A stretch of DNA of 64,000 nucleotides from Gallionellaceae bacterium. GTDB lineage: Bacteria > Pseudomonadota > Gammaproteobacteria > Burkholderiales > Thiobacillaceae. Below are positions 1 to 64,000 of this stretch, in pieces; the stretch's first letter is position 1; the number at the start of each line of letters is the position of its first letter. The stretch spans positions 62,001 through 126,000 of the forward strand of contig JAQTLN010000003.1 in the NCBI GenBank assembly GCA_028714875.1, given 5' to 3'. The position numbers were made by a program, and so were the translations under genes. The notes beneath the pieces were generated by a model. It had not been told where the DNA came from. It made no database searches and saw only the letters and a list, made by a program, of their open reading frames with translations.

Positions 1-1407
<1,407 letters not shown>

Positions 1408-1411
1408 GTTT

Positions 1412-1822
1412 TTACTCGGCCCAGTTTTCCAGCTTGAGGCCGGGGATACGTTGGTAATGGCGGGTGTTGTTGCTCACCAGAATCAGGTTTTCCGCGAGCG
1501 CGTGGGCGGCGATCTGGGTATCCATGTAGCCGATCGGCTGGTTTGTTTTTTTCTGTGTGGCGGCAAGCAAGGCATAGATGTCGGCAGCTTCACTGGTCCA
1601 GGCCAACGTTGGAATCTCTCGAAGAAACGCATCAACCAAGGCCTGCCGACGGCTGACCTCTCCAGTCAGCAGGGCCAGGCCATAGCGTAGTTCGGCGCGG
1701 GTGATGACCGAGATGGCGGCTTCTCCGGCCGCCATCGCGTCATGTAGGCGAGCGGCCACGGCGGATGAGTTTTTCTTCAGGAAATAGCTGGCGATGTCGG
1801 TATCGATGAGGTGACGAATCAT
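1412..1822 (-). CDS. vapC: VapC-type PIN-domain ribonuclease toxin
   Basis: A 136-residue PIN-domain protein, the usual size for VapC toxins, which cleave tRNA or rRNA using Mg2+ held by a cluster of acidic residues. The expected acids are visible: D7 in LIDTD, E44 in TRAELRYG, D101 in [11 protein letters not shown], and the NNTRHYQRI motif near residues 118-126. All key residues are intact, so it should be active. The start codon overlaps the stop of vapB by 4 nt (ATGA), the standard arrangement for coupled antitoxin-toxin translation. The target RNA cannot be told from sequence. Confidence 0.93.
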
Positions 1823-2082
1823 TCCTTCCAGTCCTCGAAAGGATTGGGTGGCAACTCCGGTCGATTGTCGCGCTGGCTCATGAATTCTTCCGGCATCGGG
1901 GCGGCATCGAGCAGATCGAAAAAGGCTTGTAGCGAAGGCTTGGCCGGTATCGGCGTCAGGATTACCTCACCCGTGGCTTCATTCCTGCGAATCAGCACTT
2001 CGTCGCCGGGCAGGCGGAATTCCTTGGGCAGGCGCACGGCCTGGCTGTGGCCGGTCTTGAACAGTTTGGCGGTGGTCAGCAT
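1819..2082 (-). CDS. vapB: VapB-type antitoxin (AbrB-like)
   Basis: An 87-residue antitoxin with an N-terminal AbrB/MazE-like swapped-hairpin DNA-binding domain (TAKLFKTGHSQAVRLPKEF) and an acidic, proline-rich C-terminal tail (ending NPFEDWKE) that would wrap the toxin. The frame is open further upstream, but the ATG at 2082 begins where the AbrB fold begins, so I chose it. VapB normally neutralises VapC and, with it, represses the operon. A short inverted repeat lies about 15 nt upstream (see the operator entry). Confidence 0.9.
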   Translation of the reverse strand: MLTTAKLFKTGHSQAVRLPKEFRLPGDEVLIRRNEATGEVILTPIPAKPSLQAFFDLLDAAPMPEEFMSQRDNRPELPPNPFEDWKE

Positions 2083-2097
2083 GGTTGCCTCAGTATG

Positions 2098-2109
2098 TAC
2101 GAAAACGTA
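2098..2109. promoter_or_regulatory. candidate vapBC operator (perfect 12-nt inverted repeat)
   Basis: TACGAAAACGTA is a perfect inverted repeat (TACG-AAAA-CGTA) just upstream of the vapB start, in the divergent spacer between vapBC and the HD-GYP regulator. VapB-VapC complexes usually bind such repeats over their own promoter. The assignment rests only on position and symmetry. Confidence 0.3.
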
Positions 2110-2227
2110 GCTATGGTAGCACTGCGGATCGTACCCTAAAGAATATCCACGGCCCGCCGATAACGGCTTGATTCCGCTGGCCCCGCCTTCCCGCGTGAGT
2201 GCCACGAGCGACTCGAGGTAACAAGCG

Positions 2228-3322
2228 ATGCCGGGCTCCGCCCAGTCCACCATTCTGATCGTCGACGACGCACCCGAGAACCTGACCGTTCTTAGTGAAT
2301 TGCTGCAACCGCATTACCGGGTGCGGGCGGCCACCTCGGGCGAGAAGGCCTTGCGCATCGCCGCCAGCGCGCCGAGTCCGGACCTGATCATGCTTGACGT
2401 GATGATGCCCGGCATGGATGGTTACGAAGTGTTTTCCCGCCTGCGCGCCGACCCGCTCACCCATGACATCCCGATCATCTTCGTCACCGCGATGGACAGC
2501 ACCGAGGCGGAATTGCACGGCCTGGAGGCGGGCGCGGTGGACTACATCACCAAGCCCGTCGTGCCGCCCATCGTGCTTGCGCGCGTCCGCACCCAACTGG
2601 AGTTGAAGCAGGCGCGTGATCTGCTGGCCGGGAAGAACACCTGGCTGGAAGCCGAAGTCGCCCGCCGCATGCGGGAAAACGAACTGACTCAGGAAGTCAG
2701 CATCCGGGCGCTCGCCCATCTGGCGGAAACCCGCGATCCGGAAACCGGCAACCATATTTTGCGCACCCAGGCCTATGTGCAGCGTCTGGCGCAGCGCCTA
2801 GGCGACCACCCGCGCTTTCCAACCTTGCAAGATGGCCACTATATCGAGCTACTCGCCCGTTCGGCACCGCTGCACGACATCGGCAAGGTGGGCATTCCCG
2901 ACGCCATTCTGCAAAAGCCCGGCCCCCTCACCGCGCAGGAATGGACGGTAATGAAAACTCACGCCCGCCTGGGGTTTGACGCCATCGAACTGGCTGAACG
3001 CGACGCCGCCCGGGCGGTCGAGTTTCTCGGTCTGGCCAAGGAAATCGCGCGCTGGCATCACGAAAAATGGGATGGCGGCGGCTATCCCGATGGCCTGGCC
3101 GGTGATGCCATTCCGATCTCCGCCCGGTTGATGGCCGTCGCCGATGTGTTCGACGCGTTGATCACGCCACGTGTATACAAGGCGCCCATGTCCTTCGAGC
3201 AGGCGCGCGAGATCATCGCCGCCGGGCGCGGCAGCCATTTCGATCCGGACATGGTCGACGCCTTCCTGGGGGGCTTCGATGATTTCGCCGCCATCGCCCA
3301 GCGCCACCTGGACAACCCCTGA
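2228..3322 (+). CDS. Response regulator with HD-GYP c-di-GMP phosphodiesterase output
   Basis: 364 residues: a REC domain (about 8-125, DD at 13-14, phospho-acceptor D57 in MLDVMMPGMDG, K109) joined by a helical linker to an HD-GYP domain (about 155-350). The catalytic signature is complete: H216-D217 with K220 (HDIGKVGIPD), H244, H277-H278 and GGGYPDG with GYP at 285-287. It should hydrolyse c-di-GMP when phosphorylated. A good ribosome site (GAGGTAAC) precedes the ATG. The large hybrid kinase starts 35 nt downstream and is the obvious partner. The pair resembles widespread RpfG-like cassettes, but the kinase is not RpfC-like. Confidence 0.93.
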   Translation: MPGSAQSTILIVDDAPENLTVLSELLQPHYRVRAATSGEKALRIAASAPSPDLIMLDVMMPGMDGYEVFSRLRADPLTHDIPIIFVTAMDSTEAELHGLEAGAVDYITKPVVPPIVLARVRTQLELKQARDLLAGKNTWLEAEVARRMRENELTQEVSIRALAHLAETRDPETGNHILRTQAYVQRLAQRLGDHPRFPTLQDGHYIELLARSAPLHDIGKVGIPDAILQKPGPLTAQEWTVMKTHARLGFDAIELAERDAARAVEFLGLAKEIARWHHEKWDGGGYPDGLAGDAIPISARLMAVADVFDALITPRVYKAPMSFEQAREIIAAGRGSHFDPDMVDAFLGGFDDFAAIAQRHLDNP

Positions 3323-3357
3323 GCGGCGAGCCGCCAGGCAAGCACGACTAACACTCC

Positions 3358-6300
3358 ATGCCCACACCAGCGCAACCCAAAGCCCACGCTTTCGCCACTC
3401 GCGCGACGCTGCTCTACGCCGCCTTCGCCGGTGCCTGGATATTGTTTTCGGACAAGGTGGTGGAATGGCTAAGCAATGATCCGAAGCAGATCGTCTTCTA
3501 CAGCACGCTCAAGGGACTGGTATTCGTCGCGGTCAGCGCGCTGCCCTTGTGGCTGGCGCTGTGTCGTGGCGATGGGCGAGCACCCGAGCCGACGGGCGCG
3601 GGCGCGGAAGGCGCGGAAAGTGTGGAGCAACCCTCTTTCCCCTGGCGCGCCACGCTGGCGGCGGGGCTCGCCATACTCGCCCTGACCGCGCTGGGCATTT
3701 TCTACAACGTGCGCCAGCAGGAAGACCTGGAACTGGCGCGGCTTCAGGCCATCGCCGATCTCAAGGCGAACCAGATCGTGGGCTGGTTGCAGGAACGGCG
3801 GGACGACGCCAACTTCATCGCCCGCGCCCGCTATCTCGCCGAGGCCTATCAACGTTGGCATGGGCGCCGTGACGCGGCGAGTGGCGAGCGGCTGCGCCAG
3901 GATCTCCATGAATTTATTCAGTACAACGGCTTTCATGGCGCCAAGCTGCTCGACGCCGGGGCCGAGCACATTTTCTGGGATTCGGATAATTCGCCCGGCG
4001 TCGTCACCCCCGAGTTGCGCGCCGCCGCCACGCGCGCCTGGCGGGAGAAAAAACCGATTCATATCGGCCCGTACCGTGATGCAGGCAATCGCCTGCATCT
4101 GGACTTTGTGGTGGCCTTGCCGCTGGAGCATGCGAGTGTCGGCCCCAGCGTGGTTTTGCATGTGGATTTGCGCGCGGGGTTGTTCCCGCGGCTGCAAACC
4201 TGGCCGGGGCCCAGCCGCAGCGGTGAGGTGGTCTGGTTCCGCCGCGACGGCGACGACTTGTTGTTTCTCAACGAGTTGCGCCATCGCGCCGACGCGGCGG
4301 TGAAACTGCGCCTGCCGCTGGCCAGAAGCCGCGTCCTGGCGGCCCAGGTGTTGCGCGGCGATGCCAGATTGGGCGAGGCGGTGAAGGGGGTGGACTATCG
4401 CGGGGTGCCGGTGTTCGGGGTGGTGCATGCCATTCCGGGCAGTGATTGGTATTTGTTGGCCAAGGTCGACGAGTCCGAGCTTTACGCCGATGCTTATCGC
4501 AATGCCGTCTGGATCGCCCTGGCCGGTCTGCTGGCCCTGTTCGCGCTGGGTACCGGCGTCTACCTGTCGCGCCAGCGGCGGGAACTGGCCATCGCGGAGC
4601 GGGTGCGGCAATCTCAGGTTGAACGTCTGCGCGCCCTGCGCCTGCTGGCCGCCATTGCCGACAGTTCCGATGACGCCATTTTTGCCCTGGATCTGGAGGG
4701 TCGCTTCATTCTGTTCAACCGGGCGGCGGAGCGGATGACCCGCAGAACCCAGGAATCGCTGCTGGGGCGCGATGAAAGCGATCTCTTCCCCCCCGATGTG
4801 GCGAGCGAGAAGATGGCCGTCAGCCGCGAAGTGATGGATGACAACGTCCCCCTGACCTTTCAGGAGGACATCGCCATGCCGGGAGGCATCCGAACTTTTC
4901 TCACCACCAAGGGGCCGCTGCACGACAGGGAGGGCAAGACCATCGGCCTCTACGGCATTGCCCGCGACATCACCGAGCGGCAACAGGCGGAAGCGGCGCT
5001 ACGGCGCGAGGTCGCGCTCAACCAGCGTTACCTCGACACGGTGCAGACCATCATGATCGCGCTCGATGCCGATGGCCGTATCACCATGATCAACCGAAAA
5101 GGTTGCGAACTGCTGGGTTATGCGGAAGACGAATTGCTGGGAAGAAACTGGTTCAAGGACTGCCTGCCGCAGCCCCTGGGGATGGAAGCGGTCTACCCCG
5201 TGTTTCGCCGCATCATGGCCGGCGAACTGGAAGCGGCGGAATACTTCGAGAACGGGATACTGTGTCGTGACGGTCACCAGCGTTTGATCGCCTGGCACAA
5301 CGCCTATTTCACCGATAGCGAAGGGCACATCATCGGCACGCTCAGTTCCGGTGAGGACATCAGCGAGCGCAAGCAGGTGGAGGAACAACTGCGCAAACTC
5401 GCGCAAGCCGTGGAGCAAAGCCCGGAGAGCATCGCCATCACCGATCTGGATGGGCATATCGAATATGTCAACGAAGCTTTCGTGGCGAATTCCGGCTATA
5501 GCCGCGCGGAAGTCATCGGCCGGAACCCGCGTGTGCTGCAATCGAGCAAGACGCCGCGCGCCACCTATGACGCGCTCTGGGCCGCGCTGACTCAAGGCCA
5601 GCCCTGGAAAGGCGAGTTCATCAACCGGCGTCGCGATGGCAGCGAATACACCGAATTCGCCATCATCACCCCGCTGCGCCAGCCCGACGGGCGTATCACC
5701 CACTATGTCGCTGTGAAGGAAGACATCAGCGAGAAGAAACGCCTGGGCGCCGAACTGGACGAATACCGCCACCACCTGGAAGACCTGGTGTCGGAACGCA
5801 CCCGGCAGCTCGCCGTGGCCAAGGACGCGGCCGAAACCGCCAACCGGGCCAAGAGCGCTTTCCTGGCCAATATGAGCCACGAGATCCGCACGCCGATGAA
5901 CGCCATCATCGGCCTGACTCATCTGTTGCGGCGCGATGGCGCCACGCCCGCCCAGGCGGAACGCCTGAGCAAGGTCGATGGCGCCGCTCAGCATCTGTTG
6001 TCGATCATCAATGATGTGCTCGATCTGTCGAAAATCGAGGCGGGACGGCTGGAACTGGAACAGCGCGACTTTGCCCTCGCCGCCGTGCTCGACCAGGTTC
6101 GCTCTCTGATCGGAGAGTCGGCCAGAGGCAAGGGCTTGCGCATCGAAGTGGATGGCGATGACGTGCCCCCGTGGTTGCGCGGCGATGTCACCCGTTTGCG
6201 CCAAGCCCTGCTCAACTACGCCGGCAACGCGGTCAAGTTCACCGAACAGGGCACGATCACCCTGCGCGCTCGCTTGCTGGAAGAGTGTGACGACAGGCTC

Positions 6301-7638
6301 CTGGTGCGTTTCGAGGTTCAGGACAGCGGCACGGGTATCGATCCGGAGAAACTGCCCAGCCTGTTTCAGGCCTTCGAACAGGCGGATGTCTCCACCACCC
6401 GCAAGTACGGCGGCACCGGACTTGGGCTGGCGATCACCCGGCGCCTGGCCGGGTTGATGGGCGGCGAGGTCGGCGTGGAAAGCACGCCGGGGCGTGGCAG
6501 CACGTTCTGGTTCACGGTGCGGCTGGCGCGCGGCCACGGCGTCCTTCCCGACGCACCCGAAGTACGGGGCGAATCGGCCGAAACCGAACTGCGCCAAAGC
6601 CGGGGCGGCACGCGCCTGCTATTGGTGGAGGACAACGCCATCAACCGGGAAGTGGCCCTGGAACTCCTGCACGGCGCCGGCCTGGCGGTGGAAACAGCGG
6701 CTGATGGCCGCGCCGCGCTGGAGAAAGCGCGAAGCGGCGATTACGCGCTGATCCTGATGGACATCCAGATGCCGGTCATGGATGGCCTGGAAGCCACCCG
6801 CGCGATTCGCGCGATGCCGGGCTGGGAAACCCGGCCGATTCTGGCGATGACCGCCAACGCTTTCGAGGAAGACCACACCGCCTGCATCGCCGTCGGCATG
6901 AACGATTTCGTCGCCAAGCCGGTGGACCCGGGCGCGCTCTATGCCGCCTTGCTGAAGTGGTTGCCGGCGCGCGCGCCGGCGTTGCCTCCCGCTTTGCCCA
7001 CCGTCGCCGCGCCCGGCGTGGACGTGGACAGCGCCGCGCTTCTGGAGAGCTGGCCTGGTTTCGATGCGCGGCGCTGTCTGCTCAGCGTGGGGGGGCGCAC
7101 GGACAGGTGCTTGCGCATGCTCGACAAGTTCGCCGGCGCGCACAGTGAGGATGTCAGCCATATCCGGCAACAACTCGCCGCAGGCCAGATTGAAGAAGCG
7201 CATCGTCTTGCCCACACGCTCAAGGGCGTCGCCGCCACCCTGGGCCTGGTCGATCTGCAAGCGCAAGCCCTGTCCCTGGAGCTGGCGTTGAAACCCGGCG
7301 CCGACGCGGCCGCGCCGCCCGTCGTGAGCGCCGATCTGTTGTCGGCGGTTGAACAGGTGCTCAGCCAGGCCGTCGCGCGCATCGTTACTCTGCTGGCACG
7401 AATCCCCAGTGTGGCGCCAACGCCAGCCGTTGTTGAAGTAGACCCGGCGCGGCTGGCGCAAGTAGTAATGGAACTGGACGCGTTATTGGCGGAAGACAAC
7501 ACCCGCGCCGGCCACCTCCTGCGCGAATCCGCCCCTTTGCTGCGGGCAGCCTTGGGCGAACGCTATGAGGTTCTGGCGCGACAGGTTGAAAACTTCGATT
7601 ACGACACCGCGCTGGCGACTTTGCATACCCCGCCGTAG
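3358..7638 (+). CDS. Membrane hybrid histidine kinase with PAS repeats, REC and Hpt domains
   Basis: A 1426-residue sensor kinase. Two N-terminal hydrophobic helices (about 18-70) precede a third TM near 100-118, a periplasmic sensing segment of about 260 residues, and a fourth TM near 382-402. Three or four PAS/PAC modules follow (about 425-800), then HisKA with H841 in [14 protein letters not shown], an HATPase domain ([16 protein letters not shown]), a REC domain with D1135 in [11 protein letters not shown], and a C-terminal Hpt domain with H1286 in [13 protein letters not shown]. It thus holds a full internal phosphorelay. It lies 35 nt after the HD-GYP regulator, which I infer to be its final target, linking an envelope signal to c-di-GMP breakdown. 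The ligand is unknown. Confidence 0.92.
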
Positions 7639-7671
7639 GGCGCGAGCGTCATCGAACACGCCCCAAACACC

Positions 7672-7702
7672 GTGGGTCGGGTTAGCGATAGCGTAACCCG
7701 AC
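7672..7702. repeat. family C short palindromic repeat (single copy)
   Basis: CGGGTTAGCGATAGCGTAACCCG with flanks, a near-perfect palindrome 35 nt after the hybrid kinase gene. The same sequence forms both arms of the repeat at 41894-41970. It may act as a transcript end structure here. Confidence 0.7.
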
Positions 7703-7731
7703 GATCCTGCTTAATGAGGGTTTAGCCCGCA

Positions 7732-7803
7732 TGTGGCGCAGGCGTCCCGCCTGCTTCGTCCTTCTGATCAGGCCCACGAAGCAGGCGGGACACCTGCGCC
7801 ACA
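7732..7803. repeat. family B palindromic repeat, paired arms
   Basis: TGTGGCGCAG...CTGCGCCACA. Left arm GCGCAGGCGTCCCGCCTGC and right arm GCAGGCGGGACACCTGCGC are near-perfect complements, separated by a spacer containing TTCTGATCAGGCCCACGAAG. The same plan recurs at 38540-38603 and 46900-46982. It sits between the kinase gene and a convergent small membrane-protein gene. Confidence 0.8.
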
Positions 7804-7872
7804 GGTGAGCCTACGGCGTCGTCCCGGCCAATGGATAATTCAGGTTGAAAGGAGAAATGCCGCGTCTGCCCG

Positions 7873-8070
7873 TCAATCCGGCATGTTGGATGACGGCCCT
7901 TTCTCTTTCGTCACCAGATACATCCCCGTTCCGGCCAGGCCCATCCACAACACCATCGCCCAGACGCCAAGTGCTTCCCACAGGCCGCCGAGAAAGATCA
8001 GCATGAGCAGGGATACCCCCAGCAGCGCGTTGCCAAGCCAGAAAGTAGAAGTATGTTGCGGGTCGTTCAC
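7873..8070 (-). CDS. Small two-helix inner-membrane protein, unknown function
   Basis: A 65-residue protein made almost entirely of two hydrophobic helices (about 11-31 and 36-53), followed by a basic, charged tail (TKEKGPSSNMPD). I do not recognise a family. The start is a GTG at 8070 with GGAG eight nucleotides upstream, which supports real translation. The next gene upstream on this strand is another small protein gene 31 nt away. Role unknown; insertion in the cytoplasmic membrane is likely. Confidence 0.6.
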   Translation of the reverse strand: MNDPQHTSTFWLGNALLGVSLLMLIFLGGLWEALGVWAMVLWMGLAGTGMYLVTKEKGPSSNMPD

Positions 8071-8101
8071 GGGAAGGCTCCAGGTTGATTGAGTCAGGTG
8101 G

Positions 8102-8296
8102 CTACGCTCCGGCGGCGGGCGTGGCCACTTTGGCGAGAAAGAAAGGGCATGCCACCGCGCCGTCGGCGCGCCGTATCAGTTCTTCGCTGAAATCCGCGTA
8201 AGTGCGGCTGAGCGCATGGCGGGCGGCATCGTCCTCATAGCGCTGGCAGTCGCGCGCGAGGGGACAGTGGGAGGTCATGCAGTAAGTGTGGGACAT
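8102..8296 (-). CDS. Small cysteine-containing hypothetical protein
   Basis: 64 residues, soluble, with four cysteines (C6, C11, C17 and C50: CMTSHCPLARDC near the N-terminus and ACPFF near the end). That spacing could hold a metal or a disulfide, but I recognise no family. The ATG at 8296 has GAGGGA eight nucleotides upstream and follows the ompA-like gene by 12 nt on the same strand, so it is probably in that transcript. Confidence 0.55.
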   Translation of the reverse strand: MSHTYCMTSHCPLARDCQRYEDDAARHALSRTYADFSEELIRRADGAVACPFFLAKVATPAAGA

Positions 8297-8308
8297 CGTT
8301 TCAATCCC

Positions 8309-9436
8309 TCATTCCGCGTCGATCCTGACTCTGCGGTTGGGTGCCAGGCAGGCCTTGGTGGCCGCTGTGGCGTCGCCCTTGCAGCGTTTCACCGGCTCCG
8401 CCTCGCCTTTGGCTTCGAGCTGAATCCTGCGTGGGTCGAAGCCCTTGCCGGCGAGGTATTGCTTCACCGCTTCGGCGCGGCGCAATGACAGTTTCAGGTT
8501 GTAGGGTTCGGGGCCGAGCCGATCGGCATAGCCACTGACCCGCACCGTTTTGTCCTTGGGCGCTTCGCTCAGCCAGGCATCCAGCACGGCGCGTCCAACC
8601 GGGGTGAGGGTGGCGCTGTCGAAGTCGAAGTGAGCCAGCGCATCCACAGCGGCCGCTTCCGCCGCGATGGTCTGGGCGGTCGCGGGCAGTGTCGCTTCAG
8701 GCGCGGCGGGAGGCGCGATGGCGGGGGGTGTTGCCACGGCTTCCGGTGTCGCCACGGCCACGGGGAGTGCCGTGGGCAAGGGTTCGACTACCGGGGCGGC
8801 GCTCGCGATCGGCGCCTTCGCGACTGGCGCGGCGCTGGCCGCGACGACGGGCGCCGGAACCTCGCTTGGCGCGGCGGTGATCGGGGCCACGGCGCTGGGC
8901 GCGGCCATTTCGGCGGGTACGGCAGTCACGACGGCGACTGGCGCGGGGGGCGGCGCGGCCACCGTCGTGATCGGCGTGATGGTGGGCGCGATGGCCGGGG
9001 CAATCGGCGTGGCTGGCATCGCGGCGGCGACCGGCTTGGGCACTTCAGCCGTGATGTGAGGTGCTTCCGGTGGCGTCGGCGCGATCGGTCTGGCCGGCGC
9101 GGCTACCGTTGCCCGCGTGGCGAGGGGAATGTGCGCCGCCGCCTGGGTTGCCGGCCACTGGCTTGCATAAGGCGCGGCCCAGGGGGCGAGTGGCTGCAAT
9201 GTCGCCGGCCCCAATGGCACGGGAACCGGCGCTTGCGATCCAGCGGTGTTGCACTGTGGATTGGGGCCGACCAGGGCAACCGGCTGGCAAAGGTTCAAGC
9301 CGTTGGGGAGCAACTGGCAGAACTGGTTGACCGCCTGGATGATCAGGCGGCTGCATAAGTCATCCGCGGCGTGCGCGCTGCTCGGCAGCGCGATGCTTGC
9401 GCTTGCGAGCGCAAGAACGACAGCTCTATGTTTCAT
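8309..9436 (-). CDS. OmpA-family peptidoglycan-binding protein with a Pro/Ala-rich linker
   Basis: 375 residues: signal peptide (about 1-23, cleaved after SSAHA), a short cysteine-containing N-terminal part (C28, C39, C50, C62), a linker of about 190 residues built almost only of A, P, V, T and I, and a C-terminal OmpA domain (about 265-375; HFDFDSATLTPVGRAVLD, RVSGYADRLG, LSLRRAEAV, NRRVRI). The OmpA domain anchors proteins to peptidoglycan. There is no recognisable N-terminal barrel, so the linker probably spans the periplasm or cell wall to a small anchored head. An extra cysteine pair in the OmpA domain (KRCKGD...KACLAPN) suggests a disulfide. Confidence 0.88.
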   Translation of the reverse strand: MKHRAVVLALASASIALPSSAHAADDLCSRLIIQAVNQFCQLLPNGLNLCQPVALVGPNPQCNTAGSQAPVPVPLGPATLQPLAPWAAPYASQWPATQAAAHIPLATRATVAAPARPIAPTPPEAPHITAEVPKPVAAAMPATPIAPAIAPTITPITTVAAPPPAPVAVVTAVPAEMAAPSAVAPITAAPSEVPAPVVAASAAPVAKAPIASAAPVVEPLPTALPVAVATPEAVATPPAIAPPAAPEATLPATAQTIAAEAAAVDALAHFDFDSATLTPVGRAVLDAWLSEAPKDKTVRVSGYADRLGPEPYNLKLSLRRAEAVKQYLAGKGFDPRRIQLEAKGEAEPVKRCKGDATAATKACLAPNRRVRIDAE

Positions 9437-9490
9437 GGGTGCCTTTGGAATCGAGTGAGTCTATTGAATGGGCCGGTGTTCGTCGGCGGG

Positions 9491-10000
9491 TCAGCGGCCT
9501 AGTTTCGCGAGCCAGTCGCTGGCCATGGTTTTGGCGGTTTCGAGTTGCGCGGGTTGCAGGTGCGCGGCTTCGCTCAGCTTCATGTCGGGAGCGAGTTTGT
9601 GGCCGCCGCGCGAGGCCAGATCGAACCAGACGTAGGCTTGCAACGCATCTTTGTTCACCGAAACGCCCCGGCTATACATGTCGCCCAGCGCGTAATAAGC
9701 ATCGGAAAGCCCCTGTTGCGCCGCCTTCATGTACCAGTTGAAGGCCGCCGTGACATCTTCCTCGGCGCCCTGGCCCTGCTCCAGCATGATGCCGGTCATG
9801 TATTGGGAAAGGCCATGCCCCGCCTCGGCATTGGCCTTGAACAGGCGCAGCGCTTTCTCGTAATCGACACAGCTATAGGATTGCAGCGCCTTGTCGTAAA
9901 TCTCTTTGCCCTTCGCGGGTGAGATGGCGTCGAGTGCCAGCACGGAAGCCGGGGCGAACAGACTGGCGGCGAATGCCGCGAGCAGGAATAGCGATTTCAT
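9491..10000 (-). CDS. Exported Sel1-repeat (TPR-like) protein
   Basis: 169 residues with a signal peptide (MKSLFLLAAF...VLA, about 1-23) and two to three Sel1-like repeats, each carrying the A-x-x-G-x-x-x-A spacing (AEAGHGLSQYMTGIMLEQG, AQQGLSDAYYALGDMYSRG, ASRGGHKLAP). Such repeats form helical scaffolds for protein-protein contacts, often in envelope regulation. The frame is open upstream, but ATG 10000 with GGAGAAACCC and the signal peptide fixes the start. Partner unknown. Confidence 0.85.
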   Translation of the reverse strand: MKSLFLLAAFAASLFAPASVLALDAISPAKGKEIYDKALQSYSCVDYEKALRLFKANAEAGHGLSQYMTGIMLEQGQGAEEDVTAAFNWYMKAAQQGLSDAYYALGDMYSRGVSVNKDALQAYVWFDLASRGGHKLAPDMKLSEAAHLQPAQLETAKTMASDWLAKLGR

Positions 10001-10146
10001 GGGTTTCTCCTCTTCAGGGTGGTGCCAGTTATCTAGCGTGGAATCCGCCGGGGGGCAACTATACAAGCCTTGAGCTACGTTAATCACACATTGGTTCCCG
10101 CCTCCGCTGTGGCAGAGTGCACGCTTTTCCTGGCGGTGGTGGCGAG

Positions 10147-10350
10147 ATGAATCCGCGCTGGTTATTGATGGCTGTACCGGCGGTGCTGGACTCCGGCGAC
10201 GAAGCCGTGGCTTTCCTGGCCATTCAGGGCGATGTCTGGGATACCCAGTGGGACATGTTCCTGGCCCTGCTCGGCGCGTTATCCTCGCAACTTCTTTTGC
10301 GCCGCCGGCATGACCGCCAGTTGGCGATTCTCTTACCGGAACCTTCATGA
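10147..10350 (+). pseudogene. C-terminal remnant of a DUF2238 (YjdF-like) membrane protein
   Basis: The 67-residue reading frame beginning MNPRWLLM contains FLAIQGDVWDTQWDMFLALL and LLLRRRHDRQL, which I recognise as the C-terminal end of DUF2238 integral membrane proteins, normally about 200 residues. The preceding 130-150 residues with the other membrane helices are absent from this stretch. The frame ends in a 4-nt overlap with the folE start (ATGA), suggesting that the intact ancestor was translationally coupled to folE. It could be a stable small protein, but a deletion remnant is more likely. Confidence 0.6.
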
Positions 10351-10988
10351 GCGATAGCTGCGATCACGATTACCCCACCCCCGAGCCCGGCCATCTGGGC
10401 ATTCCGCGCATTGGCAAGTTCAATCCGGCGGCGTTCGAGCGGGCGGTGACGGATTTGCTGCTGGCCTGCGGCGTGGCGCCGGATTCGGTGCATACCGGGC
10501 GCACCGCGCAACGTGTACGCGAGTTGTGGGAACGGCGCCTTCTGGGCGGTTATGAGATCGACCCCGGCGAGGCGCTGGGCGAGGGTTTTGCCGATCCGCG
10601 CGAGGACATGGTGGTGATCCGCGGCATCGCCGTGCATGGCGTGTGCCCGCACCATCTCGTGCCGTTTCGCGGTATCGCCCATGTGGCCTATGTGCCGGGC
10701 GGCCGTCTCCACGGCTTCGGCCGCATCGCGCGCCTGGTGGATGCCATCGGCCATCGTTTCACCTATCAGGAATGGATGACGCGCGATGTGGCGGAGGCGC
10801 TGATTTACCACGGCAAGGCGAAGGGCGCGGCGTGCGTCATCGAGGCGGAACAGTTGTGCCTGTTGCTGGGCGAGGACCGGCGCGGCGACGAGCGGGTGGT
10901 GACCCAGGCCTTTGCCGGCTGTTTCCGCGACGATGCGCAGCTGCGCGGCGAATTCATGCGGGCGATTTCCTCAACCGGGTTGAAGTGA
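10347..10988 (+). CDS. folE: GTP cyclohydrolase I (divergent FolE)
   Basis: FolE converts GTP to 7,8-dihydroneopterin triphosphate, the first step of folate biosynthesis, and also feeds queuosine-type pathways. The 213-residue protein has the zinc and active-site block GVCPHHLVPFRGIAHVAYVP and the second zinc cysteine in EAEQLCLLLG. The usual glutamate after the first cysteine (CEHH) is proline here, and the C-terminal half is less conserved than in standard FolE, so it may be a specialised paralogue. Its start overlaps the DUF2238 remnant; its stop overlaps the next start by 1 nt (TGATG), implying a coupled operon. Confidence 0.87.
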   Translation: MSDSCDHDYPTPEPGHLGIPRIGKFNPAAFERAVTDLLLACGVAPDSVHTGRTAQRVRELWERRLLGGYEIDPGEALGEGFADPREDMVVIRGIAVHGVCPHHLVPFRGIAHVAYVPGGRLHGFGRIARLVDAIGHRFTYQEWMTRDVAEALIYHGKAKGAACVIEAEQLCLLLGEDRRGDERVVTQAFAGCFRDDAQLRGEFMRAISSTGLK

Positions 10989-11455
10989 TGCGCGACCCGG
11001 CGATTCGTCCGCTCACCCTGATCCCGCCGCCGCTGGTTTATGCCATCGCCCTGTTCGCCGCCTGGTGGTTGCAGGGGGTGATGCCACTCCCGCTGGACCT
11101 GGGTGAACTGGCTCAGCCGCTGGGTCGGGCGCTGATCGGGGTGGGGCTGGCCGGCTTCATCTGGGCGCTGGTGGCGATCTGGGGGCACCGCACCACGGTC
11201 AATCCATACAAGGCGGCGTCCAATCTGGTAACGCGCGGGCCGTTCCGCTACTCGCGCAACCCCATCTATGTCTCCGACTGGTTCGTCTACAGCGGGGCCA
11301 TGTTGCTGTTGAAGACCGCCTGGCCGCTGCTGTTGGCGCCGCTGGTGTTCCTGGTGATGCGTTACATGGTTATCGCCCATGAAGAAACGCATCTGTTGGC
11401 GCGCTTCGGCGACGAATACCGTGATTACAAGGCGCGGGTGCGGCGCTGGTTATAA
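10988..11455 (+). CDS. Isoprenylcysteine carboxyl methyltransferase-family membrane protein
   Basis: 155 residues with helices near 12-30, 43-62 and 95-120 and the family signature GPFRYSRNPIYVSDW followed by HEETHLLARFGDEYRDYK, which binds SAM in ICMT/NnrU/phospholipid-methyltransferase-like proteins. The bacterial substrate is generally unknown. It starts 1 nt into the folE stop codon, so it is translated together with folE. A folate or pterin link is possible but unproven. Confidence 0.82.
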   Translation: MRDPAIRPLTLIPPPLVYAIALFAAWWLQGVMPLPLDLGELAQPLGRALIGVGLAGFIWALVAIWGHRTTVNPYKAASNLVTRGPFRYSRNPIYVSDWFVYSGAMLLLKTAWPLLLAPLVFLVMRYMVIAHEETHLLARFGDEYRDYKARVRRWL

Positions 11456-11463
11456 CGCGTACC

Positions 11464-11488
11464 AAGCCGGCTGGAAGCCGGCGCTACA
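11464..11488. repeat. family B-like half unit (GCCGGCTGGAAGCCGGCGCTACA)
   Basis: AGCCGGCTGGAAGCCGGCGCTACA lies between the methyltransferase-like gene and the cytochrome b561 gene. The same string recurs in the units at 14910-14970 and 35176-35230. It can fold as a short hairpin. Confidence 0.7.
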
Positions 11489-11524
11489 GCCTGAGGCACC
11501 GCTGGCTGGCCGCGAGGAAGGAAG

Positions 11525-12064
11525 ATGAATCAAGGTTATCGCTGGCCCCTGGTGGGGCTGCACTGGCTGACGTTGCTGCTGATCGTGGCGGCCTATGTGA
11601 TCGGCAGCCTGCTCGAAGACATGACACTGTCGCCGCTGAAACTGAAGCTGTTCTCCTGGCACAAATGGGTAGGCATGACGGTGCTGTTCCTGTTGCTTCC
11701 GCGCCTGTTGCTGCGCTGGACGGAGCGTATCGACCACGCCGCCGGCCTCCTGCCCTGGGAGGCGCGCGCCTCGGCGGCGGTGCATGGCGCGCTCTATCTG
11801 TTGCTGCTGTTGGCGCCGCTGCTGGGTTGGCTGCATAGTTCCGCGTCCGGCTTTCCGGTGGTGTGGTTCGGCGTGCTGCCGCTGTTGGACCTGGTAGGAA
11901 AAGACAAGGCCCTGGCGGAGATATTCAAGGAACTCCATGAGGGATCGGTGAATCTTCTTGTGGCCCTGGTCGTCCTGCACGCGGCCGCGGCCCTGTATCA
12001 CCAGCATGTCCGCCATGATGGCGTGCTGGCCCGGATGGTGCCCTGGTTGAGGAGCAAGTCATGA
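11525..12064 (+). CDS. Cytochrome b561-type di-heme membrane protein
   Basis: 179 residues with four hydrophobic helices (about 10-28, 45-63, 84-105 and 143-162). Histidines stand where b561-type cytochromes bind two b hemes: H13 (GLHWLT), H46 (WHKWVG) and later HEGSVN and LH near 150. Such proteins pass electrons between the quinone pool and periplasmic partners. The stop overlaps the first yceI gene (ATGA), and b561-yceI operons are widespread, which supports a shared role in lipid- or quinone-linked redox or stress protection. Confidence 0.88.
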   Translation: MNQGYRWPLVGLHWLTLLLIVAAYVIGSLLEDMTLSPLKLKLFSWHKWVGMTVLFLLLPRLLLRWTERIDHAAGLLPWEARASAAVHGALYLLLLLAPLLGWLHSSASGFPVVWFGVLPLLDLVGKDKALAEIFKELHEGSVNLLVALVVLHAAAALYHQHVRHDGVLARMVPWLRSKS

Positions 12065-12597
12065 AGACGCTGTTCGTATTGCTGATGTGCCTGGCCCCGC
12101 CCGTATTGGCGCAGGACTGGAAGTTGGACGCGGGAAAAAGCCAGGTCCAGTTCGTGATCAAACAGATGAATGTGCCGACCGAAGGCAACTTTCGCCGCTT
12201 CATCGTGCACGCGAGTTTCGACCCGGCGAAACCGGAAGCGGGGCGGTTTCGCGTCGATGTGGATACCGCCAGCGCCGACACCGGTTCGGCCGAGGGCGAC
12301 GATGAAGTGAAACGGCCCGCCTGGTTCGACTCGAAAGCCCACCCCTGGGCGATTTTCACCGCCAAAAGCGTGCGGCGTGAGGCGGATGGCCGCTATACCG
12401 CTTTCGGCGACCTCGACATTAAGGGCCAGAGCCGCGCGCTCGCCGCGCCCTTCACCCTCACCCGCCAGGGCAACGCCTGGTTGGCCCAGGGCCGCTTTCC
12501 GCTAAAACGCTCCACCTACGGCATCGGCGGCGGCGATTGGACCGACGTGGTGGCGGACGACCTGGAAGTGCGTTTCAACCTCCTGTTGCTGCCCTGA
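12061..12597 (+). CDS. YceI-family periplasmic lipid-binding-like protein (first copy)
   Basis: 178 residues with a signal peptide (about 1-18, cleaved after VLAQ) and the YceI lipocalin-like barrel: WKLDAGKSQVQFVIKQMN at the N-terminus, ASADTGSAEGDDEVKRPAWF, FGDLDIKGQSRALAAPF and STYGIGGGDWTD. YceI barrels bind isoprenoid lipids such as polyprenyl chains. It overlaps the b561 gene by 4 nt and is followed 70 nt later by a second yceI, so the three probably form one unit. Confidence 0.9.
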   Translation: MKTLFVLLMCLAPPVLAQDWKLDAGKSQVQFVIKQMNVPTEGNFRRFIVHASFDPAKPEAGRFRVDVDTASADTGSAEGDDEVKRPAWFDSKAHPWAIFTAKSVRREADGRYTAFGDLDIKGQSRALAAPFTLTRQGNAWLAQGRFPLKRSTYGIGGGDWTDVVADDLEVRFNLLLLP

Positions 12598-12667
12598 AGC
12601 GCCGCTTCTCGTAGGTCAGGTTGCCGTCTTATCGTTACCCGACTTCCACGCTCGATAAGGATTCGCC

Positions 12668-13228
12668 ATGAACAAATTGCTCGTCAGCCTGCTGTGTGTC
12701 GCTTCCCCCGCCGTCTGGGCCGTGGAAAGTTTCTCCCTCGATCCGGGCCATACTTTCCCCAGCTTCGAGATCCACCACCAGGGTGTTTCCGTGATGCGCG
12801 GCAAGTTCAACCGTAGCCAGGGGCGCGTGCTGCTCGACCCGGACGGGCCGGGTAGCCGCATCGAAGTGCGGGTGGACGCGACCTCGGGTGACACCGGCCA
12901 TGACGGCCTCAACCAGAAGTTGTTGGGGAGCGCCTTCTTCAATACGTCGCAGTTTCCGGAAATCTGGTTCGTATCGAGCGAGGTGGCGTTCAAGGACGGT
13001 AAACCGGTATCCGCCACCGGCAACCTGACCCTGCTCGGCGTGACCCGGCCGGTCACCCTGGAGATCCGCGATTACGCCTGCACCCTCCAGTTCCTTACCC
13101 GTCGCCCCTTGTGCGGAGCGGATGTCCACACCAGCATCAAGCGCTCGGATTTCGGCATGAACTACGGGATTCCGCTGATCGGCGATGAAGTGAAACTGGC
13201 GATCGAAGTGGAAGGCTTCCGCGAGTAA
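12668..13228 (+). CDS. YceI-family periplasmic protein (second copy)
   Basis: 186 residues, signal peptide (about 1-18), barrel motifs FSLDPGHTFPSFEIHHQGVS, TGNLTLLGVTRPVTLEI and SDFGMNYGIPLIGDEVKL. It also carries YACTLQFLTRRPLCGAD, a cysteine-bearing loop typical of the YceI subgroup with TRRPLCGAD. It is only distantly similar to the preceding yceI, so this is an old pair rather than a recent duplication. AAGGA stands nine nucleotides before the ATG. Confidence 0.9.
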   Translation: MNKLLVSLLCVASPAVWAVESFSLDPGHTFPSFEIHHQGVSVMRGKFNRSQGRVLLDPDGPGSRIEVRVDATSGDTGHDGLNQKLLGSAFFNTSQFPEIWFVSSEVAFKDGKPVSATGNLTLLGVTRPVTLEIRDYACTLQFLTRRPLCGADVHTSIKRSDFGMNYGIPLIGDEVKLAIEVEGFRE

Positions 13229-13462
13229 TTACTTCGCCGGGTGTTCCGGCTTGATGGGGTTGCCGTTCTCGTCGACATCACCCACTTCCGGAATCACTTC
13301 ATGGCACAGGTAGCGCACTTTCTCCCCGCGCGCTTCGTGCTTGTCGACCAGTACCTTGGCGGTCGCCAGACAGGTGGCCTCGTCATCGACATACTGGGTA
13401 TGCAGAGCCTGCTGCCTGCCATCACCCATAAGTAGCCAGAGAATCAGGGCGAAAGATTTCAT
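13229..13462 (-). CDS. Small exported hypothetical protein
   Basis: 77 residues with a hydrophobic N-terminus (MKSFALILWLLMG) that may be a short signal or anchor, followed by a charged domain with two cysteines (ATCLATAK and RYLCHEV) spaced to form one disulfide. No family recognised. It converges on the second yceI with no gap between the stop codons. The frame is open upstream, but the Met at 13462 precedes the hydrophobic segment, so I chose it; no strong ribosome site is visible. Confidence 0.55.
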   Translation of the reverse strand: MKSFALILWLLMGDGRQQALHTQYVDDEATCLATAKVLVDKHEARGEKVRYLCHEVIPEVGDVDENGNPIKPEHPAK

Positions 13463-13699
13463 GATAAGAAGGTGGGGAGAAAGTTGGCGTACTGCTGGTC
13501 GCAGGCCCGTTAAATAGAAGCGTTTTCTGATGTTGAGTGTAATGGGCCGTTGCCGCGCGTGCACCGGAAAACAGGTGTGGCCGCGGATAAGCCGCGCAGG
13601 CGGGAAGCTCTGTGCAACAGCGGGGAGGCGTGGCTTGAACGCGTGTACCGGGGTGGTGTCCAGGCCTGGTTGATCCGACGCCGGATTTACGCCGCTGGC

Positions 13700-14752
13700 T
13701 CAGTCGACGATGTGCAGCTCCACCCGGCGGTTTTGTTCACGGCCCGCGCGCGTGGCATTGTCGGCGGCGGGACGGGTCTCGCCGTAGCCCTTGACGCCGA
13801 AGCGGCCGGCACTTAGCGCCTTGGTGAGGAAATAGTTGTACACGGATCGCGCGCGCCGCTCCGAGAGGCCCTGGTTGTATTTCTCGGTACCGATGCTGCA
13901 TGTGTGCCCGACGATGTCCACTTTCAGCTTGTCGCGCTGCCCGAGCACTCGCGCCGCCTCATCGAGGATCGCGAACGCTTCCGGGCGCAGGCGGGCGGAG
14001 TCGAAATCGAAGTTGACGCCCCTGAGCACCACCACCACGTCGCCGGGTTTGGCTTGCTTCAGTTGTGCCGCCACCACTTCCGGCGTGGGCGCCGCTTCCA
14101 CCTGTTTCGGTTCGGATTTGGTTTCCTGTTTGACCATGACCGGTTCGAGCCTGGGTGCCGCTTTGGCCATGACCGGCTCAGGCCTGGACACCGCCACAGC
14201 CGCCGCCGCCTTCTCGCCCAGCGCAATGTTCAGGCCGATGGAGACCAGCCAATCTCCCAGGCCGTTGCCGCTGACGCCGGGCAGGTTGTTGTTGGCCCAG
14301 CGATAGCGGGCATCCGCGCGCAGATCCATGTTGTCGGAGAGGCGTTTGAGGAAGCCCAGGCCGGCATTGGCCATCAGGCTGTTGTCCGAGGCGCTGGGAA
14401 CGTCGCTGCGGAGATACCCGGCGCCCACCAAGGCAAACGGGGCAAAGGCGGGGTCGCGCTTGAAGAAATACAGTCCGTCGACGCCCAGGCCGTACTGGTC
14501 GTAGGCTCCTCCCGCCGCGCGATCCAGCTTGTTGCCGCGCAGGGTGAGTTCCAGGTTCCATTTCTCGTTGAGGGGTTTGCCCAGGGCCAGCCCGAGGCCC
14601 CAGCCATCGTCGGCCTTGCGATCGCTATCGGCAAAGACATAGCCGATCGTCGGAGCCAGATACCAGCGCTCATTTGCGGTTTCCGCCCACGCCGACCCAA
14701 AAACACCTGCTAGCCCGATGGCGAGGAATAAATGCAGGAAAGTTCTCGACAT
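13700..14752 (-). CDS. OmpA-like outer-membrane porin (barrel plus peptidoglycan-binding domain)
   Basis: 350 residues: signal peptide (about 1-23), an eight-strand OmpA-type barrel (about 27-180, with alternating strands such as RWYLAPTIGYVFA and WNLELTLRGNKLD), a short linker, and a C-terminal OmpA domain (FDFDSARLRPEAFAILDEA, DIVGHTCSIGTEKYNQGLS, NRRVELHIVD). A cysteine replaces the usual D/T in GHTCSIG. It anchors the outer membrane to the cell wall. ATG 14752 has GGAG upstream. It is one of three OmpA-domain proteins within 20 kb. Confidence 0.92.
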   Translation of the reverse strand: MSRTFLHLFLAIGLAGVFGSAWAETANERWYLAPTIGYVFADSDRKADDGWGLGLALGKPLNEKWNLELTLRGNKLDRAAGGAYDQYGLGVDGLYFFKRDPAFAPFALVGAGYLRSDVPSASDNSLMANAGLGFLKRLSDNMDLRADARYRWANNNLPGVSGNGLGDWLVSIGLNIALGEKAAAAVAVSRPEPVMAKAAPRLEPVMVKQETKSEPKQVEAAPTPEVVAAQLKQAKPGDVVVVLRGVNFDFDSARLRPEAFAILDEAARVLGQRDKLKVDIVGHTCSIGTEKYNQGLSERRARSVYNYFLTKALSAGRFGVKGYGETRPAADNATRAGREQNRRVELHIVD

Positions 14753-14909
14753 GTGGCGGTGCTCCTGGGCAATGGGAAAACTGTTCGCTAAGGGGGTTCC
14801 TTCGGTAAGGATACGGAATTCAACGGCATTTCGACAATCAATGAGTGTCTGGCGGCTTGATGGAAGGCCTTCCGAACACCGTGAATCGACAGAGGGAAGC
14901 CGCGTTTAT

Positions 14910-14970
14910 GTGGCGCCGGCATCCTTGCCGGCGTCGTTTCAAACAGCCGGCTGGAAGCCAGCGCTACAAG
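14910..14970. repeat. family B-like unit (GGCGCCGGCATCCTTGCCGGCG ... GCCGGCTGGAAGCCAGCGCTACA)
   Basis: Two short hairpin-forming parts separated by CGTTTCAAACA, nearly the same as the unit at 35176-35230. It lies in the spacer between the ompA-like gene and the 3' end of prpD. Nothing else is recognised in that spacer. Confidence 0.75.
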
Positions 14971-15020
14971 TGGCTCGCCGGTGCTTCTTTCAAATGTATT
15001 GTGGCGAGGGGGGGCTTCGA

Positions 15021-16472
15021 TCACACCGCGAACAAACCCATGAACTCCTGCACCGGCACCGCTTCCAGCCTGGCCTGGTCGGCGCAGAGGTGGTTGAGGG
15101 TGGCACATTTCTTCGGCGAGAGTTTGGCGGCGATGGCGGACTCGAATTTCTTCACCAGGACCGGGATACCTTCGCCACGACGCAGGCGGTGGCCGATGGG
15201 GGCGTCGATGCTGACTTTCTCGGTGCTGGTTCCATCCTTGAAGAACACCTGCACGCTGTTGCCGATGTAGCGCTTGTCGGCTTCCAGGTATTCGCGGGTG
15301 AAGCGCGGGTTTTCCTTGACCGTGGTGAGGGCGCGCAATGAGTCGATGCGCGGGTCGGCGGCGCCGGCGTCGGTGTAGTCGGCGGCGGTGAGGCCGCCCT
15401 TGATCAGGGGCACGGCAACCATGTACTGGATGCAGTGGTCGCGGTCGGCGTAGTTGTTCATGGGGCCGGTCTTGTCGATGATGCGGCTGCCGGCTTCCTG
15501 GGTTTCGATCTCGATACGTTCGATCTCGCCGAGGCGGTCCTTCACTTGCGGGTGCAATTGCATGGCGCATTCCACGGCGGTCTGGGCGTGGAATTCGGCG
15601 GGGAAGCTGATTTTGAACAGGATGCTTTCCATGACATAACTGCCGAAGCCCTGGCTGAACTTGAGCTCGTTACCGCGAAACAGACTGTCCTGGAAGCCCC
15701 AGGTCTTGGCGGTAAGCGCCGAGGGGTAGCCCATCTCGCCGGTGAGCGCGATCAGCGCCAGGTGCACGCCGCGCGAGCTGGCGTCACCCGCCGCCCAGGA
15801 TTTGCGCGAGCCGGTGTTGGGGGCGTGGCGGTAGGTGCGCAGGGAACAGCCGTCGACCCAGGCGTGCGAGAGGGCGTTGAGCACTTCCTCTCGGCTGCCG
15901 CCGAGCATCTTCGCGGCGACGGCGGTGGAGGCGATGCGCACCAGCATGACGTGGTCGAGGCCGACGCGGTTGAAGGCGTTTTCCAGGGCGGTGACGCCCT
16001 GGATTTCATGCGCCTGGACCATCGCCGCCAGTACCTCCTTCATGGTCAGCGGCGCCTGGCCCTCGGCTACACGCTTGCGCGAGAGCCAATCCGCTATACC
16101 CAGGATTGCGCCGAGGTTGTCGGAGGGGTGGCCCCATTCGGCAGCCAGCCAGGTGTCGTTGAAGTCGAGGAAACGCACCAGGCAGCCGATGTCCCAGGCC
16201 GCCTTCACCGGGTCGAGTTCATGCGAGGTGCCGGGCACGCGGGTGCCGCCGGGCAGCGAGGCACCGGGCACGATGGGGCCGAGCAGCTTGGTGCATTCCG
16301 GGTAATCCAGCGCCATCAGGGCGCAGGCGAGCGAGTCCATCAGGCAATAACGGGCGGTGTCCATCGCCAGGGTGGCTTGGCTGGCGTCGTAGTCCATGAC
16401 GTAATCGGTCATGGCTTGCAGGACGGTGTCGAAGGGCGGGCGTTCGGCGGAGCGGATGTCGTGGGCGGACAT
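15021..16472 (-). CDS. prpD: 2-methylcitrate dehydratase PrpD
   Basis: 483 residues, full length for PrpD, which dehydrates 2-methylcitrate to cis-2-methylaconitate in propionate breakdown. Family blocks include RYCLMDSLACALMALDYPEC, VRFLDFNDTWLAAEWGHPSD, RKSWAAGDASSRGVHLALI and AEFHAQTAVECAMQLHPQVK. It is a MmgE/PrpD-fold, cofactor-free enzyme. Last gene of prpE-prpB-prpC-prpD on this strand, with GAGGAA before its ATG. The use of PrpD means that no AcnD/PrpF pair is needed, and none is seen. Confidence 0.95.
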   Translation of the reverse strand: MSAHDIRSAERPPFDTVLQAMTDYVMDYDASQATLAMDTARYCLMDSLACALMALDYPECTKLLGPIVPGASLPGGTRVPGTSHELDPVKAAWDIGCLVRFLDFNDTWLAAEWGHPSDNLGAILGIADWLSRKRVAEGQAPLTMKEVLAAMVQAHEIQGVTALENAFNRVGLDHVMLVRIASTAVAAKMLGGSREEVLNALSHAWVDGCSLRTYRHAPNTGSRKSWAAGDASSRGVHLALIALTGEMGYPSALTAKTWGFQDSLFRGNELKFSQGFGSYVMESILFKISFPAEFHAQTAVECAMQLHPQVKDRLGEIERIEIETQEAGSRIIDKTGPMNNYADRDHCIQYMVAVPLIKGGLTAADYTDAGAADPRIDSLRALTTVKENPRFTREYLEADKRYIGNSVQVFFKDGTSTEKVSIDAPIGHRLRRGEGIPVLVKKFESAIAAKLSPKKCATLNHLCADQARLEAVPVQEFMGLFAV

Positions 16473-16499
16473 AAGGGTTCCTCAAGTAGCGGAATTTTT

Positions 16500-16601
16500 C
16501 TTCCCCCTTTTCTAAAGGGGGACTGAGGGGGATTTCAGCAACGGTGGCGGAATGGATAGGTCGGCGAAATCCCCCCTGGCCCCCCTTTGGAAAAGGGGGG
16601 A
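16500..16601. repeat. family A palindromic repeat (CCCCCTTT...AAAGGGGG), paired units
   Basis: Two units in inverted order, each with its own hairpin: one CCCCCTTTTCTAAAGGGGG-type and one CCCCCCTTTGGAAAAGGGGGG-type, both bordered by GGGATTTC/GAAATCCC. It fills most of the prpC-prpD spacer. A transcript from prpC to prpD must pass through it. Confidence 0.9.
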
Positions 16602-16606
16602 ATAAG

Positions 16607-17776
16607 TCAGGGCCGTTGATCGATGGGTACAAACTTCAAATCCTCCGGCCCGGTGTAGTTGGCGGAGGGGCGGATGATCTTGCCGTCGATGCGTTGTTCG
16701 ATCACATGCGCGGCCCAGCCGGTGGTGCGGGAGATGATGAACAGCGGCGTGAACATGGCGGTGGGCACGCCCATCTGCGCGTAGGACACGGCGGAGAACC
16801 AGTCCAGGTTGGGGAACATGTTCTTGATTTCCTTCATCACCGTTTCCAGGCGGTCGGCGACATCGTAGAGCTTGTGGTTGCCGTTGTGGTCGGCCAGGCG
16901 TTTCGCCACGGACTTGATGACCACGTTGCGCGGGTCGGAAACGGTATAGACCGGGTGGCCGAAGCCGATGATGACTTCCTTGTTCGCGACGCGGGCGCGG
17001 ATGTCGGCTTCCGCTGCGTCCGGGCTGTCGTAGCGCGACTGGATGCAGAATGCCGCTTCGTTGGCGCCGCCATGCTTCGGGCCGCGCAAGGCGCCGATGG
17101 CGCCGGTGATGGCGGAATACATGTCGGAGCCGGTGCCGGCGATGACGCGGCCGGTGAAGGTGGAAGCATTGAATTCGTGCTCGGCGTAGAGGATCAGCGA
17201 GGTGTGCATGGCGCGCACCCAGATCTCCGGTGGCCCATCTGGCAACTGAGCGCCATGCAGCAGATGCAGGAAATGCCCGCCGATGCTGTCGTCATCCGTT
17301 TCACATTCGATGCGGCGGCCGTTGTGGCTGTAGTGGTACCAGTAGAGCAGGGCGGAACCCAGCCCGGCGATGAGGCGGTCGGCGATGTTGCGCGCGCCCA
17401 GGATCGGCTGTTTTTCTTCCTCGGGCAGGAGGCAGCCCAGGGTGGAAACGGCGGTGCGCATCACGTCCATCGGGTGGGCGGCGGCGGGGAGTTGTTCCAG
17501 CACCGTCTTCAGCACCGCCGGCAGGCCGCGCAGGGCTTTCAACTTGGTCTTGTAAGCCGCCAGCTCGGCGCGGTTGGGGAAATGGCCGTGAATCAGCAGG
17601 TGGGCGACTTCCTCGAATTCGCAGACATCGGCGATGTCGAGGATGTCGTAACCGCAATAGTGCAGGTCGTTGCCGGTGCGGCCGACGGTGCACAGCGCCG
17701 AGTTGCCGGCGACGACGCCGGACAGGGCGACGGATTTCTTCGGCTTGGGGGCGGAGGGGTTGATAGCTTCGCTCAT
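16607..17776 (-). CDS. prpC: 2-methylcitrate synthase PrpC
   Basis: 389 residues from ATG 17776 (AAGGAGACGAC upstream). It condenses propionyl-CoA with oxaloacetate. The citrate-synthase fold is clear: [11 protein letters not shown] and [16 protein letters not shown] carry the two catalytic histidines, and [16 protein letters not shown] lies near the catalytic aspartate region. [17 protein letters not shown] at the N-terminus matches the PrpC subgroup rather than GltA. The prpB neighbour and prpD downstream fix the role. Confidence 0.95.
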
Positions 17777-17798
17777 GTCGTCTCCTTGTGATTCATTT

Positions 17799-17876
17799 CG
17801 TAGGATGCGGTGAGGTACGAACCGCATCGTGGCGCGGAGGGGTGATGCGGTTCGCTGTCGCTCACCACATCCTACG
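17799..17876. repeat. family E palindromic repeat (CGTAGGATGCGGTGAG / CTCACCACATCCTACG)
   Basis: A 78-nt imperfect inverted repeat. The outer arms CGTAGGATG and CATCCTACG pair, and inner parts ACCGCATC and GATGCGGT pair. It fills the prpB-prpC spacer. Only one copy was found in this window. Confidence 0.8.
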
Positions 17877-17881
17877 GGTCG

Positions 17882-18769
17882 CTATTCCTTACCCGACGCA
17901 AACAGCGCGTCCAGCTTCTGTTCGAAGCCGTGGTAGCCCAAGTGTTCGTAAAGATCCATGCGTGTCTGCATGGTGTCGAGCACGTTTTTCTGTGTGCCTT
18001 CGGTGCGAATCGCGCCATACACCTTCAAGGCCGCCTGGCTCATGGCGCGGAAGGCGGAGAGCGGATAGAGCACCAGGCCGACGCCGACGCCGCGCAGTTC
18101 TTCCACCGTGAACAGGGGGGTGGCGCCGAATTCGGTGATGTTGGCGAGGATGGGCACCTTCACGGCCTGGCTGAACGCGGCGTACTGCGCCAGTTCGGTC
18201 ATGGCCTCCGGGAAGATCATGTCGGCGCCGGCCTCGACGCAGGCGCCGGCGCGGTCGATGGCGGCTTGCAGGCCTTCGGCTTGCAGCGCGTCGGTGCGGG
18301 CCATGACAACGAACTCGGAATCGAGTTTGGCATCCACCGCCGCCTTCACCCGATCCACCATTTCCGATTGGCTGACGATGGCTTTGCCGGGACGGTGGCC
18401 GCAGCGTTTCTGCATGACCTGGTCCTCGATATGCACCGCCGCCACCCCGGCGCGGGTCAGCGCGCGCACCGCCCGTGCGATGTTGAAGGCGCCGCCCCAG
18501 CCGGTGTCAATGTCCACCAGCAAGGGCAGGGGGGTGACATCGGTGATGCGGCGGGCATCCACCAGCACGTCTTCCAGGGTGGTGATGCCGAGGTCGGGAA
18601 TGCCGCAGGAACTGGCCGCGACGCCGCCGCCGGAGAGATACAGCGCCTTGAAGCCGGAATGCTCGGCCAGCAGCGCCGAGTAGGCATTGATGGCGCCGAC
18701 CACCTGCAAGGGTTGTTCGGCGGCGACGGCGGCGCGGAATTGGGCGCCGGCTGAAGCGGGTGTGGTCAT
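17882..18769 (-). CDS. prpB: 2-methylisocitrate lyase PrpB
   Basis: 295 residues from ATG 18769 (GAGGACACAC upstream). It splits 2-methylisocitrate into pyruvate and succinate. The isocitrate-lyase-family signature is present: metal-binding DIDTGWGG, the catalytic loop [10 protein letters not shown] with its cysteine, and IFPEAM. A longer open frame upstream runs only through the repeat at 18792-18899 and is not real. Second gene of the prp operon. Confidence 0.95.
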
Positions 18770-18791
18770 TGTGTGTCCTCGTGGGGCTGAC

Positions 18792-18899
18792 AAAATCCCC
18801 CCCTTTTTCAAAGGGGGGCCAGGGGGGATTTCGCCAAGGGTTGCGCGAGTGGAACCAGTGAAAAATCCCCCTCGGTCCCCCTTTGGAAAAGGGGGAAGA
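18792..18899. repeat. family A palindromic repeat, paired units
   Basis: Two inverted units, AAATCCCCCCCTTTTTCAAAGGGGGG-type and CCCCCTTTGGAAAAGGGGG-type, bordered by GGGATTTC and GAAAAATCCCC, in the prpE-prpB spacer. Same plan as 16500-16601. Confidence 0.9.
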
Positions 18900-18911
18900 A
18901 AAGCGGCTGCG

Positions 18912-20807
18912 TCACTTGCCCACCGCCTTCCTGATTTCCTCCAGGGCGTTGGGGTCATCCAGGGTGGAGAGGTCGCCGGTTTCGCGGCCTTCCGCCAGGG
19001 CTTGAATGGAGCGGCGCAGGAGCTTGCCGGAGCGGGTTTTCGGCAGGGCGGCGACAAAGTGCAGCTTGTACGGTTTCGCGACGGCGCCGAGCTGTTCCGC
19101 CACCTTGGCGATGCAGGATTTCTCCAGCGCCGCGCGGTCTTCCGGGGTGGCGATCAGCGCCGGGTCTTTCACCGTGCAGAAGCCCACCGGCACCTGGCCC
19201 TTCAGTTCGTCATGCACGCCCACCACCGCGACTTCGGCGATGGCCGGGTGCGCTTGCAGGGCTTCCTCGATTTCGCGGGTGCCGAGGCGGTGGCCGGCGG
19301 TGTTGATGACGTCGTCGGTGCGGCCGAGGATGAAGTAATAACCGTCGTCGTCGCGCACCGCCCAGTCTGAGGAGGTATAGAGCAATTCATGCTCGAACTG
19401 GCCGAAGTAGCTGTTCACATAGCGGCTGTCATCGCCCCAGACCGTGGTCAGGCAGCCGGGCGGCAGTGGCGGTACCACGGTGAGGACGCCTTTCTCGTTG
19501 GGGCCGCATTCGGCGCCGGTCATTTCATTGACGATGCGGATGTCGAAGCCGTAAGAGGGGAAGCCGGGTGAGCCGAAGCGGTTGGGAAGCAACTCCACGC
19601 CAGGGAGGTAGGTCAGCATTGCCCAGCCGGTTTCGGTCTGCCAGTAATGGTCCAGCACCGGCACACCCAAGGCTTCGGAAATCCAGCGTGAGGTGGGTTC
19701 GTCGAGCGGTTCTCCGGCGAGAAACAGGTATTTGAGGCTGGAGAGGTCGTATTTCTTCAGCCAGGCCGGGTCCTGCTTCTTCAGTACGCGGATGGCCGTG
19801 GGCGAGGAGAACATGGTGCTGACCTTGTGGTCCTCGACAATCTTCCACCAGATGCCGGCGTCGGGCCGGATCGGCAGGCCCTCATAAACGATGGTGGCCA
19901 TGCCGTGAATCAGCGGGCCGTAGACGATGTAACTGTGGCCGACTACCCAGCCGATGTCCGAAGTGGTGAACATGGTTTCCCCCGGCTTGGCGTCGTAGAT
20001 GTATTTCATCGACGCGGCCAGGGCCACGGCATAGCCGCCGACATCACGTTGCACGCCTTTGGGTTTGCCGGTGGTGCCGCTGGTGTAGAGGATGTAGCTG
20101 GGTTCGTTGGACTCCAGCCAGGTCATGGGCACCTGGGCGTCGCGCTGTTCCTCGCGCGCATCCCAGTAATCGACGTCGCGGCCTTGCAGCCATTTCATGT
20201 CCGGGTCGAGGCCGCGGTCGACGATCAGTACCTTGGGCGGCGGGAATTTCGCCTCGGCGATGGCGGCGTCGACCAGATGTTTGTACGGCACCGCCTTGCC
20301 GCCGCGCATGCCGGCGTCGGTACAGATCAGCAAGCAGGGCTTGGCGTCGTCGATGCGCAAGGCCAGGTTGTGCGCCGCGAAACCGCCGAATACCACGGAA
20401 TGCACCGCGCCCAGGCGGGCACAGGCGAGCATGGAGAACACCGCCTCGGCGATCATCGGCATGTAGATCACCACCCGCTCGCCCTTCTTGACGCCCAGGC
20501 TTTGCAGCACGGCGGCGCAGCGGTTCACCTCGCGGTGCAGTTCGGCGTAGCTGTAGTAGCGTTCCTCGCCGGTTTCGCTGGAGAGATAAATCAGCGCCGG
20601 TTGCTCGGCGCGGGTGGCGAGGTGGCGGTCCACCGCGTTGTGGCAGAGATTGGTTTCGCCGCCGACAAACCACTGGCGAAACGGCGGATTGGGTTGATCG
20701 AGCACGCGCGCGGGAGGCACGTGCCAGTCGATCAATTGAGCTTGCTCGCCCCAGAACCCATCAGGATCATTAATGGAGCGTTGATAAAACGCCTGTGCTT
20801 CCCGCAT
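18912..20807 (-). CDS. prpE: Propionate--CoA ligase PrpE (acyl-adenylate synthetase)
   Basis: 631 residues. It activates propionate (possibly also acetate) to the CoA ester in two steps through an adenylate. The AMP-binding core [30 protein letters not shown], the hinge [20 protein letters not shown] and the acetylatable lysine in TRSGKLLRR are intact. Heading the prp operon argues for propionate rather than acetate. ATG 20807 has GAGGAGACAGC upstream. No prpR-type regulator is adjacent in the window, so control is not evident. Confidence 0.93.
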
Positions 20808-20955
20808 CGCTGTCTCCTCGGTGCCACGCCTGGCCTATGGTGGCCGGGTTGTGCGTGGACCGGGGTGGATTAGGAGGCCTAACGGCGTGTCCTTGTATGA
20901 GGAATATCAATTGAGATTATTGAGTGGTTGACCTGGGAGGTCGACTATGGCGTTA

Positions 20956-21303
<348 letters not shown>

Positions 21304-22908
21304 CTAGTAGGGTGCGCGGTACTTGTTGGTGATGGGATAACGCCGATCGCGGCCGAAGCCGCGCGCGGTGATGCGGATGCCGGGCGGGGATTGGCGACGT
21401 TTGTATTCGCTGCGGTCTATCAGGGCCACCACCTGGCGCACGGCGGCTTCCGAATAGCCGTCGGCGATGATGTCGCGCGGAGACATGTCCTGTTCCACGT
21501 AGCGCTCCATGATGGCGTCGAGCACTTCGTAGGGCGGCAGGCTGTCCTGGTCGCACTGGTTGGCGCGCAATTCGGCGCTCGGAGGACGGGTGATGATGCG
21601 TTCCGGAATGACCGGGCTGAGGCTGTTGCGGTAACGCGAGAGCCGCCATACCAGCGTCTTGGGCACGTCCTTGAGCACCGCGATACCGCCCGCCATGTCG
21701 CCGTAGAGGGTGGCGTAGCCGCTGGCCATCTCGCTCTTGTTACCCGTGGTGAGCACCAGTTGGCCGAATTTGTTGGACAGCGCCATGAGCACCACGCCGC
21801 GGATGCGCGCCTGGATGTTTTCCTCGGTCTGGTCGAACGGCAGGTTCTCGAATTCGTCGGAGAGTTCTTCCATGAAGGTGTCGAACATGCGCTTGATCGG
21901 CTGCACGTCGTAACGCACCTTGAGGTTCTCGGCCAGGGCTTCGGCGTCTTCCAGGCTGATGTTGGCGGTGAACGCGGACGGCATCATCACCGCCTGTACC
22001 TTGTCCGCGCCGATGGCGTCCACCGCCACCACCAGGGTGAGGGCGGAGTCGATGCCGCCGGAGAGACCCAGCAATACACCGGGGAAACCGTTCTTCGCCA
22101 CGTAATCGCGCACGCCGAGCACCAGGGCCTGATAGACCATCGCTTCACTGGGGGGGAGTGCCCGCACTTCGCCCTTGAACGCGCCCGCGTTCAGCTCCAG
22201 CCAATAGAGCCCTTCCTCGAAGGCGGGAAACTGCGCGGTCAGGGTGCCGTTGCCGTCCAGGGCGAAAGACGCGCCGTCGAACACCAGTTCGTCCTGTCCA
22301 CCGACCAGATTGGCGTAGACCAGCGGCAGACCGCATTCGCCGACACGCTGGCGCGCGATCTGGTGGCGCTCCAGTTGCTTGTCCATGTGGAACGGCGAGG
22401 CATTGAGCACCAGCAGGACTTCCGCCCCAGCCTCTTGTGCCTGCGCGGCCGGGCCGGGTTCCCAGATGTCGGCGCAGATGTTGATGGCGAAACGCACGCC
22501 GCCGTGTTCGAACACCAAGGCTTGCTCACCGGGGGTGAAAGTGCGCAGTTCGTCGAAGACCGTGTGGTTGGGCAGCTTCTGCTTGCGATAAGTGGCATTG
22601 ATGTGACCGTCGCACAGGACCGAAGCCGCGTTGTAGCGCTCCTCTCCTTCCGCCAGGGGATGCCCCACCACGAGCGCCAGTCCGGGCGGCAGACGGGGCG
22701 CCAGATCGAGCAGGGCGCGGGTGTTTTCGCTGTAGAAATCACTGCGTAGCGCCAGGTCTTCCGGGGGGTAGCCGCATAGGGCCAGTTCCGGGGTGAGCAT
22801 GAGGCTGGCGCCGGCCGCGGCGGCTTGGTGGGCCAGGTCGAGAATCCGGGCGGCATTGCCGTCGAGGTCGCCGACGGTGGCGTTGATCTGGGCGATGGCG
22901 ATTTTCAT
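21304..22908 (-). CDS. nadE: Glutamine-dependent NAD+ synthetase
   Basis: 534 residues: an N-terminal CN-hydrolase glutaminase domain (about 1-250; MLTPELALCGYPPEDL, KQKLPNHTVFDE, and the nucleophile region INICADIWEPG) and a C-terminal NAD synthetase domain with the ATP P-loop LGLSGGIDSALTLVV and TGNKSEMASGY. It amidates nicotinic acid adenine dinucleotide to NAD+. I chose the ATG at 22908 (MKIAIAQINATVGD); an ATG nine bases upstream is also possible. glnB follows in the same unit. Confidence 0.95.
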   Translation of the reverse strand: MKIAIAQINATVGDLDGNAARILDLAHQAAAAGASLMLTPELALCGYPPEDLALRSDFYSENTRALLDLAPRLPPGLALVVGHPLAEGEERYNAASVLCDGHINATYRKQKLPNHTVFDELRTFTPGEQALVFEHGGVRFAINICADIWEPGPAAQAQEAGAEVLLVLNASPFHMDKQLERHQIARQRVGECGLPLVYANLVGGQDELVFDGASFALDGNGTLTAQFPAFEEGLYWLELNAGAFKGEVRALPPSEAMVYQALVLGVRDYVAKNGFPGVLLGLSGGIDSALTLVVAVDAIGADKVQAVMMPSAFTANISLEDAEALAENLKVRYDVQPIKRMFDTFMEELSDEFENLPFDQTEENIQARIRGVVLMALSNKFGQLVLTTGNKSEMASGYATLYGDMAGGIAVLKDVPKTLVWRLSRYRNSLSPVIPERIITRPPSAELRANQCDQDSLPPYEVLDAIMERYVEQDMSPRDIIADGYSEAAVRQVVALIDRSEYKRRQSPPGIRITARGFGRDRRYPITNKYRAPY

Positions 22909-22950
22909 GGCGCGCATTCTACGGGGCGCGCCGCGATTGTTCACCCACCC

Positions 22951-23874
22951 TCAATTCACCGGCACGTCCCAGGTGCACACCCGGTTGCGCCCGTTGGCCT
23001 TGGCGGCGAGCAGGGCATGGTCGGCGTGTTCCAAAGCGTCCTCGATAGCTTCATGACTGGCCAATTGGGCGACGCCGAAGGAAGCGGTCAGATTGACCAC
23101 CTGGCCGCTGCTGCTGGTGATGGGGGTGGCGGCCAGGGTCTCGCGGATGCGATTGAGCAGGAGCGCGGCGTTCTCCAGATTGGTGTTGGGCAGCAGCATG
23201 AGAAATTCCTCGCCGCCATAACGGAACAGGCTGTCGTACTTGCGCAATTCGATGCTGACGATGGAGGTAAAAGCCTGTAGGACTTCATCGCCGATCTTGT
23301 GCCCGAACTGGTCGTTGACCCGTTTGAAGTGGTCGATGTCCATCATGCACAAGGCGCAAGTTTGGCCCGAGCGCTGCGTGCGCTCGCTTTCCTCGGCGAG
23401 CTTCATGGCCATCGCGTGGCGGTTCCAGGCGCCGGTGAGATGGTCCACGGTGCACACCTGGTTGATCAGGGCGTATTGATAGGCCCGCACATCCTGTTTG
23501 AACTGGATGGCCATATCCATGAAGTGTTCGTATTCGGTAATGTCGATGGCGGCGCCGGAAACACGGTGGGTCAGCAGCAGACGGGCCGCGTCGTGCATGG
23601 CGTGGTGGGTGATCTCGATCTCCGCGAAACCGGGCTCGCCCACATGCTGCGCCATGCCTTCGCCGTAATACCACTTGCCGAAATCGCAATGATGGTGGGC
23701 GTCCAGGCGCAGATCGTTGGCCGGACAGGGCGCATCCGTGATCAGCGCCGCATGCAACTGGCGTAGCCAGTTGATGTGATTGGCGATGGCGACGTCCAGT
23801 TCATGGATGGCGGCTAGGGTGTTGCGGGTGAACAGCGATTTGTCCGGTGGGCGTGAAGACATGGTTGGATTCAA
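22951..23874 (-). CDS. Diguanylate cyclase with zinc-binding CZB domain (DgcZ-like)
   Basis: 307 residues: a CZB domain (about 20-135) and a GGDEF domain (about 140-305) with GGEEF at 220-224 and an RxxD inhibitory site (RKYD, 211-214) five residues before it. The CZB ligands H33, C63, H90 and H94 keep the spacing (30, 27, 4) of E. coli DgcZ ligands H22, C52, H79 and H83. It should therefore make c-di-GMP and be inhibited by zinc, with product feedback through the I-site. It is monocistronic, next to nadE. Confidence 0.92.
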   Translation of the reverse strand: MNPTMSSRPPDKSLFTRNTLAAIHELDVAIANHINWLRQLHAALITDAPCPANDLRLDAHHHCDFGKWYYGEGMAQHVGEPGFAEIEITHHAMHDAARLLLTHRVSGAAIDITEYEHFMDMAIQFKQDVRAYQYALINQVCTVDHLTGAWNRHAMAMKLAEESERTQRSGQTCALCMMDIDHFKRVNDQFGHKIGDEVLQAFTSIVSIELRKYDSLFRYGGEEFLMLLPNTNLENAALLLNRIRETLAATPITSSSGQVVNLTASFGVAQLASHEAIEDALEHADHALLAAKANGRNRVCTWDVPVN

Positions 23875-23901
23875 GTGAATGTTGCGACGAGTGTGACGGA
23901 T

Positions 23902-24288
23902 TTATGAAAAATTGCCATCCAGATACCTCCATTGCCCCTGCTCGCGCAGGAATCGGCTGGTTTCGTGCAGACGGTGGGCGCGGCCGGCGATCTTGTAGCG
24001 GGCCACGAATTCCACCTCCGCTCGTCCATCTCCCTTGTCTTCGTGCCGCTTGATCGACAACCCCAGCCATTTCGTGGGTGGTTCCTGGTCGAAACCCAGG
24101 CTGGCGGGACGGGTGTCGGGGTGCCAGGTCGCCAGCAGGTAGGCCTCGTCACACAGCACATAGGCGCTGTAACGCGAACGCATCAACGCTTCGGCGTCAG
24201 GCGGCAGGGCCGTGGCGGCCAGGTAGGGGCCGCAGCATTCCGCCAGGGGGTGGCCGGAGCCGCAGGGACAATCGCTGGTGTGGGGCAT
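23902..24288 (-). CDS. YchJ-family protein with SEC-C zinc motif
   Basis: 128 residues from ATG 24288. The N-terminus holds the SEC-C metal motif CPCGSGHPLAECCGP, followed by the UPF0225/YchJ NTF2-like domain (LMRSRYSAYV, TWHPDTRP, VEFVARY). Function is not established; SEC-C motifs bind zinc and often contact proteins or ribosomes. The frame is open upstream, but the motif at residues 7-21 marks the start. Transcribed away from the small gene at 24409. Confidence 0.85.
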   Translation of the reverse strand: MPHTSDCPCGSGHPLAECCGPYLAATALPPDAEALMRSRYSAYVLCDEAYLLATWHPDTRPASLGFDQEPPTKWLGLSIKRHEDKGDGRAEVEFVARYKIAGRAHRLHETSRFLREQGQWRYLDGNFS

Positions 24289-24408
24289 GGAGTGGATGCT
24301 GGATGGAATTCGCGCGGATGGGATGATCATGGTCAATAAAGTGGCAATCAAGTTAAAGCCTGGGCCGACTTTGCCGTTAAGGGCTTCCCTAGCAAAGGAG
24401 CAACAATC

Positions 24409-24660
24409 GTGGACAGGCTTGTCGATGAACATGGAAATGAATTACCCGAGCGGCGCAAGCACCACAATTTGCGCACCCTATTCGATGATGTTGTGCGCCG
24501 CGTGGAACCGTTTTTCAAGGAAGGTGGTGGCCTTAACGGCAGCCGAACGGATTTCTGGATGGTGCGCACGATCAGCGATGCCTATCCTGAGTTGAGCAAC
24601 GAGGAAGCGCATGTGCTGGTCAACGCGGCCACGCGCTACTACCTGGAACGCAACAAGTAG
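24409..24660 (+). CDS. Small conserved-looking hypothetical protein, GTG start
   Basis: 83 residues, charged and helical, with no membrane segment. The GTG at 24409 has AAAGGAG eight nucleotides upstream, a strong ribosome site that decides the start. Sequence features are a basic patch (ERRKHH) and a C-terminal acidic-amphipathic helix (YPELSNEEAHVLVNAATRYY). I do not recognise the family. Divergent from ychJ. Confidence 0.65.
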   Translation: MDRLVDEHGNELPERRKHHNLRTLFDDVVRRVEPFFKEGGGLNGSRTDFWMVRTISDAYPELSNEEAHVLVNAATRYYLERNK

Positions 24661-24663
24661 TTC

Positions 24664-24689
24664 GTTGGGCAAAGCGTAGCGTGCCCAAC
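24664..24689. repeat. family F hairpin (GTTGGGCA / TGCCCAAC)
   Basis: Perfect 8-bp arms around AAAGCGTAGC, 3 nt after the small gene at 24409-24660. A common short repeat type in proteobacteria. It could end that transcript, though no T-run follows. Confidence 0.7.
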
Positions 24690-24807
24690 AAACTGTGTTG
24701 GTACAGCTACTTGATGGTTGATCGGCTGCCCCAACCCGGTTGGTGTTGCGCCCCGAACGGGGCCGCTATCTTGCAAGCACACCCGTAGCCGTCAGCCAGG
24801 AGGCCGC

Positions 24808-25665
24808 ATGTCGTTTCTGCAGCAGAAGTGGAATGAGCACCAGTCGAAGCCGATGCGGCGCTATAGCAGCCAGCGCGAGTTCGAGGCGGATTGGGTGAGT
24901 GGCCTGCGGCGGCGTTATCGTCTGTCGCAAGAGCGACTGGCCGCGCTGGCCAGCGTTTCCGTGACCACGGTGCAGAACTGGGAAAACCCGACCAGTGCCA
25001 AGCGCATCGCCGAGCATAACCAGGACCGCCTGCGCGACATCGAGCGCGAACTCTGGATTAAGGCCCACGTCACTTTGCTGGAGCCCTGTCCACCCTACAT
25101 CCGCGCCCTGCATGAATTGATGTCCGCGAATCGCGACAGCAGCGCGCAAGGGCTGGCCGACTATTTGGTGACCTGCATGGATGCGCATGATCCTGGCCGC
25201 CCCCGCCTGCTGCACTGGGCCGGCCTGGCCTACAGCATCGCCGATCCGGCCTCGACGAAAGCGCGCGCTTATGAAGAAGGCGCATTGCAGGCGCTGGGTA
25301 TGGAGCATGTCGAGGGCAACACCAGCCTGGCCGCGGCCATCGAAAACGAGATTCTCGGGGCACAGTTCGAGGATCTTATGGCGCAGCCCGAGGCGGCGGC
25401 GCGACGCGGCAAGGGACGCCTGTTGATGCAGGCCTGCCAGCGTCTGTTTCAGCGCGATCAACAGCCGGCATATCTCTGGAATGCGCTCGAAGTCGCCTGC
25501 CGCGCGCCGCTGGACATGCGCGACAGGTTCGACCTGGTCAGTCAGCTCCAGACCTTGCTTGGCGAGGAGGGCGTGCGTCGCCGCGTTCGCGCGGAAGCCG
25601 CCTATCAGGCCGCGCGCGAGTTGCTGGCCGACCCGATGCCGGCCACCTCGGCCACGCTGAACTGA
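24808..25665 (+). CDS. XRE-type helix-turn-helix regulator with unknown C-terminal domain
   Basis: 285 residues from ATG 24808 (CAGGAGG upstream). The N-terminal part has an HTH near residues 34-62 (RYRLSQERLAALASVSVTTV followed by QNWENPTSAKRI), like plasmid and phage type XRE regulators. The remaining 200 residues are helical with two short segments that resemble TPR-like packing; no family is recognised. Its stop overlaps the next small gene's first ATG (TGATG). It is probably a DNA-binding regulator of unknown targets. Confidence 0.72.
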   Translation: MSFLQQKWNEHQSKPMRRYSSQREFEADWVSGLRRRYRLSQERLAALASVSVTTVQNWENPTSAKRIAEHNQDRLRDIERELWIKAHVTLLEPCPPYIRALHELMSANRDSSAQGLADYLVTCMDAHDPGRPRLLHWAGLAYSIADPASTKARAYEEGALQALGMEHVEGNTSLAAAIENEILGAQFEDLMAQPEAAARRGKGRLLMQACQRLFQRDQQPAYLWNALEVACRAPLDMRDRFDLVSQLQTLLGEEGVRRRVRAEAAYQAARELLADPMPATSATLN

Positions 25666-25676
25666 TGGAGAGGGGA

Positions 25677-25865
25677 ATGATCGTGAAAACCAGCCTCCCC
25701 CGTCATTGCAAGCGACTTACCCTGCTGGCGTTGTTTGTCTTGGTATCTGGCGGCCTGCCGGTTCAGGCCGCGAGCCAGCCCGCCACCGTGGCGACCGCGG
25801 CCACGCAAGCACCCATCCATCTGGCCTGGGATCGGGTCGGCTCGCCGATCCAGATTCGCGTGTAA
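25677..25865 (+). CDS. Small exported hypothetical peptide
   Basis: 62 residues with a classical signal peptide (basic MIVKTSLPRHCKR, hydrophobic LTLLALFVLVSGG, cleavage near VQAAS) and a mature part of about 30 residues ending IHLAWDRVGSPIQIRV. ATG 25677 is preceded by GGAGAGGGGA; ATG 25665, overlapping the upstream stop, is an alternative. No family recognised. It ends just before a strong terminator. Confidence 0.5.
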   Translation: MIVKTSLPRHCKRLTLLALFVLVSGGLPVQAASQPATVATAATQAPIHLAWDRVGSPIQIRV

Positions 25866-25892
25866 GTTGGTAAGTTGATTTCGTCGGGCAAC

Positions 25893-25922
25893 AAAAAAGC
25901 CGGGGCATGCCCCGGCTTTTTT
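25893..25922. terminator. Bidirectional intrinsic terminator
   Basis: AAAGCCGGGG-CAT-GCCCC GGCTTT type stem with A-run on the left and T-run on the right, so it can stop transcription from the plus-strand HTH/small peptide pair and from the minus-strand cold-shock gene. The stem is GCCGGGGC pairing with GCCCCGGC. Confidence 0.92.
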
Positions 25923-25941
25923 CAACCCTTGCGGGCCGTGA

Positions 25942-26145
25942 TCAAGCGTTCTGGATGTTGGACGCTTGCTTGCCCTTCGGGCCTTGGGTGATTTCGAAGC
26001 TCACACGCTGACCGTCTTTCAGGGTTTTGAAGCCACCCATTTGAATCGCGGAGAAGTGGGCGAACAGGTCTTCACCACCGCCATCAGGAGTGATAAAGCC
26101 AAAACCCTTGGTTTCGTTGAACCATTTCACGGTACCAGTCGACAT
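25942..26145 (-). CDS. Cold-shock-domain RNA chaperone (CspA family)
   Basis: 67 residues, full CSD length. RNP1 (KGFGFITP) and RNP2 (DLFAHFS) are intact. Such proteins bind single-stranded RNA and DNA and melt secondary structure at low temperature or in stationary phase. TAAGGACTGC gives a ribosome site. About 100 nt of AT-richer leader upstream (to about 26250) would fit the long untranslated leader typical of csp genes, but I see no defined element in it. Confidence 0.96.
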
Positions 26146-26395
26146 TTGTTGCAGTCCTTAAAGAGATAAAAGGGGAAATCCCCCAAGTGCGTGTTCAATT
26201 ACAAGGCTGCATCTGGTTTTGAACCGGTACTGCCAACGACTTGAAATCAAACAACCGTGCGCGTTTTACGCGGATGCCCTGGCCTGGTCAACATTAATTT
26301 TCCCCGAGGGGCGGCAGGCCGCGCGGCATCTGGAATAAGCTACGCCGCTTTCGCAAATCGGTTTACCCGGAACCCAACCACGAGGAGACGCAGTA

Positions 26396-28093
26396 ATGAA
26401 TTTCAGTGCTTGCCCCAGAACCCGTCTTACCCCCCTGGCCACCCTGGTTTCCCTGAGCCTGCTGGCCTTGTCCGGTTGCGCCACCAAGGAGTTCGTGCAG
26501 CAGGAGGTGGGCGTGGTCGGCAGCCGCATCGACACGCTTCAGAAGATGCTCAACACGGTCAGCCAGCGTATCGACGGCAACAGTGTCCGCCTCAATCACA
26601 GCGACATCCGCCTGGGGCAGGCCGAGCAAACCGCGCTCACGCTGGCCAGCCGCATCGACGGCAACCTGGCCGGCCTGGTCGGCGCCAATCATCGCCTGGA
26701 CGGCCTTTCCGACGATCTGACGGTGGCGGGTCGCAATATCGCCGCCAATACGGCCGAAATCGCGCGCGCGCATCAGCGCGTGGATGCCACCGAGGCACAG
26801 GTGCAAGCCACTCGGCAGCGCCTGGACAACACCGTCGTCGGCCTGGCACTGGCGGAAAACCGCCTGGTCGTGGCGGAATCCGCCTTGAAGACCTTATCCC
26901 AGGTCACGCCAAGCGCGGCGGAAAGCAAAGTCGCCGTTTCAGAGCCGCCGCCGGCGGCCAAGGTTGCCGACCTGGCCCCGGCGGCGGCAGCCCTGCCCGC
27001 CGCCACGCCCGTCGCCACACTGGGCGACGCCGGCAGCCGTCTGGATAGCATCGCCGCGCTGGTCGCCGCGGCCAACCAGCGCATTGCCGCCAATAGCAGC
27101 GCGATCGATGGCGTCGCCACACGCCTCGCCGGCGTGGAAAGCGGCATGGGCGCGACCCTCAAGCGCGCTGAAGCCGGGGAACAGGCGCTGGCGGCCACCA
27201 ATGCGCGTATCGGCGAGGTGAACGAGCAACTTGGCGCGGCAAAACAGAGTGTGGTGGCGCAGGCCACCGCCATCGTCGCGGTGGAGAAGCGCCTGGATGA
27301 CGTGAACGGCGCGCTTGCCGCCGGTGACAAGGGATGGGCGGAGACCTCCGCGCAGGTGGCGCGGTTGCAGGCCGGCCTCAAAGAGGAAGGCGAGCGCATG
27401 AGCCGCCACGAAGCCGATGCCGCCGCCGGTTCCTCCGCGTTCAAGCAGACCCTGTCAGGGCTGGGCACGGCGCTCGATGGCGTCAATACACGCATGGATG
27501 TAGCCGAGAAGCACCTGGCCGACACTGGCGAGCGTGTCGCTCAACTTCAGGCCACCGTGAAAGAGCAGGGCGGCCGTGTCGAGCAGCATGGTGTTCAGGT
27601 GGCACAGACAGTGGCCGCCATCAAGGAACATGAAGAACGCATGCTGCGCGACGAAACCACCGCCGCCGCTATCTCCGCCACCGCCAAGGAAGCCCTGGAA
27701 CGCGCCCTCGCCGCCGGCCGCCTGGCGGAGGGCAAGCTGGTCTATGAGACGGTGCTCAGCGAGGAACTGACCAATTTCGATCTGGAACAGGCCAAGCTGT
27801 CGGGCGCCAGCAAACAGGCGCTGACGGAATTCGCCGACAAGTTGCGCGCGGAGAACAAAAACGTGTTCATCGAGATTCAGGGCCACACCGACAACACCGG
27901 CTCCATCGCCCGCAACCTGCGTCTGGCGCGGGAACGGGCCGAGGCGGTGCGCGCCTTCCTGCACGATAGCGGCGGCATCCCCCTGCATCGCATGTCTGTG
28001 GTCGCCTACGGTGAAAGCCGCCCGCTGGCGGACAATCGCACCCGCGAGGGGCGCATGAAGAACCGCAGGGTGGTGTTGGTGGTGCTGAAGTAG
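26396..28093 (+). CDS. OmpA-domain lipoprotein with a long coiled-coil region
   Basis: 565 residues. The lipobox LLALSGC puts the lipid anchor on C28 (about). It is followed by roughly 400 residues of alanine-rich heptad-like coiled coil (many repeated LAxxxxRID and AANTAEIARAHQRVDATEA-type stretches), broken by a Pro/Ala segment near 180-205. The C-terminal OmpA domain (about 455-565; EIQGHTDNTGSIARNLRLAR, VVAYGESRPLADNRTREG, NRRVVLVVLK) binds peptidoglycan. It would be a rod linking outer membrane and cell wall. GAGGAGA precedes the ATG. Confidence 0.9.
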   Translation: MNFSACPRTRLTPLATLVSLSLLALSGCATKEFVQQEVGVVGSRIDTLQKMLNTVSQRIDGNSVRLNHSDIRLGQAEQTALTLASRIDGNLAGLVGANHRLDGLSDDLTVAGRNIAANTAEIARAHQRVDATEAQVQATRQRLDNTVVGLALAENRLVVAESALKTLSQVTPSAAESKVAVSEPPPAAKVADLAPAAAALPAATPVATLGDAGSRLDSIAALVAAANQRIAANSSAIDGVATRLAGVESGMGATLKRAEAGEQALAATNARIGEVNEQLGAAKQSVVAQATAIVAVEKRLDDVNGALAAGDKGWAETSAQVARLQAGLKEEGERMSRHEADAAAGSSAFKQTLSGLGTALDGVNTRMDVAEKHLADTGERVAQLQATVKEQGGRVEQHGVQVAQTVAAIKEHEERMLRDETTAAAISATAKEALERALAAGRLAEGKLVYETVLSEELTNFDLEQAKLSGASKQALTEFADKLRAENKNVFIEIQGHTDNTGSIARNLRLARERAEAVRAFLHDSGGIPLHRMSVVAYGESRPLADNRTREGRMKNRRVVLVVLK

Positions 28094-28109
28094 GCGCTCG
28101 CGCTTACAT

Positions 28110-28136
28110 GGGCCGAAGCCGATACCGTTTCGGCCC
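28110..28136 (+). terminator. Hairpin after the OmpA lipoprotein gene (possible terminator, no T-run)
   Basis: GGGCCGAA and TTCGGCCC form a perfect 8-bp stem 17 nt after the stop codon. No U-tract follows, so it may only stabilise the transcript end. Confidence 0.35.
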
Positions 28137-28149
28137 GTGAACGGGCTTC

Positions 28150-28695
28150 CTACCGGCGCAAGTGAGCCGCCGTTTTGCTGCTCCAGATCCAGACGTAACG
28201 TAGGCCGGAGAGGACGCCGACGCCGGCGGTGAGCAGCACCATCGGCTGGATGCCCCAGGCCAGGCCCAGCGACAAACCGTCTTCCGCCAGCACCCAGGAC
28301 ACCAGCACGAATTCCAGGGCGATGGTGAGCTTGCCGGTGAGGATGGGCGTGATCTTCAAGCCGCCGGTAAGGCGCCGGTAGGCGATGGCGCCGGCCAGGA
28401 TGATGCCGTCGCGCGCCAGGATCAGCCAGAGCAGCCATAGCGGCAACAGGCCGGTGAATGCCAGGAAGGAGAGGGTGGTCAGCAGCATCACCTTGTCGGC
28501 GATGGGGTCGAGCAGGGCGCCGAAATCGCTTTTCTGATTCAGCAGGCGGGCGACCCAGCCATCGAGCAGATCGGTGACGGCGGCGACCAGGAACAGCCAG
28601 AACGCCCCTTCCACATCGTGCAGCGCCAGCCGCCAGGCCACGAAGGGAGCGAGAAACAGGCGCGAGGCGGTGAGCAGGTTGGGCAGCGTCAGCAC
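28150..28695 (-). CDS. CDP-alcohol phosphatidyltransferase family protein
   Basis: About 181 residues with four to five membrane helices and the complete catalytic motif D-G-x2-A-R-x8-G-x3-D-x3-D (DGWVARLLNQKSDFGALLDP). It transfers a phosphatidyl group from CDP-diacylglycerol to an alcohol, as in phosphatidylglycerophosphate or cardiolipin synthesis; the alcohol cannot be told. I placed the start at GTG 28695 (VLTLPNLLTASR), where homologues begin. A longer frame to an ATG at 28770 runs into a repeat. The ribosome site is weak, so the start is uncertain. Confidence 0.82.
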   Translation of the reverse strand: MLTLPNLLTASRLFLAPFVAWRLALHDVEGAFWLFLVAAVTDLLDGWVARLLNQKSDFGALLDPIADKVMLLTTLSFLAFTGLLPLWLLWLILARDGIILAGAIAYRRLTGGLKITPILTGKLTIALEFVLVSWVLAEDGLSLGLAWGIQPMVLLTAGVGVLSGLRYVWIWSSKTAAHLRR

Positions 28696-28749
28696 GGCGG
28701 AGCGATGAATACCGGGGTGGCAAGGAATATAGCCGATGTCGGCGCCCCT

Positions 28750-28872
28750 GTAGCGCCGGCCGGGTTGCATCCCCCTTTATCAAAGGGGGATTGAGGGGGA
28801 TTTGGCGAGGTGTGCGTGAGCAGTCGTCTCAGAAATCCCCCCCCAGCCCCCCCATTGATAAAGGGGGGAGTC
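28750..28872. repeat. family A paired units with an adjoining family B fragment
   Basis: TGTAGCGCCGGCCGGGT (family B-like) is followed by inverted family A units, CCCCCTTTATCAAAGGGGG-type and CCCCCCATTGATAAAGGGGGG-type, with GGGGATTTGG and AGAAATCCCC borders. It lies between the phosphatidyltransferase gene and the 3' end of mnmA. Confidence 0.85.
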
Positions 28873-28932
28873 GCCGCTCCAACCGCATCACGAGTTGTCG
28901 CGAGAAGAGCCTTTTGCACAGGGGGGCACCTT

Positions 28933-30018
28933 CTAATCTCGCTCCGCCGCGACGATCACGCCGCCGCCCAGGCAGACATCGCCGTCGTACAACACCACCG
29001 ACTGCCCCGGCGTGACGGCCCACTGTGCTTGCTCGAAGCGCAACACGAGTGCATCGGCGGTAATGGATTCCACCACGCAGGCGGCATCCTGTTGCCGATA
29101 GCGGGTCTTGGCGCCGTAGCGGTGGCCGGCTTCCGGCGGCGGGCCGATCCAGGAAAGCTGATCGGCGCGTAGGCGGGAAGACAACAACAGCGGGTGGTCG
29201 TGGCCTTGCACCACGATGAGTTCGTTCCTTTCCAGATTCTTGCCGGCGGCGAACCAGGGTTCGCCGTCCTCGGCATCCTTCACGCCGCCGATGCCCAGGC
29301 CTTTACGCTGGCCGAGGGTGTGATACATGAGGCCCTGATGGCGGCCCATCACCTTGCCATCGGGGGTGACCATGTCGCCCGGTTGCGTGGGCAGATAGCG
29401 TTGCAGAAACTCACGGAACGGCCGCTCGCCGATGAAACAGATGCCGGTGCTGTCCTTTTTTTCCGCCACCGGCAGGCCGGCTTGCCGCGCCAGTTCGCGC
29501 ACTCGCGGCTTGGGCAGGTCGCCCAGGGGGAACAGGGCGCGGGCAATCTGCGCCTGGTTCAGGCGGTAGAGGAAATAGCTCTGATCCTTGTTGCCATCCA
29601 CTCCTTTCAACAAGCGGCGGTTTGGCGTCTCCCCTTCCAGGCGCGCGTAGTGGCCGGTGGCGATATGTTCGGCGCCGAGGCTGACGGCGTGGTCGAGAAA
29701 AGCCTTGAACTTGATTTCGGCGTTGCACAGCACATCCGGGTTGGGCGTGCGCCCGGCCTGATATTCGTCCAGGAAATAGGCGAACACCCGCTCCTGGTAT
29801 TCGCGGCTGAAGTTGACCAGTTCCACCTCGATGCCGAGCACCTCACCGATGGCCAGCACGTCACGGAAATCCTGGGCGATGGGACAGTCGTCTTCCAGAT
29901 CGTCGGCTTCCCAGTTCTTCATGAACACGCCCACGACCTCATGCCCCGACTGCTTCAGCAACCAGGCGGTGACGGCGGAATCGACCCCGCCGGAAAGACC
30001 GACAACGATCCGGCTCAT
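28933..30018 (-). CDS. mnmA: tRNA-specific 2-thiouridylase MnmA
   Basis: 361 residues. It makes s2U34 in the wobble position of Glu, Gln and Lys tRNAs using sulfur relayed to its catalytic cysteines. Seen: the PP-loop [17 protein letters not shown], the first catalytic cysteine in [12 protein letters not shown], and the second in [14 protein letters not shown] 30018; its Shine-Dalgarno (GGAGGGAG) is part of a family D repeat. It lies downstream of nudJ, the same gene order as in E. coli. Confidence 0.96.
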
Positions 30019-30132
30019 TTCTCTCTCCCTCCGGGCGAGGGTCGGGGTGAGGGAGCGACGGATGCCAACCGCCAAAGCGCGATTGGGCGTTGTTCCCTCA
30101 CCCTCGGCCCCTCTCCCGGAGGGAGAGGGGAG
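30019..30132. repeat. family D inverted repeat overlapping the nudJ-mnmA junction
   Basis: Left arm CTCCCTCCGGGCGAGGGT and right arm CCCTCGGCCCCTCTCCCGG with GGAGGGAGAGGGG form an imperfect inverted repeat around about 40 nt. The left end supplies the mnmA ribosome-binding site, and the right end lies 14 nt beyond the nudJ stop codon. A related unit is at 49588-49684. Confidence 0.8.
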
Positions 30133-30145
30133 AACAGTGTTCGTC

Positions 30146-30613
30146 TCATGGCTCGTCGGGGTAATCGGTGATGAGGTCCAGCGGGAAACGGCGCCCACTC
30201 TGGTAATCGCGCAGGCAGTCCAGGATCAGCGGGCTGCGATGGCGGTGAGCGAGGGCGGCGATCTCCTCGGCGCTCATCCACAACGCGCGCAGGATGCCGT
30301 CGTCGAGCGTGGCGCTGGGGTCGAAGCCGGTGACCCGGCCGGTGAAGGCGAAACGCAGATAGGTACGTTGCCGCTTCTTCGGATGCCGCCAACGATAGAC
30401 GCCAAGCAGCGCCTCCGGCTCGAAGTGGTGTGCGGTCTCCTCGAACACCTCGCGCCGCACCGCGTCGAGCAGCGACTCGCCTTCCTCCAGATGGCCGGCC
30501 GGTTGGTTGAAGAGAATGCCGGAATCGGTGTGCTCTTCAACCAGCAGGAAGCGGCCATCCTGTTCGATGACGGCGGCGACGACGACGTGGGGTTTCCATA
30601 TTTCGCGGGTCAT
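30146..30613 (-). CDS. nudJ: Nudix hydrolase, NudJ-like pyrophosphatase
   Basis: 155 residues from ATG 30613. The Nudix box [20 protein letters not shown] keeps the catalytic glutamates. The start ([10 protein letters not shown]) and end ([13 protein letters not shown]) match E. coli NudJ, which hydrolyses nucleoside tri- and diphosphates and the thiamine precursor HMP-PP. It sits upstream of mnmA as in E. coli, but its start is 4 nt after the stop of a toxin gene, so it is now translated from a toxin-antitoxin transcript or by coupling. Confidence 0.9.
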
Positions 30614-30617
30614 GGGG

Positions 30618-30926
30618 TCAATGGGTTTCCTGCAAGCGGTTTGCCCAGTAACCGGGGCGGCGACTGTGATGGGCATAGGCCAAGATCCAAATCATGTCTT
30701 CGCGCACCTGGTAAACAAGGGTGTACGGGTGGTGTCGTATGACAAATCCCTTCAAGCCTCTATCAAGATTTTTCCAGGCGAGGGGGAATTGGGAGATCAG
30801 TTGCTTGGCTCGGCCAACTTCCTGGAAAAAAACCCCCGCCACATCGGGATGAATATCGCTGTAATACGCCAGGGCTTCATCCAGTTCCCTGGCCGCCGCG
30901 TCCGTCTCGCGGAGTGGGAGTGTCAT
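30618..30926 (-). CDS. RelE/ParE-family toxin
   Basis: 102 residues with the ParE/RelE fold signatures ELDEALAYY (N-terminal helices), FPLAWKNLDRGLKGFVIRHH and YTLVYQVREDMIWILAYAHHSRRPGYW. ParE members poison gyrase and RelE members cut mRNA; the HSRRPGYW ending is common in the ParE-like group. The start overlaps the antitoxin stop by 4 nt (ATGA). It lies directly upstream of nudJ. Confidence 0.88.
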   Translation of the reverse strand: MTLPLRETDAAARELDEALAYYSDIHPDVAGVFFQEVGRAKQLISQFPLAWKNLDRGLKGFVIRHHPYTLVYQVREDMIWILAYAHHSRRPGYWANRLQETH

Positions 30927-31177
30927 TGCAGCCCGTACTTCTTGCGCAGCTTATCCATGACTTCGTCGGAATCGTAGGTCGCCATTTCGCCGCGCTCACA
31001 GGCGGCGATGCGATTTTCACATTCGGCCGCCCAGGCCGCCTCCCATTCCTGATTACGTGGACAAGCCAGTTCGAGGATGCGATCAGACAAGACGGCCTGC
31101 TCAGCGGCGCTCAGTTGCATGGCTTGCTCGACCAGTTCATCAATGGTTATGCCCATGTCGTTCTCCAGAGAGTCCAT
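30923..31177 (-). CDS. Addiction-module antitoxin partner of the RelE/ParE toxin
   Basis: Up to 84 residues; the Met at residue 8 (MGITIDELVEQAMQLSAAEQ) is the likely start in this family, about 77 residues. The sequence is helical and acidic and matches the short addiction-module component family (TIGR02574-like) found with ParE toxins: ELxxxAxxLxxxERAxLxxxL followed by a C-terminal toxin-binding tail. It overlaps the toxin start by 4 nt. Confidence 0.82.
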   Translation of the reverse strand: MDSLENDMGITIDELVEQAMQLSAAEQAVLSDRILELACPRNQEWEAAWAAECENRIAACERGEMATYDSDEVMDKLRKKYGLQ

Positions 31178-31257
31178 CTAAATACGGCCTTCGCCCGGTT
31201 AGTTGTAGCTCGGCCCGGGAAACGCGCCCAAGCCCCTCGCGAGGATTTGAGCGTCGT

Positions 31258-32571
31258 TCAAACCGGCTTGCCCCACAAATCATAGTCGTCCGAGCGCGTG
31301 ATCTTCACCTTCACGAAATCGCCCGGCTGCAATCCCCGGCCCTGGGCGATGTGCACCACGCCGTCGATTTCCGGGGCATCGGCGTAACTGCGGGCGATGG
31401 CGCGACCACCACCGACTTCATCCACCAGCACGGTCATTTCCTGTCCCAGCCGGGCTTTCAGTTTGGCGGCGCTGATGTCGGCCTGAACGTCCATGAAGCG
31501 GGCGAGGCGATCTTGTTGCACGTCTTCATCGACGTGATCGGCCAGTTCGTTGGCCTTGGCGCCGTCCACCGGGGAGTAGGCGAAGGCGCCGACGCGGTCG
31601 AGTTTCGCTTCTTCCAGGAAGTCGAGCAGTGTGTCGAAGTCTTCCTCGGTCTCGCCCGGAAAGCCGACGATGAAGGTGCTGCGTATGACCAGTTCCGGGC
31701 AGACCTCGCGCCATTTTTCGATGCGGCGCAGGGTGTTGTCGATGTCGCCGGGGCGCTTCATCGCCTTGAGAATGCGCGGGCTGGCATGCTGAAACGGCAC
31801 GTCGAGATAGGGCAGCACCTTGCCCTCGGCCATCAAGGGAATGACATGGTCGACGCTGGGATAGGGATAGACGTAATGCAATCGCACCCAGATGCCCAGT
31901 TTGGCCAGTTCCTGGACCAGTTCCAGCATGCGTGTCTTCACCGGGCGGCCGTTGTGGAAGCCGGGGCGGTATTTGACATCGACGCCATAGGCGCTGGTGT
32001 CCTGGGAGATCACCAGCAACTCCTTCACCCCGGCGCGCGCCAACGCCTCCGCTTCGGCGAGCACGTCGCCGATTGGGCGCGACACTAGATCGCCGCGCAG
32101 CGAGGGGATGATGCAGAAGGTGCAACGATGGTTGCAGCCTTCGGAAATCTTCAAATAAGCGTAATGGCGCGGGGTGAGCTTCATGCCGCCGGGCGGGACC
32201 AGATCGGCGAACGGGTCGTGCGGCTTCGCCAGGTGGCTGTGGACGTGGCCCATCACCGCGTCCGCCGCGTGCGGCCCGGTGATCGCCAGCACTTGCGGAT
32301 GCGCGTCCATGATCACCGATTCACGCGCGCCTAGACAGCCGGTGACGATGACCTTGCCGTTCTCGCGCAGGGCCTCGCCAATGGCATCCAGACTTTCCTC
32401 GACCGCCGCGTCGATGAAGCCGCAGGTGTTGACCACCACCAGATCGGCATCCTGGTAGGTGGGCACGATGAGATAACCCTCGGCGCGCAGTTGCGTGAGG
32501 ATGCGCTCGGAGTCGAAGGTGTTTTTCGGGCAGCCCAATGAAACGAAGCCGATTTTCGGAATGGAGTTCAT
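31258..32571 (-). CDS. rimO: Ribosomal protein S12 methylthiotransferase RimO
   Basis: 437 residues. RimO is a radical-SAM enzyme with two 4Fe-4S clusters that methylthiolates the conserved aspartate of ribosomal protein S12. The UPF0004 domain ([33 protein letters not shown]) supplies one cluster. The radical-SAM motif CNHRCTFC in [17 protein letters not shown] supplies the other, and a C-terminal TRAM domain (about 370-437) binds substrate. Length and motifs fit RimO rather than MiaB. Confidence 0.95.
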
Positions 32572-32577
32572 GCTGGT

Positions 32578-33405
32578 TCAGTCGGGTTTGTAGCCGCAAG
32601 CCTGCATCGCGGCATAGCGGAAGATGGCTTCGGGCGATTCGGCCAGCGTGGCGAAAGCGGCTTTCAGCGCGGCAATGTCCCGCTCCGAGACGCGGCCATG
32701 CTGAATCAGCTTCGCGGCGCCGCTCAATAGCAGGCTCTGCCAGAAATCGAGGAATTCCCGCCGGGCGGCGAGTCCCTTGAGACGGTCGTCCATTTGCGCG
32801 GGCGCGTCGTGGAGCGTGACCCGCGCGAAGCCGGCGGCCTCGAACAAGGCGGCCAGGCGGATGCCGACGTCGGGATCGCCGCCCAGTTCAACCTGTAAGG
32901 TATTGAAGGCATGCCACCAGGTATCCAGCGCGGCTTGTCGCGGCCAGACGTAGAGGCCACTGTTGAATACCTCGGTGGCATGGAACACGCCGCCGGGTTT
33001 CAGCACGCGATGAATTTCGCGCAGCACGCCGAGGTGATCATTCAGGTGCTCCAGCACCCAGAAGATACAGGCGCCGTCGAAACTGGCGTCGGGGAAAGGC
33101 AGCCGGTAGGCCGACCCCTCGATCAGTTCCACGCGACCCGCCGCGATCGGCTCGGCGAGAAGTTGGCGCGCCCGTTGCAGTTGGGCGGCAACGATGTCGA
33201 CACCGGTATAGCGAACCTCCGGAAACCGCCGCAGCAGCACCTGGATCTGGGCGCCGACGCCACAGCCGACTTCCAGGACGTTGGCGCGGCCGGAGAAATC
33301 CACGTAAGGCTGGACGTACGGTTCGAGAAACCCGCCCTGGCGGATCAGCCTGGCCTGTTCGTCAGGTTCGAAAGTGTGGATATAGCGTTCCGCGCGCGCG
33401 TTCAC
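32578..33405 (-). CDS. SAM-dependent methyltransferase (Methyltransf_11 type)
   Basis: About 275 residues with the class I SAM fold: motif I VLEVGCGVGAQIQVLLRRF, the acidic loop YTGVDIVAAQL, motif GACIFWVLEHL and post-motif LKPGGVFHATE. The substrate is unknown. I placed the start at GTG 33405 (VNARAERYIHTFEP), just after the neighbouring gene ends. A longer frame overlaps that gene and is less likely; the ribosome site is weak. It lies 6 nt upstream of rimO's start and may be co-transcribed. Confidence 0.8.
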   Translation of the reverse strand: MNARAERYIHTFEPDEQARLIRQGGFLEPYVQPYVDFSGRANVLEVGCGVGAQIQVLLRRFPEVRYTGVDIVAAQLQRARQLLAEPIAAGRVELIEGSAYRLPFPDASFDGACIFWVLEHLNDHLGVLREIHRVLKPGGVFHATEVFNSGLYVWPRQAALDTWWHAFNTLQVELGGDPDVGIRLAALFEAAGFARVTLHDAPAQMDDRLKGLAARREFLDFWQSLLLSGAAKLIQHGRVSERDIAALKAAFATLAESPEAIFRYAAMQACGYKPD

Positions 33406-33427
33406 GGCTGGTCTCGATCGACGCCGA

Positions 33428-34210
33428 TCAACCCGGCAGCTTGTAGTGGTCCTGAGTGAACAGGTCGATGCCGCAGTTGAGGTTTTCGATCCAGTCGAGG
33501 AAGGCGCCAATGGCTTCCTTGCCCTTGAACCAGCGGCCGTGTTGCGGCACCAGCATGTCCACGTCCATTTCCCGCACCATGCGCGCCCAGAAGCGGCAGA
33601 CCTTGTTCGAGACCATGTAGCGACGGTGGAAACCGTCCATGTACGTCAGATGTGCCTGGAACTGCGCCTTGCTGGTGATGGGGTCGACGATGGCGTCGTG
33701 GTGCACCAGGGAGGCGCCCATGTCGCCGGAGAAGAGAATTTTCGACTTGCTGTCGTAGAACTGGAAATTGCCTTCGGCGTGCAGGAAGTGGGCCGGCACC
33801 GCGTAGATGGTGGTGTCGCGCATGGGGATGGTCATGCCCGGATCGGGAATGCCGATGATGCGGCCATCGGTGCGGTTCGCCGTGCAGAAGTGCGGCAGGA
33901 AGCGTTCCCACAGGGCGGAGACATAAAGCGTGCACTCGGTGGCGGTGAGCCATTTGTTGAGCGAGGCGATGATGTCCGGGTCTTGGTGCGAGGCGAAGAT
34001 GTATTTCAGGTGTTTGAATGGGAAAAACCGGTGCATGGCCATGATCAGAGCGTTGTAGGTCATGTTGCCGGCCGGGTCGATCAGCGCGCCCTCGCCGTCG
34101 GAGACGATCATGAACTGGTTGGCCTGCACCGCGTCACTGCCGGTGTCATCCACCAGATCGTTGAACATGAGGCAGACGTGTTTGCCGTCGTTGAAAAGCT
34201 CGATAGCCAT
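33428..34210 (-). CDS. Metallo-beta-lactamase-fold di-iron protein (flavodiiron/ODP-like)
   Basis: 260 residues from ATG 34210 (GGGAGAAAC upstream), with only the lactamase-fold domain and no flavodoxin domain. Metal ligands are visible as SHQDPDI (H-x-D-x-D), a histidine in AHFLHAEGNF, D in LFSGDMGAS and H in PQHGRW. In flavodiiron proteins such a site reduces O2 or NO; stand-alone versions include O2-binding sensory proteins (ODP). The usual H-x-E-x-D is H-x-D-x-D here. Which of these roles applies is unknown. Confidence 0.82.
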   Translation of the reverse strand: MAIELFNDGKHVCLMFNDLVDDTGSDAVQANQFMIVSDGEGALIDPAGNMTYNALIMAMHRFFPFKHLKYIFASHQDPDIIASLNKWLTATECTLYVSALWERFLPHFCTANRTDGRIIGIPDPGMTIPMRDTTIYAVPAHFLHAEGNFQFYDSKSKILFSGDMGASLVHHDAIVDPITSKAQFQAHLTYMDGFHRRYMVSNKVCRFWARMVREMDVDMLVPQHGRWFKGKEAIGAFLDWIENLNCGIDLFTQDHYKLPG

Positions 34211-34239
34211 TTGTTTCTCCCGAAAAGTTGCCTGAATTT

Positions 34240-35067
34240 CTATCCGTGCATCCACTCATGCGCGAGTGTGCTCGCCAACCAGACCGTGAAAATGCCCAGG
34301 CCGATGAGCAATGCCTGCTGACCGGTGTGGATCAACTCAACCCGCTTGTGCAGACCGGGAATGAGGTCCGCCACCGCGACGTAGATCATGCCGGAGGCGG
34401 CGATGGCCAGCATATAGGGCAGGATCCATTGCAACTGGGCGAGCAGGAAATAACCGAGCAGGGCGCCCACCAGCATGGCCAGGCTGGATAGCAGATTGAG
34501 CAGCAGCGCCTGCATTTTGCTGTAGCCGGAATGCAGCAGGATGAGGAAGTCGCCCAGCTCCTGCGGCACTTCATGGGCGGCGATGGCGAAGGCGGTGACC
34601 ACGCCCAGTTTGAAGTCAACCAGGAAGGCCGCGGCGATCATCACGCCATCGACAAAGTTGTGCACCGTGTCGCCGACCGTGATCATCATGCCGGAGCGGC
34701 CGTGATCGTGATTGTGTTGCGGCGGGGTGACTATGGCTTCAGCGCTGTGTGCATCAGTTCCGTGCGCATCAGTTCCGTGCACCTCGCAGTGCTCGGTATG
34801 ACAATGGCGCCAGAGCACCAGTTTTTCCAGAATGAAGAAACCGAGAATACCGCCCAGAACCGTGCCGCTCAGGGCTTCCATGTTGCCGGCGTGTTCCAGC
34901 GCGTGCGGCAGGATTTCCAGGAACGCCGCTCCGAGCAGGGCGCCGATGGAATAGCTCACCATTACCGGCACCCACTCCGCCTTCATCTGCAAAGCTACTG
35001 TTGCCAACAGCACCGACAACACACCACCGGCGGTGCTGGCGAGAAGAATGGCGGTAAGCAGGGACAT
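34240..35067 (-). CDS. ZIP-family divalent metal transporter
   Basis: 275 residues with about eight membrane helices. The ZIP metal sites are present: HNFVDGVMIAAAF in helix 4 and AAHEVPQELGDF in helix 5. A His-rich cytoplasmic loop (RHCHTEHCEVHGTDAHGTD, QHNHDHG; residues about 87-125) fits zinc or iron binding. It imports zinc or related metals into the cytoplasm. No metal regulator is adjacent. Confidence 0.92.
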   Translation of the reverse strand: MSLLTAILLASTAGGVLSVLLATVALQMKAEWVPVMVSYSIGALLGAAFLEILPHALEHAGNMEALSGTVLGGILGFFILEKLVLWRHCHTEHCEVHGTDAHGTDAHSAEAIVTPPQHNHDHGRSGMMITVGDTVHNFVDGVMIAAAFLVDFKLGVVTAFAIAAHEVPQELGDFLILLHSGYSKMQALLLNLLSSLAMLVGALLGYFLLAQLQWILPYMLAIAASGMIYVAVADLIPGLHKRVELIHTGQQALLIGLGIFTVWLASTLAHEWMHG

Positions 35068-35175
35068 GGATGGGGGCGGGGCGGAGGGTGCGGCATTCTA
35101 GCAGCCCGCCGGGCCGGCGACGGTCCCACGCGTACAGCGCAACCGAAGCCCATCGATGCGTTTGCCGAAAAGGCA

Positions 35176-35230
35176 ACGCCGGCATTCCTGCCGACGTTTT
35201 CAAACCAGCCGGCTGGAAGCCGGCGCTACA
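35176..35230. repeat. family B-like unit
   Basis: ACGCCGGCATTCCTGCCGACG followed by CCAGCCGGCTGGAAGCCGGC and GCTACA, matching 14910-14970. It occupies the spacer between the ZIP gene start and the glycine-zipper gene end. No other feature seen in the 199-nt spacer. Confidence 0.75.
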
Positions 35231-35266
35231 CGAGCGGCCTGCTTGCTGCTGCGCGGCCGCTGTATA

Positions 35267-35776
35267 TCACTGCTCGGCCAGCGAGACGTTGACGTTCACG
35301 CGCACCGTCCGGCCCGGATCGTAGGGCAGAAAGGCCGTGTAAGTCTGGCCCTGGTAACGGTAAGTGACATCGTAGCCGGTGAGATGGCGGGTCCAGTTGT
35401 CGATCTGGCGGCAGCGTTGTTCATAACGCGGCGCGCCCGCCACAGTCCGGTGTCCGTCATTGTCGATGTTGTCGCCGACGATCGCGCCGGTGGCGGCGCC
35501 GGCGGCGGTGCCCCAACTACGCCCGGAACCCTTGCCGATCTGGTTGCCGAGCAGGCCGCCGACCAGGCCGCCGATGATCGCGCCGCCGTATTCGCGCCGA
35601 CGCGGGCTTTCATAGCCGACCTGTTCGTTCCAGCAGTCGCGCCGGGGTTCGTTGACCGATTCATAGATCGGCGTGCTGTTGATGACTTCGGCGCGATCCT
35701 GGAAACCGGATGCCATGCCGGGGGCGCTGAGGGTCGCCGCGGCTATCAATACGAGTGTGAGTGCGGTGGTTTTCAT
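35267..35776 (-). CDS. Exported glycine-zipper 2TM-domain protein
   Basis: 169 residues: signal peptide (about 1-22), then a glycine-zipper segment GGAIIGGLVGGLLGNQIGKG (about 65-84) continuing GTAAGAATGAIVGDN, as in SlyB/17-kDa antigen-type envelope proteins, and a C-terminal beta-rich domain with CRQIDNWTRHLTGYDVTYRY and PYDPG. No lipobox is seen. Probably in the periplasm or outer membrane. Two cysteines (C48, C121) could form a disulfide. Confidence 0.85.
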   Translation of the reverse strand: MKTTALTLVLIAAATLSAPGMASGFQDRAEVINSTPIYESVNEPRRDCWNEQVGYESPRRREYGGAIIGGLVGGLLGNQIGKGSGRSWGTAAGAATGAIVGDNIDNDGHRTVAGAPRYEQRCRQIDNWTRHLTGYDVTYRYQGQTYTAFLPYDPGRTVRVNVNVSLAEQ

Positions 35777-35806
35777 GATGAACTCCTGAGTAAGTCGAAA
35801 CTGGGG

Positions 35807-36214
35807 TTAGCGCCGGTTTCTGCCAGCGGGTTGGTTGAATCGGTCGCGTGGGTCGAAATTCGCCGGGTTATCGTCCGCCTCCGGGCCGCGTCGCTCGAAG
35901 CCGGTGCCGAAGCCGTTACCCATGTTCACGAAGTCGGCGGGGTTAGGTGGATTGGGTATCCTGCCGGCCCACGGGGCGCGTTGCTCCTGTGTGGGCTGGC
36001 GGCGGGCTCCGCGCTCCTGAAGCTGGCGTTGCATGTCCAGGCGCTCTTCCGGGCTGGCTTGTTCCCAGCGTTCGCGCATCATGCGGCGCAGTTCCGGAGC
36101 CATCTGGGCGACCTGGATGCTGGTGCCGATGAACATGCTTTCGAGTACATCGCTTGCCAGTGCCGGCGCGGCGAGTACGCTCAACAGCAGGGGCAACAGA
36201 ACTTTCGCTTTCAT
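35807..36214 (-). CDS. Exported DUF3106-like hypothetical protein
   Basis: 135 residues from ATG 36214, which has AAAGGAGA upstream. It has a signal peptide (about 1-20, cleaved after ALA), an Arg-rich helical part (MMRERWEQASPEERLDMQRQ) typical of DUF3106/Spy-like helical proteins, and a disordered, Pro/Asn-rich tail. It is divergent from ompR with 100 nt between the two starts. Role unknown; an envelope-stress chaperone is possible. Confidence 0.68.
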   Translation of the reverse strand: MKAKVLLPLLLSVLAAPALASDVLESMFIGTSIQVAQMAPELRRMMRERWEQASPEERLDMQRQLQERGARRQPTQEQRAPWAGRIPNPPNPADFVNMGNGFGTGFERRGPEADDNPANFDPRDRFNQPAGRNRR

Positions 36215-36314
36215 CGCATCTCTCCTTTCCATGGCCTGAATGTTAGGCAGGGGGCGTAACACGGGGGTTTCCGCTTCAGTTAGATTTGTAACAGTGTGTA
36301 TCGAGGGCTGGGTC

Positions 36315-37022
36315 ATGACGGAACGAGTGTTGGTGGTGGACGACGATGCGGGCCTGCGCGACCTGCTGTCGGAATACCTGGTGAAACAGGGGTTTCTGGT
36401 GGAAACCGCGCGCGACGGCCGTGAGATGGACGAGCGCATGGCGGCCGCCGCGCCCGATCTCGTGGTCATGGACCTGATGTTGCCGGGCGAGGATGGTTTG
36501 AGCCTGACCCGGCGGGTCAAGGCGCTGCGCAATATCCCGGTGATCATGTTGTCGGCGCGCGGCGAGGATATCGACCGCATCGTCGGCCTGGAAGTCGGCG
36601 CCGATGACTATCTGGCCAAACCGTTCAATCCGCGTGAATTGCTGGCGCGTATCCGCGCGGTATTGCGGCGCGGCAATGGCGAGGTCGCGGCGGCGCGGGA
36701 GAAGGACGAGAACATCCATTTCGGTCCCTTCGCGCTCGATCTCGCGGCGCAACGCCTGAGCCGGGAAGGAGTGGACATACCGCTCACCCAGGCGGAATTC
36801 ACGCTGCTCAAGGTGTTCGTGGAGCATCCCAATCGGGCGCTCTCGCGCGACCAGATCATGGATTGGTTGAAGGGTTTCGAGCGCGACCCGTTCGATCGTT
36901 CCATCGACGTGCGGGTGACCCGTTTGCGCCGCAAGCTGGAAGACGACCCCACCAATCCCTTTTACATCCGCACGGTCTGGGGCCAGGGCTATCTGTTCGC
37001 ACCGAAGGGGCGCGGCGGTTGA
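36315..37022 (+). CDS. ompR: OmpR-type response regulator
   Basis: 235 residues from ATG 36315. The receiver domain has DDD, phospho-acceptor D in MDLMLPGEDGLSL (near residue 54) and K in AKPFNPRELLARIRAVLRR, very close to E. coli OmpR over this stretch. A winged-helix DNA-binding domain follows (ALSRDQIMDW, DVRVTRLRRKLEDDP, GQGYLFAP). The kinase gene begins inside its stop codon. By homology it controls porin or osmotic-response genes; targets are not shown here. Confidence 0.93.
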   Translation: MTERVLVVDDDAGLRDLLSEYLVKQGFLVETARDGREMDERMAAAAPDLVVMDLMLPGEDGLSLTRRVKALRNIPVIMLSARGEDIDRIVGLEVGADDYLAKPFNPRELLARIRAVLRRGNGEVAAAREKDENIHFGPFALDLAAQRLSREGVDIPLTQAEFTLLKVFVEHPNRALSRDQIMDWLKGFERDPFDRSIDVRVTRLRRKLEDDPTNPFYIRTVWGQGYLFAPKGRGG

Positions 37023-38323
37023 ATTTCATTCCTCGCACCCTGTTTGGCCGCACCTCCGCCGCCCTCCTGGCGGCGTTTCTGGTGTTCGAATCCCTGGCTT
37101 TCGTGGTGGTCTGGCAGACCCTGATTCAGCCGATGGCGACGCGTTCGGCGGACGATCTGGCGGCGAAGATTTCCCTGGCGGCCAAGACCTGGGTGGAATT
37201 GCCGCCTCGGACCCGCACCGACTATGAGATGGAACTGGCTTTTCGCCACGACCTGGGACTGGGCGCGGCGACGAAGCCGCTGACTGACGCGGCGCCGCAT
37301 ACCTGGTTCGGCGATCTTCTGGCGGCTTCTCTCGGACGCCGCATGCAGCAGACCGTGCTGCTCAAGCGCGGGCCGGATGCCGGCTGGGTCTGGCTGGATT
37401 TACAGGTGGCGGACAAGCAATTGCGCGTCGGTTTCAGCCAGGATCGCTACGCGTTGCAAGCGCCGCTGGCGGCGGTCGGCATCTTCCTGTTGGGCGCCGC
37501 GCTGACCGTGGTGACGGCCTTGCTCATGGTCGGCCGCGCCGGCCGTCAACTCAACAGCCTGGCCGAGAAAGCCGCCGAAATCGGCCAGGGACGCGATCCG
37601 GTTCCCTTGCCGGAAACCGGCCCACGGGAGATCCGCGAACTCACCGCCGCCTTCAACCGCATGGCCGGTGAAGTCCACTCGCTGCTGGAAAATCGCACCG
37701 TGCTGCTGTCCGGCATCTCCCATGACCTGCGTACGCCAATCACCCGCCTGAAGTTGTCGCTGTCCATGCTGGATGAAGCCGATGCCACGCAGGTAAGCCG
37801 CATGGAGCGCGATCTGGACGAAATGAACCGGCTGATCGGCGACATGCTGATTTTCGCCCGCGCGCTCCAGAACAACGATCTGAAGGACTGCGACCTGTCC
37901 GCGCTGTTGGGCGATCTGGCGGACACCGCCGCGCGCCTCGGGCCGGTGAACTGGCGCCCGCGGGCCGAGGCTTGTGTGGTGAAAGTGGGAGAGGCCGCGC
38001 TGCGCCGCATCGTCGGCAATCTGCTCGACAACGCGCGGCGCTATGGCGGCGAGGAGGCCATCGATCTGGAACTGCGCTGTGGAGAGAAAGAGGCGCGACT
38101 TTCAGTGCTGGATCGCGGCCCCGGAATTCCGGAAGATCAACGCGAGGCGGTATTCCGCCCATTCCATCGTCTGGAAAGCTCGCGTAGTCGCGATAGTGGC
38201 GGCAGTGGCCTGGGGTTGGCGATCGCGCGGCAGTTGGCGGATGCCTACGGCTGGCGCATCGAGTTCAGGCAGCGCGAAGGCGGCGGACTCGATGCGGCTC
38301 TGATCATTTCCCGTGGTACTTGA
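37019..38323 (+). CDS. envZ: EnvZ-type sensor histidine kinase
   Basis: 434 residues. I chose a TTG at 37019 that overlaps the ompR stop (TTGA). It is the only start that puts the first helix at the N-terminus; upstream the frame overlaps ompR. Order: TM1 (about 14-36), periplasmic part, TM2 (about 145-170), HAMP, HisKA with H in LSGISHDLRTPITRLKL, and HATPase (GNLLDNARRYG, GSGLGLAIARQLA). It phosphorylates and dephosphorylates the cognate OmpR. Confidence 0.92.
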   Translation: MNFIPRTLFGRTSAALLAAFLVFESLAFVVVWQTLIQPMATRSADDLAAKISLAAKTWVELPPRTRTDYEMELAFRHDLGLGAATKPLTDAAPHTWFGDLLAASLGRRMQQTVLLKRGPDAGWVWLDLQVADKQLRVGFSQDRYALQAPLAAVGIFLLGAALTVVTALLMVGRAGRQLNSLAEKAAEIGQGRDPVPLPETGPREIRELTAAFNRMAGEVHSLLENRTVLLSGISHDLRTPITRLKLSLSMLDEADATQVSRMERDLDEMNRLIGDMLIFARALQNNDLKDCDLSALLGDLADTAARLGPVNWRPRAEACVVKVGEAALRRIVGNLLDNARRYGGEEAIDLELRCGEKEARLSVLDRGPGIPEDQREAVFRPFHRLESSRSRDSGGSGLGLAIARQLADAYGWRIEFRQREGGGLDAALIISRGT

Positions 38324-38459
38324 ACACCAATACTTCCAGCTTCAGGAACGACAGGCTGAGGATGGACAGGCGCCGCGTATGCGTGCGGATCATGTGCCAG
38401 GCGGTGTCCGCCGCGCAGCGGAAGCGGATGGTCAAGTTGGGGGTCAGGGTGAGTGTCAT
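38304..38459 (-). CDS. Very small hypothetical protein (51 residues)
   Basis: Reads MTLTLTPNLTIRFRCAADTA at the N-terminus and ends VLVFKYHGK. ATG 38459 has GGAG eight nucleotides upstream. The stop overlaps the envZ 3' end by 20 nt in the opposite direction. It is basic and partly hydrophobic, with no family recognised. Evidence is only the start context and an uninterrupted frame, so it may be spurious. Confidence 0.38.
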   Translation of the reverse strand: MTLTLTPNLTIRFRCAADTAWHMIRTHTRRLSILSLSFLKLEVLVFKYHGK

Positions 38460-38539
38460 GATGTTCTCCACGTTGGCAATTTATTTTTAGCAAATTCTGT
38501 GCCCGGGCTCGTGAGCGTTCCGCAGGGCATGAGATAAGC

Positions 38540-38603
38540 GCGTCTCGCCAGCTTCGTTCTGCTGATCAGGCCTACGAAGCCGGCGAGACGCCGGCGCTAC
38601 ACG
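38540..38603. repeat. family B palindromic repeat, paired arms
   Basis: GCGTCTCGCCAGCTTCGT and ACGAAGCCGGCGAGACGC pair around TCTGCTGATCAGGCCT; GGCGCTACA follows. Same plan as 7732-7803. It lies upstream of glyQ. Confidence 0.82.
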
Positions 38604-38719
38604 TTCGCCCAACGGCGAACAGTTGTCTTGATCGGCAAATTTCCGACAGGCGACGGGCCGGGCGCTGTGGAAGCAATCACGGGTAAAATCGCCCCCCTTT
38701 TCGCAACGGCTACACCAAC

Positions 38720-39637
38720 ATGCCCGCTTTCCAGGACATCATCCTCACCCTCCAGCGTTTCTGGGGGGAACAGGGCTGCACCCTGCTGCAACCCTACGAT
38801 CTCGAAGTCGGCGCCGGCACCAGCCATACCGCCACCTTTTTGCGTTCCCTCGGCCCGGAACCCTGGAAAGCCGCCTATGTGCAGCCTTCGCGTCGGCCCA
38901 AGGACGGCCGCTATGGCGAAAACCCCAACCGCATGCAGCACTACTACCAATTCCAGGTGGTGCTGAAGCCGGCGCCGGACAACATCCTGGAGTTGTATCT
39001 CGCCTCCCTTGAAGCCCTCGGCTTCGACCTGAAACAGAACGACATCCGCTTCGTCGAGGACGACTGGGAAAACCCCACCCTCGGCGCCTGGGGGCTGGGC
39101 TGGGAAGTGTGGTTGAACGGCATGGAAGTCACCCAGTTCACCTATTTCCAGCAGGTCGGCGGCATCGACTGCAAACCAATCACCGGCGAAATCACCTATG
39201 GCCTGGAGCGCCTGGCCATGTATCTGCAAGGCGTGGAAAACGTGTTCGACCTGGAGTATTCGCCCGGCGTCAGCTACGGCGACGTGTTCCACCAGAACGA
39301 AGTGGAGCAGTCCACCTACAACTTCGAGCACAGCGACGTGGAATTCCTCCTGACTGCGTTCAACGCCCACGAGAAACAGGCCAAACACCTGATGGAAAAC
39401 AAGCTGGCGCTACCCGGGTATGAACAAGTGCTGAAAGCCGCCCACACCTTCAACCTGCTCGACGCGCGCGGCGCCATTTCGGTGACCGAACGCGCCGCCT
39501 ACATCGGTCGCATACGCAACCTGGCGCGCAGCGTGGCGCAGAGCTATCTGGACTCCCGCGCCCGCCTCGGCTTCCCGATGGCGCCCAAGCCATGGGCCGA
39601 GGAAGTGCTGGCACAGATCGAAAAGAAGGCGGCGTGA
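38720..39637 (+). CDS. glyQ: Glycyl-tRNA synthetase alpha subunit
   Basis: 305 residues, the class II catalytic subunit of the tetrameric bacterial enzyme that charges tRNA-Gly. Typical blocks are [57 protein letters not shown] and [15 protein letters not shown]. glyS starts 3 nt after its stop. Confidence 0.97.
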
Positions 39638-39639
39638 AC

Positions 39640-41874
39640 ATGTCGACGAAGAATCTGCTGGTTGAACTGTTCGTCGAAGAACTGCCGCCCAAGGCTTTGA
39701 AGAAACTGGGTGAAGCTTTCGCCAATACCTTGTCCGACAGCCTCAAGGCACAGGGTCTGGTTGGCGCCGACAGCGTCGTCACACCCTATGCCTCGCCGCG
39801 TCGCCTCGCCGCGCATGTCACGCAAGTCGTAGCGCAGGCCGCCGATAAACCGGTGTCGCAGAAACTCATGCCGGTCAGCGTCGCGCTCACCGCCGATGGC
39901 CAGGCGACGCCGGCGCTGCTGAAAAGACTGGGCGCAATGGGGCTGGATGTCTCGGTCGTGCCGCAACTCAGACGCGCCGAGGATGGCAAAGGCGGCGGCA
40001 AGGCCGAGGCCTTGTTCCATGACAGCATCGCCAGTGGCGCGCTGCTCGCCGACGGCCTGCAGAAGGCCCTGGACGAGGCGCTGGCGAAGCTGCCTATCCC
40101 CAAGGTCATGACCTACCAGCTTCAAGACGGCTGGAGTTCGGTCAACTTCGTGCGCCCGGCGCATGGCCTGGTGGCTCTGCATGGCGAGGAAGTGGTGGCG
40201 ATTTCCACCCTCGGCCTGAACGCCGGCCGCGACACCCATGGCCACCGCTTCGAGGCCGCGGTTGATCCCGTTTCCATCAAGGACGCCGACAGCTATGCCG
40301 CGCAGATGAAGGAAGAGGGCGCGGTCATCGCCAGCTTCGCCGAGCGTCGCGCCGAGATCGTGCGCCAGTTGGTGGCCGCCGCCGCGCAAGTGGGTGGTGG
40401 TGTGAAAGCGATCGAGGACGACGCGCTACTGGACGAAGTCACCGCCCTGGTCGAGCGCCCTAACGTGCTCCTGTGCCAGTTCGAGGAGGAGTATCTGGAC
40501 GTGCCGCAGGAATGCCTGATTCTCACCATGAAGGCCAACCAGAAGTATTTCCCGCTGCTGGACGCCGCCGGCAAACTGACCAACCAGTTCCTGATCGTCT
40601 CCAACATCAGCCCGGCCGACCCGTCCAAGGTGATTGGCGGCAACGAGCGGGTGGTGCGCCCGCGCTTGGCCGACGCCAAGTTCTTTTACGACCAGGATCG
40701 CAAGAAGACGCTCGCGTCCCGCGTCGAGGCGCTGGACAAGGTGGTCTATCACAACAAGCTCCGTAGCCAGGGTGAGCGCATCGATCGGGTGCGGACTATC
40801 GCTCGCGCGATCGCACATGAACTACGCGATTTGGAGTTGATGCGCGATGCCGACAAGGCTGCCGAATTAGCCAAAACCGACCTCCTGACCGATATGGTCG
40901 GCGAGTTCCCGGAGTTGCAGGGGGTAATGGGCCGCTATTACGCACTCAACGACGGTCTATCCGCAGAAGTGGCAGATGCCATCGAGGACCATTACAAACC
41001 ACGGTTCGCCGGCGATGACTTGCCACGCAACCAAGTGGGTCTAGTCGTTGCACTAGCCGATAAGCTCGAAACACTAGTCGGACTGTTTTCTATTGGGGAA
41101 AAGCCAACTGGTGACAGAGATCCCTATGCGTTGCGGCGGCATGCTTTGGGTGTGATTAGGATGCTTATCGAACGAGATATACCTTTGGATATCTCGTTCT
41201 TCATTGACGTAGCAATTCGTGCCGTTGAGAGCGAGGAAATTCAAAACGCTTGGTTACAGAAAATTCGCGAACAAGGACTCGCTGCCGCCGTAGCAAGGTC
41301 TCATGGCGGTATGGTTGCGTATCTCGATGACTTTGTTAACCGCGTAGTCGATCCGAAAACTGCCGAGACGGTTACTGATTTCATGTTCGAGCGCCTCGTC
41401 GGCCTGCTTCGCGAGCAAGGCTACACCGCGCAGGAAGTGGACGCGGTGGTGTCGCAGCGTCCGCAACGCCTGGGCGACATCCCCAAACGCCTCGCCGCCG
41501 TGCGCGAATTCGCCGCGCTGCCTGAAGCGCAGAGCCTTGCCGCCGCCAACAAGCGGGTGGGCAACATCCTGAAGAAGGTCGAGGGTACGGTGGAGCCGGT
41601 GACCAATCCCTACCTGCTTCGGGAAGCGGCGGAGATCGCGCTCAACGCCGCCCTGGCCGAAGTCGAGCCGGTCGCGGACGCGGCTTTCGATTCGGGTGAT
41701 TACGCCGCTTCCCTGAAAGCCCTGGCCGCGCTGAAAGCCCCGGTCGATGATTTCTTCGATGGCGTGATGGTCAACGTGGAAGATGAAAGCCTGCGTACCA
41801 ACCGCCTCGGTCTGCTGGCGCGCCTGCACCGCGCCATGAATCGAGTGGCGGATTTGTCACGCTTGGCGGTGTGA
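39640..41874 (+). CDS. glyS: Glycyl-tRNA synthetase beta subunit
   Basis: 744 residues from ATG 39640. The start LLVELFVEELPPKALKKLG is the standard N-terminus, with later blocks such as CLILTMKANQKYFPLLDAAG and LADKLETLVGLFSIGEKPTG. The beta subunit binds tRNA and is required with GlyQ. It is a little longer than most (about 690-715). Bases about 40830-41390 use AT-richer, atypical codons (300 bases, 41041-41340, count to 48% GC), while the protein stays conserved and in frame; flanking parts are far richer in GC. Confidence 0.96.
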   Translation: MSTKNLLVELFVEELPPKALKKLGEAFANTLSDSLKAQGLVGADSVVTPYASPRRLAAHVTQVVAQAADKPVSQKLMPVSVALTADGQATPALLKRLGAMGLDVSVVPQLRRAEDGKGGGKAEALFHDSIASGALLADGLQKALDEALAKLPIPKVMTYQLQDGWSSVNFVRPAHGLVALHGEEVVAISTLGLNAGRDTHGHRFEAAVDPVSIKDADSYAAQMKEEGAVIASFAERRAEIVRQLVAAAAQVGGGVKAIEDDALLDEVTALVERPNVLLCQFEEEYLDVPQECLILTMKANQKYFPLLDAAGKLTNQFLIVSNISPADPSKVIGGNERVVRPRLADAKFFYDQDRKKTLASRVEALDKVVYHNKLRSQGERIDRVRTIARAIAHELRDLELMRDADKAAELAKTDLLTDMVGEFPELQGVMGRYYALNDGLSAEVADAIEDHYKPRFAGDDLPRNQVGLVVALADKLETLVGLFSIGEKPTGDRDPYALRRHALGVIRMLIERDIPLDISFFIDVAIRAVESEEIQNAWLQKIREQGLAAAVARSHGGMVAYLDDFVNRVVDPKTAETVTDFMFERLVGLLREQGYTAQEVDAVVSQRPQRLGDIPKRLAAVREFAALPEAQSLAAANKRVGNILKKVEGTVEPVTNPYLLREAAEIALNAALAEVEPVADAAFDSGDYAASLKALAALKAPVDDFFDGVMVNVEDESLRTNRLGLLARLHRAMNRVADLSRLAV

Positions 41875-41893
41875 TTTGAGAAGCAGGTATCGG

Positions 41894-41970
41894 GTAGGTC
41901 GGGTTAGCGATAGCGTAACCCGACGCTCACCAGCGACATGTCGGGTTACGCTATCGCTAACCCGACCTAC
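41894..41970. repeat. family C repeat: 30-nt perfect inverted arms
   Basis: Left arm 41894-41923 (GTAGGTCGGGTTAGCGATAG...) and right arm 41941-41970 (...CTATCGCTAACCCGACCTAC) are perfectly complementary with a 17-nt loop. Each arm is also nearly palindromic by itself. It lies between glyS and gmhB, inside the presumed operon, and would form a very stable RNA cruciform or hairpin. Confidence 0.92.
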
Positions 41971-41991
41971 GGAGTCTGTATTGGAGATCGC

Positions 41992-42534
41992 ATGAAACTC
42001 GTCATCCTCGATCGCGACGGCGTCATCAATTTCGACTCCGATCAGTTCATCAAGAGCCCGCAAGAGTGGTTGCCGATTCCCGGCAGCCTGGAAGCCATCG
42101 CGCGCCTGTGCCAGGCGGGTTATCGCGTGGTGGTGGCGTCGAACCAATCCGGGGTCGGGCGCGGCTTGTTCGACATGTCCACGCTCAACGCCATCCACGC
42201 CAAGATGCACAAGCTGGTGGCTCAGGCCGGCGGGCGTATCGACGCGGTGTTTTTCTGCCCGCACGCGGCGGATTCGCGCTGCGTCTGCCGCAAGCCCAAA
42301 CCGGGCCTGTTCCAGGAAATTTCCATGCGCGTGCGGCGTGACTTGCGTGGCGTGCCGGCCATCGGCGATTCCCTGCGCGATCTGCAAGCGGCGCTGGAAG
42401 TGGGCGCGCGGCCGATGCTGGTGAAGACCGGCAAGGGCCGGCGCACCCTGGAAGGCGGCCAGATGCCGGCGGGCACGCCGGTCTACGAAGATCTCGCCGA
42501 CGCGGTTCAGGCCATCCTCGCGGAAGCGGCTTAA
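41992..42534 (+). CDS. gmhB: D-glycero-beta-D-manno-heptose-1,7-bisphosphate 7-phosphatase
   Basis: 180 residues from ATG 41992 (TTGGAGATCGC upstream). It is an HAD phosphatase of the ADP-heptose pathway for LPS core. Motifs: LDRDGVIN (nucleophile and acid), VASNQSGVGRG, the zinc-binding CPHAADSRCVCRKPKPG, and GDSLRDLQAA. The glyS-gmhB-plsC order is common in betaproteobacteria. Confidence 0.95.
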   Translation: MKLVILDRDGVINFDSDQFIKSPQEWLPIPGSLEAIARLCQAGYRVVVASNQSGVGRGLFDMSTLNAIHAKMHKLVAQAGGRIDAVFFCPHAADSRCVCRKPKPGLFQEISMRVRRDLRGVPAIGDSLRDLQAALEVGARPMLVKTGKGRRTLEGGQMPAGTPVYEDLADAVQAILAEAA

Positions 42535-42538
42535 CAAC

Positions 42539-42566
42539 GAACCGCCGGCGGAACACCGGCGCTACC
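42539..42566. repeat. family B-like fragment
   Basis: GAACCGCCGGCGGAACACCGGCGCTACC fills the gmhB-plsC gap, ending just before the plsC start. It resembles the ends of the family B units but is degraded. Confidence 0.5.
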
Positions 42567-42569
42567 AAC

Positions 42570-43271
42570 ATGCTCTTCATTCGTTCCCTCCTGTTTTTTC
42601 TCATCAAGGCGGCGCTGACCATTCCCTTCAGCCTGCTGATCCTGCTCGCCGCGCCGGTGCCGGCGTTGCCGCGCTATCGCTTCATCACGATCTGGGGCCG
42701 GGTGGTGATCTGGCTGGCGCGCTGGGTGGTGGGCATCCGCTTTCACGTCGAGGGCCGGGAAAACCTGCCATCGGTGCCGGCCGTGGTGCTGGCCAAGCAC
42801 CAGTCCGCCTGGGAAACCATCGCTTTCCAGCAAATCTTCCCGCCGTTGTCTTTCGTGTTGAAAAAGAACCTGTTGCACATCCCCTTCTTCGGCTGGGGCC
42901 TGGCGCTGTTTTCACCCATCGCCATCGATCGGGGCGCCGGGCGCGAGGCCTTGAAACAACTGGAAGCGCAGGGGCGTGAACGGCTGAGCGCCGGCTTCTG
43001 GGTGCTGGTGTTCCCCGAGGGCACGCGCATGGGGGTGGGCGAGAAGGGCAACTACCAGATCGGCGGCGCCTGGCTGGCGAGCAAGTGTGGCGCGCCGGTG
43101 GTGCCGGTGGCGCACAACGCCGGCCGTTGCTGGCCGAAGAATGCCTTCATCAAGCGGCCGGGCGAAATCACTGTGGTGATCGGCCCCGCCATTCCGACCC
43201 AGGGGCGCAAACCGGCTCAGGTTCTGGCGGAAACGGAAGCCTGGATTGAAGCGACCATGCAGCGCCTTTGA
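42570..43271 (+). CDS. plsC: 1-acyl-sn-glycerol-3-phosphate acyltransferase
   Basis: 233 residues. It adds the second acyl chain to lysophosphatidate in phospholipid synthesis. An N-terminal helix (about 5-27) anchors it in the membrane. The catalytic NHxxxxD-type motif reads KHQSAWE, with E in place of D as in many proteobacterial PlsC. Other blocks are FPEGTRM and GAPVVPVAHNAG. It follows gmhB. Confidence 0.92.
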   Translation: MLFIRSLLFFLIKAALTIPFSLLILLAAPVPALPRYRFITIWGRVVIWLARWVVGIRFHVEGRENLPSVPAVVLAKHQSAWETIAFQQIFPPLSFVLKKNLLHIPFFGWGLALFSPIAIDRGAGREALKQLEAQGRERLSAGFWVLVFPEGTRMGVGEKGNYQIGGAWLASKCGAPVVPVAHNAGRCWPKNAFIKRPGEITVVIGPAIPTQGRKPAQVLAETEAWIEATMQRL

Positions 43272-43349
43272 GTCGGGCTTGTTGCGGCACGCGGAACACG
43301 TCGGCAATTCGAATCGGGCGGGGTAACATTCCCTCCGGATGCCGATGTC

Positions 43350-44189
43350 ATGAATATTCCCGATTCCTTCCTCCCTCCCCGCATCGATCGCTGGCCCGCG
43401 CGCCTCGATCTGCTGCAAAGCGCCAGTGGCCTGATCCTGGGCCTGTTCATGTGGCTGCACATGCTGTTCGTCTCGTCCATCCTGCTGGGCAACCATGCCA
43501 TGTGGACCGTGGCGCGTTTCTTCGAAGGCTATTTCTTCTTCGGTTACCCCTTGCCCTGGCTGGTTTCCGCCTTCGTGGCGCTGATCTTCGCGTTGTTCGC
43601 GACGCACGCCTGGCTGGCGCTGCGCAAGTTCCCCACCCACTGGCGCCAGCATATGGCCTACATGCGGCACATGCGCGCCATGCGCCATGAGGACACCTTC
43701 CTCTGGTTTGTCCAGGTTCTCACCGGCTTCGCCATGTTCTTCCTGGCGCCGGTGCACCTCTATCTGATGATGGCCCACCCGGAACTGATCGGCCCCTATG
43801 AATCCGCCGACCGGGTCTGGAGCGGGCGCATGTGGCCGCTCTATCTGGTGCTGCTGTTCCTGGTGGAACTGCATGGCGGCGTCGGCCTGTATCGCCTGGC
43901 GGTGAAGTGGGGCGACTTCAAGGATGCCATCGCCGCCCGACGCAAGCTGAAACGACTGAAATGGGGTTTGACCGTGTTCTTCCTGGTGCTCGGCCTCGCC
44001 ACCCTGGCGGCTTACGTCAAGATCGGCATGGAGCATGCGCCCCATGTTGGTGAGCGTTACCAGCCGGCGGCTTTTCTCCTCCCTTCTTCAAAGGATTTCT
44101 CTGATGCTGGCTCTGGTGGAGGTGGTCTAAATCCCCCCCAACCCCCCTTTGACAAAGGGGGGAGTCGGCGCGTGGAGGGAATGTCATGA
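43350..44189 (+). CDS. frdC: Fumarate reductase/succinate dehydrogenase di-heme cytochrome b subunit (FrdC), tail extended by a repeat
   Basis: 279 residues with five membrane helices. Histidines in [31 protein letters not shown] and [10 protein letters not shown] fit the Wolinella-type di-heme FrdC. It exchanges electrons with menaquinone or another quinone for FrdAB. The conserved protein ends near residue 240. The last 38 residues (with [15 protein letters not shown]) are encoded mainly by a family A repeat. The extended frame still ends in a 4-nt overlap with frdA, so coupling is kept. The start has no strong ribosome site. Confidence 0.9.
44075..44163. repeat. family A repeat inside the 3' end of frdC
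   Basis: A clear unit AAATCCCCCCCAACCCCCCTTTGACAAAGGGGGG-type (44129-44163) is preceded by a decayed inverted partner (CTCCCTTCTTCAAAGGATTTC, from 44075). It adds a Pro/Gly/Lys-rich tail to FrdC in frame. Confidence 0.8.
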
Positions 44190-46156
44190 AGATCATCCAC
44201 TCCGACGTGCTGGTCATCGGTGGCGGCCTTGCCGGGCAGCGGGTTGCTTTGGCGGCGAAGCGGCGTGGGCTGGAACCTTCCATCCTGTCGCTGGTGCCGG
44301 CCAAGCGTTCGCATTCCGTCGCCGCTCAGGGCGGCATGCAGGCCAGCCTGGCGAATTGCTTCAAGGGCGAGGGCGACAACGAGGATGTGCATTTCGAGGA
44401 CACCGTGCGCGGTTCCGACTGGGGCTGCGATCAACGGGTCGCGCGCATGTTCGCCCATGTCGCGCCCAAGGCGATCCGCGAACTGGCCGCCTGGGGCGTG
44501 GCCTGGAACCGGGTGCGCGCGGGTGAGCATGAAGCGGTCATCAACGGCCAGCGGGTGACCCTGACGGAGCGCGAAGACGCGCATGGCCTGATCACCGCGC
44601 GCGACTTCGGCGGCACCCGCAAATGGCGTACCTGCTACACCTCGGACGGCACCGGCCACGCCATGCTCTATACCGTGTCCGATCGGGTCATCGCCGAAGC
44701 CATCCCGGTGCATGAGCGCCAGGAAGCGCTGGCCCTGATCCACGACGGCCACCGCTGCCACGGCGCGGTGGTGCGCGACCTCATCACCGGCGAACTCTCC
44801 GCCCACCTGGCGCGCGCCACGGTCATCGCCACCGGCGGTTACGGCCGCATCTGGGGTATTTCCACCAACGCGCTGATCAACGAAGGCATGGGCGCCGCGC
44901 TGGCGCTGGAAACCGGGGTGGCGCGCCTGGGCAACATGGAAGCGGTGCAGTTTCATCCCACCGCCATCCTTCCCACCGGCATTCTGGTGACCGAGGGCTG
45001 CCGTGGTGACGGTGGCGTTCTGCGCGATGTGGACGGCCACCGCTTCATGCCCGATTACGAGCCGGAAAAGAAAGACCTGGCTTCGCGTGATGTGGTCTCG
45101 CGGCGCATGGCCGAGCACATGCGGGCGGGCAAGGGCGTGAAGTCTCCTTATGGCGAACACCTCTGGCTGGACATCACGCAACTCGGCGCCGCGCACATCG
45201 ACCGCAATCTGCGCGAGGTGAAGGACATCTGCCGTTACTTCCTCGGCATCGATCCGGCGAAGGACTTCATCCCGGTGCGCCCCACCCAGCATTACTCGAT
45301 GGGCGGCGTGCGCACCGATTATCGCGGCGAATCGCAATGGCTCTCCGGCCTGTTTTCCTGCGGTGAGGCGGCTTGTTGGGACATGCATGGCTTCAACCGC
45401 CTGGGCGGCAATTCGGTGGCGGAAACCGTGGTCGCGGGCATGCTGGTGGGCGAATACGTCGCCGATTTCTGCCAGTCCAGGCATGGCGACCAGGAGATTT
45501 CCACCGCCCTGGCGCGCGAGTTCGTGCAGCGCGAACAGCGCGGCCTGGAAAAAATCATCGCCAACCCCGGCCACGAGAACGCCGTGGATTTGCGCCGCCG
45601 CATGGAGCAGATCATGACCGACAAGGTCGGCCTGTTCCGCAACGGCCCCGATCTGGAAAGCGCGGTGGCGGAATTGGCCGAGCTGCTCGCGCGCAGTGGC
45701 GAGGTCGGCGTCAATGGCGGGCTCGACGCCAACCCGGAACTGGTGCTTGCCTACCGCCTGCCGCGCATGCTGAAAGTTGCGCTCACCGTGGCGATGGGCG
45801 CCTTGAACCGCACGGAAAGCCGGGGCGCGCACTTCCGCGAGGATTACCCCGCGCGCAACGACCGCGACTGGCTCAACCGCACCCTGGCCTGCTGGCGCGA
45901 GGGCGACGCGCTGCCGAGGCTGGATTACGAGGAGCTGGATGTGCTGCGCATGGAACTGCCACCCGGTTTTCGCGGCTATGGCGCGAAAAACATCATCGAC
46001 CACCCCGATACCGCGCCGCGTCAGGCCGAAGTCGACGAGATGCGCGCGGCCAAGCTTGATCGTTATGCCGTCCAGTCCTATCTGATGTCCTTCAAGCATT
46101 TACTGCCGCTGAAATATCGTGGCCGCAACGAGCGCCTGGACGAACCGCTGCCATGA
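44186..46156 (+). CDS. frdA: Fumarate reductase/succinate dehydrogenase flavoprotein subunit
   Basis: 656 residues. It carries covalent FAD and interconverts fumarate and succinate. The FAD-binding start [19 protein letters not shown], the histidine region [34 protein letters not shown] and [10 protein letters not shown], and [19 protein letters not shown] are present. Length and wording match the Wolinella-type FrdA more than E. coli FrdA. It overlaps frdC and frdB by 4 nt at each end. Confidence 0.95.
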
Positions 46157-46878
46157 CCGCTTCTCGTACCCTCACTTTCCACGTCTTCCGCCACAACCCG
46201 CGCGATTCCGGCGGCGAGCCGGGCGTGCGTGAATACCAGGTGGAAGAAACGCCGGGCATGACCCTGTTCATCGCGCTCACTCGCATCCGTGAAGAACACG
46301 ATCCTGGCCTTTCATTCGATTTCGTCTGCCGCGCCGGGGTCTGCGGCTCCTGCGCCATGCTCATCAATGGCCGTCCCGGCCTCGCCTGCCGCACGCTGAC
46401 CAGCGAATTACCGGGCACGATCAGCCTGTTCCCGCTGCCCGGCTTCGAACTCATCGCCGACCTTTCGGTGAATACCGGCAAATGGATGCGCGCCATGAGC
46501 GAACGCCTGCAAGCCTGGGTGCACCTGGGCAGCGAGGTGAACCCGAACCAGATCGAAGCGGCGATGGACCCGGATCTGGCCGAAGCCGTCTACGAACTCG
46601 ACCGCTGCATCGAATGCGGCTGCTGCGTGGCCGCCTGCGGCACCGCCCTGATGCGGCCGGATTTCGTCGGCGCGGTGGGCATGAACAAGCTCGCGCGCTT
46701 CCGCCTCGACCCGCGCGACGACCGTTCCGACGCCGAGTATTACCAACTCATCGGCGACGACTCCGGCATCTTCGGCTGCATGAGCCTGCTCGGCTGCCAG
46801 GATGTCTGCCCCAAGGAACTCTCGCTGCAAACCCAGATCGCCTTCATGCGCCGGGCCATGGCGCGGCAGGGGTTGTAA
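46153..46878 (+). CDS. frdB: Fumarate reductase/succinate dehydrogenase iron-sulfur subunit
   Basis: 241 residues. Three clusters are visible: the plant-type 2Fe-2S set [21 protein letters not shown], then [15 protein letters not shown] and [16 protein letters not shown] for the 4Fe-4S and 3Fe-4S clusters. It carries electrons between FrdC hemes and FrdA. It is the last gene of frdCAB; the direction (fumarate reduction or succinate oxidation) cannot be read from sequence. Confidence 0.95.
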
Positions 46879-46899
46879 GGCCGTCCGACGTGGTGCGCG

Positions 46900-46982
46900 C
46901 TTTCTGTAGCGCAGGCGTCTCGCCTGCGTCGTTCTCCCAATCAGCCCCACGAAAGCAGGCGAGACGCCTGCGCTACAGAAAG
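46900..46982. repeat. family B palindromic repeat, 28-nt perfect arms
   Basis: Left arm CTTTCTGTAGCGCAGGCG... (46900-46927) and right arm ...CGCCTGCGCTACAGAAAG (46955-46982) are perfectly complementary around a 27-nt spacer. It lies just after frdB and may end or stabilise that transcript. Confidence 0.88.
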
Positions 46983-47059
46983 CAGCGCGTCATCAGGGAC
47001 ATTCAGCCATATCCCTCCTCCAATCTGGAACTGGCCGATAGCAGGTAAGCTTCCGCGCC

Positions 47060-47776
47060 ATGCCGTTAGCCCGTTCCGCCACTTGTTCCGAGGAAATTCG
47101 CCCCTTTCCGGGCGGGCATCCGTCCTACCTCCTGCGCCGCAGCAGTCGGCGGCGAAGCCTGGCGTTGCGGGTTTCCGAGGCTGGCGAAATCGTGGTCAAC
47201 GCACCCTTGCGCCTGTCGCAGCGGGAGATCGACGGTTTCCTGCACAAACACGCTGACTGGATCAGCGCGCGCCTGCAAGCCGCGCGCGCGCATCGCTTTG
47301 ACTGGCAAGACGGCGCGCTACTGCCGTATCTGGGCGGTCATCTGCAATTGCGTCTGCTTGACCAGCCTGGCCCGGCCCGCGCCCGCCAGGATGGCGCGGC
47401 GCTGCTCTGCAATGCCTTGCCCACACAAACACCGGCCCTGGTGCTGCGCTGGTATCAGCGCAACGCCCGCGCGTTGTTGGGCGAACGCCTGGCGCATCAC
47501 GCCGCTCGCGCCGGCCTCGCCATGCCGCCGTTGCGCTTGTCCAATGCCCGCACGCGCTGGGGCAGCAACTCGGCCAAGGGCGTGATCAGTCTCAATTGGC
47601 GCCTGCTCAAGGCGCCGCTTGCAACCATCGACTACGTCATCTGCCACGAACTCGCCCACTTCAAGCAGCGCAACCATTCCCCAGCCTTCTGGCGTGAAGT
47701 GGAAGCACTGTTCCCGGATTGGAAAAAAGTACGCGCGGAACTGCGGCAGAATGGCCGCCTTTATTTCCAGTTCTGA
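47060..47776 (+). CDS. YgjP-like (DUF45) zinc metallopeptidase-domain protein
   Basis: 238 residues. The gluzincin motif HELAHFKQRNHSPAFW (about 194-209) gives H-E-x-x-H and a third histidine ligand. RWGSNSAKGVISLNWRLL is the other family signature. Homologues are often found with restriction or housekeeping loci; the substrate is not known. It has an Arg-rich N-terminus and no signal peptide. Confidence 0.88.
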   Translation: MPLARSATCSEEIRPFPGGHPSYLLRRSSRRRSLALRVSEAGEIVVNAPLRLSQREIDGFLHKHADWISARLQAARAHRFDWQDGALLPYLGGHLQLRLLDQPGPARARQDGAALLCNALPTQTPALVLRWYQRNARALLGERLAHHAARAGLAMPPLRLSNARTRWGSNSAKGVISLNWRLLKAPLATIDYVICHELAHFKQRNHSPAFWREVEALFPDWKKVRAELRQNGRLYFQF

Positions 47777-47799
47777 AACCGTTTACAGGAGCCATTCGT

Positions 47800-48171
47800 A
47801 TGGAAATCCCCGCCTGGGTGCGCCAGTTGTTCCACAGCATCGACGCCCGCGACGCGACCGCTTTCGCAGCCTATCTGGCCGAGGACGGCACTTTCCGCTA
47901 CGGCAGCCAGCCCGCCGTGGCTGGCAGGGACGCGGTGCGCGAGCATGTGGCGGGCTTCTTTACCGGCTTGAGCAGCCTCAGCCATGAGCTGACCGGATTC
48001 TGGTGGGGAAAAACGGGAGATACCTGTTTTGTCCAGGGCGAGGTGACCTATCACTTGCCCAACGCGGCGGTGGTCACGGTGCCTTTCCTCAATCTGTTCC
48101 ACATGCGTGATACGGCGATCGTCGATTACTTGGTCTACACCGATCCCACGCCCCTGTTTCAGGGGCCGTAG
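47800..48171 (+). CDS. NTF2/SnoaL-like small protein
   Basis: 123 residues from ATG 47800 (ACAGGAGCC upstream). The fold is predicted as NTF2-like: helix VRQLFHSIDARDATAFAAYL, ED-GTFRYG strand, GRDAVREHVAGFF and a C-terminal sheet VPFLNLFHMRDTAIVDYLVY. Such domains act as isomerases or hydrolases or only bind ligands; no function can be set. It is 24 nt after the YgjP-like gene and probably co-transcribed. Confidence 0.8.
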   Translation: MEIPAWVRQLFHSIDARDATAFAAYLAEDGTFRYGSQPAVAGRDAVREHVAGFFTGLSSLSHELTGFWWGKTGDTCFVQGEVTYHLPNAAVVTVPFLNLFHMRDTAIVDYLVYTDPTPLFQGP

Positions 48172-48219
48172 CTTCAGCTGTGCTTGCTCTGGCGTATCCA
48201 ACTGAATACAGTTCGATTC

Positions 48220-48492
48220 ATGAATCAATTCCATCGCACCGCTGAATTCGATGCTTGGTTATCAACCCTGAAAAACAAGGTTGGCGTAGCCCGGATCGTC
48301 CAGCGACTGGATGCCGCCGCCGCCGGAAATTTTGGCGACTGTGGGCCGGTAGCCGAAGGGGTTTCCGAAATGCGTGTTCATGTCGGCCCCGGCTATCGGG
48401 TGTATTACACAAGGGTGGGTGGGGGCAAATCATCGCAGTCCCGCGACATCAAGCGAGCCATCGAGATGGCTCGCGCTTTGCGAAAGGAATGA
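48220..48492 (+). CDS. HigB/RelE-type toxin, apparently with a short internal deletion
   Basis: 90 residues from ATG 48220. It matches the addiction-killer family (TIGR02683-like): FHRTAEFDAWLSTLKNK, RIVQRLDAAAAGNFGDCGPV, GVSEMRVHVGPGYRVYYTR and SSQSRDIKRAIEMAR. In the members I know, about ten residues with a hydrophobic strand (like LVxLLxGGDKSTQ) follow GYRVYY. Here VGGGKSSQ follows at once, so the core strand seems lost. The frame is intact, but toxicity is doubtful. The antitoxin gene follows after 3 nt. Confidence 0.72.
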   Translation: MNQFHRTAEFDAWLSTLKNKVGVARIVQRLDAAAAGNFGDCGPVAEGVSEMRVHVGPGYRVYYTRVGGGKSSQSRDIKRAIEMARALRKE

Positions 48493-48495
48493 GCC

Positions 48496-48780
48496 ATGAA
48501 AGTCGAAACCGCGCCGTTTGATGTCGCCGATTATCTGACCGACGATGAAACCATTGTCGAATACCTGACCGCCGCGCTGGAGGATCCCGATCCGGATATG
48601 TTTCTGGTGGCGATGAAAACCGTGGCCCGCGCCCGCGGCATGACGCAACTGGCGAAGGATTCCGGGCTCGGGCGCGAGAGCCTGTACAAGGCGCTCGCCC
48701 CCGGCGCGAAGCCACGTTACGAAACGGTGATGAAAGTGGTGCGCGCGCTGGGGGTGAAGCTTCACGCCGAAGTGGCGTGA
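48496..48780 (+). CDS. HigA-type antitoxin (XRE-like addiction-module antidote)
   Basis: 94 residues, the usual length for the antidote family that follows these toxins (TIGR02684-like): [20 protein letters not shown] at the N-terminus and an HTH ([34 protein letters not shown]). It binds its promoter and the toxin. It is intact, so the locus is still a plausible regulator even if the toxin is damaged. Confidence 0.87.
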
Positions 48781-48838
48781 GTGCTCGCGGCATGCGCGCG
48801 GCCAGCGACGAGCCCTACCTGATTGCGGCTACGCGAGG

Positions 48839-49726
48839 ATGATCCCCTGGCTCCACCCCTCCACGCCGTTCCCCCCCCTGGAACGGGCGCTGACGGAACC
48901 CAACGGCTTGCTGGCGGCGGGGGATGATCTGTCGCTGCCGCGCCTGCTGGAGGCTTACCGACACGGGATATTCCCCTGGTTCAACGAAGGCGAACCGGTG
49001 CTCTGGTGGTCGCCCGATCCGCGCATGGTGCTGTTCCCGGAGGAATTCAAGGTTTCCCGTTCGCTCAAGAAAACGCTCGCGCGTGCCGATTATGTGGTGC
49101 GGGTAGACACGGCGTTTACCCGGGTGATGCGGGCGTGCGCCGAACCGCGAGACGCGCACGGCGGAACCTGGATCAGCGAGCCGATGATCGCGGCGTATGG
49201 CGCACTGCATGAGGCGGGGTATGCACACTCTTTCGAAACCTGGATGGATGGCGCGGACGGTGAAGAACTGGTTGGGGGTCTGTACGGCGTCGCCGTGGGT
49301 AGGGCATTCTTCGGCGAATCCATGTTCACGCGTAAGACCGATGCCTCGAAGATCGCATTGGCGCATCTGGTCGCCACCCTCAAACAGCATGATTTCGGCG
49401 TCATCGACTGCCAGATGAAAACGGCGCATCTCGCCTCTCTGGGCGCGCGCGCGATTCCGCGCGGCGAGTTCAGCCGCCTGCTGGCGCGGTTGACGCCGCA
49501 ATCGCAGTTGTTCGGCCCCTGGACTAACCATTCATGGCCTGTGGGGTCGCACCAGTCTATGCAGGCCGCGCCTGGCCATGAACTGTTTCCCTCACCCCCA
49601 GCCCCTCTGATGGAACCCCTAGCCAATCGACTAGGCGGGGAAACAACTCCCGCCAAGTCGCTGGCTATCCCGGAGGGAGAGGGGAGCTTCGAGAGTCGCT
49701 ACCGCGACTTTCACAGTAAGCCATGA
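48839..49726 (+). CDS. aat: Leucyl/phenylalanyl-tRNA--protein transferase, tail extended by a repeat
   Basis: 295 residues. Aat adds Leu or Phe from tRNA to proteins with basic N-termini, marking them for ClpSA degradation. Blocks: [56 protein letters not shown] and HDFGVIDCQ. Normal proteins end near residue 235. Here the last 45 residues or so (from about 250) are encoded by the repeat at 49588-49684. It adjoins bpt, so both N-degron transferases sit together. Confidence 0.94.
49588..49684. repeat. family D repeat split by a second palindromic insert, inside aat
   Basis: CCCTCACCCCCAGCCCCTC and TCCCGGAGGGAGAGGGG are the two parts seen together at 30094-30132. Here about 60 nt are inserted between them. 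The insert (49621-49666) is itself an imperfect inverted repeat: AGCCAATCGACTAGGCGGG pairs with CCCGCCAAGTCGCTGGCT. Confidence 0.8.
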
Positions 49727-50469
49727 GTTTCGCCGCCGAACTGCCCATTTTCCGACTTCAGTTTTATCTGACGTCGAGTTACCCCTGTAGCTATCTCGCC
49801 AATCAGAGCGCGCGTTCGCAGGTGGCCGCGCCGAGCGGCATCGTGGATACGGTGGTTTACAGCGAACTGATGCGCGTGGGTTTCCGGCGCAGCGGCCTGC
49901 ATGTCTACCGTCCGCATTGCGACCATTGCCGGGCCTGTACGCCGACCCGGGTGCTGGTCGATGGTTTCCAGGCGAGCCGCGCGCAACGCCGCTGCCTGGC
50001 CAGGAACGCGGACCTGGAAATTCGCCTGAAACCGTTGCTGTTCGACGAGGCGCATTACCGCCTCTATCGCCGTTATCAGGCGGCGCGCCATGCCGGGGGC
50101 GGCATGGATCAGGACGACCGCGAGCAATACCGCGGCTTTCTCCTGCAAAGCCGGGTGGACAGCGCCCTGATCGAATACCGGCTGGCTGGCGAGGTGGTTA
50201 TGGTGGCGTTGGTGGATCGCCTGCTCGACGGTCTTTCCGCCGTCTACACTTTTTTCGAACCTGGCCTGGAACGGCGCAGCCTGGGGGTATTCGGGGTGCT
50301 GGAACAGATTCGCCTGGCGCGCGAACTGGGGCTGCCCTATCTCTACCTGGGTTACTGGATCGCCGATTGTCGCAAGATGGCCTACAAACGTGCCTACCGC
50401 CCGCTGGAACTGCTGTTGCAGGGGCGCTGGCAAGCCGTGGAGAACGAGCGTGAAAAATGCGCCGACTGA
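49723..50469 (+). CDS. bpt: Aspartate/glutamate leucyltransferase (Bpt, ATE family)
   Basis: 248 residues. It transfers leucine to N-terminal Asp or Glu, feeding the N-degron path with Aat. The ATE N-terminal domain is clear: [19 protein letters not shown] and [13 protein letters not shown], the cysteines probably binding a metal or cluster. The C-terminal ATE domain includes [20 protein letters not shown] and [17 protein letters not shown]. It overlaps the aat 3' end by 4 nt (ATGA), a coupling that depends on the repeat-derived tail of aat. Confidence 0.93.
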
Positions 50470-51016
50470 ATTGCCGGATGCCGTGGAACAGGTGCGGCGC
50501 ATGCACGCGCCCTTCATACATGCCGTGGTGGGCGCCTTGCGTGACCGCTCGCGCCTGCCGGAATTGATGCAGACCCTGGCGGCGGCCGAACAGCAGGGCT
50601 GGGCCACGCTGGCCGGCGCCTTGCGCCAGATCATCGAGGGCAAGCGCGACGCGAGCGTGAAGCTGGGACTCGACGAGGAAGACCGGGTCATCGTCGACAC
50701 CGTGTTGCGCGGCCTGGAGAACCCGGCCAGCCTGCCGGCCCTGGATCAGCAACCGGACGGCCGCGCGGCGGCCCCCGGCCTGGCGTCGATGATCAGCGCG
50801 GCCGGACATGGCGATGCCAAGGCGCTTGCCGTGCTGGCCGACATGGCGGAACAGATGGTGCGCGCCGGGGGCGACATGGCGCGTCTCGGCGGCGTCATGC
50901 GCCGCCTGGTCAATGGCGAACGCGATAGCGACGTGTTGATGAAAGGGATGGGGCCGCTCGGGCGCCAGTTGTTGCTCGATATTCTGAGCGAGCTGGGCAA
51001 GGCGGGCGTGCATTGA
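50450..51016 (+). CDS. Hypothetical helical protein between bpt and the PilZ gene
   Basis: About 188 residues from GTG 50450, which has GGAG eight nucleotides upstream and overlaps the end of bpt. It is soluble, alpha-helical and Ala/Leu-rich (ALRDRSRLPELMQTLAAAEQ, MISAAGHGDAKALAVLADMA, GGDMARLGGVMRRLVNGERD). No family recognised. It lies 32 nt before a PilZ gene and may work with c-di-GMP signalling, but only position suggests that. Confidence 0.68.
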   Translation: MKNAPTELPDAVEQVRRMHAPFIHAVVGALRDRSRLPELMQTLAAAEQQGWATLAGALRQIIEGKRDASVKLGLDEEDRVIVDTVLRGLENPASLPALDQQPDGRAAAPGLASMISAAGHGDAKALAVLADMAEQMVRAGGDMARLGGVMRRLVNGERDSDVLMKGMGPLGRQLLLDILSELGKAGVH

Positions 51017-51048
51017 TGACCACAGAAATATTGAAGGGATAACAACAC

Positions 51049-51972
51049 ATGGTCGAAGACAGTTTCATGGTGCCGGTGCGCAAAGCGGAGATCGAGATCG
51101 GCAAGCCTTTGGGGTTCGCGGTCTACGACGTGGACCACAACCTGCTGTTGAATCGCGGCGTGGTGGTGACTTCCGAAAACCAGGTCGAGGTGTTGCTGCA
51201 AAAAGGGCTGTTCCGCGAGCGGGTGCGGGAGAAAAACGGCCATGTCACGGCGCGCCTCGAAGACGACAAACCGGCTGAAGCGGGGGGCGGCTACGTCAAG
51301 CCGCAGGAGGAGAACCTCAGTTTCGACGCGGTCAAATTGATGCCGGGTGATGCCCTGCAATTGCAACCCATGCTCGAAGGGCAGACCGAGCGTTTCACCG
51401 TGCATGTGATCGGCGTGATGAAGCCCAGGAGCGTGCTGGTCACCATGCCGGTGGTGGAGGGCAAACTGATCTTTGTGCGCGATGGCCAGACCTATCTGGT
51501 GCGCGCCTTTTCCGGCCTCAATGTCTGCGCCTTCAAAGCCAAAGTACTGAAATCGCAGTTGCAGCCCTTCCCCTACCTGCATCTCTCCTACCCCGACTCG
51601 GTGCAGGCCTTGCGTATCCGCAAGGCCATGCGCGCGCCCGCCAGCATCATCGTCGCCGTGCAGCAGAGCGAGGAGGGCAAGCAGATCGGCGCCGGCAAGA
51701 TGGTCGATATCAGCGTCGGTGGCGCCAAGATGTTTTCACCCATGAAACTCGGCGAGAAGGGCGATAACCTGTGGTTGTCGTTCAAGGTCAAACTCGGCGA
51801 CATGGAGGAATATGTGAAAACCCCGGTGGTCATCCGTTCGGTCGGCGAGGAGGATGACGAACAGGGCAAGCGCATGAAAGCCTTCGGCATCCAGTTCGGT
51901 GAACTTGGGCAATCCCAGCGTTTGATCATCATGAACCTGGTCTATCAGCATCTCTTGAAGGAAGGCGTCTGA
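51049..51972 (+). CDS. PilZ-domain c-di-GMP receptor (YcgR-like)
   Basis: 307 residues: an N-terminal domain with [10 protein letters not shown] and [18 protein letters not shown] like the YcgR N-terminal (flagellar brake) domain, and a C-terminal PilZ domain with [12 protein letters not shown] (near 188, RxxxR) and DISVGGAKM (near 219, D-x-S-x-x-G). Both c-di-GMP-binding motifs are intact. Together with the CZB-GGDEF and HD-GYP genes it completes a synthesis-breakdown-receptor set in the window. The stop overlaps thyA by 1 nt. Confidence 0.88.
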
Positions 51973-52766
51973 TGCGGCAATACCTCGACTTGTTGAACCA
52001 TGTGCTGGCCCACGGCACCCGCAAGGACGACCGCACCGGCACCGGTACCATTTCGGTGTTCGGCCATCAGATGCGTTTCGATCTACAAGCCGGTTTTCCC
52101 CTGCTCACCACCAAGAAAGTCCATCTCAAATCCATCCTCCACGAGCTGCTCTGGTTCCTGAAGGGCGACACCAATATCAAATATCTGAAGGACAACGGGG
52201 TTTCCATCTGGGACGAATGGGCCGACGAAAACGGCGACCTCGGCCCGATCTACGGTTACCAGTGGCGCTCCTGGCCCGCCGCCGATGGCCGCCATATCGA
52301 CCAGATCAGCGAAGTGCTGGAAACGCTGAAACGGAACCCGGATTCACGCCGCATCATCGTTTCCGCCTGGAACGTCGGCGAGCTGCCCAACATGCGCCTG
52401 CCGCCCTGCCACGCCTTTTTCCAGTTCTACGTGGCCGACGGCAAGCTCTCGTGCCAGCTCTATCAGCGCAGCGCCGACATCTTTCTCGGCGTGCCCTTCA
52501 ACATCGCCAGCTATGCCCTGCTCACCCTGATGATGGCGCAAGCCACCGGTCTGAAGCCCGGCGACTTCGTGCACACCCTGGGCGATGCCCACATCTACCT
52601 CAACCACCTGGACCAGGTGAAGCTGCAACTTTCCCGTGAGACGCGCTCGCTGCCGACCATGCGGCTGAACCCGGCGGTGACCGATCTGTTCGCCTTCAAA
52701 TACGAGGATTTCACTCTGGAAGGCTACGACCCGCACCCCGGCATCAAGGCGCCGGTGGCGGTGTAG
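51972..52766 (+). CDS. thyA: Thymidylate synthase
   Basis: 264 residues, the same length as E. coli ThyA. It methylates dUMP to dTMP using methylene-tetrahydrofolate. The catalytic cysteine lies in [12 protein letters not shown], with [36 protein letters not shown] and [12 protein letters not shown]. The start overlaps the PilZ gene stop (TGATG). Confidence 0.97.
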
Positions 52767-52781
52767 TCCGGCGCGGCCGGC

Positions 52782-54284
52782 ATGCCCGCGTCCTCCGCGC
52801 TTGAGCAATTGGCCTGGCGCCTGGCCGCGCAACAACCGCGTCTGGCCGACTTCGCGGCGGGCCTGCGGCCGGCGCTGGCGCCCGGCGCGCGGCTGGCCAT
52901 CCGGCGCCTGGATGGCGCCACCCAGAGACTGGAAACCCTCGCCGAAATCAGCTGCGATTCGGCTCGGGACACCCTCCGCCAGGCCCTGAACCCGGAACTC
53001 TGGACGGCGTTGTCGCGCCTGGCGCGCGGCGCCGAAGTCTGGGAGGGCACGGCCGCAGAGGCGAGACGCCGCTATCCCGGCCTGTTGTCGAGTGACTGGA
53101 GCGGGCCGCTGGCCCTGGCCGGCTTGTACCGCGACGACGTGGCGGGCCTGTTGCTGTTGGCGCAGGCCGATCCCGTCGCCGCCGCCGGCGCGCTGCGCGA
53201 GCCCTGCGCCGCCGCCCTCGCCAACGAACTGCGCTGGCGCGAACTGGCGAGCGGGCGCGAGGCGGCGGAAGCCGAGCGGCAGGCCCTGTTGCTACGCCTG
53301 AAACGCCAGGACATCAGCGACAGCATCGTCGGCGCCGAAGCCGGTCTGCGCGAGGTCATGGAGGCCGTAAACCGGGTGGCGCGCGCTGATACCCCGGTGT
53401 TGATCCTGGGCGAAACCGGCAGCGGCAAGGAAGTGGTCGCGCGCGCGCTGCACCAGCGTTCACGCCGTGTTGAAGGCCCCTTCCTGCGCGTCAATTGCGG
53501 CGCGATTCCCCCGGAACTGATCGACTCGGAACTGTTCGGCCATGAACGCGGCAGCTTCACCGGCGCGGTGGGCGCGCGTCGCGGCTGGTTCGAGCGCGCC
53601 GACGCCGGCACCCTGTTTCTCGATGAAGTCGGCGAACTGCCGGCCGCCGCCCAGGTGCGCCTGTTGCGGGTGCTACAGGACGGCGGCTTTCAGCGCGTGG
53701 GCGGGGAACGCACGTTGAACGTGGATGTGCGGGTAGTCGCCGCGACCAATCGCGACCTGCGCGCGGCGGTCACGCGGGGAGCGTTTCGCGAAGACCTGTG
53801 GTTTCGCCTGGCCGTGTTTCCCATTCCCCTGCCGCCCCTGCGCGAACGGCTCCAGGACATTCCCGCCCTGGCCGCGCATTTCTCGTTGCGCGCCGCCGAA
53901 CGCCTGGGCTTGCCGCCGCGCATGCCCGATGCCGCCGATCTCGGCCTGCTGGCGGCCTACCCCTGGCCCGGCAATGTGCGTGAACTGGCTTCCGTGCTCG
54001 AACGCGCCGCGATCCTGGGCGACGGCCGCGCCCTGGATGTGGCGCGCGCGCTGGGGATCGCGCCATTCACACCGCCAGCCGCGCCGCTCGCGGAGGCCGC
54101 CAGCGAAGCCCGCCCGGCGTCACTCGAAGCGGCCATGCGCCGGCATATCGAAGCGGCCCTGGCGCGCTGCCACGGGCGCATCGAAGGCCCATTCGGCGCC
54201 GCCCTCGCCTTGAGCATGAACCCCCACACCCTGCGTTCCCGCATGCGCCGACTCGGCATCCCCTGGGGCAAGTTCCGGGGGTAA
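52782..54284 (+). CDS. Sigma-54-dependent activator with GAF-like N-terminal domain
   Basis: 500 residues: an N-terminal GAF-like sensor (about 20-170), a short coiled coil, an AAA+ domain with Walker A GETGSGKE (near 209) and Walker B FLDEVGE, and a C-terminal Fis-type HTH (NPHTLRSRMRRLGIPWGKFRG). The sigma-54 contact loop reads GSFTGA instead of GAFTGA (about 257-262). The layout resembles NorR/FhlA types, but the signal is unknown. Its 3' end and 64 nt beyond occur again, diverged, at 55246-55459. It is 15 nt after thyA. Confidence 0.9.
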   Translation: MPASSALEQLAWRLAAQQPRLADFAAGLRPALAPGARLAIRRLDGATQRLETLAEISCDSARDTLRQALNPELWTALSRLARGAEVWEGTAAEARRRYPGLLSSDWSGPLALAGLYRDDVAGLLLLAQADPVAAAGALREPCAAALANELRWRELASGREAAEAERQALLLRLKRQDISDSIVGAEAGLREVMEAVNRVARADTPVLILGETGSGKEVVARALHQRSRRVEGPFLRVNCGAIPPELIDSELFGHERGSFTGAVGARRGWFERADAGTLFLDEVGELPAAAQVRLLRVLQDGGFQRVGGERTLNVDVRVVAATNRDLRAAVTRGAFREDLWFRLAVFPIPLPPLRERLQDIPALAAHFSLRAAERLGLPPRMPDAADLGLLAAYPWPGNVRELASVLERAAILGDGRALDVARALGIAPFTPPAAPLAEAASEARPASLEAAMRRHIEAALARCHGRIEGPFGAALALSMNPHTLRSRMRRLGIPWGKFRG

Positions 54285-54348
54285 GGGTCGGATAGCCCAG
54301 CTTGGGCTGGGAATTGGGTGGCTATTAATCGGCCTTAAGAGACGGTCA
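54136..54348 (+). repeat. Direct repeat, copy 1: 3' end of the sigma-54 activator gene
   Basis: From codons for the MRRHIEAAL region through the stop and 64 nt beyond. It aligns with 55246-55459 (offset about 1110 nt) with about 23 differences in 213 positions by my hand alignment (about 89% identical), and only a 1-nt gap. The two copies bracket the DUF4160/DUF2442 pair. Confidence 0.92.
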
Positions 54349-54473
54349 AGGTTCAGGCTGAATGTGTGATTGCATGGCCTGACCCCGCTTGGGAGACCCA
54401 TGACGGCGCAATGGAAAACACACGCCGGAAGTCAAATTGCATGTATGCAACCATTGCACTAGCATCTGGTCCC

Positions 54474-54704
54474 ATGCCAGTCATCCAGCGCTTTTCAAAT
54501 TGCCGGGTTGCCATCAACCCGCGAGATCACGCTCCTCCACACTTTCATGTCGTGCTCAACGATGGACGTGAAGCCTGGGTTGCCATCGCCACAATGGAAA
54601 TCCTTCACGGCAAAGTGGCTGCGCGCGAGATGACCGATGTACTGGCCTGGGCCAGGATCAATCAGACCATGCTGGCAAGGAAATTCGAGGAGCTACAACA
54701 ATGA
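54474..54704 (+). CDS. DUF4160 protein (toxin-antitoxin-like pair, first gene)
   Basis: 76 residues from ATG 54474 (MPVIQRFSNCRVAIN); ATG 54441 is an alternative and neither has a strong ribosome site. The DUF4160 signature is PRDHAPPHFHVVLNDGREAW, with the histidine cluster typical of the family. DUF4160-DUF2442 pairs are common in bacterial chromosomes and are often taken for toxin-antitoxin-like modules, though the function is not settled. It overlaps the next gene by 4 nt. The pair is bracketed by the diverged direct repeat. Confidence 0.82.
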   Translation: MPVIQRFSNCRVAINPRDHAPPHFHVVLNDGREAWVAIATMEILHGKVAAREMTDVLAWARINQTMLARKFEELQQ

Positions 54705-55198
54705 GCAAAGACCATTTTCAACTGACCTCAGTGACGCCCCTGCCGGGCCACCGGCTGCGCCTGATTTATGCGGATGGCCAAACGTTCGAGGTTGGTCTCA
54801 GCGAGTGGATCGCCACATCGCCCATCCTACGTCCACTCAAGGAGGCCGCGCTGTTCGCCCAGGCAAGGATCGGCTTTGCCGGTCGGACAGTGGAGTGGAT
54901 TGCGGACGAGCTTGATCTTGGTACCGACAACCTGCGCAACCTCGCCATCGAACAGGCCGGCGGTATCGGCCATGAACGCATTTGGAACTGGCTGCACGAG
55001 ACCGGCTTGACGCTGGAGCAGGCCGCGAATGCGCTGGGCATCTCGCGCCGAATGTTGATCTATTACCGTGACGGCGAGAAACCGATTCCTCGTTCGATCT
55101 GGCTGGCGTGTCTGGGTTGGGAAGCCGTGCGCCCGAAGGGTGACAGCCTGCCGCGGCAGATCCCTACAGCGCGGGAATATGCCGCGATGCATGGTTGA
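54701..55198 (+). CDS. DUF2442 protein with C-terminal helix-turn-helix
   Basis: 165 residues: DUF2442 in the first 80 (TSVTPLPGHRLRLIYADGQT, RPLKEAALFAQARIGFAGRT, VEWIADELDLGTDNLRNLAI) and an HTH in the second half (GLTLEQAANALGISRRMLIYYR) ending PRQIPTAREYAAM. The DNA-binding tail suggests it represses the pair, in the manner of an antitoxin. It is coupled to the DUF4160 gene by ATGA. Confidence 0.82.
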   Translation: MSKDHFQLTSVTPLPGHRLRLIYADGQTFEVGLSEWIATSPILRPLKEAALFAQARIGFAGRTVEWIADELDLGTDNLRNLAIEQAGGIGHERIWNWLHETGLTLEQAANALGISRRMLIYYRDGEKPIPRSIWLACLGWEAVRPKGDSLPRQIPTAREYAAMHG

Positions 55199-55246
55199 TT
55201 TATCAATGGCTTGGAGAAATTGTGAGCCTGGCCCCTTTGGCCCTGT

Positions 55247-55394
55247 GCGCCGGCATATCGAAGCGGCGTTGGCGCGCTGCCACGGGCGTATCGAAGGCCA
55301 ATTCGGCGCGGCCCTCGCCTTGAGCATGAATCCCCACACCCTACGTTCCCGAATGCGCAGACTCGGGATGCTCTGGGGCAAGTTCCGGGGGTAA
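55247..55394 (+). pseudogene. Headless 3' fragment of a sigma-54 activator gene
   Basis: Encodes RRHIEAALARCHGRIEGQFG through RSRMRRLGMLWGKFRG and a stop, matching the last 48 residues of the activator at 52782-54284 with three substitutions. No start or ATPase domain precedes it. Most base differences from the intact gene are silent, so it was under protein selection before it was cut off. Confidence 0.85.
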
Positions 55395-55432
55395 GGGTCA
55401 GATAGTCCAGCTTTGGCTGATGAATTGGGTGG

Positions 55433-55457
55433 CTCTTGATCGGCCAAAGCAGACGGT
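55433..55457 (+). repeat. 25-nt sequence repeated inverted at 61589-61613 (left copy)
   Basis: CTCTTGATCGGCCAAAGC followed by AGACGGT. Its reverse complement occurs at 61589-61613 with one mismatch. A third, more diverged version is in copy 1 of the direct repeat (54321-54346). Confidence 0.85.
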
Positions 55458-55460
55458 CAT

Positions 55461-55951
55461 GGAGTCCTGGAAATGTGGCCCTGTAATTCCTTGATTTCCA
55501 TGCCTTCCAGAATCTGGAGGATCAGGGTGCCCACCTTGGTTATCTCTTGGGTGACGCCCTCGATATCGACTTTCCATGGAAAAATGAGCCGGTAGCTGTC
55601 AAAGGCTGCGAAGGGAAACTGTGAACAGTCGCAAAAGCGAAGGGATACGTAGTGACTCAGGCAGGAAAAACGTGACAGCCCTCCATGAAGTGGCGCTACG
55701 GGGATGGAGCATAAACATCCCCGCTGACGTATCAAGGCTGATCGCGCAAGCATCAACTGGGTTTTATTTAACCCAGTTTGTTTGTGCTGGTTTACCCAAG
55801 TGGGTCATCCATACCCCAGCCGCCTTAGTTGATCTCGCATTGACCGAATGAATTCAAAGACGTCCAACAGCGCTGTGAATGGCATATTCTTTGCTTAAGG
55901 ACCAATGGAAGTCCACACGAATGGCAGCTAACCCTTAGAGGGGAGCGAGAC
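55461..55951. other. Gene-poor stretch at the start of the five-gene cluster
   Basis: About 490 nt without a convincing gene. A plus-strand frame from GTG 55621 (76 residues, AAGGGA five nucleotides upstream, containing GFYLTQFVCAGLPKW) and a minus-strand frame at 55457-55756 (99 residues, containing VTQEITKVGTLILQILEG) overlap each other. Neither matches a family I know. I expect the promoter of the downstream cluster here, but could not fix boxes with confidence. Confidence 0.4.
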
Positions 55952-57094
55952 ATGTCGGGGGTTCTTAAACCGAGAGAACAACAAGTCAAGGGGAAACCCA
56001 AGATGAAAATCGCCTTTACCTCTTGCGCCTATCTTCAGAAATACCCAATACAGTTAGGTTGGCAGCGAATCCAACAACTTGAGCCAGATGTACTCCTGCT
56101 CTTGGGCGACCAGATTTATATGGATTTTGGCCTCCCACGATTTGGCGGCGATCTCTATGTGCCACGCAAGTTTTCGTTGACAGAGTTCGCGTCGCGGATG
56201 TATGACCGATACCGCCATCAGTACACAGAACAGTACTTTCGAAACCTGCTGGAATCACGCCCTGACATGCGAATTGCCGCAACTTGGGATGACCACGATT
56301 TCGCATGGAACAACGCATGCGGCGGGCGTTGCCAGAAACCGGAACCTGACGAACAGGTCACTCGGATAATCAAAGATGGCATGCAACACAAAGTGCCAGA
56401 CGACAAAAAATGGGTGACGCGAAAGCTATTCATGCAATACCTGGAAACCGTGCGTGCCCGAAAGGAAGACTACCCCCCTCCACCTTTCGATCTCAGCAAC
56501 CCGCCTACGGATCAGATACTGAGTGACCTAGGCATTCAGGAAGCCTTCGATCTAGAGGGAGGGCAAATCAGAGTGTTGATGCTGGACGTGCGGTATCACC
56601 GTGATTGCCGTCTTTACATGGAGGACAACGCGTCACACGCTCGCATCATGGACGATGCGCAGATGACTTGGCTGCGTGAGCAACTCAATGGAAATCAGGA
56701 AGTGACGCTGATATGCAGTGGCTCCACCCTTACCGATGCGGAATGCTGGAAACAATATCCACGAAGCTACGGAGAGTTGCTTTCGGCTAGTGCTGGAAAA
56801 AAAGTGCTGGTGCTCACAGGTGATATCCACCAGAACAAATTCCACGCCCACAATAATCCCCACAACAAGGAAATTCGCTTGTTCGAGGCCATTTCCTCAG
56901 GTATTGCAATCAGGGGACTCAAGCCATTTTTGTGGTTGGGAGACCAAGAAAATTTTGGCTCGCTGGAAATCGATAACACACAACTGACCATCAACCTGTA
57001 TCGGCGTCGGGGGGCAATCGAATCGCACCGTATCAACCGCGCTACTTGGCAGGAGCAAGAAATCAGTGCCAAATCATTTGGCATTCCAGGTTAG
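55952..57094 (+). CDS. PhoD-like metallophosphatase
   Basis: 380 residues. The PhoD/alkaline phosphatase D metal blocks are clear: LLGDQIYMD (near 55-63), ATWDDHDFAWNNA (near 110-122), ICSGSTLTDAE and VLTGDIHQNKFHAH (near 290-303). Typical PhoD enzymes cut phosphodiesters or polyanionic polymers such as teichoic acids. There is no signal peptide or Tat motif, unlike most exported PhoD, so it may be cytosolic. GGGAGCGAGAC precedes the ATG. First gene of the five-gene cluster. Confidence 0.87.
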   Translation: MSGVLKPREQQVKGKPKMKIAFTSCAYLQKYPIQLGWQRIQQLEPDVLLLLGDQIYMDFGLPRFGGDLYVPRKFSLTEFASRMYDRYRHQYTEQYFRNLLESRPDMRIAATWDDHDFAWNNACGGRCQKPEPDEQVTRIIKDGMQHKVPDDKKWVTRKLFMQYLETVRARKEDYPPPPFDLSNPPTDQILSDLGIQEAFDLEGGQIRVLMLDVRYHRDCRLYMEDNASHARIMDDAQMTWLREQLNGNQEVTLICSGSTLTDAECWKQYPRSYGELLSASAGKKVLVLTGDIHQNKFHAHNNPHNKEIRLFEAISSGIAIRGLKPFLWLGDQENFGSLEIDNTQLTINLYRRRGAIESHRINRATWQEQEISAKSFGIPG

Positions 57095-57148
57095 CGCAGG
57101 CAAAGGCCAAGATCAGTTATTCCTTAAACAAATAAGCAGGAGAGACGC

Positions 57149-57976
57149 ATGTCACAAGCCAACCACCCCCGTGATTACGCCAACATGCTCGCGGATTTTC
57201 CGTTTAAGCCACGGAAGATCCTAATCGAGGGCGACTCTTGGGTTTCGCATCCGTTTCTCGCCAACCTGACGGCGCAATTCGATCAGTTTGGCAAAGGAGA
57301 ATTCGCCATCCTCAACATGGCTCAACCCGGGGATACCGCAAAGCGAATGCTGTCACCCGACAGCAGCCAATTCAAGGACTTGTCTGCGCTCATCGTCAAC
57401 GAGCAATACGGCTACAAATGGGATTTTATCTTCATTAGCGCGGCGGGTAATGACATCGTTGGTGACGACATCCTTAGCTATGTGGATGACAAATCGCCCG
57501 GGAAGTATGGCAAGGAACTGATCAACGACAGCTTCTCTAAGCGCGTCACCCAGATCGCCGAGGATTTCAAGAACCTCATAGATTTCCGCGATCAGAGCGA
57601 AGCCAATCCGACCACCCCTATCGTCACCCATGCCTACAGCTATCTAACGCCACGCAAGGTCGGCACCAAGCTGTTCGGCGCCATGCTGGGCTCAGGTTGG
57701 ATTCAGCGTTACCTCGAGCCGAAGGGCATCGAGGACATCGAGGAGCAGAAAGAAATCGTCCGGGAAATGCTGGATCAGTACTACAACGCCATGAAGGGGC
57801 TGGAACAGCCCGGCAACAATTTTGTGGTCGTGGACACCCGCCCACTGCTGTCCAGAACGCCCACCCGGCCCAACCTAGCATGGTGGCACGACGAAATTCA
57901 TCCCAATTACACTGGCTTCAAGAAAGTCGCCGAAGTGATTCGCACGGAAATGAAAGTCGCGGGTTACTGGCCATGA
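57149..57976 (+). CDS. SGNH/GDSL-family hydrolase
   Basis: 275 residues. The four SGNH blocks are present: IEGDSWVSHP (serine near 29), the glycine in MAQPGDTAK, SAAGNDIVGDD (asparagine near 100), and the catalytic WWHDEIHPNYTGF near the C-terminus. Such enzymes are esterases, lipases or deacetylases. No signal peptide is seen. CAGGAGAGACGC precedes the ATG, 54 nt after the phosphatase gene. Confidence 0.88.
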   Translation: MSQANHPRDYANMLADFPFKPRKILIEGDSWVSHPFLANLTAQFDQFGKGEFAILNMAQPGDTAKRMLSPDSSQFKDLSALIVNEQYGYKWDFIFISAAGNDIVGDDILSYVDDKSPGKYGKELINDSFSKRVTQIAEDFKNLIDFRDQSEANPTTPIVTHAYSYLTPRKVGTKLFGAMLGSGWIQRYLEPKGIEDIEEQKEIVREMLDQYYNAMKGLEQPGNNFVVVDTRPLLSRTPTRPNLAWWHDEIHPNYTGFKKVAEVIRTEMKVAGYWP

Positions 57977-58022
57977 TGATCCGAACCAGCCGACCGATCC
58001 CGCAGTAGATCAGGAGCATCGA

Positions 58023-58442
58023 ATGAAGACGCTATCTCCCGGTACAGCTTTCACCCTAGAGGTAGACCCGTGCGCCTTATTCCACCCCAGCGGGATCGAA
58101 GTAACTGCCGGGGCACACTACCAGTTCGAAGCCAGTGGAATGTGGGGTGATAGCAAGATCAAGCGTGGACCGGAAGGCTGGCATGGGCTGATATTCCAGG
58201 CTTGGAATCGATTACCGTGGCGACCTTTCATGCTGCTGTGTGGCTCGGTAGGACAAGACTTGCAAAAGTCATTTCCCATCGGCCGCACCTTGGAATGGAG
58301 AGCATCGTCAGAGGTAACCGGCTGGCCAGATCGCCAACTCTATTTTTTTGCCAACGACTGGCCAAGTTGCTACAGGAACAACCATGTACTTCCGCCAGAG
58401 GAAGGTGGCCCGCTCAACGTGTCTATTACTCGTTTGAAATAA
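58023..58442 (+). CDS. LecA (PA-IL)-like beta-sandwich protein
   Basis: 139 residues with the build of galactose-binding PA-IL-like lectins: FEASGMWGDSKIKRGPEGWH, MLLCGSVGQDLQKSFPIG and YFFANDWPSCYRNN before a final strand (PLNVSITRL). The ND-x-x-x-x-Y-x-NN pattern matches the lectin's calcium and sugar loop. No signal peptide, as in LecA. AGGAGC precedes the ATG, 46 nt after the SGNH gene. Sugar binding is an inference from fold similarity. Confidence 0.68.
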   Translation: MKTLSPGTAFTLEVDPCALFHPSGIEVTAGAHYQFEASGMWGDSKIKRGPEGWHGLIFQAWNRLPWRPFMLLCGSVGQDLQKSFPIGRTLEWRASSEVTGWPDRQLYFFANDWPSCYRNNHVLPPEEGGPLNVSITRLK

Positions 58443-58576
58443 CACCTGGGAGATACTGTTGGTTAGCGGGTGTGGTGACCACGATGTGTGAGCTGGGAAT
58501 GTGATTCCGGCCAAGTTGGGAATTTGAGAAGCAGTGAAGAAAGAAATACAACAAAAGACTAAAGAAAGAGGTTCAT

Positions 58577-59875
58577 ATGCGTGTCCATGTTTTGGTGGTA
58601 TTTTTTGCTCTGGTTAATGCGTCATTGGCACAGGATTTGAGCATAATCAAAAAGACGTACGCTCCTGATTCAGCCAAGGCACGCCTTGAATATTTGGCTA
58701 CTGAACCTACAGAGAACTGGCGCCCTATTTTCACGAAAAGCAAGCAAAGCGTTCCTATCCAAGTGCTCGATACGAATAACATAACAATCGATGATCAACT
58801 CTCGAAGATAAAACCTCCTGGGGTCAAATATCGCACGCCCAACTATGCTCCATCCCAGGTAGTCGATGGCCCGTCGTACGAATTCGGTTCAAAGGAATCC
58901 CTCAAGGACTACCTCACTCCTGAAAACACAATGGAGCGAGTGCTAGACTTGGCAAGATCCTATCAGTGTAATGACGAGATCGGGCCATTCAAGACTTCAC
59001 TCGATATGGTCAATTCGTCATTCAGCACAAGTCTCGGCCAAACATGGAGCCCTTGGTTCTGGAACTATATCCGAGAGAATAACATTCAACCTATAAGAGC
59101 GCGAGCAATGCAGAAGTATCGCTCAGCTCAATCAGCTTTCAAGAACGCATGTTTGTCACGAGATGCCGTTGGAATGACTGCGGATCAAAAAACGCAGATT
59201 ATTAGCGTAATTGGATTTTTCAGAAGTTCTGATGAGGGGACCTACTGCACTGGCACCCGAATCGCACGCGATCTAGTGATATCTGCAGCACACTGTTTTT
59301 TCGATGTGCGAAAGGGTTGGGCAAGGTATTCCAGGACCGATCAGAGCCGATTCCACCTTGCAGTGGACAAGGTGGGCTACCCCTTTGAGCTAGTGTCATG
59401 CACATTGGGGGAAGATGGTCAGAGTTGCAACTCACTTACTGCCAAAGCGAAAGACGATCATATCATAGTTCGACTCCGGCCTGATCCAGGAATAACACTT
59501 CCACAATTTACACACCTATCCACCGACACTCCGAAGGAAGGAGACAGGCTTGTTCTTGTGGGATACGCAACTCAGTTTGAAGGAGAAGACATCACCGATC
59601 CCCTGCATTACTTGGGAACTTCCGAGCAATACCCGGGGTGTGTCATCAAGAGCACTATGGGTGGTTGTATCCATCATGGTTGTCAGGCGTTCGAAGGTTA
59701 CAGCGGGGCAGCCATATTCCGAAGGGACAAACAACATGGTCTTACTATTTTGGGCATTCATCTCGGGACTGACGGTCCCGCTGTTGATGGTGGGGAATGT
59801 AGCGCGAACCGGCAACAATTAGGCAACCTAGGGTACAGTATTTCACCCACAGTTGCCTCGATCTTGGCTAAATAG
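58577..59875 (+). CDS. Exported trypsin-like serine protease
   Basis: 432 residues: signal peptide (about 1-18, cleaved after LAQ), an N-terminal extension of about 190 residues with no known fold, and a trypsin-like domain with H in VISAAHCFFD, D in AKDDHIIVRL and S in FEGYSGAAIF. The usual GDSGG is GYSGA, as in some distant members, and several cysteines could form disulfides. The long extension may be a pro-region. AT-rich compared with the window (sample lines near 38% GC). It follows the lectin-like gene by 134 nt. Confidence 0.85.
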   Translation: MRVHVLVVFFALVNASLAQDLSIIKKTYAPDSAKARLEYLATEPTENWRPIFTKSKQSVPIQVLDTNNITIDDQLSKIKPPGVKYRTPNYAPSQVVDGPSYEFGSKESLKDYLTPENTMERVLDLARSYQCNDEIGPFKTSLDMVNSSFSTSLGQTWSPWFWNYIRENNIQPIRARAMQKYRSAQSAFKNACLSRDAVGMTADQKTQIISVIGFFRSSDEGTYCTGTRIARDLVISAAHCFFDVRKGWARYSRTDQSRFHLAVDKVGYPFELVSCTLGEDGQSCNSLTAKAKDDHIIVRLRPDPGITLPQFTHLSTDTPKEGDRLVLVGYATQFEGEDITDPLHYLGTSEQYPGCVIKSTMGGCIHHGCQAFEGYSGAAIFRRDKQHGLTILGIHLGTDGPAVDGGECSANRQQLGNLGYSISPTVASILAK

Positions 59876-59900
59876 CAACTCAAAACGAATGGAGCTAGGT

Positions 59901-61385
59901 ATGAAAACCACAATTGCTTTAACTATTTGTCTGGCCACGGGGTTCGGATCGGCAAGCGCCGAGCCCCAAAAAAGAAATTTTGAAGATAAGGAACTGATAG
60001 CAAACACCTACACTGTAAGGGCTGCTGTTACACCTAATTGTCCGATTAGCAACGAAAAGAGAGAAAGCGTAGTAGGAGCGGTGCTTGCGGCCATTGCCCC
60101 GACCCTTGTCGAAAAAGCCGTTGACTGGGCTGCAGCCTCGGCAAAGGCTGCAGGTGACTCAAAGTCGTCTTCAGCGGAAATCGCAACGACTTACACGAAC
60201 ATGTACATAACCGACGCAGCAGGTAACCTTAATTTTGCACAAGGTTTCGGCTGCTTGGTAATTGTAGCGGGTGATTTTGGAAAATCCGATCAGAAGAGGC
60301 TGACTGGCACATGGAAAAACGATACGCTAATAATTTCTAAATTATTAGCAAGTGACCCACGTATCTATATTGAGATGGCTGTAAATCCTACCCAAGACGG
60401 TAGCCACTTCGTGCTGATACCAAAGTATTTGTATTTCGATAAGCCTGCGGAATCTTCTTGGTTTCGGAATGATACGCGTGCGGTAAACCTGTCCTTGTCG
60501 TTCTTCCGCTCGCAAGAGAAGGAGCCGTTCGCGAGTGCAAATATCATGTTTCCCCGACTCACGGCTCCTACGAACCTTGACATGAAGGAAGAGGACGTAT
60601 ATTCACTTTCAACCGGCTATCTAGCGGCCTATCCAATTGACGATCGGATTAAAGAGACGTTAGCGGCCGAGAAGGCGAATATGGACAAATCTAAGGTGGA
60701 AGATGAGAAAGTCGCCCAGATTAAGAATGTCATTGAGAGTGGCAAAGAGGCAGAAACAAGTCTCCAGAGATTTATTGCAGAAAATGACAATCAGAAAAGA
60801 CATGTATTAATGGGTTATCAAAAGCCTTTTGAAGATGCGCTTTCAGCACTCTGTAAGACAGCTGTAAAACAAAAGGTTGAACGGACCAATTGTCCTGACG
60901 ACTTGTATTGGAAAGAAGAGGAGCTTAGGTACATTACCAGTCTATTGAAGGCAATTTCTGATGGAAAGAGCTTTACCCAGCCGAATTCAACAAATAAGAA
61001 GGCCAAGCAGGCTGATGAAAAAAAACTGGTGGGGTATACAACAATTCAAGTTTCAATGGTCGAAACTCGAGATGGAAACGCATTCCTGAAACTGGTTGGC
61101 GATGTGCTCGATGGTTCCAAGGCTGAGATCAAGGCCGCCGCAACTGAGCAGTTGCCTGGTAAACGCAAAGATGCCAAAGAAAAAGAGCAAACAGACAATG
61201 AGAACCTGGTAATCGCCGCTGCAGGTGAGCTTGCTGCAGTCAAGAAGCTTGAAGCAAAGGTTGCCCAAGAGACTGATCCCGTGGAAAAAGGCTCCCTTGA
61301 AGCGGACCTCTTGGTGGCAAAGATAAAGGCTAACCAAGCCTACCGAAAAGCGGGAATCAAGCAGCCCTATGACGTTGGCCTCTGA
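59901..61385 (+). CDS. Exported protein of unknown family, last gene of the cluster
   Basis: 494 residues from ATG 59901 (GGAGCTAGGT upstream), signal peptide (about 1-23, SASAEP). The first half looks folded, with beta-rich parts (NFAQGFGCLVIVAGDFG, YIEMAVNPTQDG, VNLSLSFFRSQEKEP). The second half is charged and helical (LAAEKANMDKSKVEDEKVAQ and further coiled coil to the end). No family is recognised. It starts 25 nt after the protease gene, so the two are probably co-translated partners: substrate, inhibitor or scaffold. Confidence 0.78.
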   Translation: MKTTIALTICLATGFGSASAEPQKRNFEDKELIANTYTVRAAVTPNCPISNEKRESVVGAVLAAIAPTLVEKAVDWAAASAKAAGDSKSSSAEIATTYTNMYITDAAGNLNFAQGFGCLVIVAGDFGKSDQKRLTGTWKNDTLIISKLLASDPRIYIEMAVNPTQDGSHFVLIPKYLYFDKPAESSWFRNDTRAVNLSLSFFRSQEKEPFASANIMFPRLTAPTNLDMKEEDVYSLSTGYLAAYPIDDRIKETLAAEKANMDKSKVEDEKVAQIKNVIESGKEAETSLQRFIAENDNQKRHVLMGYQKPFEDALSALCKTAVKQKVERTNCPDDLYWKEEELRYITSLLKAISDGKSFTQPNSTNKKAKQADEKKLVGYTTIQVSMVETRDGNAFLKLVGDVLDGSKAEIKAAATEQLPGKRKDAKEKEQTDNENLVIAAAGELAAVKKLEAKVAQETDPVEKGSLEADLLVAKIKANQAYRKAGIKQPYDVGL

Positions 61386-61588
61386 GCAGACAAGATTACA
61401 ATTACTTCGAGCGGGATAATCCGCCAGCAAACTTCGCTTGTTGGCTCTGTTCTAATCAAGCTGAACATTGAGACAATAGAAATACACGAAGCGAAGTAAA
61501 AACTAGCGAGAAAATAATTGTGAGGTGCCCCAGAACGAGAATATGCATCCCTCTTTTTCCTTTGGGATGTTTTGCAACAGCCACGCTT

Positions 61589-61613
61589 ACCGTCCGCTTT
61601 GGCCGATCAAGAG
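61589..61613 (-). repeat. 25-nt inverted copy (right end of the cluster)
   Basis: ACCGTCCGCTTTGGCCGATC plus AAGAG, the reverse complement of 55433-55457 except for one base. It stands 38 nt before the tlpA-like stop codon. The rest of the 265-nt spacer holds nothing I recognise. Confidence 0.85.
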
Positions 61614-61650
61614 TCATTCAATGCGCCCCTGCCGAACGCACAGTAATTAG

Positions 61651-62160
61651 CTATCGGCCGGGTTCATTCAACAGCGCTTCCAGCTTGGCGAGGGTCTCTG
61701 GGTCATCCCATTCGATTGAGCCGAATAGGCCCAGGCGCAGGTGGCCCTGCTTGTCCACCACATAGCTGGTGGGGAAGGCGAAAACCTGCCAGGGCTTCAG
61801 ATGTTCGCCCTCGGCATCCAGCAGGATGGGGAAGTTCACCGGCACTTGTTTCAGGAAGGCGCGGATTTCGTCCGGGCTTTCGCCCACGTTGACACCCAGG
61901 ATGGCGAAAGGACGGTTGCTCATCTTTTCCGCCAGGCGTGCCATCGAGGGCATTTCCTTGCGGCAGGGTGGGCACCAGACCGCCCAGAAGTTGACCAGTA
62001 CCACGCGGCCACGCAGTTGCTCCAGGCTGGCCGTGCCGCCATTCAGGGTCGGCAATGTCAGTTCCGGCGCGGGTTTGCTGATAGGCAGCGGCTTGAGTTC
62101 GCCCGCCGCCACCGTGCCGCTGGAGAGCGCGAAGAGCAGGGCCAGTAGCCAGCGTTTCAT
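61651..62160 (-). CDS. TlpA/ResA-type thioredoxin-fold protein
   Basis: 169 residues with a signal peptide (about 1-19) and a periplasmic AhpC/TSA-redoxin fold. The active site is WCPPC (62-66) in VNFWAVWCPPCRKEMPSM, and FAFPTSYVVDKQG holds the cis-proline. It reduces disulfides in the periplasm, for example in cytochrome c assembly. Its start overlaps the upstream gene by 4 nt. Confidence 0.93.
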   Translation of the reverse strand: MKRWLLALLFALSSGTVAAGELKPLPISKPAPELTLPTLNGGTASLEQLRGRVVLVNFWAVWCPPCRKEMPSMARLAEKMSNRPFAILGVNVGESPDEIRAFLKQVPVNFPILLDAEGEHLKPWQVFAFPTSYVVDKQGHLRLGLFGSIEWDDPETLAKLEALLNEPGR

Positions 62161-62936
62161 GGTTTGTCCTTGTCTATCAGGGGTTTGAGCGCATCCAGCA
62201 GGATTTCACCAAGGCGCGCGCCGGCGCGGATTTCCTGTGGGTTGATGTCGTTACGGCGATAAAAACCATCGCGTAAGCCGGGCAGCACGGTCAGCCAGAC
62301 GCGGCTGCCGGCGCTTTCAAGAAAGCCTTTGAGGCGCTCGCGCCACCAGTATCCGGCGGACGACTTGGGTTGCAGGATGACCAGATCCATGTGGGTTTGC
62401 CGCACGATCGGGTCGTAGTCTGGTTCTTGTCCGGGTGCCAGTTCCTGGTACAGCAGGGGCCACATCAACAAGGCGCCGGCCAGCGGGTTGGCCGCGCCGC
62501 CAGCCTTGCCGGCATGCCATTCATCGGCCGCGCGCAAGGCCAGGCTGGCGACTCGGCCGCTGGCGATGAGGACGATGCGCTTGCCGGGGTTCTGGCGGTG
62601 CAGGGTTTCCAGCCAGTCGCTCATGTCGCGCTCGGGTATCTGACTCCAACTGCTGGGCAGCATGGGCAGAAAGTAGGGCGCGAGAAAGTCGGTGACCCAG
62701 GTTTCCACGCCCTTTGCCGCGAGGTCGGCGGCGGCTTGTTGTTCTTCCTGGCTACGCCCGCCCTGGTCGGTCAGCCAGAGCGCCAGGACATCGCCGGCGG
62801 CGGGGTAACGCTGGCTGACGATGTCGGCGCCGGAAGCTAGATGCAAGGTGATCTCGGCGGGCTCGGCATGGGCGGCGAATGTGGCCAACAGGGCGATCAT
62901 TGCCCCCGCGGAACGCAATAGATATGGAATTCCCAA
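62157..62936 (-). CDS. Exported alpha/beta-hydrolase-like protein
   Basis: 259 residues with a signal peptide (about 1-24). Predicted alpha/beta pattern: strands at VLALWLTDQ and RIVLIASGRVASLALRAAD, the latter in the place of the nucleophile elbow but reading ASGRVA rather than G-x-S-x-G. It also has DLVILQPKS and VWLTVLPGLRDGF. It may be catalytically inactive. It is coupled to the tlpA-like gene and follows the barrel gene by 3 nt, so the three form an envelope operon. Confidence 0.65.
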   Translation of the reverse strand: MGIPYLLRSAGAMIALLATFAAHAEPAEITLHLASGADIVSQRYPAAGDVLALWLTDQGGRSQEEQQAAADLAAKGVETWVTDFLAPYFLPMLPSSWSQIPERDMSDWLETLHRQNPGKRIVLIASGRVASLALRAADEWHAGKAGGAANPLAGALLMWPLLYQELAPGQEPDYDPIVRQTHMDLVILQPKSSAGYWWRERLKGFLESAGSRVWLTVLPGLRDGFYRRNDINPQEIRAGARLGEILLDALKPLIDKDKP

Positions 62937-62939
62937 GGC

Positions 62940-64000
62940 TTAGAACACCCGGTCGTAACTCAGCGTCAGCAAACGGGCGTCGCCGTATTTCGGAGACCAG
63001 TTCGAGCCACTGTTGTCGTGCTGGTCGTCGATCTGGATTTTCACGGCGCTGCTGGTATCCACTTCGTAGCGCAGGGTGAAGGCCGTGGTGGCGTGGGCTT
63101 CCTGGGCGTTAGGGTCGGCGCCCAGCGCGGGTTTCGAGTAGTAGTTGGACCAGGTCAGCATGGGTTGCCATTTGCCGATGCGGCGGCCGATGGCGACGAT
63201 CTGCGCGTAGTCCCTGAAATTGGCGCCGGGGCGGTTGATGTGGATGAATTCACTCTTCAACAGCCAGTTGTCGCGGTCGATGTTGAAGGCCAGACCGTAG
63301 ATCTGCTGGCGGGCGTCATTCGTGTAGTCCGTTTCGATACCGATGCCGTAGGTGGTGCCATTCCATGAGCCGGTGACATTGCGGCTGCTCGTTTTCGACT
63401 GGATATAGACCAGACGGGTTTCCAGCCAGTCGTTGCTGAAATTGAGGTCGCCGCCGAGGATGGCGTCCCATTTCACGTCGGTGCGGTTGTTCGGCCCCCG
63501 GTAGATCTTCCAGTAGCCGCTTTCCTTGACCGTTTCGGCGCCGGCCAGCAGGTTGGCGACCAGGTGCCAGCCGTTGTCGAGGGGTTTGTTCCAGGTCAGG
63601 TTGGCGCCGTTGTAATTCACCGCCTCCCAGCCATAGAGCTGCGGCGGCAGGTGGGTCCAGGGCAGGGCGTAGCCGATGTCCTGGGCGTCGGAGTTGTAGA
63701 ACATGGGCAGGCGCTTGCGGCCGAGTTGCAGGGTGAGGGCGTCGTTGATCCGGTAATTGCCGTACAGCCATTCCAGATTGACCGCGCCGTCCTGGGCGCC
63801 GCGCGCGACGATCTGGCCGGTCAGCGAAAAGGGCGTGTCGGTGAAGATCATGGAGCCTTGCAGGCCGAGTTTGCTGTCCGGCTGCCATTGCAGGCCGCTT
63901 TTGCCGGTGTAGACGCCGGTCTGGGCATAGTCGGAAACGAAGCAGGGGCATTCCGTGTCGTTGGCGCGGCCTTTCGTGCCGGAGAGCATTTTGCCGGCGG
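62940..64000 (-). CDS. Outer-membrane beta-barrel (porin-like) protein, partial
   Basis: 353 residues visible; the frame is open to the right edge, so the N-terminus and signal are missing. Alternating strands with aromatic girdles (LQWQPDSKLGLQGSMIF, DALTLQLGRKRLPMFY, WLLKSEFIHINRPGANF) and the last strand LLTLSYDRVF ending in Phe are typical of barrels inserted by BamA. It looks like porins of the type that have been linked to small-molecule or redox operons. Substrate unknown. Confidence 0.82.
   Translation of the reverse strand, partial: AGKMLSGTKGRANDTECPCFVSDYAQTGVYTGKSGLQWQPDSKLGLQGSMIFTDTPFSLTGQIVARGAQDGAVNLEWLYGNYRINDALTLQLGRKRLPMFYNSDAQDIGYALPWTHLPPQLYGWEAVNYNGANLTWNKPLDNGWHLVANLLAGAETVKESGYWKIYRGPNNRTDVKWDAILGGDLNFSNDWLETRLVYIQSKTSSRNVTGSWNGTTYGIGIETDYTNDARQQIYGLAFNIDRDNWLLKSEFIHINRPGANFRDYAQIVAIGRRIGKWQPMLTWSNYYSKPALGADPNAQEAHATTAFTLRYEVDTSSAVKIQIDDQHDNSGSNWSPKYGDARLLTLSYDRVF

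Follow-up and report, generated by a model that had tools for sequence, protein, structure and literature searches.

Trypsin-fold peptidases with effector partners characterise the NucA-trypsin conflict systems ('System 3' of Kaur et al. 2020, PMC7159879), with which murein-attacking effectors are also associated, as set out in the available part of that paper. The same part describes the VMAP ternary systems, with their caspase-alpha/beta-hydrolase pairs; within it the term 'SGNH' does not occur, nor does 'GDSL' in the main text. Nuclease-protease proenzyme pairs, including trypsin-LmuA fusions, are described in the accessible portion of PMC12799240.

A five-gene block from a Gallionellaceae bacterium, contained in a window of 64,000 nucleotides (the whole stretch of DNA analysed here), resembles each of these in part. 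As in the NucA-trypsin systems, it holds a trypsin-fold protease with putative effector partners; the relatives of its SGNH hydrolase are likewise associated with murein-cutting enzymes, and one such stand-alone relative directly adjoins a Trypsin_2-Endonuclease_NS fusion (locus L244). In contrast to those systems, no nuclease (Endonuclease_NS) domain was found by Pfam in the five proteins, and the protease of the window looks exported. The co-occurrence of a peptidase with an esterase-type hydrolase recalls the VMAP pairs as far as these are covered in the available part of PMC7159879, and SGNH-caspase fusions on rhizobial plasmids look like an SGNH version of such a pair, whereas the protease of the window has a trypsin fold and Pfam detects no caspase domain in the five proteins. 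With the proenzyme pairs, as the accessible part of PMC12799240 presents them, the block shares a trypsin-like gene 4 next to gene 5, its possible substrate, and gene 4 matches the PADLOC LmuA model at E 3.6e-6; unlike these pairs, the gene 5 product looks exported and has no match among nuclease families, and Pfam shows no defence enzyme fused to gene 4. The Tle1-like phospholipases (PF09994) have a C-terminal domain in common with gene 3.

The locus and its genes

The five open reading frames all lie on the + strand (55952-57094, 57149-57976, 58023-58442, 58577-59875 and 59901-61385), separated by 54, 46, 134 and 25 nt, with purine-rich ribosome sites visible by eye upstream of each start. 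These data confirm the original prediction, made from the sequence alone, of five co-directional genes with short gaps and good ribosome sites. The clearly lower GC content it described also holds, with 49.6% for 55951-61385 compared with 63.2% in the remainder of the window, where the lowest 5.4-kb tile within 1-52700 has 61.5%. Its hand count of 41% applies at most to single lines, the values for genes 1-5 being 51, 54, 54, 48 and 46%. The 134-nt gap and the accompanying step in GC divide the block into three plus two genes. No housekeeping family was detected in any of the five proteins with Pfam or NCBIfam, as had been expected. A search of the locus against Rfam gave no match at the gathering threshold, and promoter and terminator scans yielded chance-level signals only.

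Gene 1 (55952..57094, +) encodes a PhoD-family metallophosphoesterase of 380 aa without a signal peptide, scoring 48.9 bits against PF09423 (cut-off 27) and sharing the motifs GDQIYMD, DDHDFAW and GD.H with two relatives. It falls outside the exported alkaline phosphatase equivalog AlkPhosPhoDBac (NF058638; 17.5 bits, cut-off 1000), and a simple hydropathy scan found no hydrophobic N-terminus. Gene 2 (57149..57976, +) encodes an SGNH/GDSL hydrolase of 275 aa (PF00657, 36 bits, cut-off 23.6), also without a signal peptide or, by hydropathy scan, a hydrophobic N-terminus. An alignment of 14 SGNH sequences reveals Ser30, Asn101 and His251 to be invariant and Gly61 nearly so, while D248, the Asp three residues before the His, is replaced by Asn in many relatives. 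The PhoD-like and SGNH assignments made initially thus stand, both proteins scoring above the family cut-offs.

Gene 3 (58023..58442, +; 139 aa) had been called LecA-like and sugar-binding-like. No Pfam, NCBIfam or PDB sequence match bears out this label, and the protein instead corresponds to the C-terminal domain of Tle1-like phospholipases, encoded on its own: tblastn identifies a Hymenobacter Tle1-like protein at E 2e-3, phmmer gives matches at E 3.2e-5, 0.0043 and 0.017, and an alignment of four sequences contains 19 invariant columns. Two of the matching Tle1-like proteins directly adjoin an SGNH gene (L067, L228); the third is in L113. Relatives of gene 3 were sought in plasmids, viral contigs and the loci collected here, with none found in the viral contigs. 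A single-sequence structure prediction reached a mean pLDDT of 32, too poor for fold comparison.

Gene 4 (58577..59875, +) encodes a trypsin-fold serine protease of 432 aa with 10 Cys, assigned to the fold by PF00089 (22.8 bits, cut-off 20.6), with PF13365 just under threshold (25.7, cut-off 27.6); it has the motifs SAAHC and GYSG and a candidate triad Asp at 293/294. Gene 5 (59901..61385, +) encodes 494 aa without known relatives, the start having been chosen at 59901 in a frame that is open further upstream. The hydropathy scan found a hydrophobic N-terminus in both proteins which, with the trypsin-fold match, agrees with the predicted exported protease and exported unknown protein. Beyond the window itself, no clear relative of gene 4 was found in plasmids, viral contigs or 369 genomes of the class; one 68-residue match (E 2e-4) was taken as spurious because it has two internal stops and falls inside a different long ORF at the same locus. 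For gene 5, NCBIfam (E 0.022) and PDB (E 0.37 and 1.8) gave chance-level matches only, plasmids and viral contigs gave none, and the gene was present in 0 of 116 other genomes of the family (117 searched including this one). A single-protein pattern scan of 84,980 species genomes, which detects close relatives only, returned gene 5 itself alone, and its predicted structure had a mean pLDDT of 42.

Recurrent partners of the SGNH family

Gene 2 is the hub of recurrent associations. Its relatives occur in 26 of 399 genomes of the order, this genome included, in two viral contigs (L239, L240) and in 32 plasmid records, 20 of which have an annotated feature beneath the match. In nine of these 20 the label of the feature reads caspase, amidase, S8 or trypsin-like, and the five examined all proved to be fusions by Pfam: with caspase (L005, L243), Amidase_3 and M15 (L241), Amidase_3, M74 and S8 (L242), and Trypsin_2 (L252). 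A stand-alone SGNH gene adjoins Trypsin_2-Exo_endo_phos in L108, and L006 contains a Metallophos-CHAT-...-SGNH-M15 cluster. In L107 a feature labelled subtilisin adjoins the SGNH gene, with no Pfam family matched.

Among the non-fusion plasmid loci, an annotated peptidase, murein- or chitosan-cutting enzyme or phospholipase lies within about 5 kb in 7 of 10 (L004, L006, L107, L108, L254, L255, L256), compared with 3 of 25 control tiles, drawn from five of these plasmids (p 0.0016 by Fisher's test, or p 0.0039 if an M81 gene spanning two tiles is counted twice, 4/25); many of the records are from related rhizobia and the control stretches were chosen by hand. The three remaining loci (L116, L244, L253) have no such enzyme annotated nearby, although Pfam finds one in L244. 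These 10 loci come from the 11 annotated records that bear no fusion label; the eleventh, H45, shares its coordinates and score with H44. L115, which carries no annotation, was omitted. Control tiles were counted positive for Xaa-Pro and M20 peptidases (L259) and for a patatin and an M81 peptidase (L260), and not for alpha/beta hydrolases, amidohydrolases, a beta-N-acetylhexosaminidase, a YghX hydrolase or an exonuclease. Over all annotated plasmid loci examined the count is 12/15 vs 3/25 (p 2.7e-5), a figure that is inflated because 5 of 16 loci (L005, L241, L242, L243, L252) were already labelled peptidase or amidase when selected.

For chromosomes, SGNH neighbours were first picked by eye and the chosen proteins searched with Pfam, and a balanced near/far test over 37 genome loci served as a check on this selection. 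Patatin was found in 5 of 95 near ORFs and in no more than 1 of the 95 far ORFs used (from a total of 99); the ORFs were called mechanically, which overlooked at least one genuine neighbour, the Tle1 gene of L228. Among the families listed (25 of 66 and 25 of 89), patatin alone stands out; peptidases do not, with one Lon near, and one M1 peptidase and one gamma-glutamyltranspeptidase far.

A PhoD gene lies immediately upstream of the SGNH gene in L217 and L218 (one genus) and immediately downstream in L129 (Thauera), and the PhoD-SGNH pair hence recurs in two other lineages. Approached from the PhoD side, an SGNH gene was seen in only 1 of 64 PhoD-family loci, again with the mechanical caller, which called no PhoD ORF in some of them. 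Phages gave no PhoD or SGNH match; one PhoD relative is found in L117, a viral contig that also carries phage-like genes.

The probable insertion site

Upstream of the block, a sigma54-dependent regulator gene (52782..54284, +; PF00158, E 1.2e-67) begins 16 nt past thyA. Its 3' end with 67 nt of downstream sequence (copy A, 54136..54351, +) and a degenerate duplicate (copy B, 55246..55462, +) form a 217-bp direct duplication, identical at 193 of 217 positions (89%). Between the copies lie genes for a DUF4160 protein of the DhiT-like toxin family (54366..54704, +; PF13711, E 7.7e-12) and a DUF2442 protein, a putative antitoxin (54701..55198, +; PF10387, E 2.2e-7) with sub-threshold helix-turn-helix matches. 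DhiT/DhiA are toxin-antitoxin modules, with which a Dickeya paper is reportedly associated. The pair next to the block is similar to these, but it lies outside the five genes, and the DUF4160 protein scores 27 bits (E 5.1e-6) with the DhiT model NF048015, far under the cut-off of 100.

In 2 of 13 relative loci (L053, L055) thyA adjoins tlpA directly. An empty site, which the original prediction had proposed to look for, therefore exists, but the segment missing from it is the 8.9 kb comprising the regulator, the toxin/antitoxin-like pair and the five genes, and not the five alone. As part of the best explanation, we infer that the thyA-tlpA junction is an insertion hotspot and the block laterally acquired cargo within it.

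A possible conflict role and its alternatives

The best reading of the locus, which we hold tentatively, is that of an acquired mosaic of three plus two genes forming a conflict-type hydrolase cassette directed at envelope or lipids. Acquisition-type composition, an empty junction, homologies and recurrent pairings are all observed. The conflict role is proposed because SGNH proteins of this family are found elsewhere fused to, or encoded next to, caspase, trypsin, subtilase, murein-amidase, Tle1 and patatin domains. Parts of the core of the block (esterase, phosphatase and putative docking domain) thus turn up next to proteases, lipases and enzymes that cut the cell wall, which points to a weapon or a self-destruct kit more than to metabolism. 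Module 1 (PhoD, SGNH and gene 3) would be cytosolic, with the phosphodiesterase/phosphatase and the acyl-ester hydrolase attacking phosphate- and acyl-bearing envelope lipids or glycans, and gene 3, whose relatives are fused to a Tle1-type phospholipase, acting as a putative docking domain. Module 2 would be exported and consist of the protease and a presumed partner, gene 5, processed by it or acting with it. The whole would be akin to the degradative effector sets of conflict systems, serving for self-killing on infection or for attack on competitors; we infer the joint action, the substrates, the protease-partner relation and the conflict role alike. Pfam detects neither an NTPase nor a known adaptor domain in the five proteins. 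As PhoD and SGNH lack export signals, some further step would be needed to bring them together with the exported protease, and since genes 4 and 5 have no clear homologues, nothing outside the window ties module 2 to module 1.

A broader and more doubtful proposal is that the SGNH family is an unrecognised but common and exchangeable partner, an 'SGNH hub', in bacterial conflict systems. It would recruit a protease (caspase, trypsin, subtilase or CHAT), a phosphodiesterase (PhoD, calcineurin, Exo_endo_phos or PLD) and an envelope- or lipid-cutting enzyme (amidase, M15, patatin or Tle1) from the families at hand, and the window may represent one such set, in which PhoD is joined by a free-standing Tle1 docking domain and an orphan pair of secreted protease and partner. 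The SGNH fold differs from that of the alpha/beta-hydrolases. If the association is real, it would provide a sequence handle on conflict modules in which SGNH replaces alpha/beta-hydrolases beside caspases, and the PhoD-SGNH pair and loose docking domain would become testable parts.

It is also quite possible that the block is a chance mosaic of unrelated cargo in a hotspot, in which PhoD and SGNH alone would perhaps act together. The 134-nt gap after gene 3 and the step in GC at the same place are consistent with this, and the toxin/antitoxin-like pair and duplicated regulator end suggest repeated insertion. With genes sought singly and in different samples, no locus examined has relatives of three or more of the five, and within these searches the set of five was found nowhere else. 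The shared orientation and good ribosome sites of all five genes argue against pure chance, as does the recurrence in unrelated genomes of the PhoD-SGNH and SGNH/gene-3-domain associations. The idea of one conserved unit is not supported by these searches, nor by the want of clear homologues for genes 4 and 5; absence elsewhere, named in advance as telling against the original prediction, applies to the five together but not to the sub-pairs. Acquisition agrees with the foreign GC, the empty junction and the absence of gene 5 from the family, while unity of the block is not supported and the repeats are no proven ends of an element. The observation itself is confirmed, and its interpretation partly supported.

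Less probable is a scavenging operon, in which PhoD would free phosphate, SGNH cut esters and the exported protease yield peptides. PhoD, GDSL esterase and exported protease families are indeed common in nutrient scavenging, but scavenging PhoD enzymes are exported, whereas genes 1 and 2 lack hydrophobic N-termini; moreover, the partners of relatives include murein amidases, caspases and nucleases, and none of the five proteins belongs to a transporter family.

A discrete transposable element bounded by inverted repeats is improbable. The 25-nt inverted repeat reported initially is real (24/25, core by eye) and sits within 34-nt arms, at 55424..55457 (+) inside copy B and at 61589..61622 (-) past the 3' end of tlpA, that match at 88%, where chance alone would give about 4e-7 such pairs in 8 kb. 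The left arm, however, is the tail of the 217-bp duplicate, copy A terminates with the same motif at 54313-54346, and the motif also occurs elsewhere in the genome, with one near-copy in a congener, so that the repeat alone does not mark the ends of an acquired unit. Furthermore, Pfam detects no recombinase family among the five proteins or a 99-aa ORF, no target-site duplication is visible by eye outside the arms, and the empty-site join in L053/L055 is not at the arms.

Remodelling of the cell's own surface polymer, by acyl and phosphate trimming with proteolytic maturation, is similarly improbable: SGNH and phosphodiesterase pairs can edit glycans, and L004 has chitosanase and L,D-transpeptidase genes close to its SGNH relative, which in L254 adjoins a chitosanase, but the five proteins include no glycosyltransferase or polymer exporter family. 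A Tle-like type VI secretion effector cluster, for which the homology of gene 3 to a domain of Tle1-like proteins might speak, is contradicted for this host and highly improbable, the genome having no match to the PF09994 catalytic domain or to the sheath protein PF05943.

The repeat motif was also considered as a hairpin, but single-strand folds of short stretches are no better than those of shuffled sequences; a longer copy B stretch folds at z -2.6 with a stem that takes in upstream sequence. The locus further provides an example of how duplication of the 3' end of a regulator gene can leave copies on either side of cargo in an insertion hotspot.

The block is an acquired mosaic, probably of two modules

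The block is a real, acquired, mosaic hydrolase island. All five ORFs lie on the + strand at the positions originally predicted, with good ribosome sites and intergenic gaps of 54, 46, 134 and 25 nt. The low GC content was likewise confirmed: 49.6% for the block against 63.2% for the remainder of the window, where the lowest value of any 5.4-kb tile in positions 1-52700 is 61.5%. GC content is 51-54% for genes 1-3 and 46-48% for genes 4-5, with third-position values of 56-70% versus 47-48%. This step coincides with the widest gap, that between genes 3 and 4, and the two suggest that the block consists of two modules, of three and two genes. The proposal that the five genes form a single conserved set was not supported, the full set being found only in the window; as modules, genes 1-3 have partial counterparts elsewhere and genes 4-5 are orphans. 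A 99-aa ORF on the - strand (55457-55756), located just ahead of gene 1 and after the left arm of the repeat, gave no Pfam match and may be a remnant.

We compared 13 relative loci around the right-hand tlpA. In two of these (genomes G027 and G028), thyA directly adjoins tlpA, convergent as in the window and within ~60 nt. Relative to this empty site, the window has an additional segment, 52767-61650, which carries the regulator and the DhiT-like pair besides the five genes. The comparison supports insertion, in one or more steps, but not the proposed ends.

A duplicated regulator end and a repeated motif flank the block

Upstream of the block, thyA is followed after 16 nt by a sigma54-dependent regulator gene and then by a DUF4160/DUF2442 pair resembling DhiT/DhiA toxin-antitoxin modules. 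The regulator gene's final 149 nt, with the adjoining 67 nt downstream, are present twice (217 bp, 193/217 or 89% identical): one copy is at the gene itself and the other follows the pair (54136-55462 overall), as if the pair had been inserted at the gene end. When copy A, the in-place end, was compared with 11 relative regulator loci, no gene-end alignment extended more than ~4 nt beyond the stop codon, so the duplicated downstream part was not found in these loci; nor was thyA seen in their flanks of up to 1.5 kb.

The predicted inverted repeat is present and longer than first stated (34 nt, 88% identical, chance expectation ~4e-7). The second regulator-end copy has the left arm of this repeat as its final part, and the 25-34 nt motif, TGRCTCTTGATCGGCC..AAGC.GAC, therefore occurs three times around the block, two direct and one inverted (54313-54346, 55424-55457 and 61589-61622). 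The 25-nt version recurs in the host genome with one mismatch (G000:C33:23992) and three mismatches (G000:C43:11515), and in a congener with one (G024:C16:29693). Allowing up to three mismatches, 4/61 genomes have matches, host included; those in G029 and G872 are three-mismatch matches only, and a reversed control pattern also gave two matches. The motif is low copy in the host and one congener.

Genes 1-3 resemble parts of Tle1-like and PhoD-SGNH loci

Gene 3 was named by none of the libraries searched. The single plasmid relative detected by tblastn, with an E threshold of 0.01, is the C-terminal part of a Hymenobacter Tle1-like protein. Among the loci collected, weak matches (E 0.0043 and 0.017) fall in Tle1-like proteins of L228 and L067, again after the catalytic domain; gene 3 and the three Tle1-like relatives have 19 invariant columns common to the four sequences. 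Since the Tle1-like genes of L228 and L067 directly adjoin SGNH genes, the window keeps the SGNH gene and a docking-type domain, with PhoD in place of the Tle1 catalytic domain, for which it may be a functional substitute.

Gene 1 encodes a small PhoD-family metallophosphoesterase whose N-terminus is not hydrophobic. Run against 84,980 species genomes, a profile of gene 1 and two relatives identified 64 loci, many of which are proteobacterial. Within 1 kb, some of these encode Lipase_3 (L129, L152, L169), a Tle1-like protein (L138) or a PLD-type protein (L149); the small PhoD-family gene is followed by the Lipase_3 gene in Shewanella, Vibrio and Thauera (L152, L169 and L129). SGNH was detected next to PhoD in one of the 64, the Thauera aminoaromatica locus L129, in reverse order with a 30-nt gap; there (strain S2, 7218-10734) SGNH, PhoD, a membrane protein and Lipase_3 form a row, followed by transposase genes. 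The pair also occurs in the window's gene order, with a short gap, in L217 and L218, whose genomes belong to the same genus. By a rough estimate made without a formal test, three independent PhoD-SGNH adjacencies are unlikely to have a chance origin because both families are sparse. A PhoD-family gene also lies amid phage-like genes on a viral contig (L117, 7399-8361).

Genes 4 and 5

The product of gene 4 is a protease of the trypsin fold; it carries SAAHC and GYSG motifs, has ten cysteines and is hydrophobic at its N-terminus. The N-terminus of gene 5 is also hydrophobic, and no supported relative of gene 5 was found in any of the searches made. Adjacency and shared export make gene 5 a putative substrate or partner of gene 4, by analogy with the protease-activated partners described in PMC12799240.

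The SGNH family is recurrently associated with degradative enzymes

Gene 2 encodes an SGNH hydrolase with 4/4 blocks present. Relatives (22-33% identity) occur in 10/116 other family genomes and, by profile search, in 25/398 other genomes of the order. They also occur in 32 plasmid records. In 20 of these the match overlaps an annotated feature, which in nine is labelled caspase (5), amidase (2), S8 (1) or trypsin-like (1). Pfam confirmed SGNH fusions in all five examined of these nine: with caspase (L005, L243), Trypsin_2 (L252), Amidase_3 and M15 (L241), and Amidase_3, M74 and S8 (L242). The last is a 1651-aa protein with an M74 murein endopeptidase and S8 subtilase (Rhizobium sp. TH2 plasmid, 4899-9854), encoded a few genes away from YcaO/TfuA genes. 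In L252 (Geminocystis plasmid, 1468-7431), the trypsin-SGNH fusion gene is followed by a co-directional run of GH19, TPR, amidase and murein endopeptidase genes, and the whole resembles a lysis set. Stand-alone plasmid SGNH genes adjoin Trypsin_2-Exo_endo_phos (L108) and Trypsin_2-Endonuclease_NS (L244), and in L006 SGNH lies within a Metallophos-CHAT-...-SGNH-M15 cluster.

Plasmid neighbours were counted in 10 of the 11 annotated records without a fusion label, leaving out label-chosen loci. By annotation alone, a peptidase, murein/chitosan-cutting enzyme or phospholipase lies within ~5 kb in 7/10 SGNH loci versus 3/25 control tiles (p 0.0016, a guide only, as the plasmid records are related and the tiles were chosen by the analyst). 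For chromosomes, 95 ORFs within 1.2 kb of SGNH and 95 beyond 4 kb, from 37 genome loci, were scanned alike. Patatin was found in 5 near versus at most 1 far, PhoD in 2 versus 1 and Metallophos in 2 versus at most 1; among the families listed, peptidases did not differ between near and far. From these fusions, neighbours and counts, the association of SGNH with peptidases and envelope- or lipid-cutting enzymes is clear on plasmids, and on chromosomes mainly for patatin.

A degradative effector set acting in conflict is the best supported single role for the block, if a tentative one; that the mosaic came together by chance is only slightly less probable. Freeing the plasmid count of label-chosen loci made the conflict role slightly less probable and chance slightly more so.

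By title and abstract start, no open-licence paper among the matches listed concerns SGNH/GDSL grouped with caspase, trypsin, patatin, DUF2235, PhoD or amidase. A search count of PMC7159879 gave 0 occurrences of 'SGNH', and 'GDSL' has 0 in its main text; that paper describes pairs of a caspase and an alpha/beta-hydrolase, as well as NucA-trypsin systems whose effectors attack murein. Membrane-lipid hydrolysis is attributed to alpha/beta-hydrolase effectors in PMC8195603.
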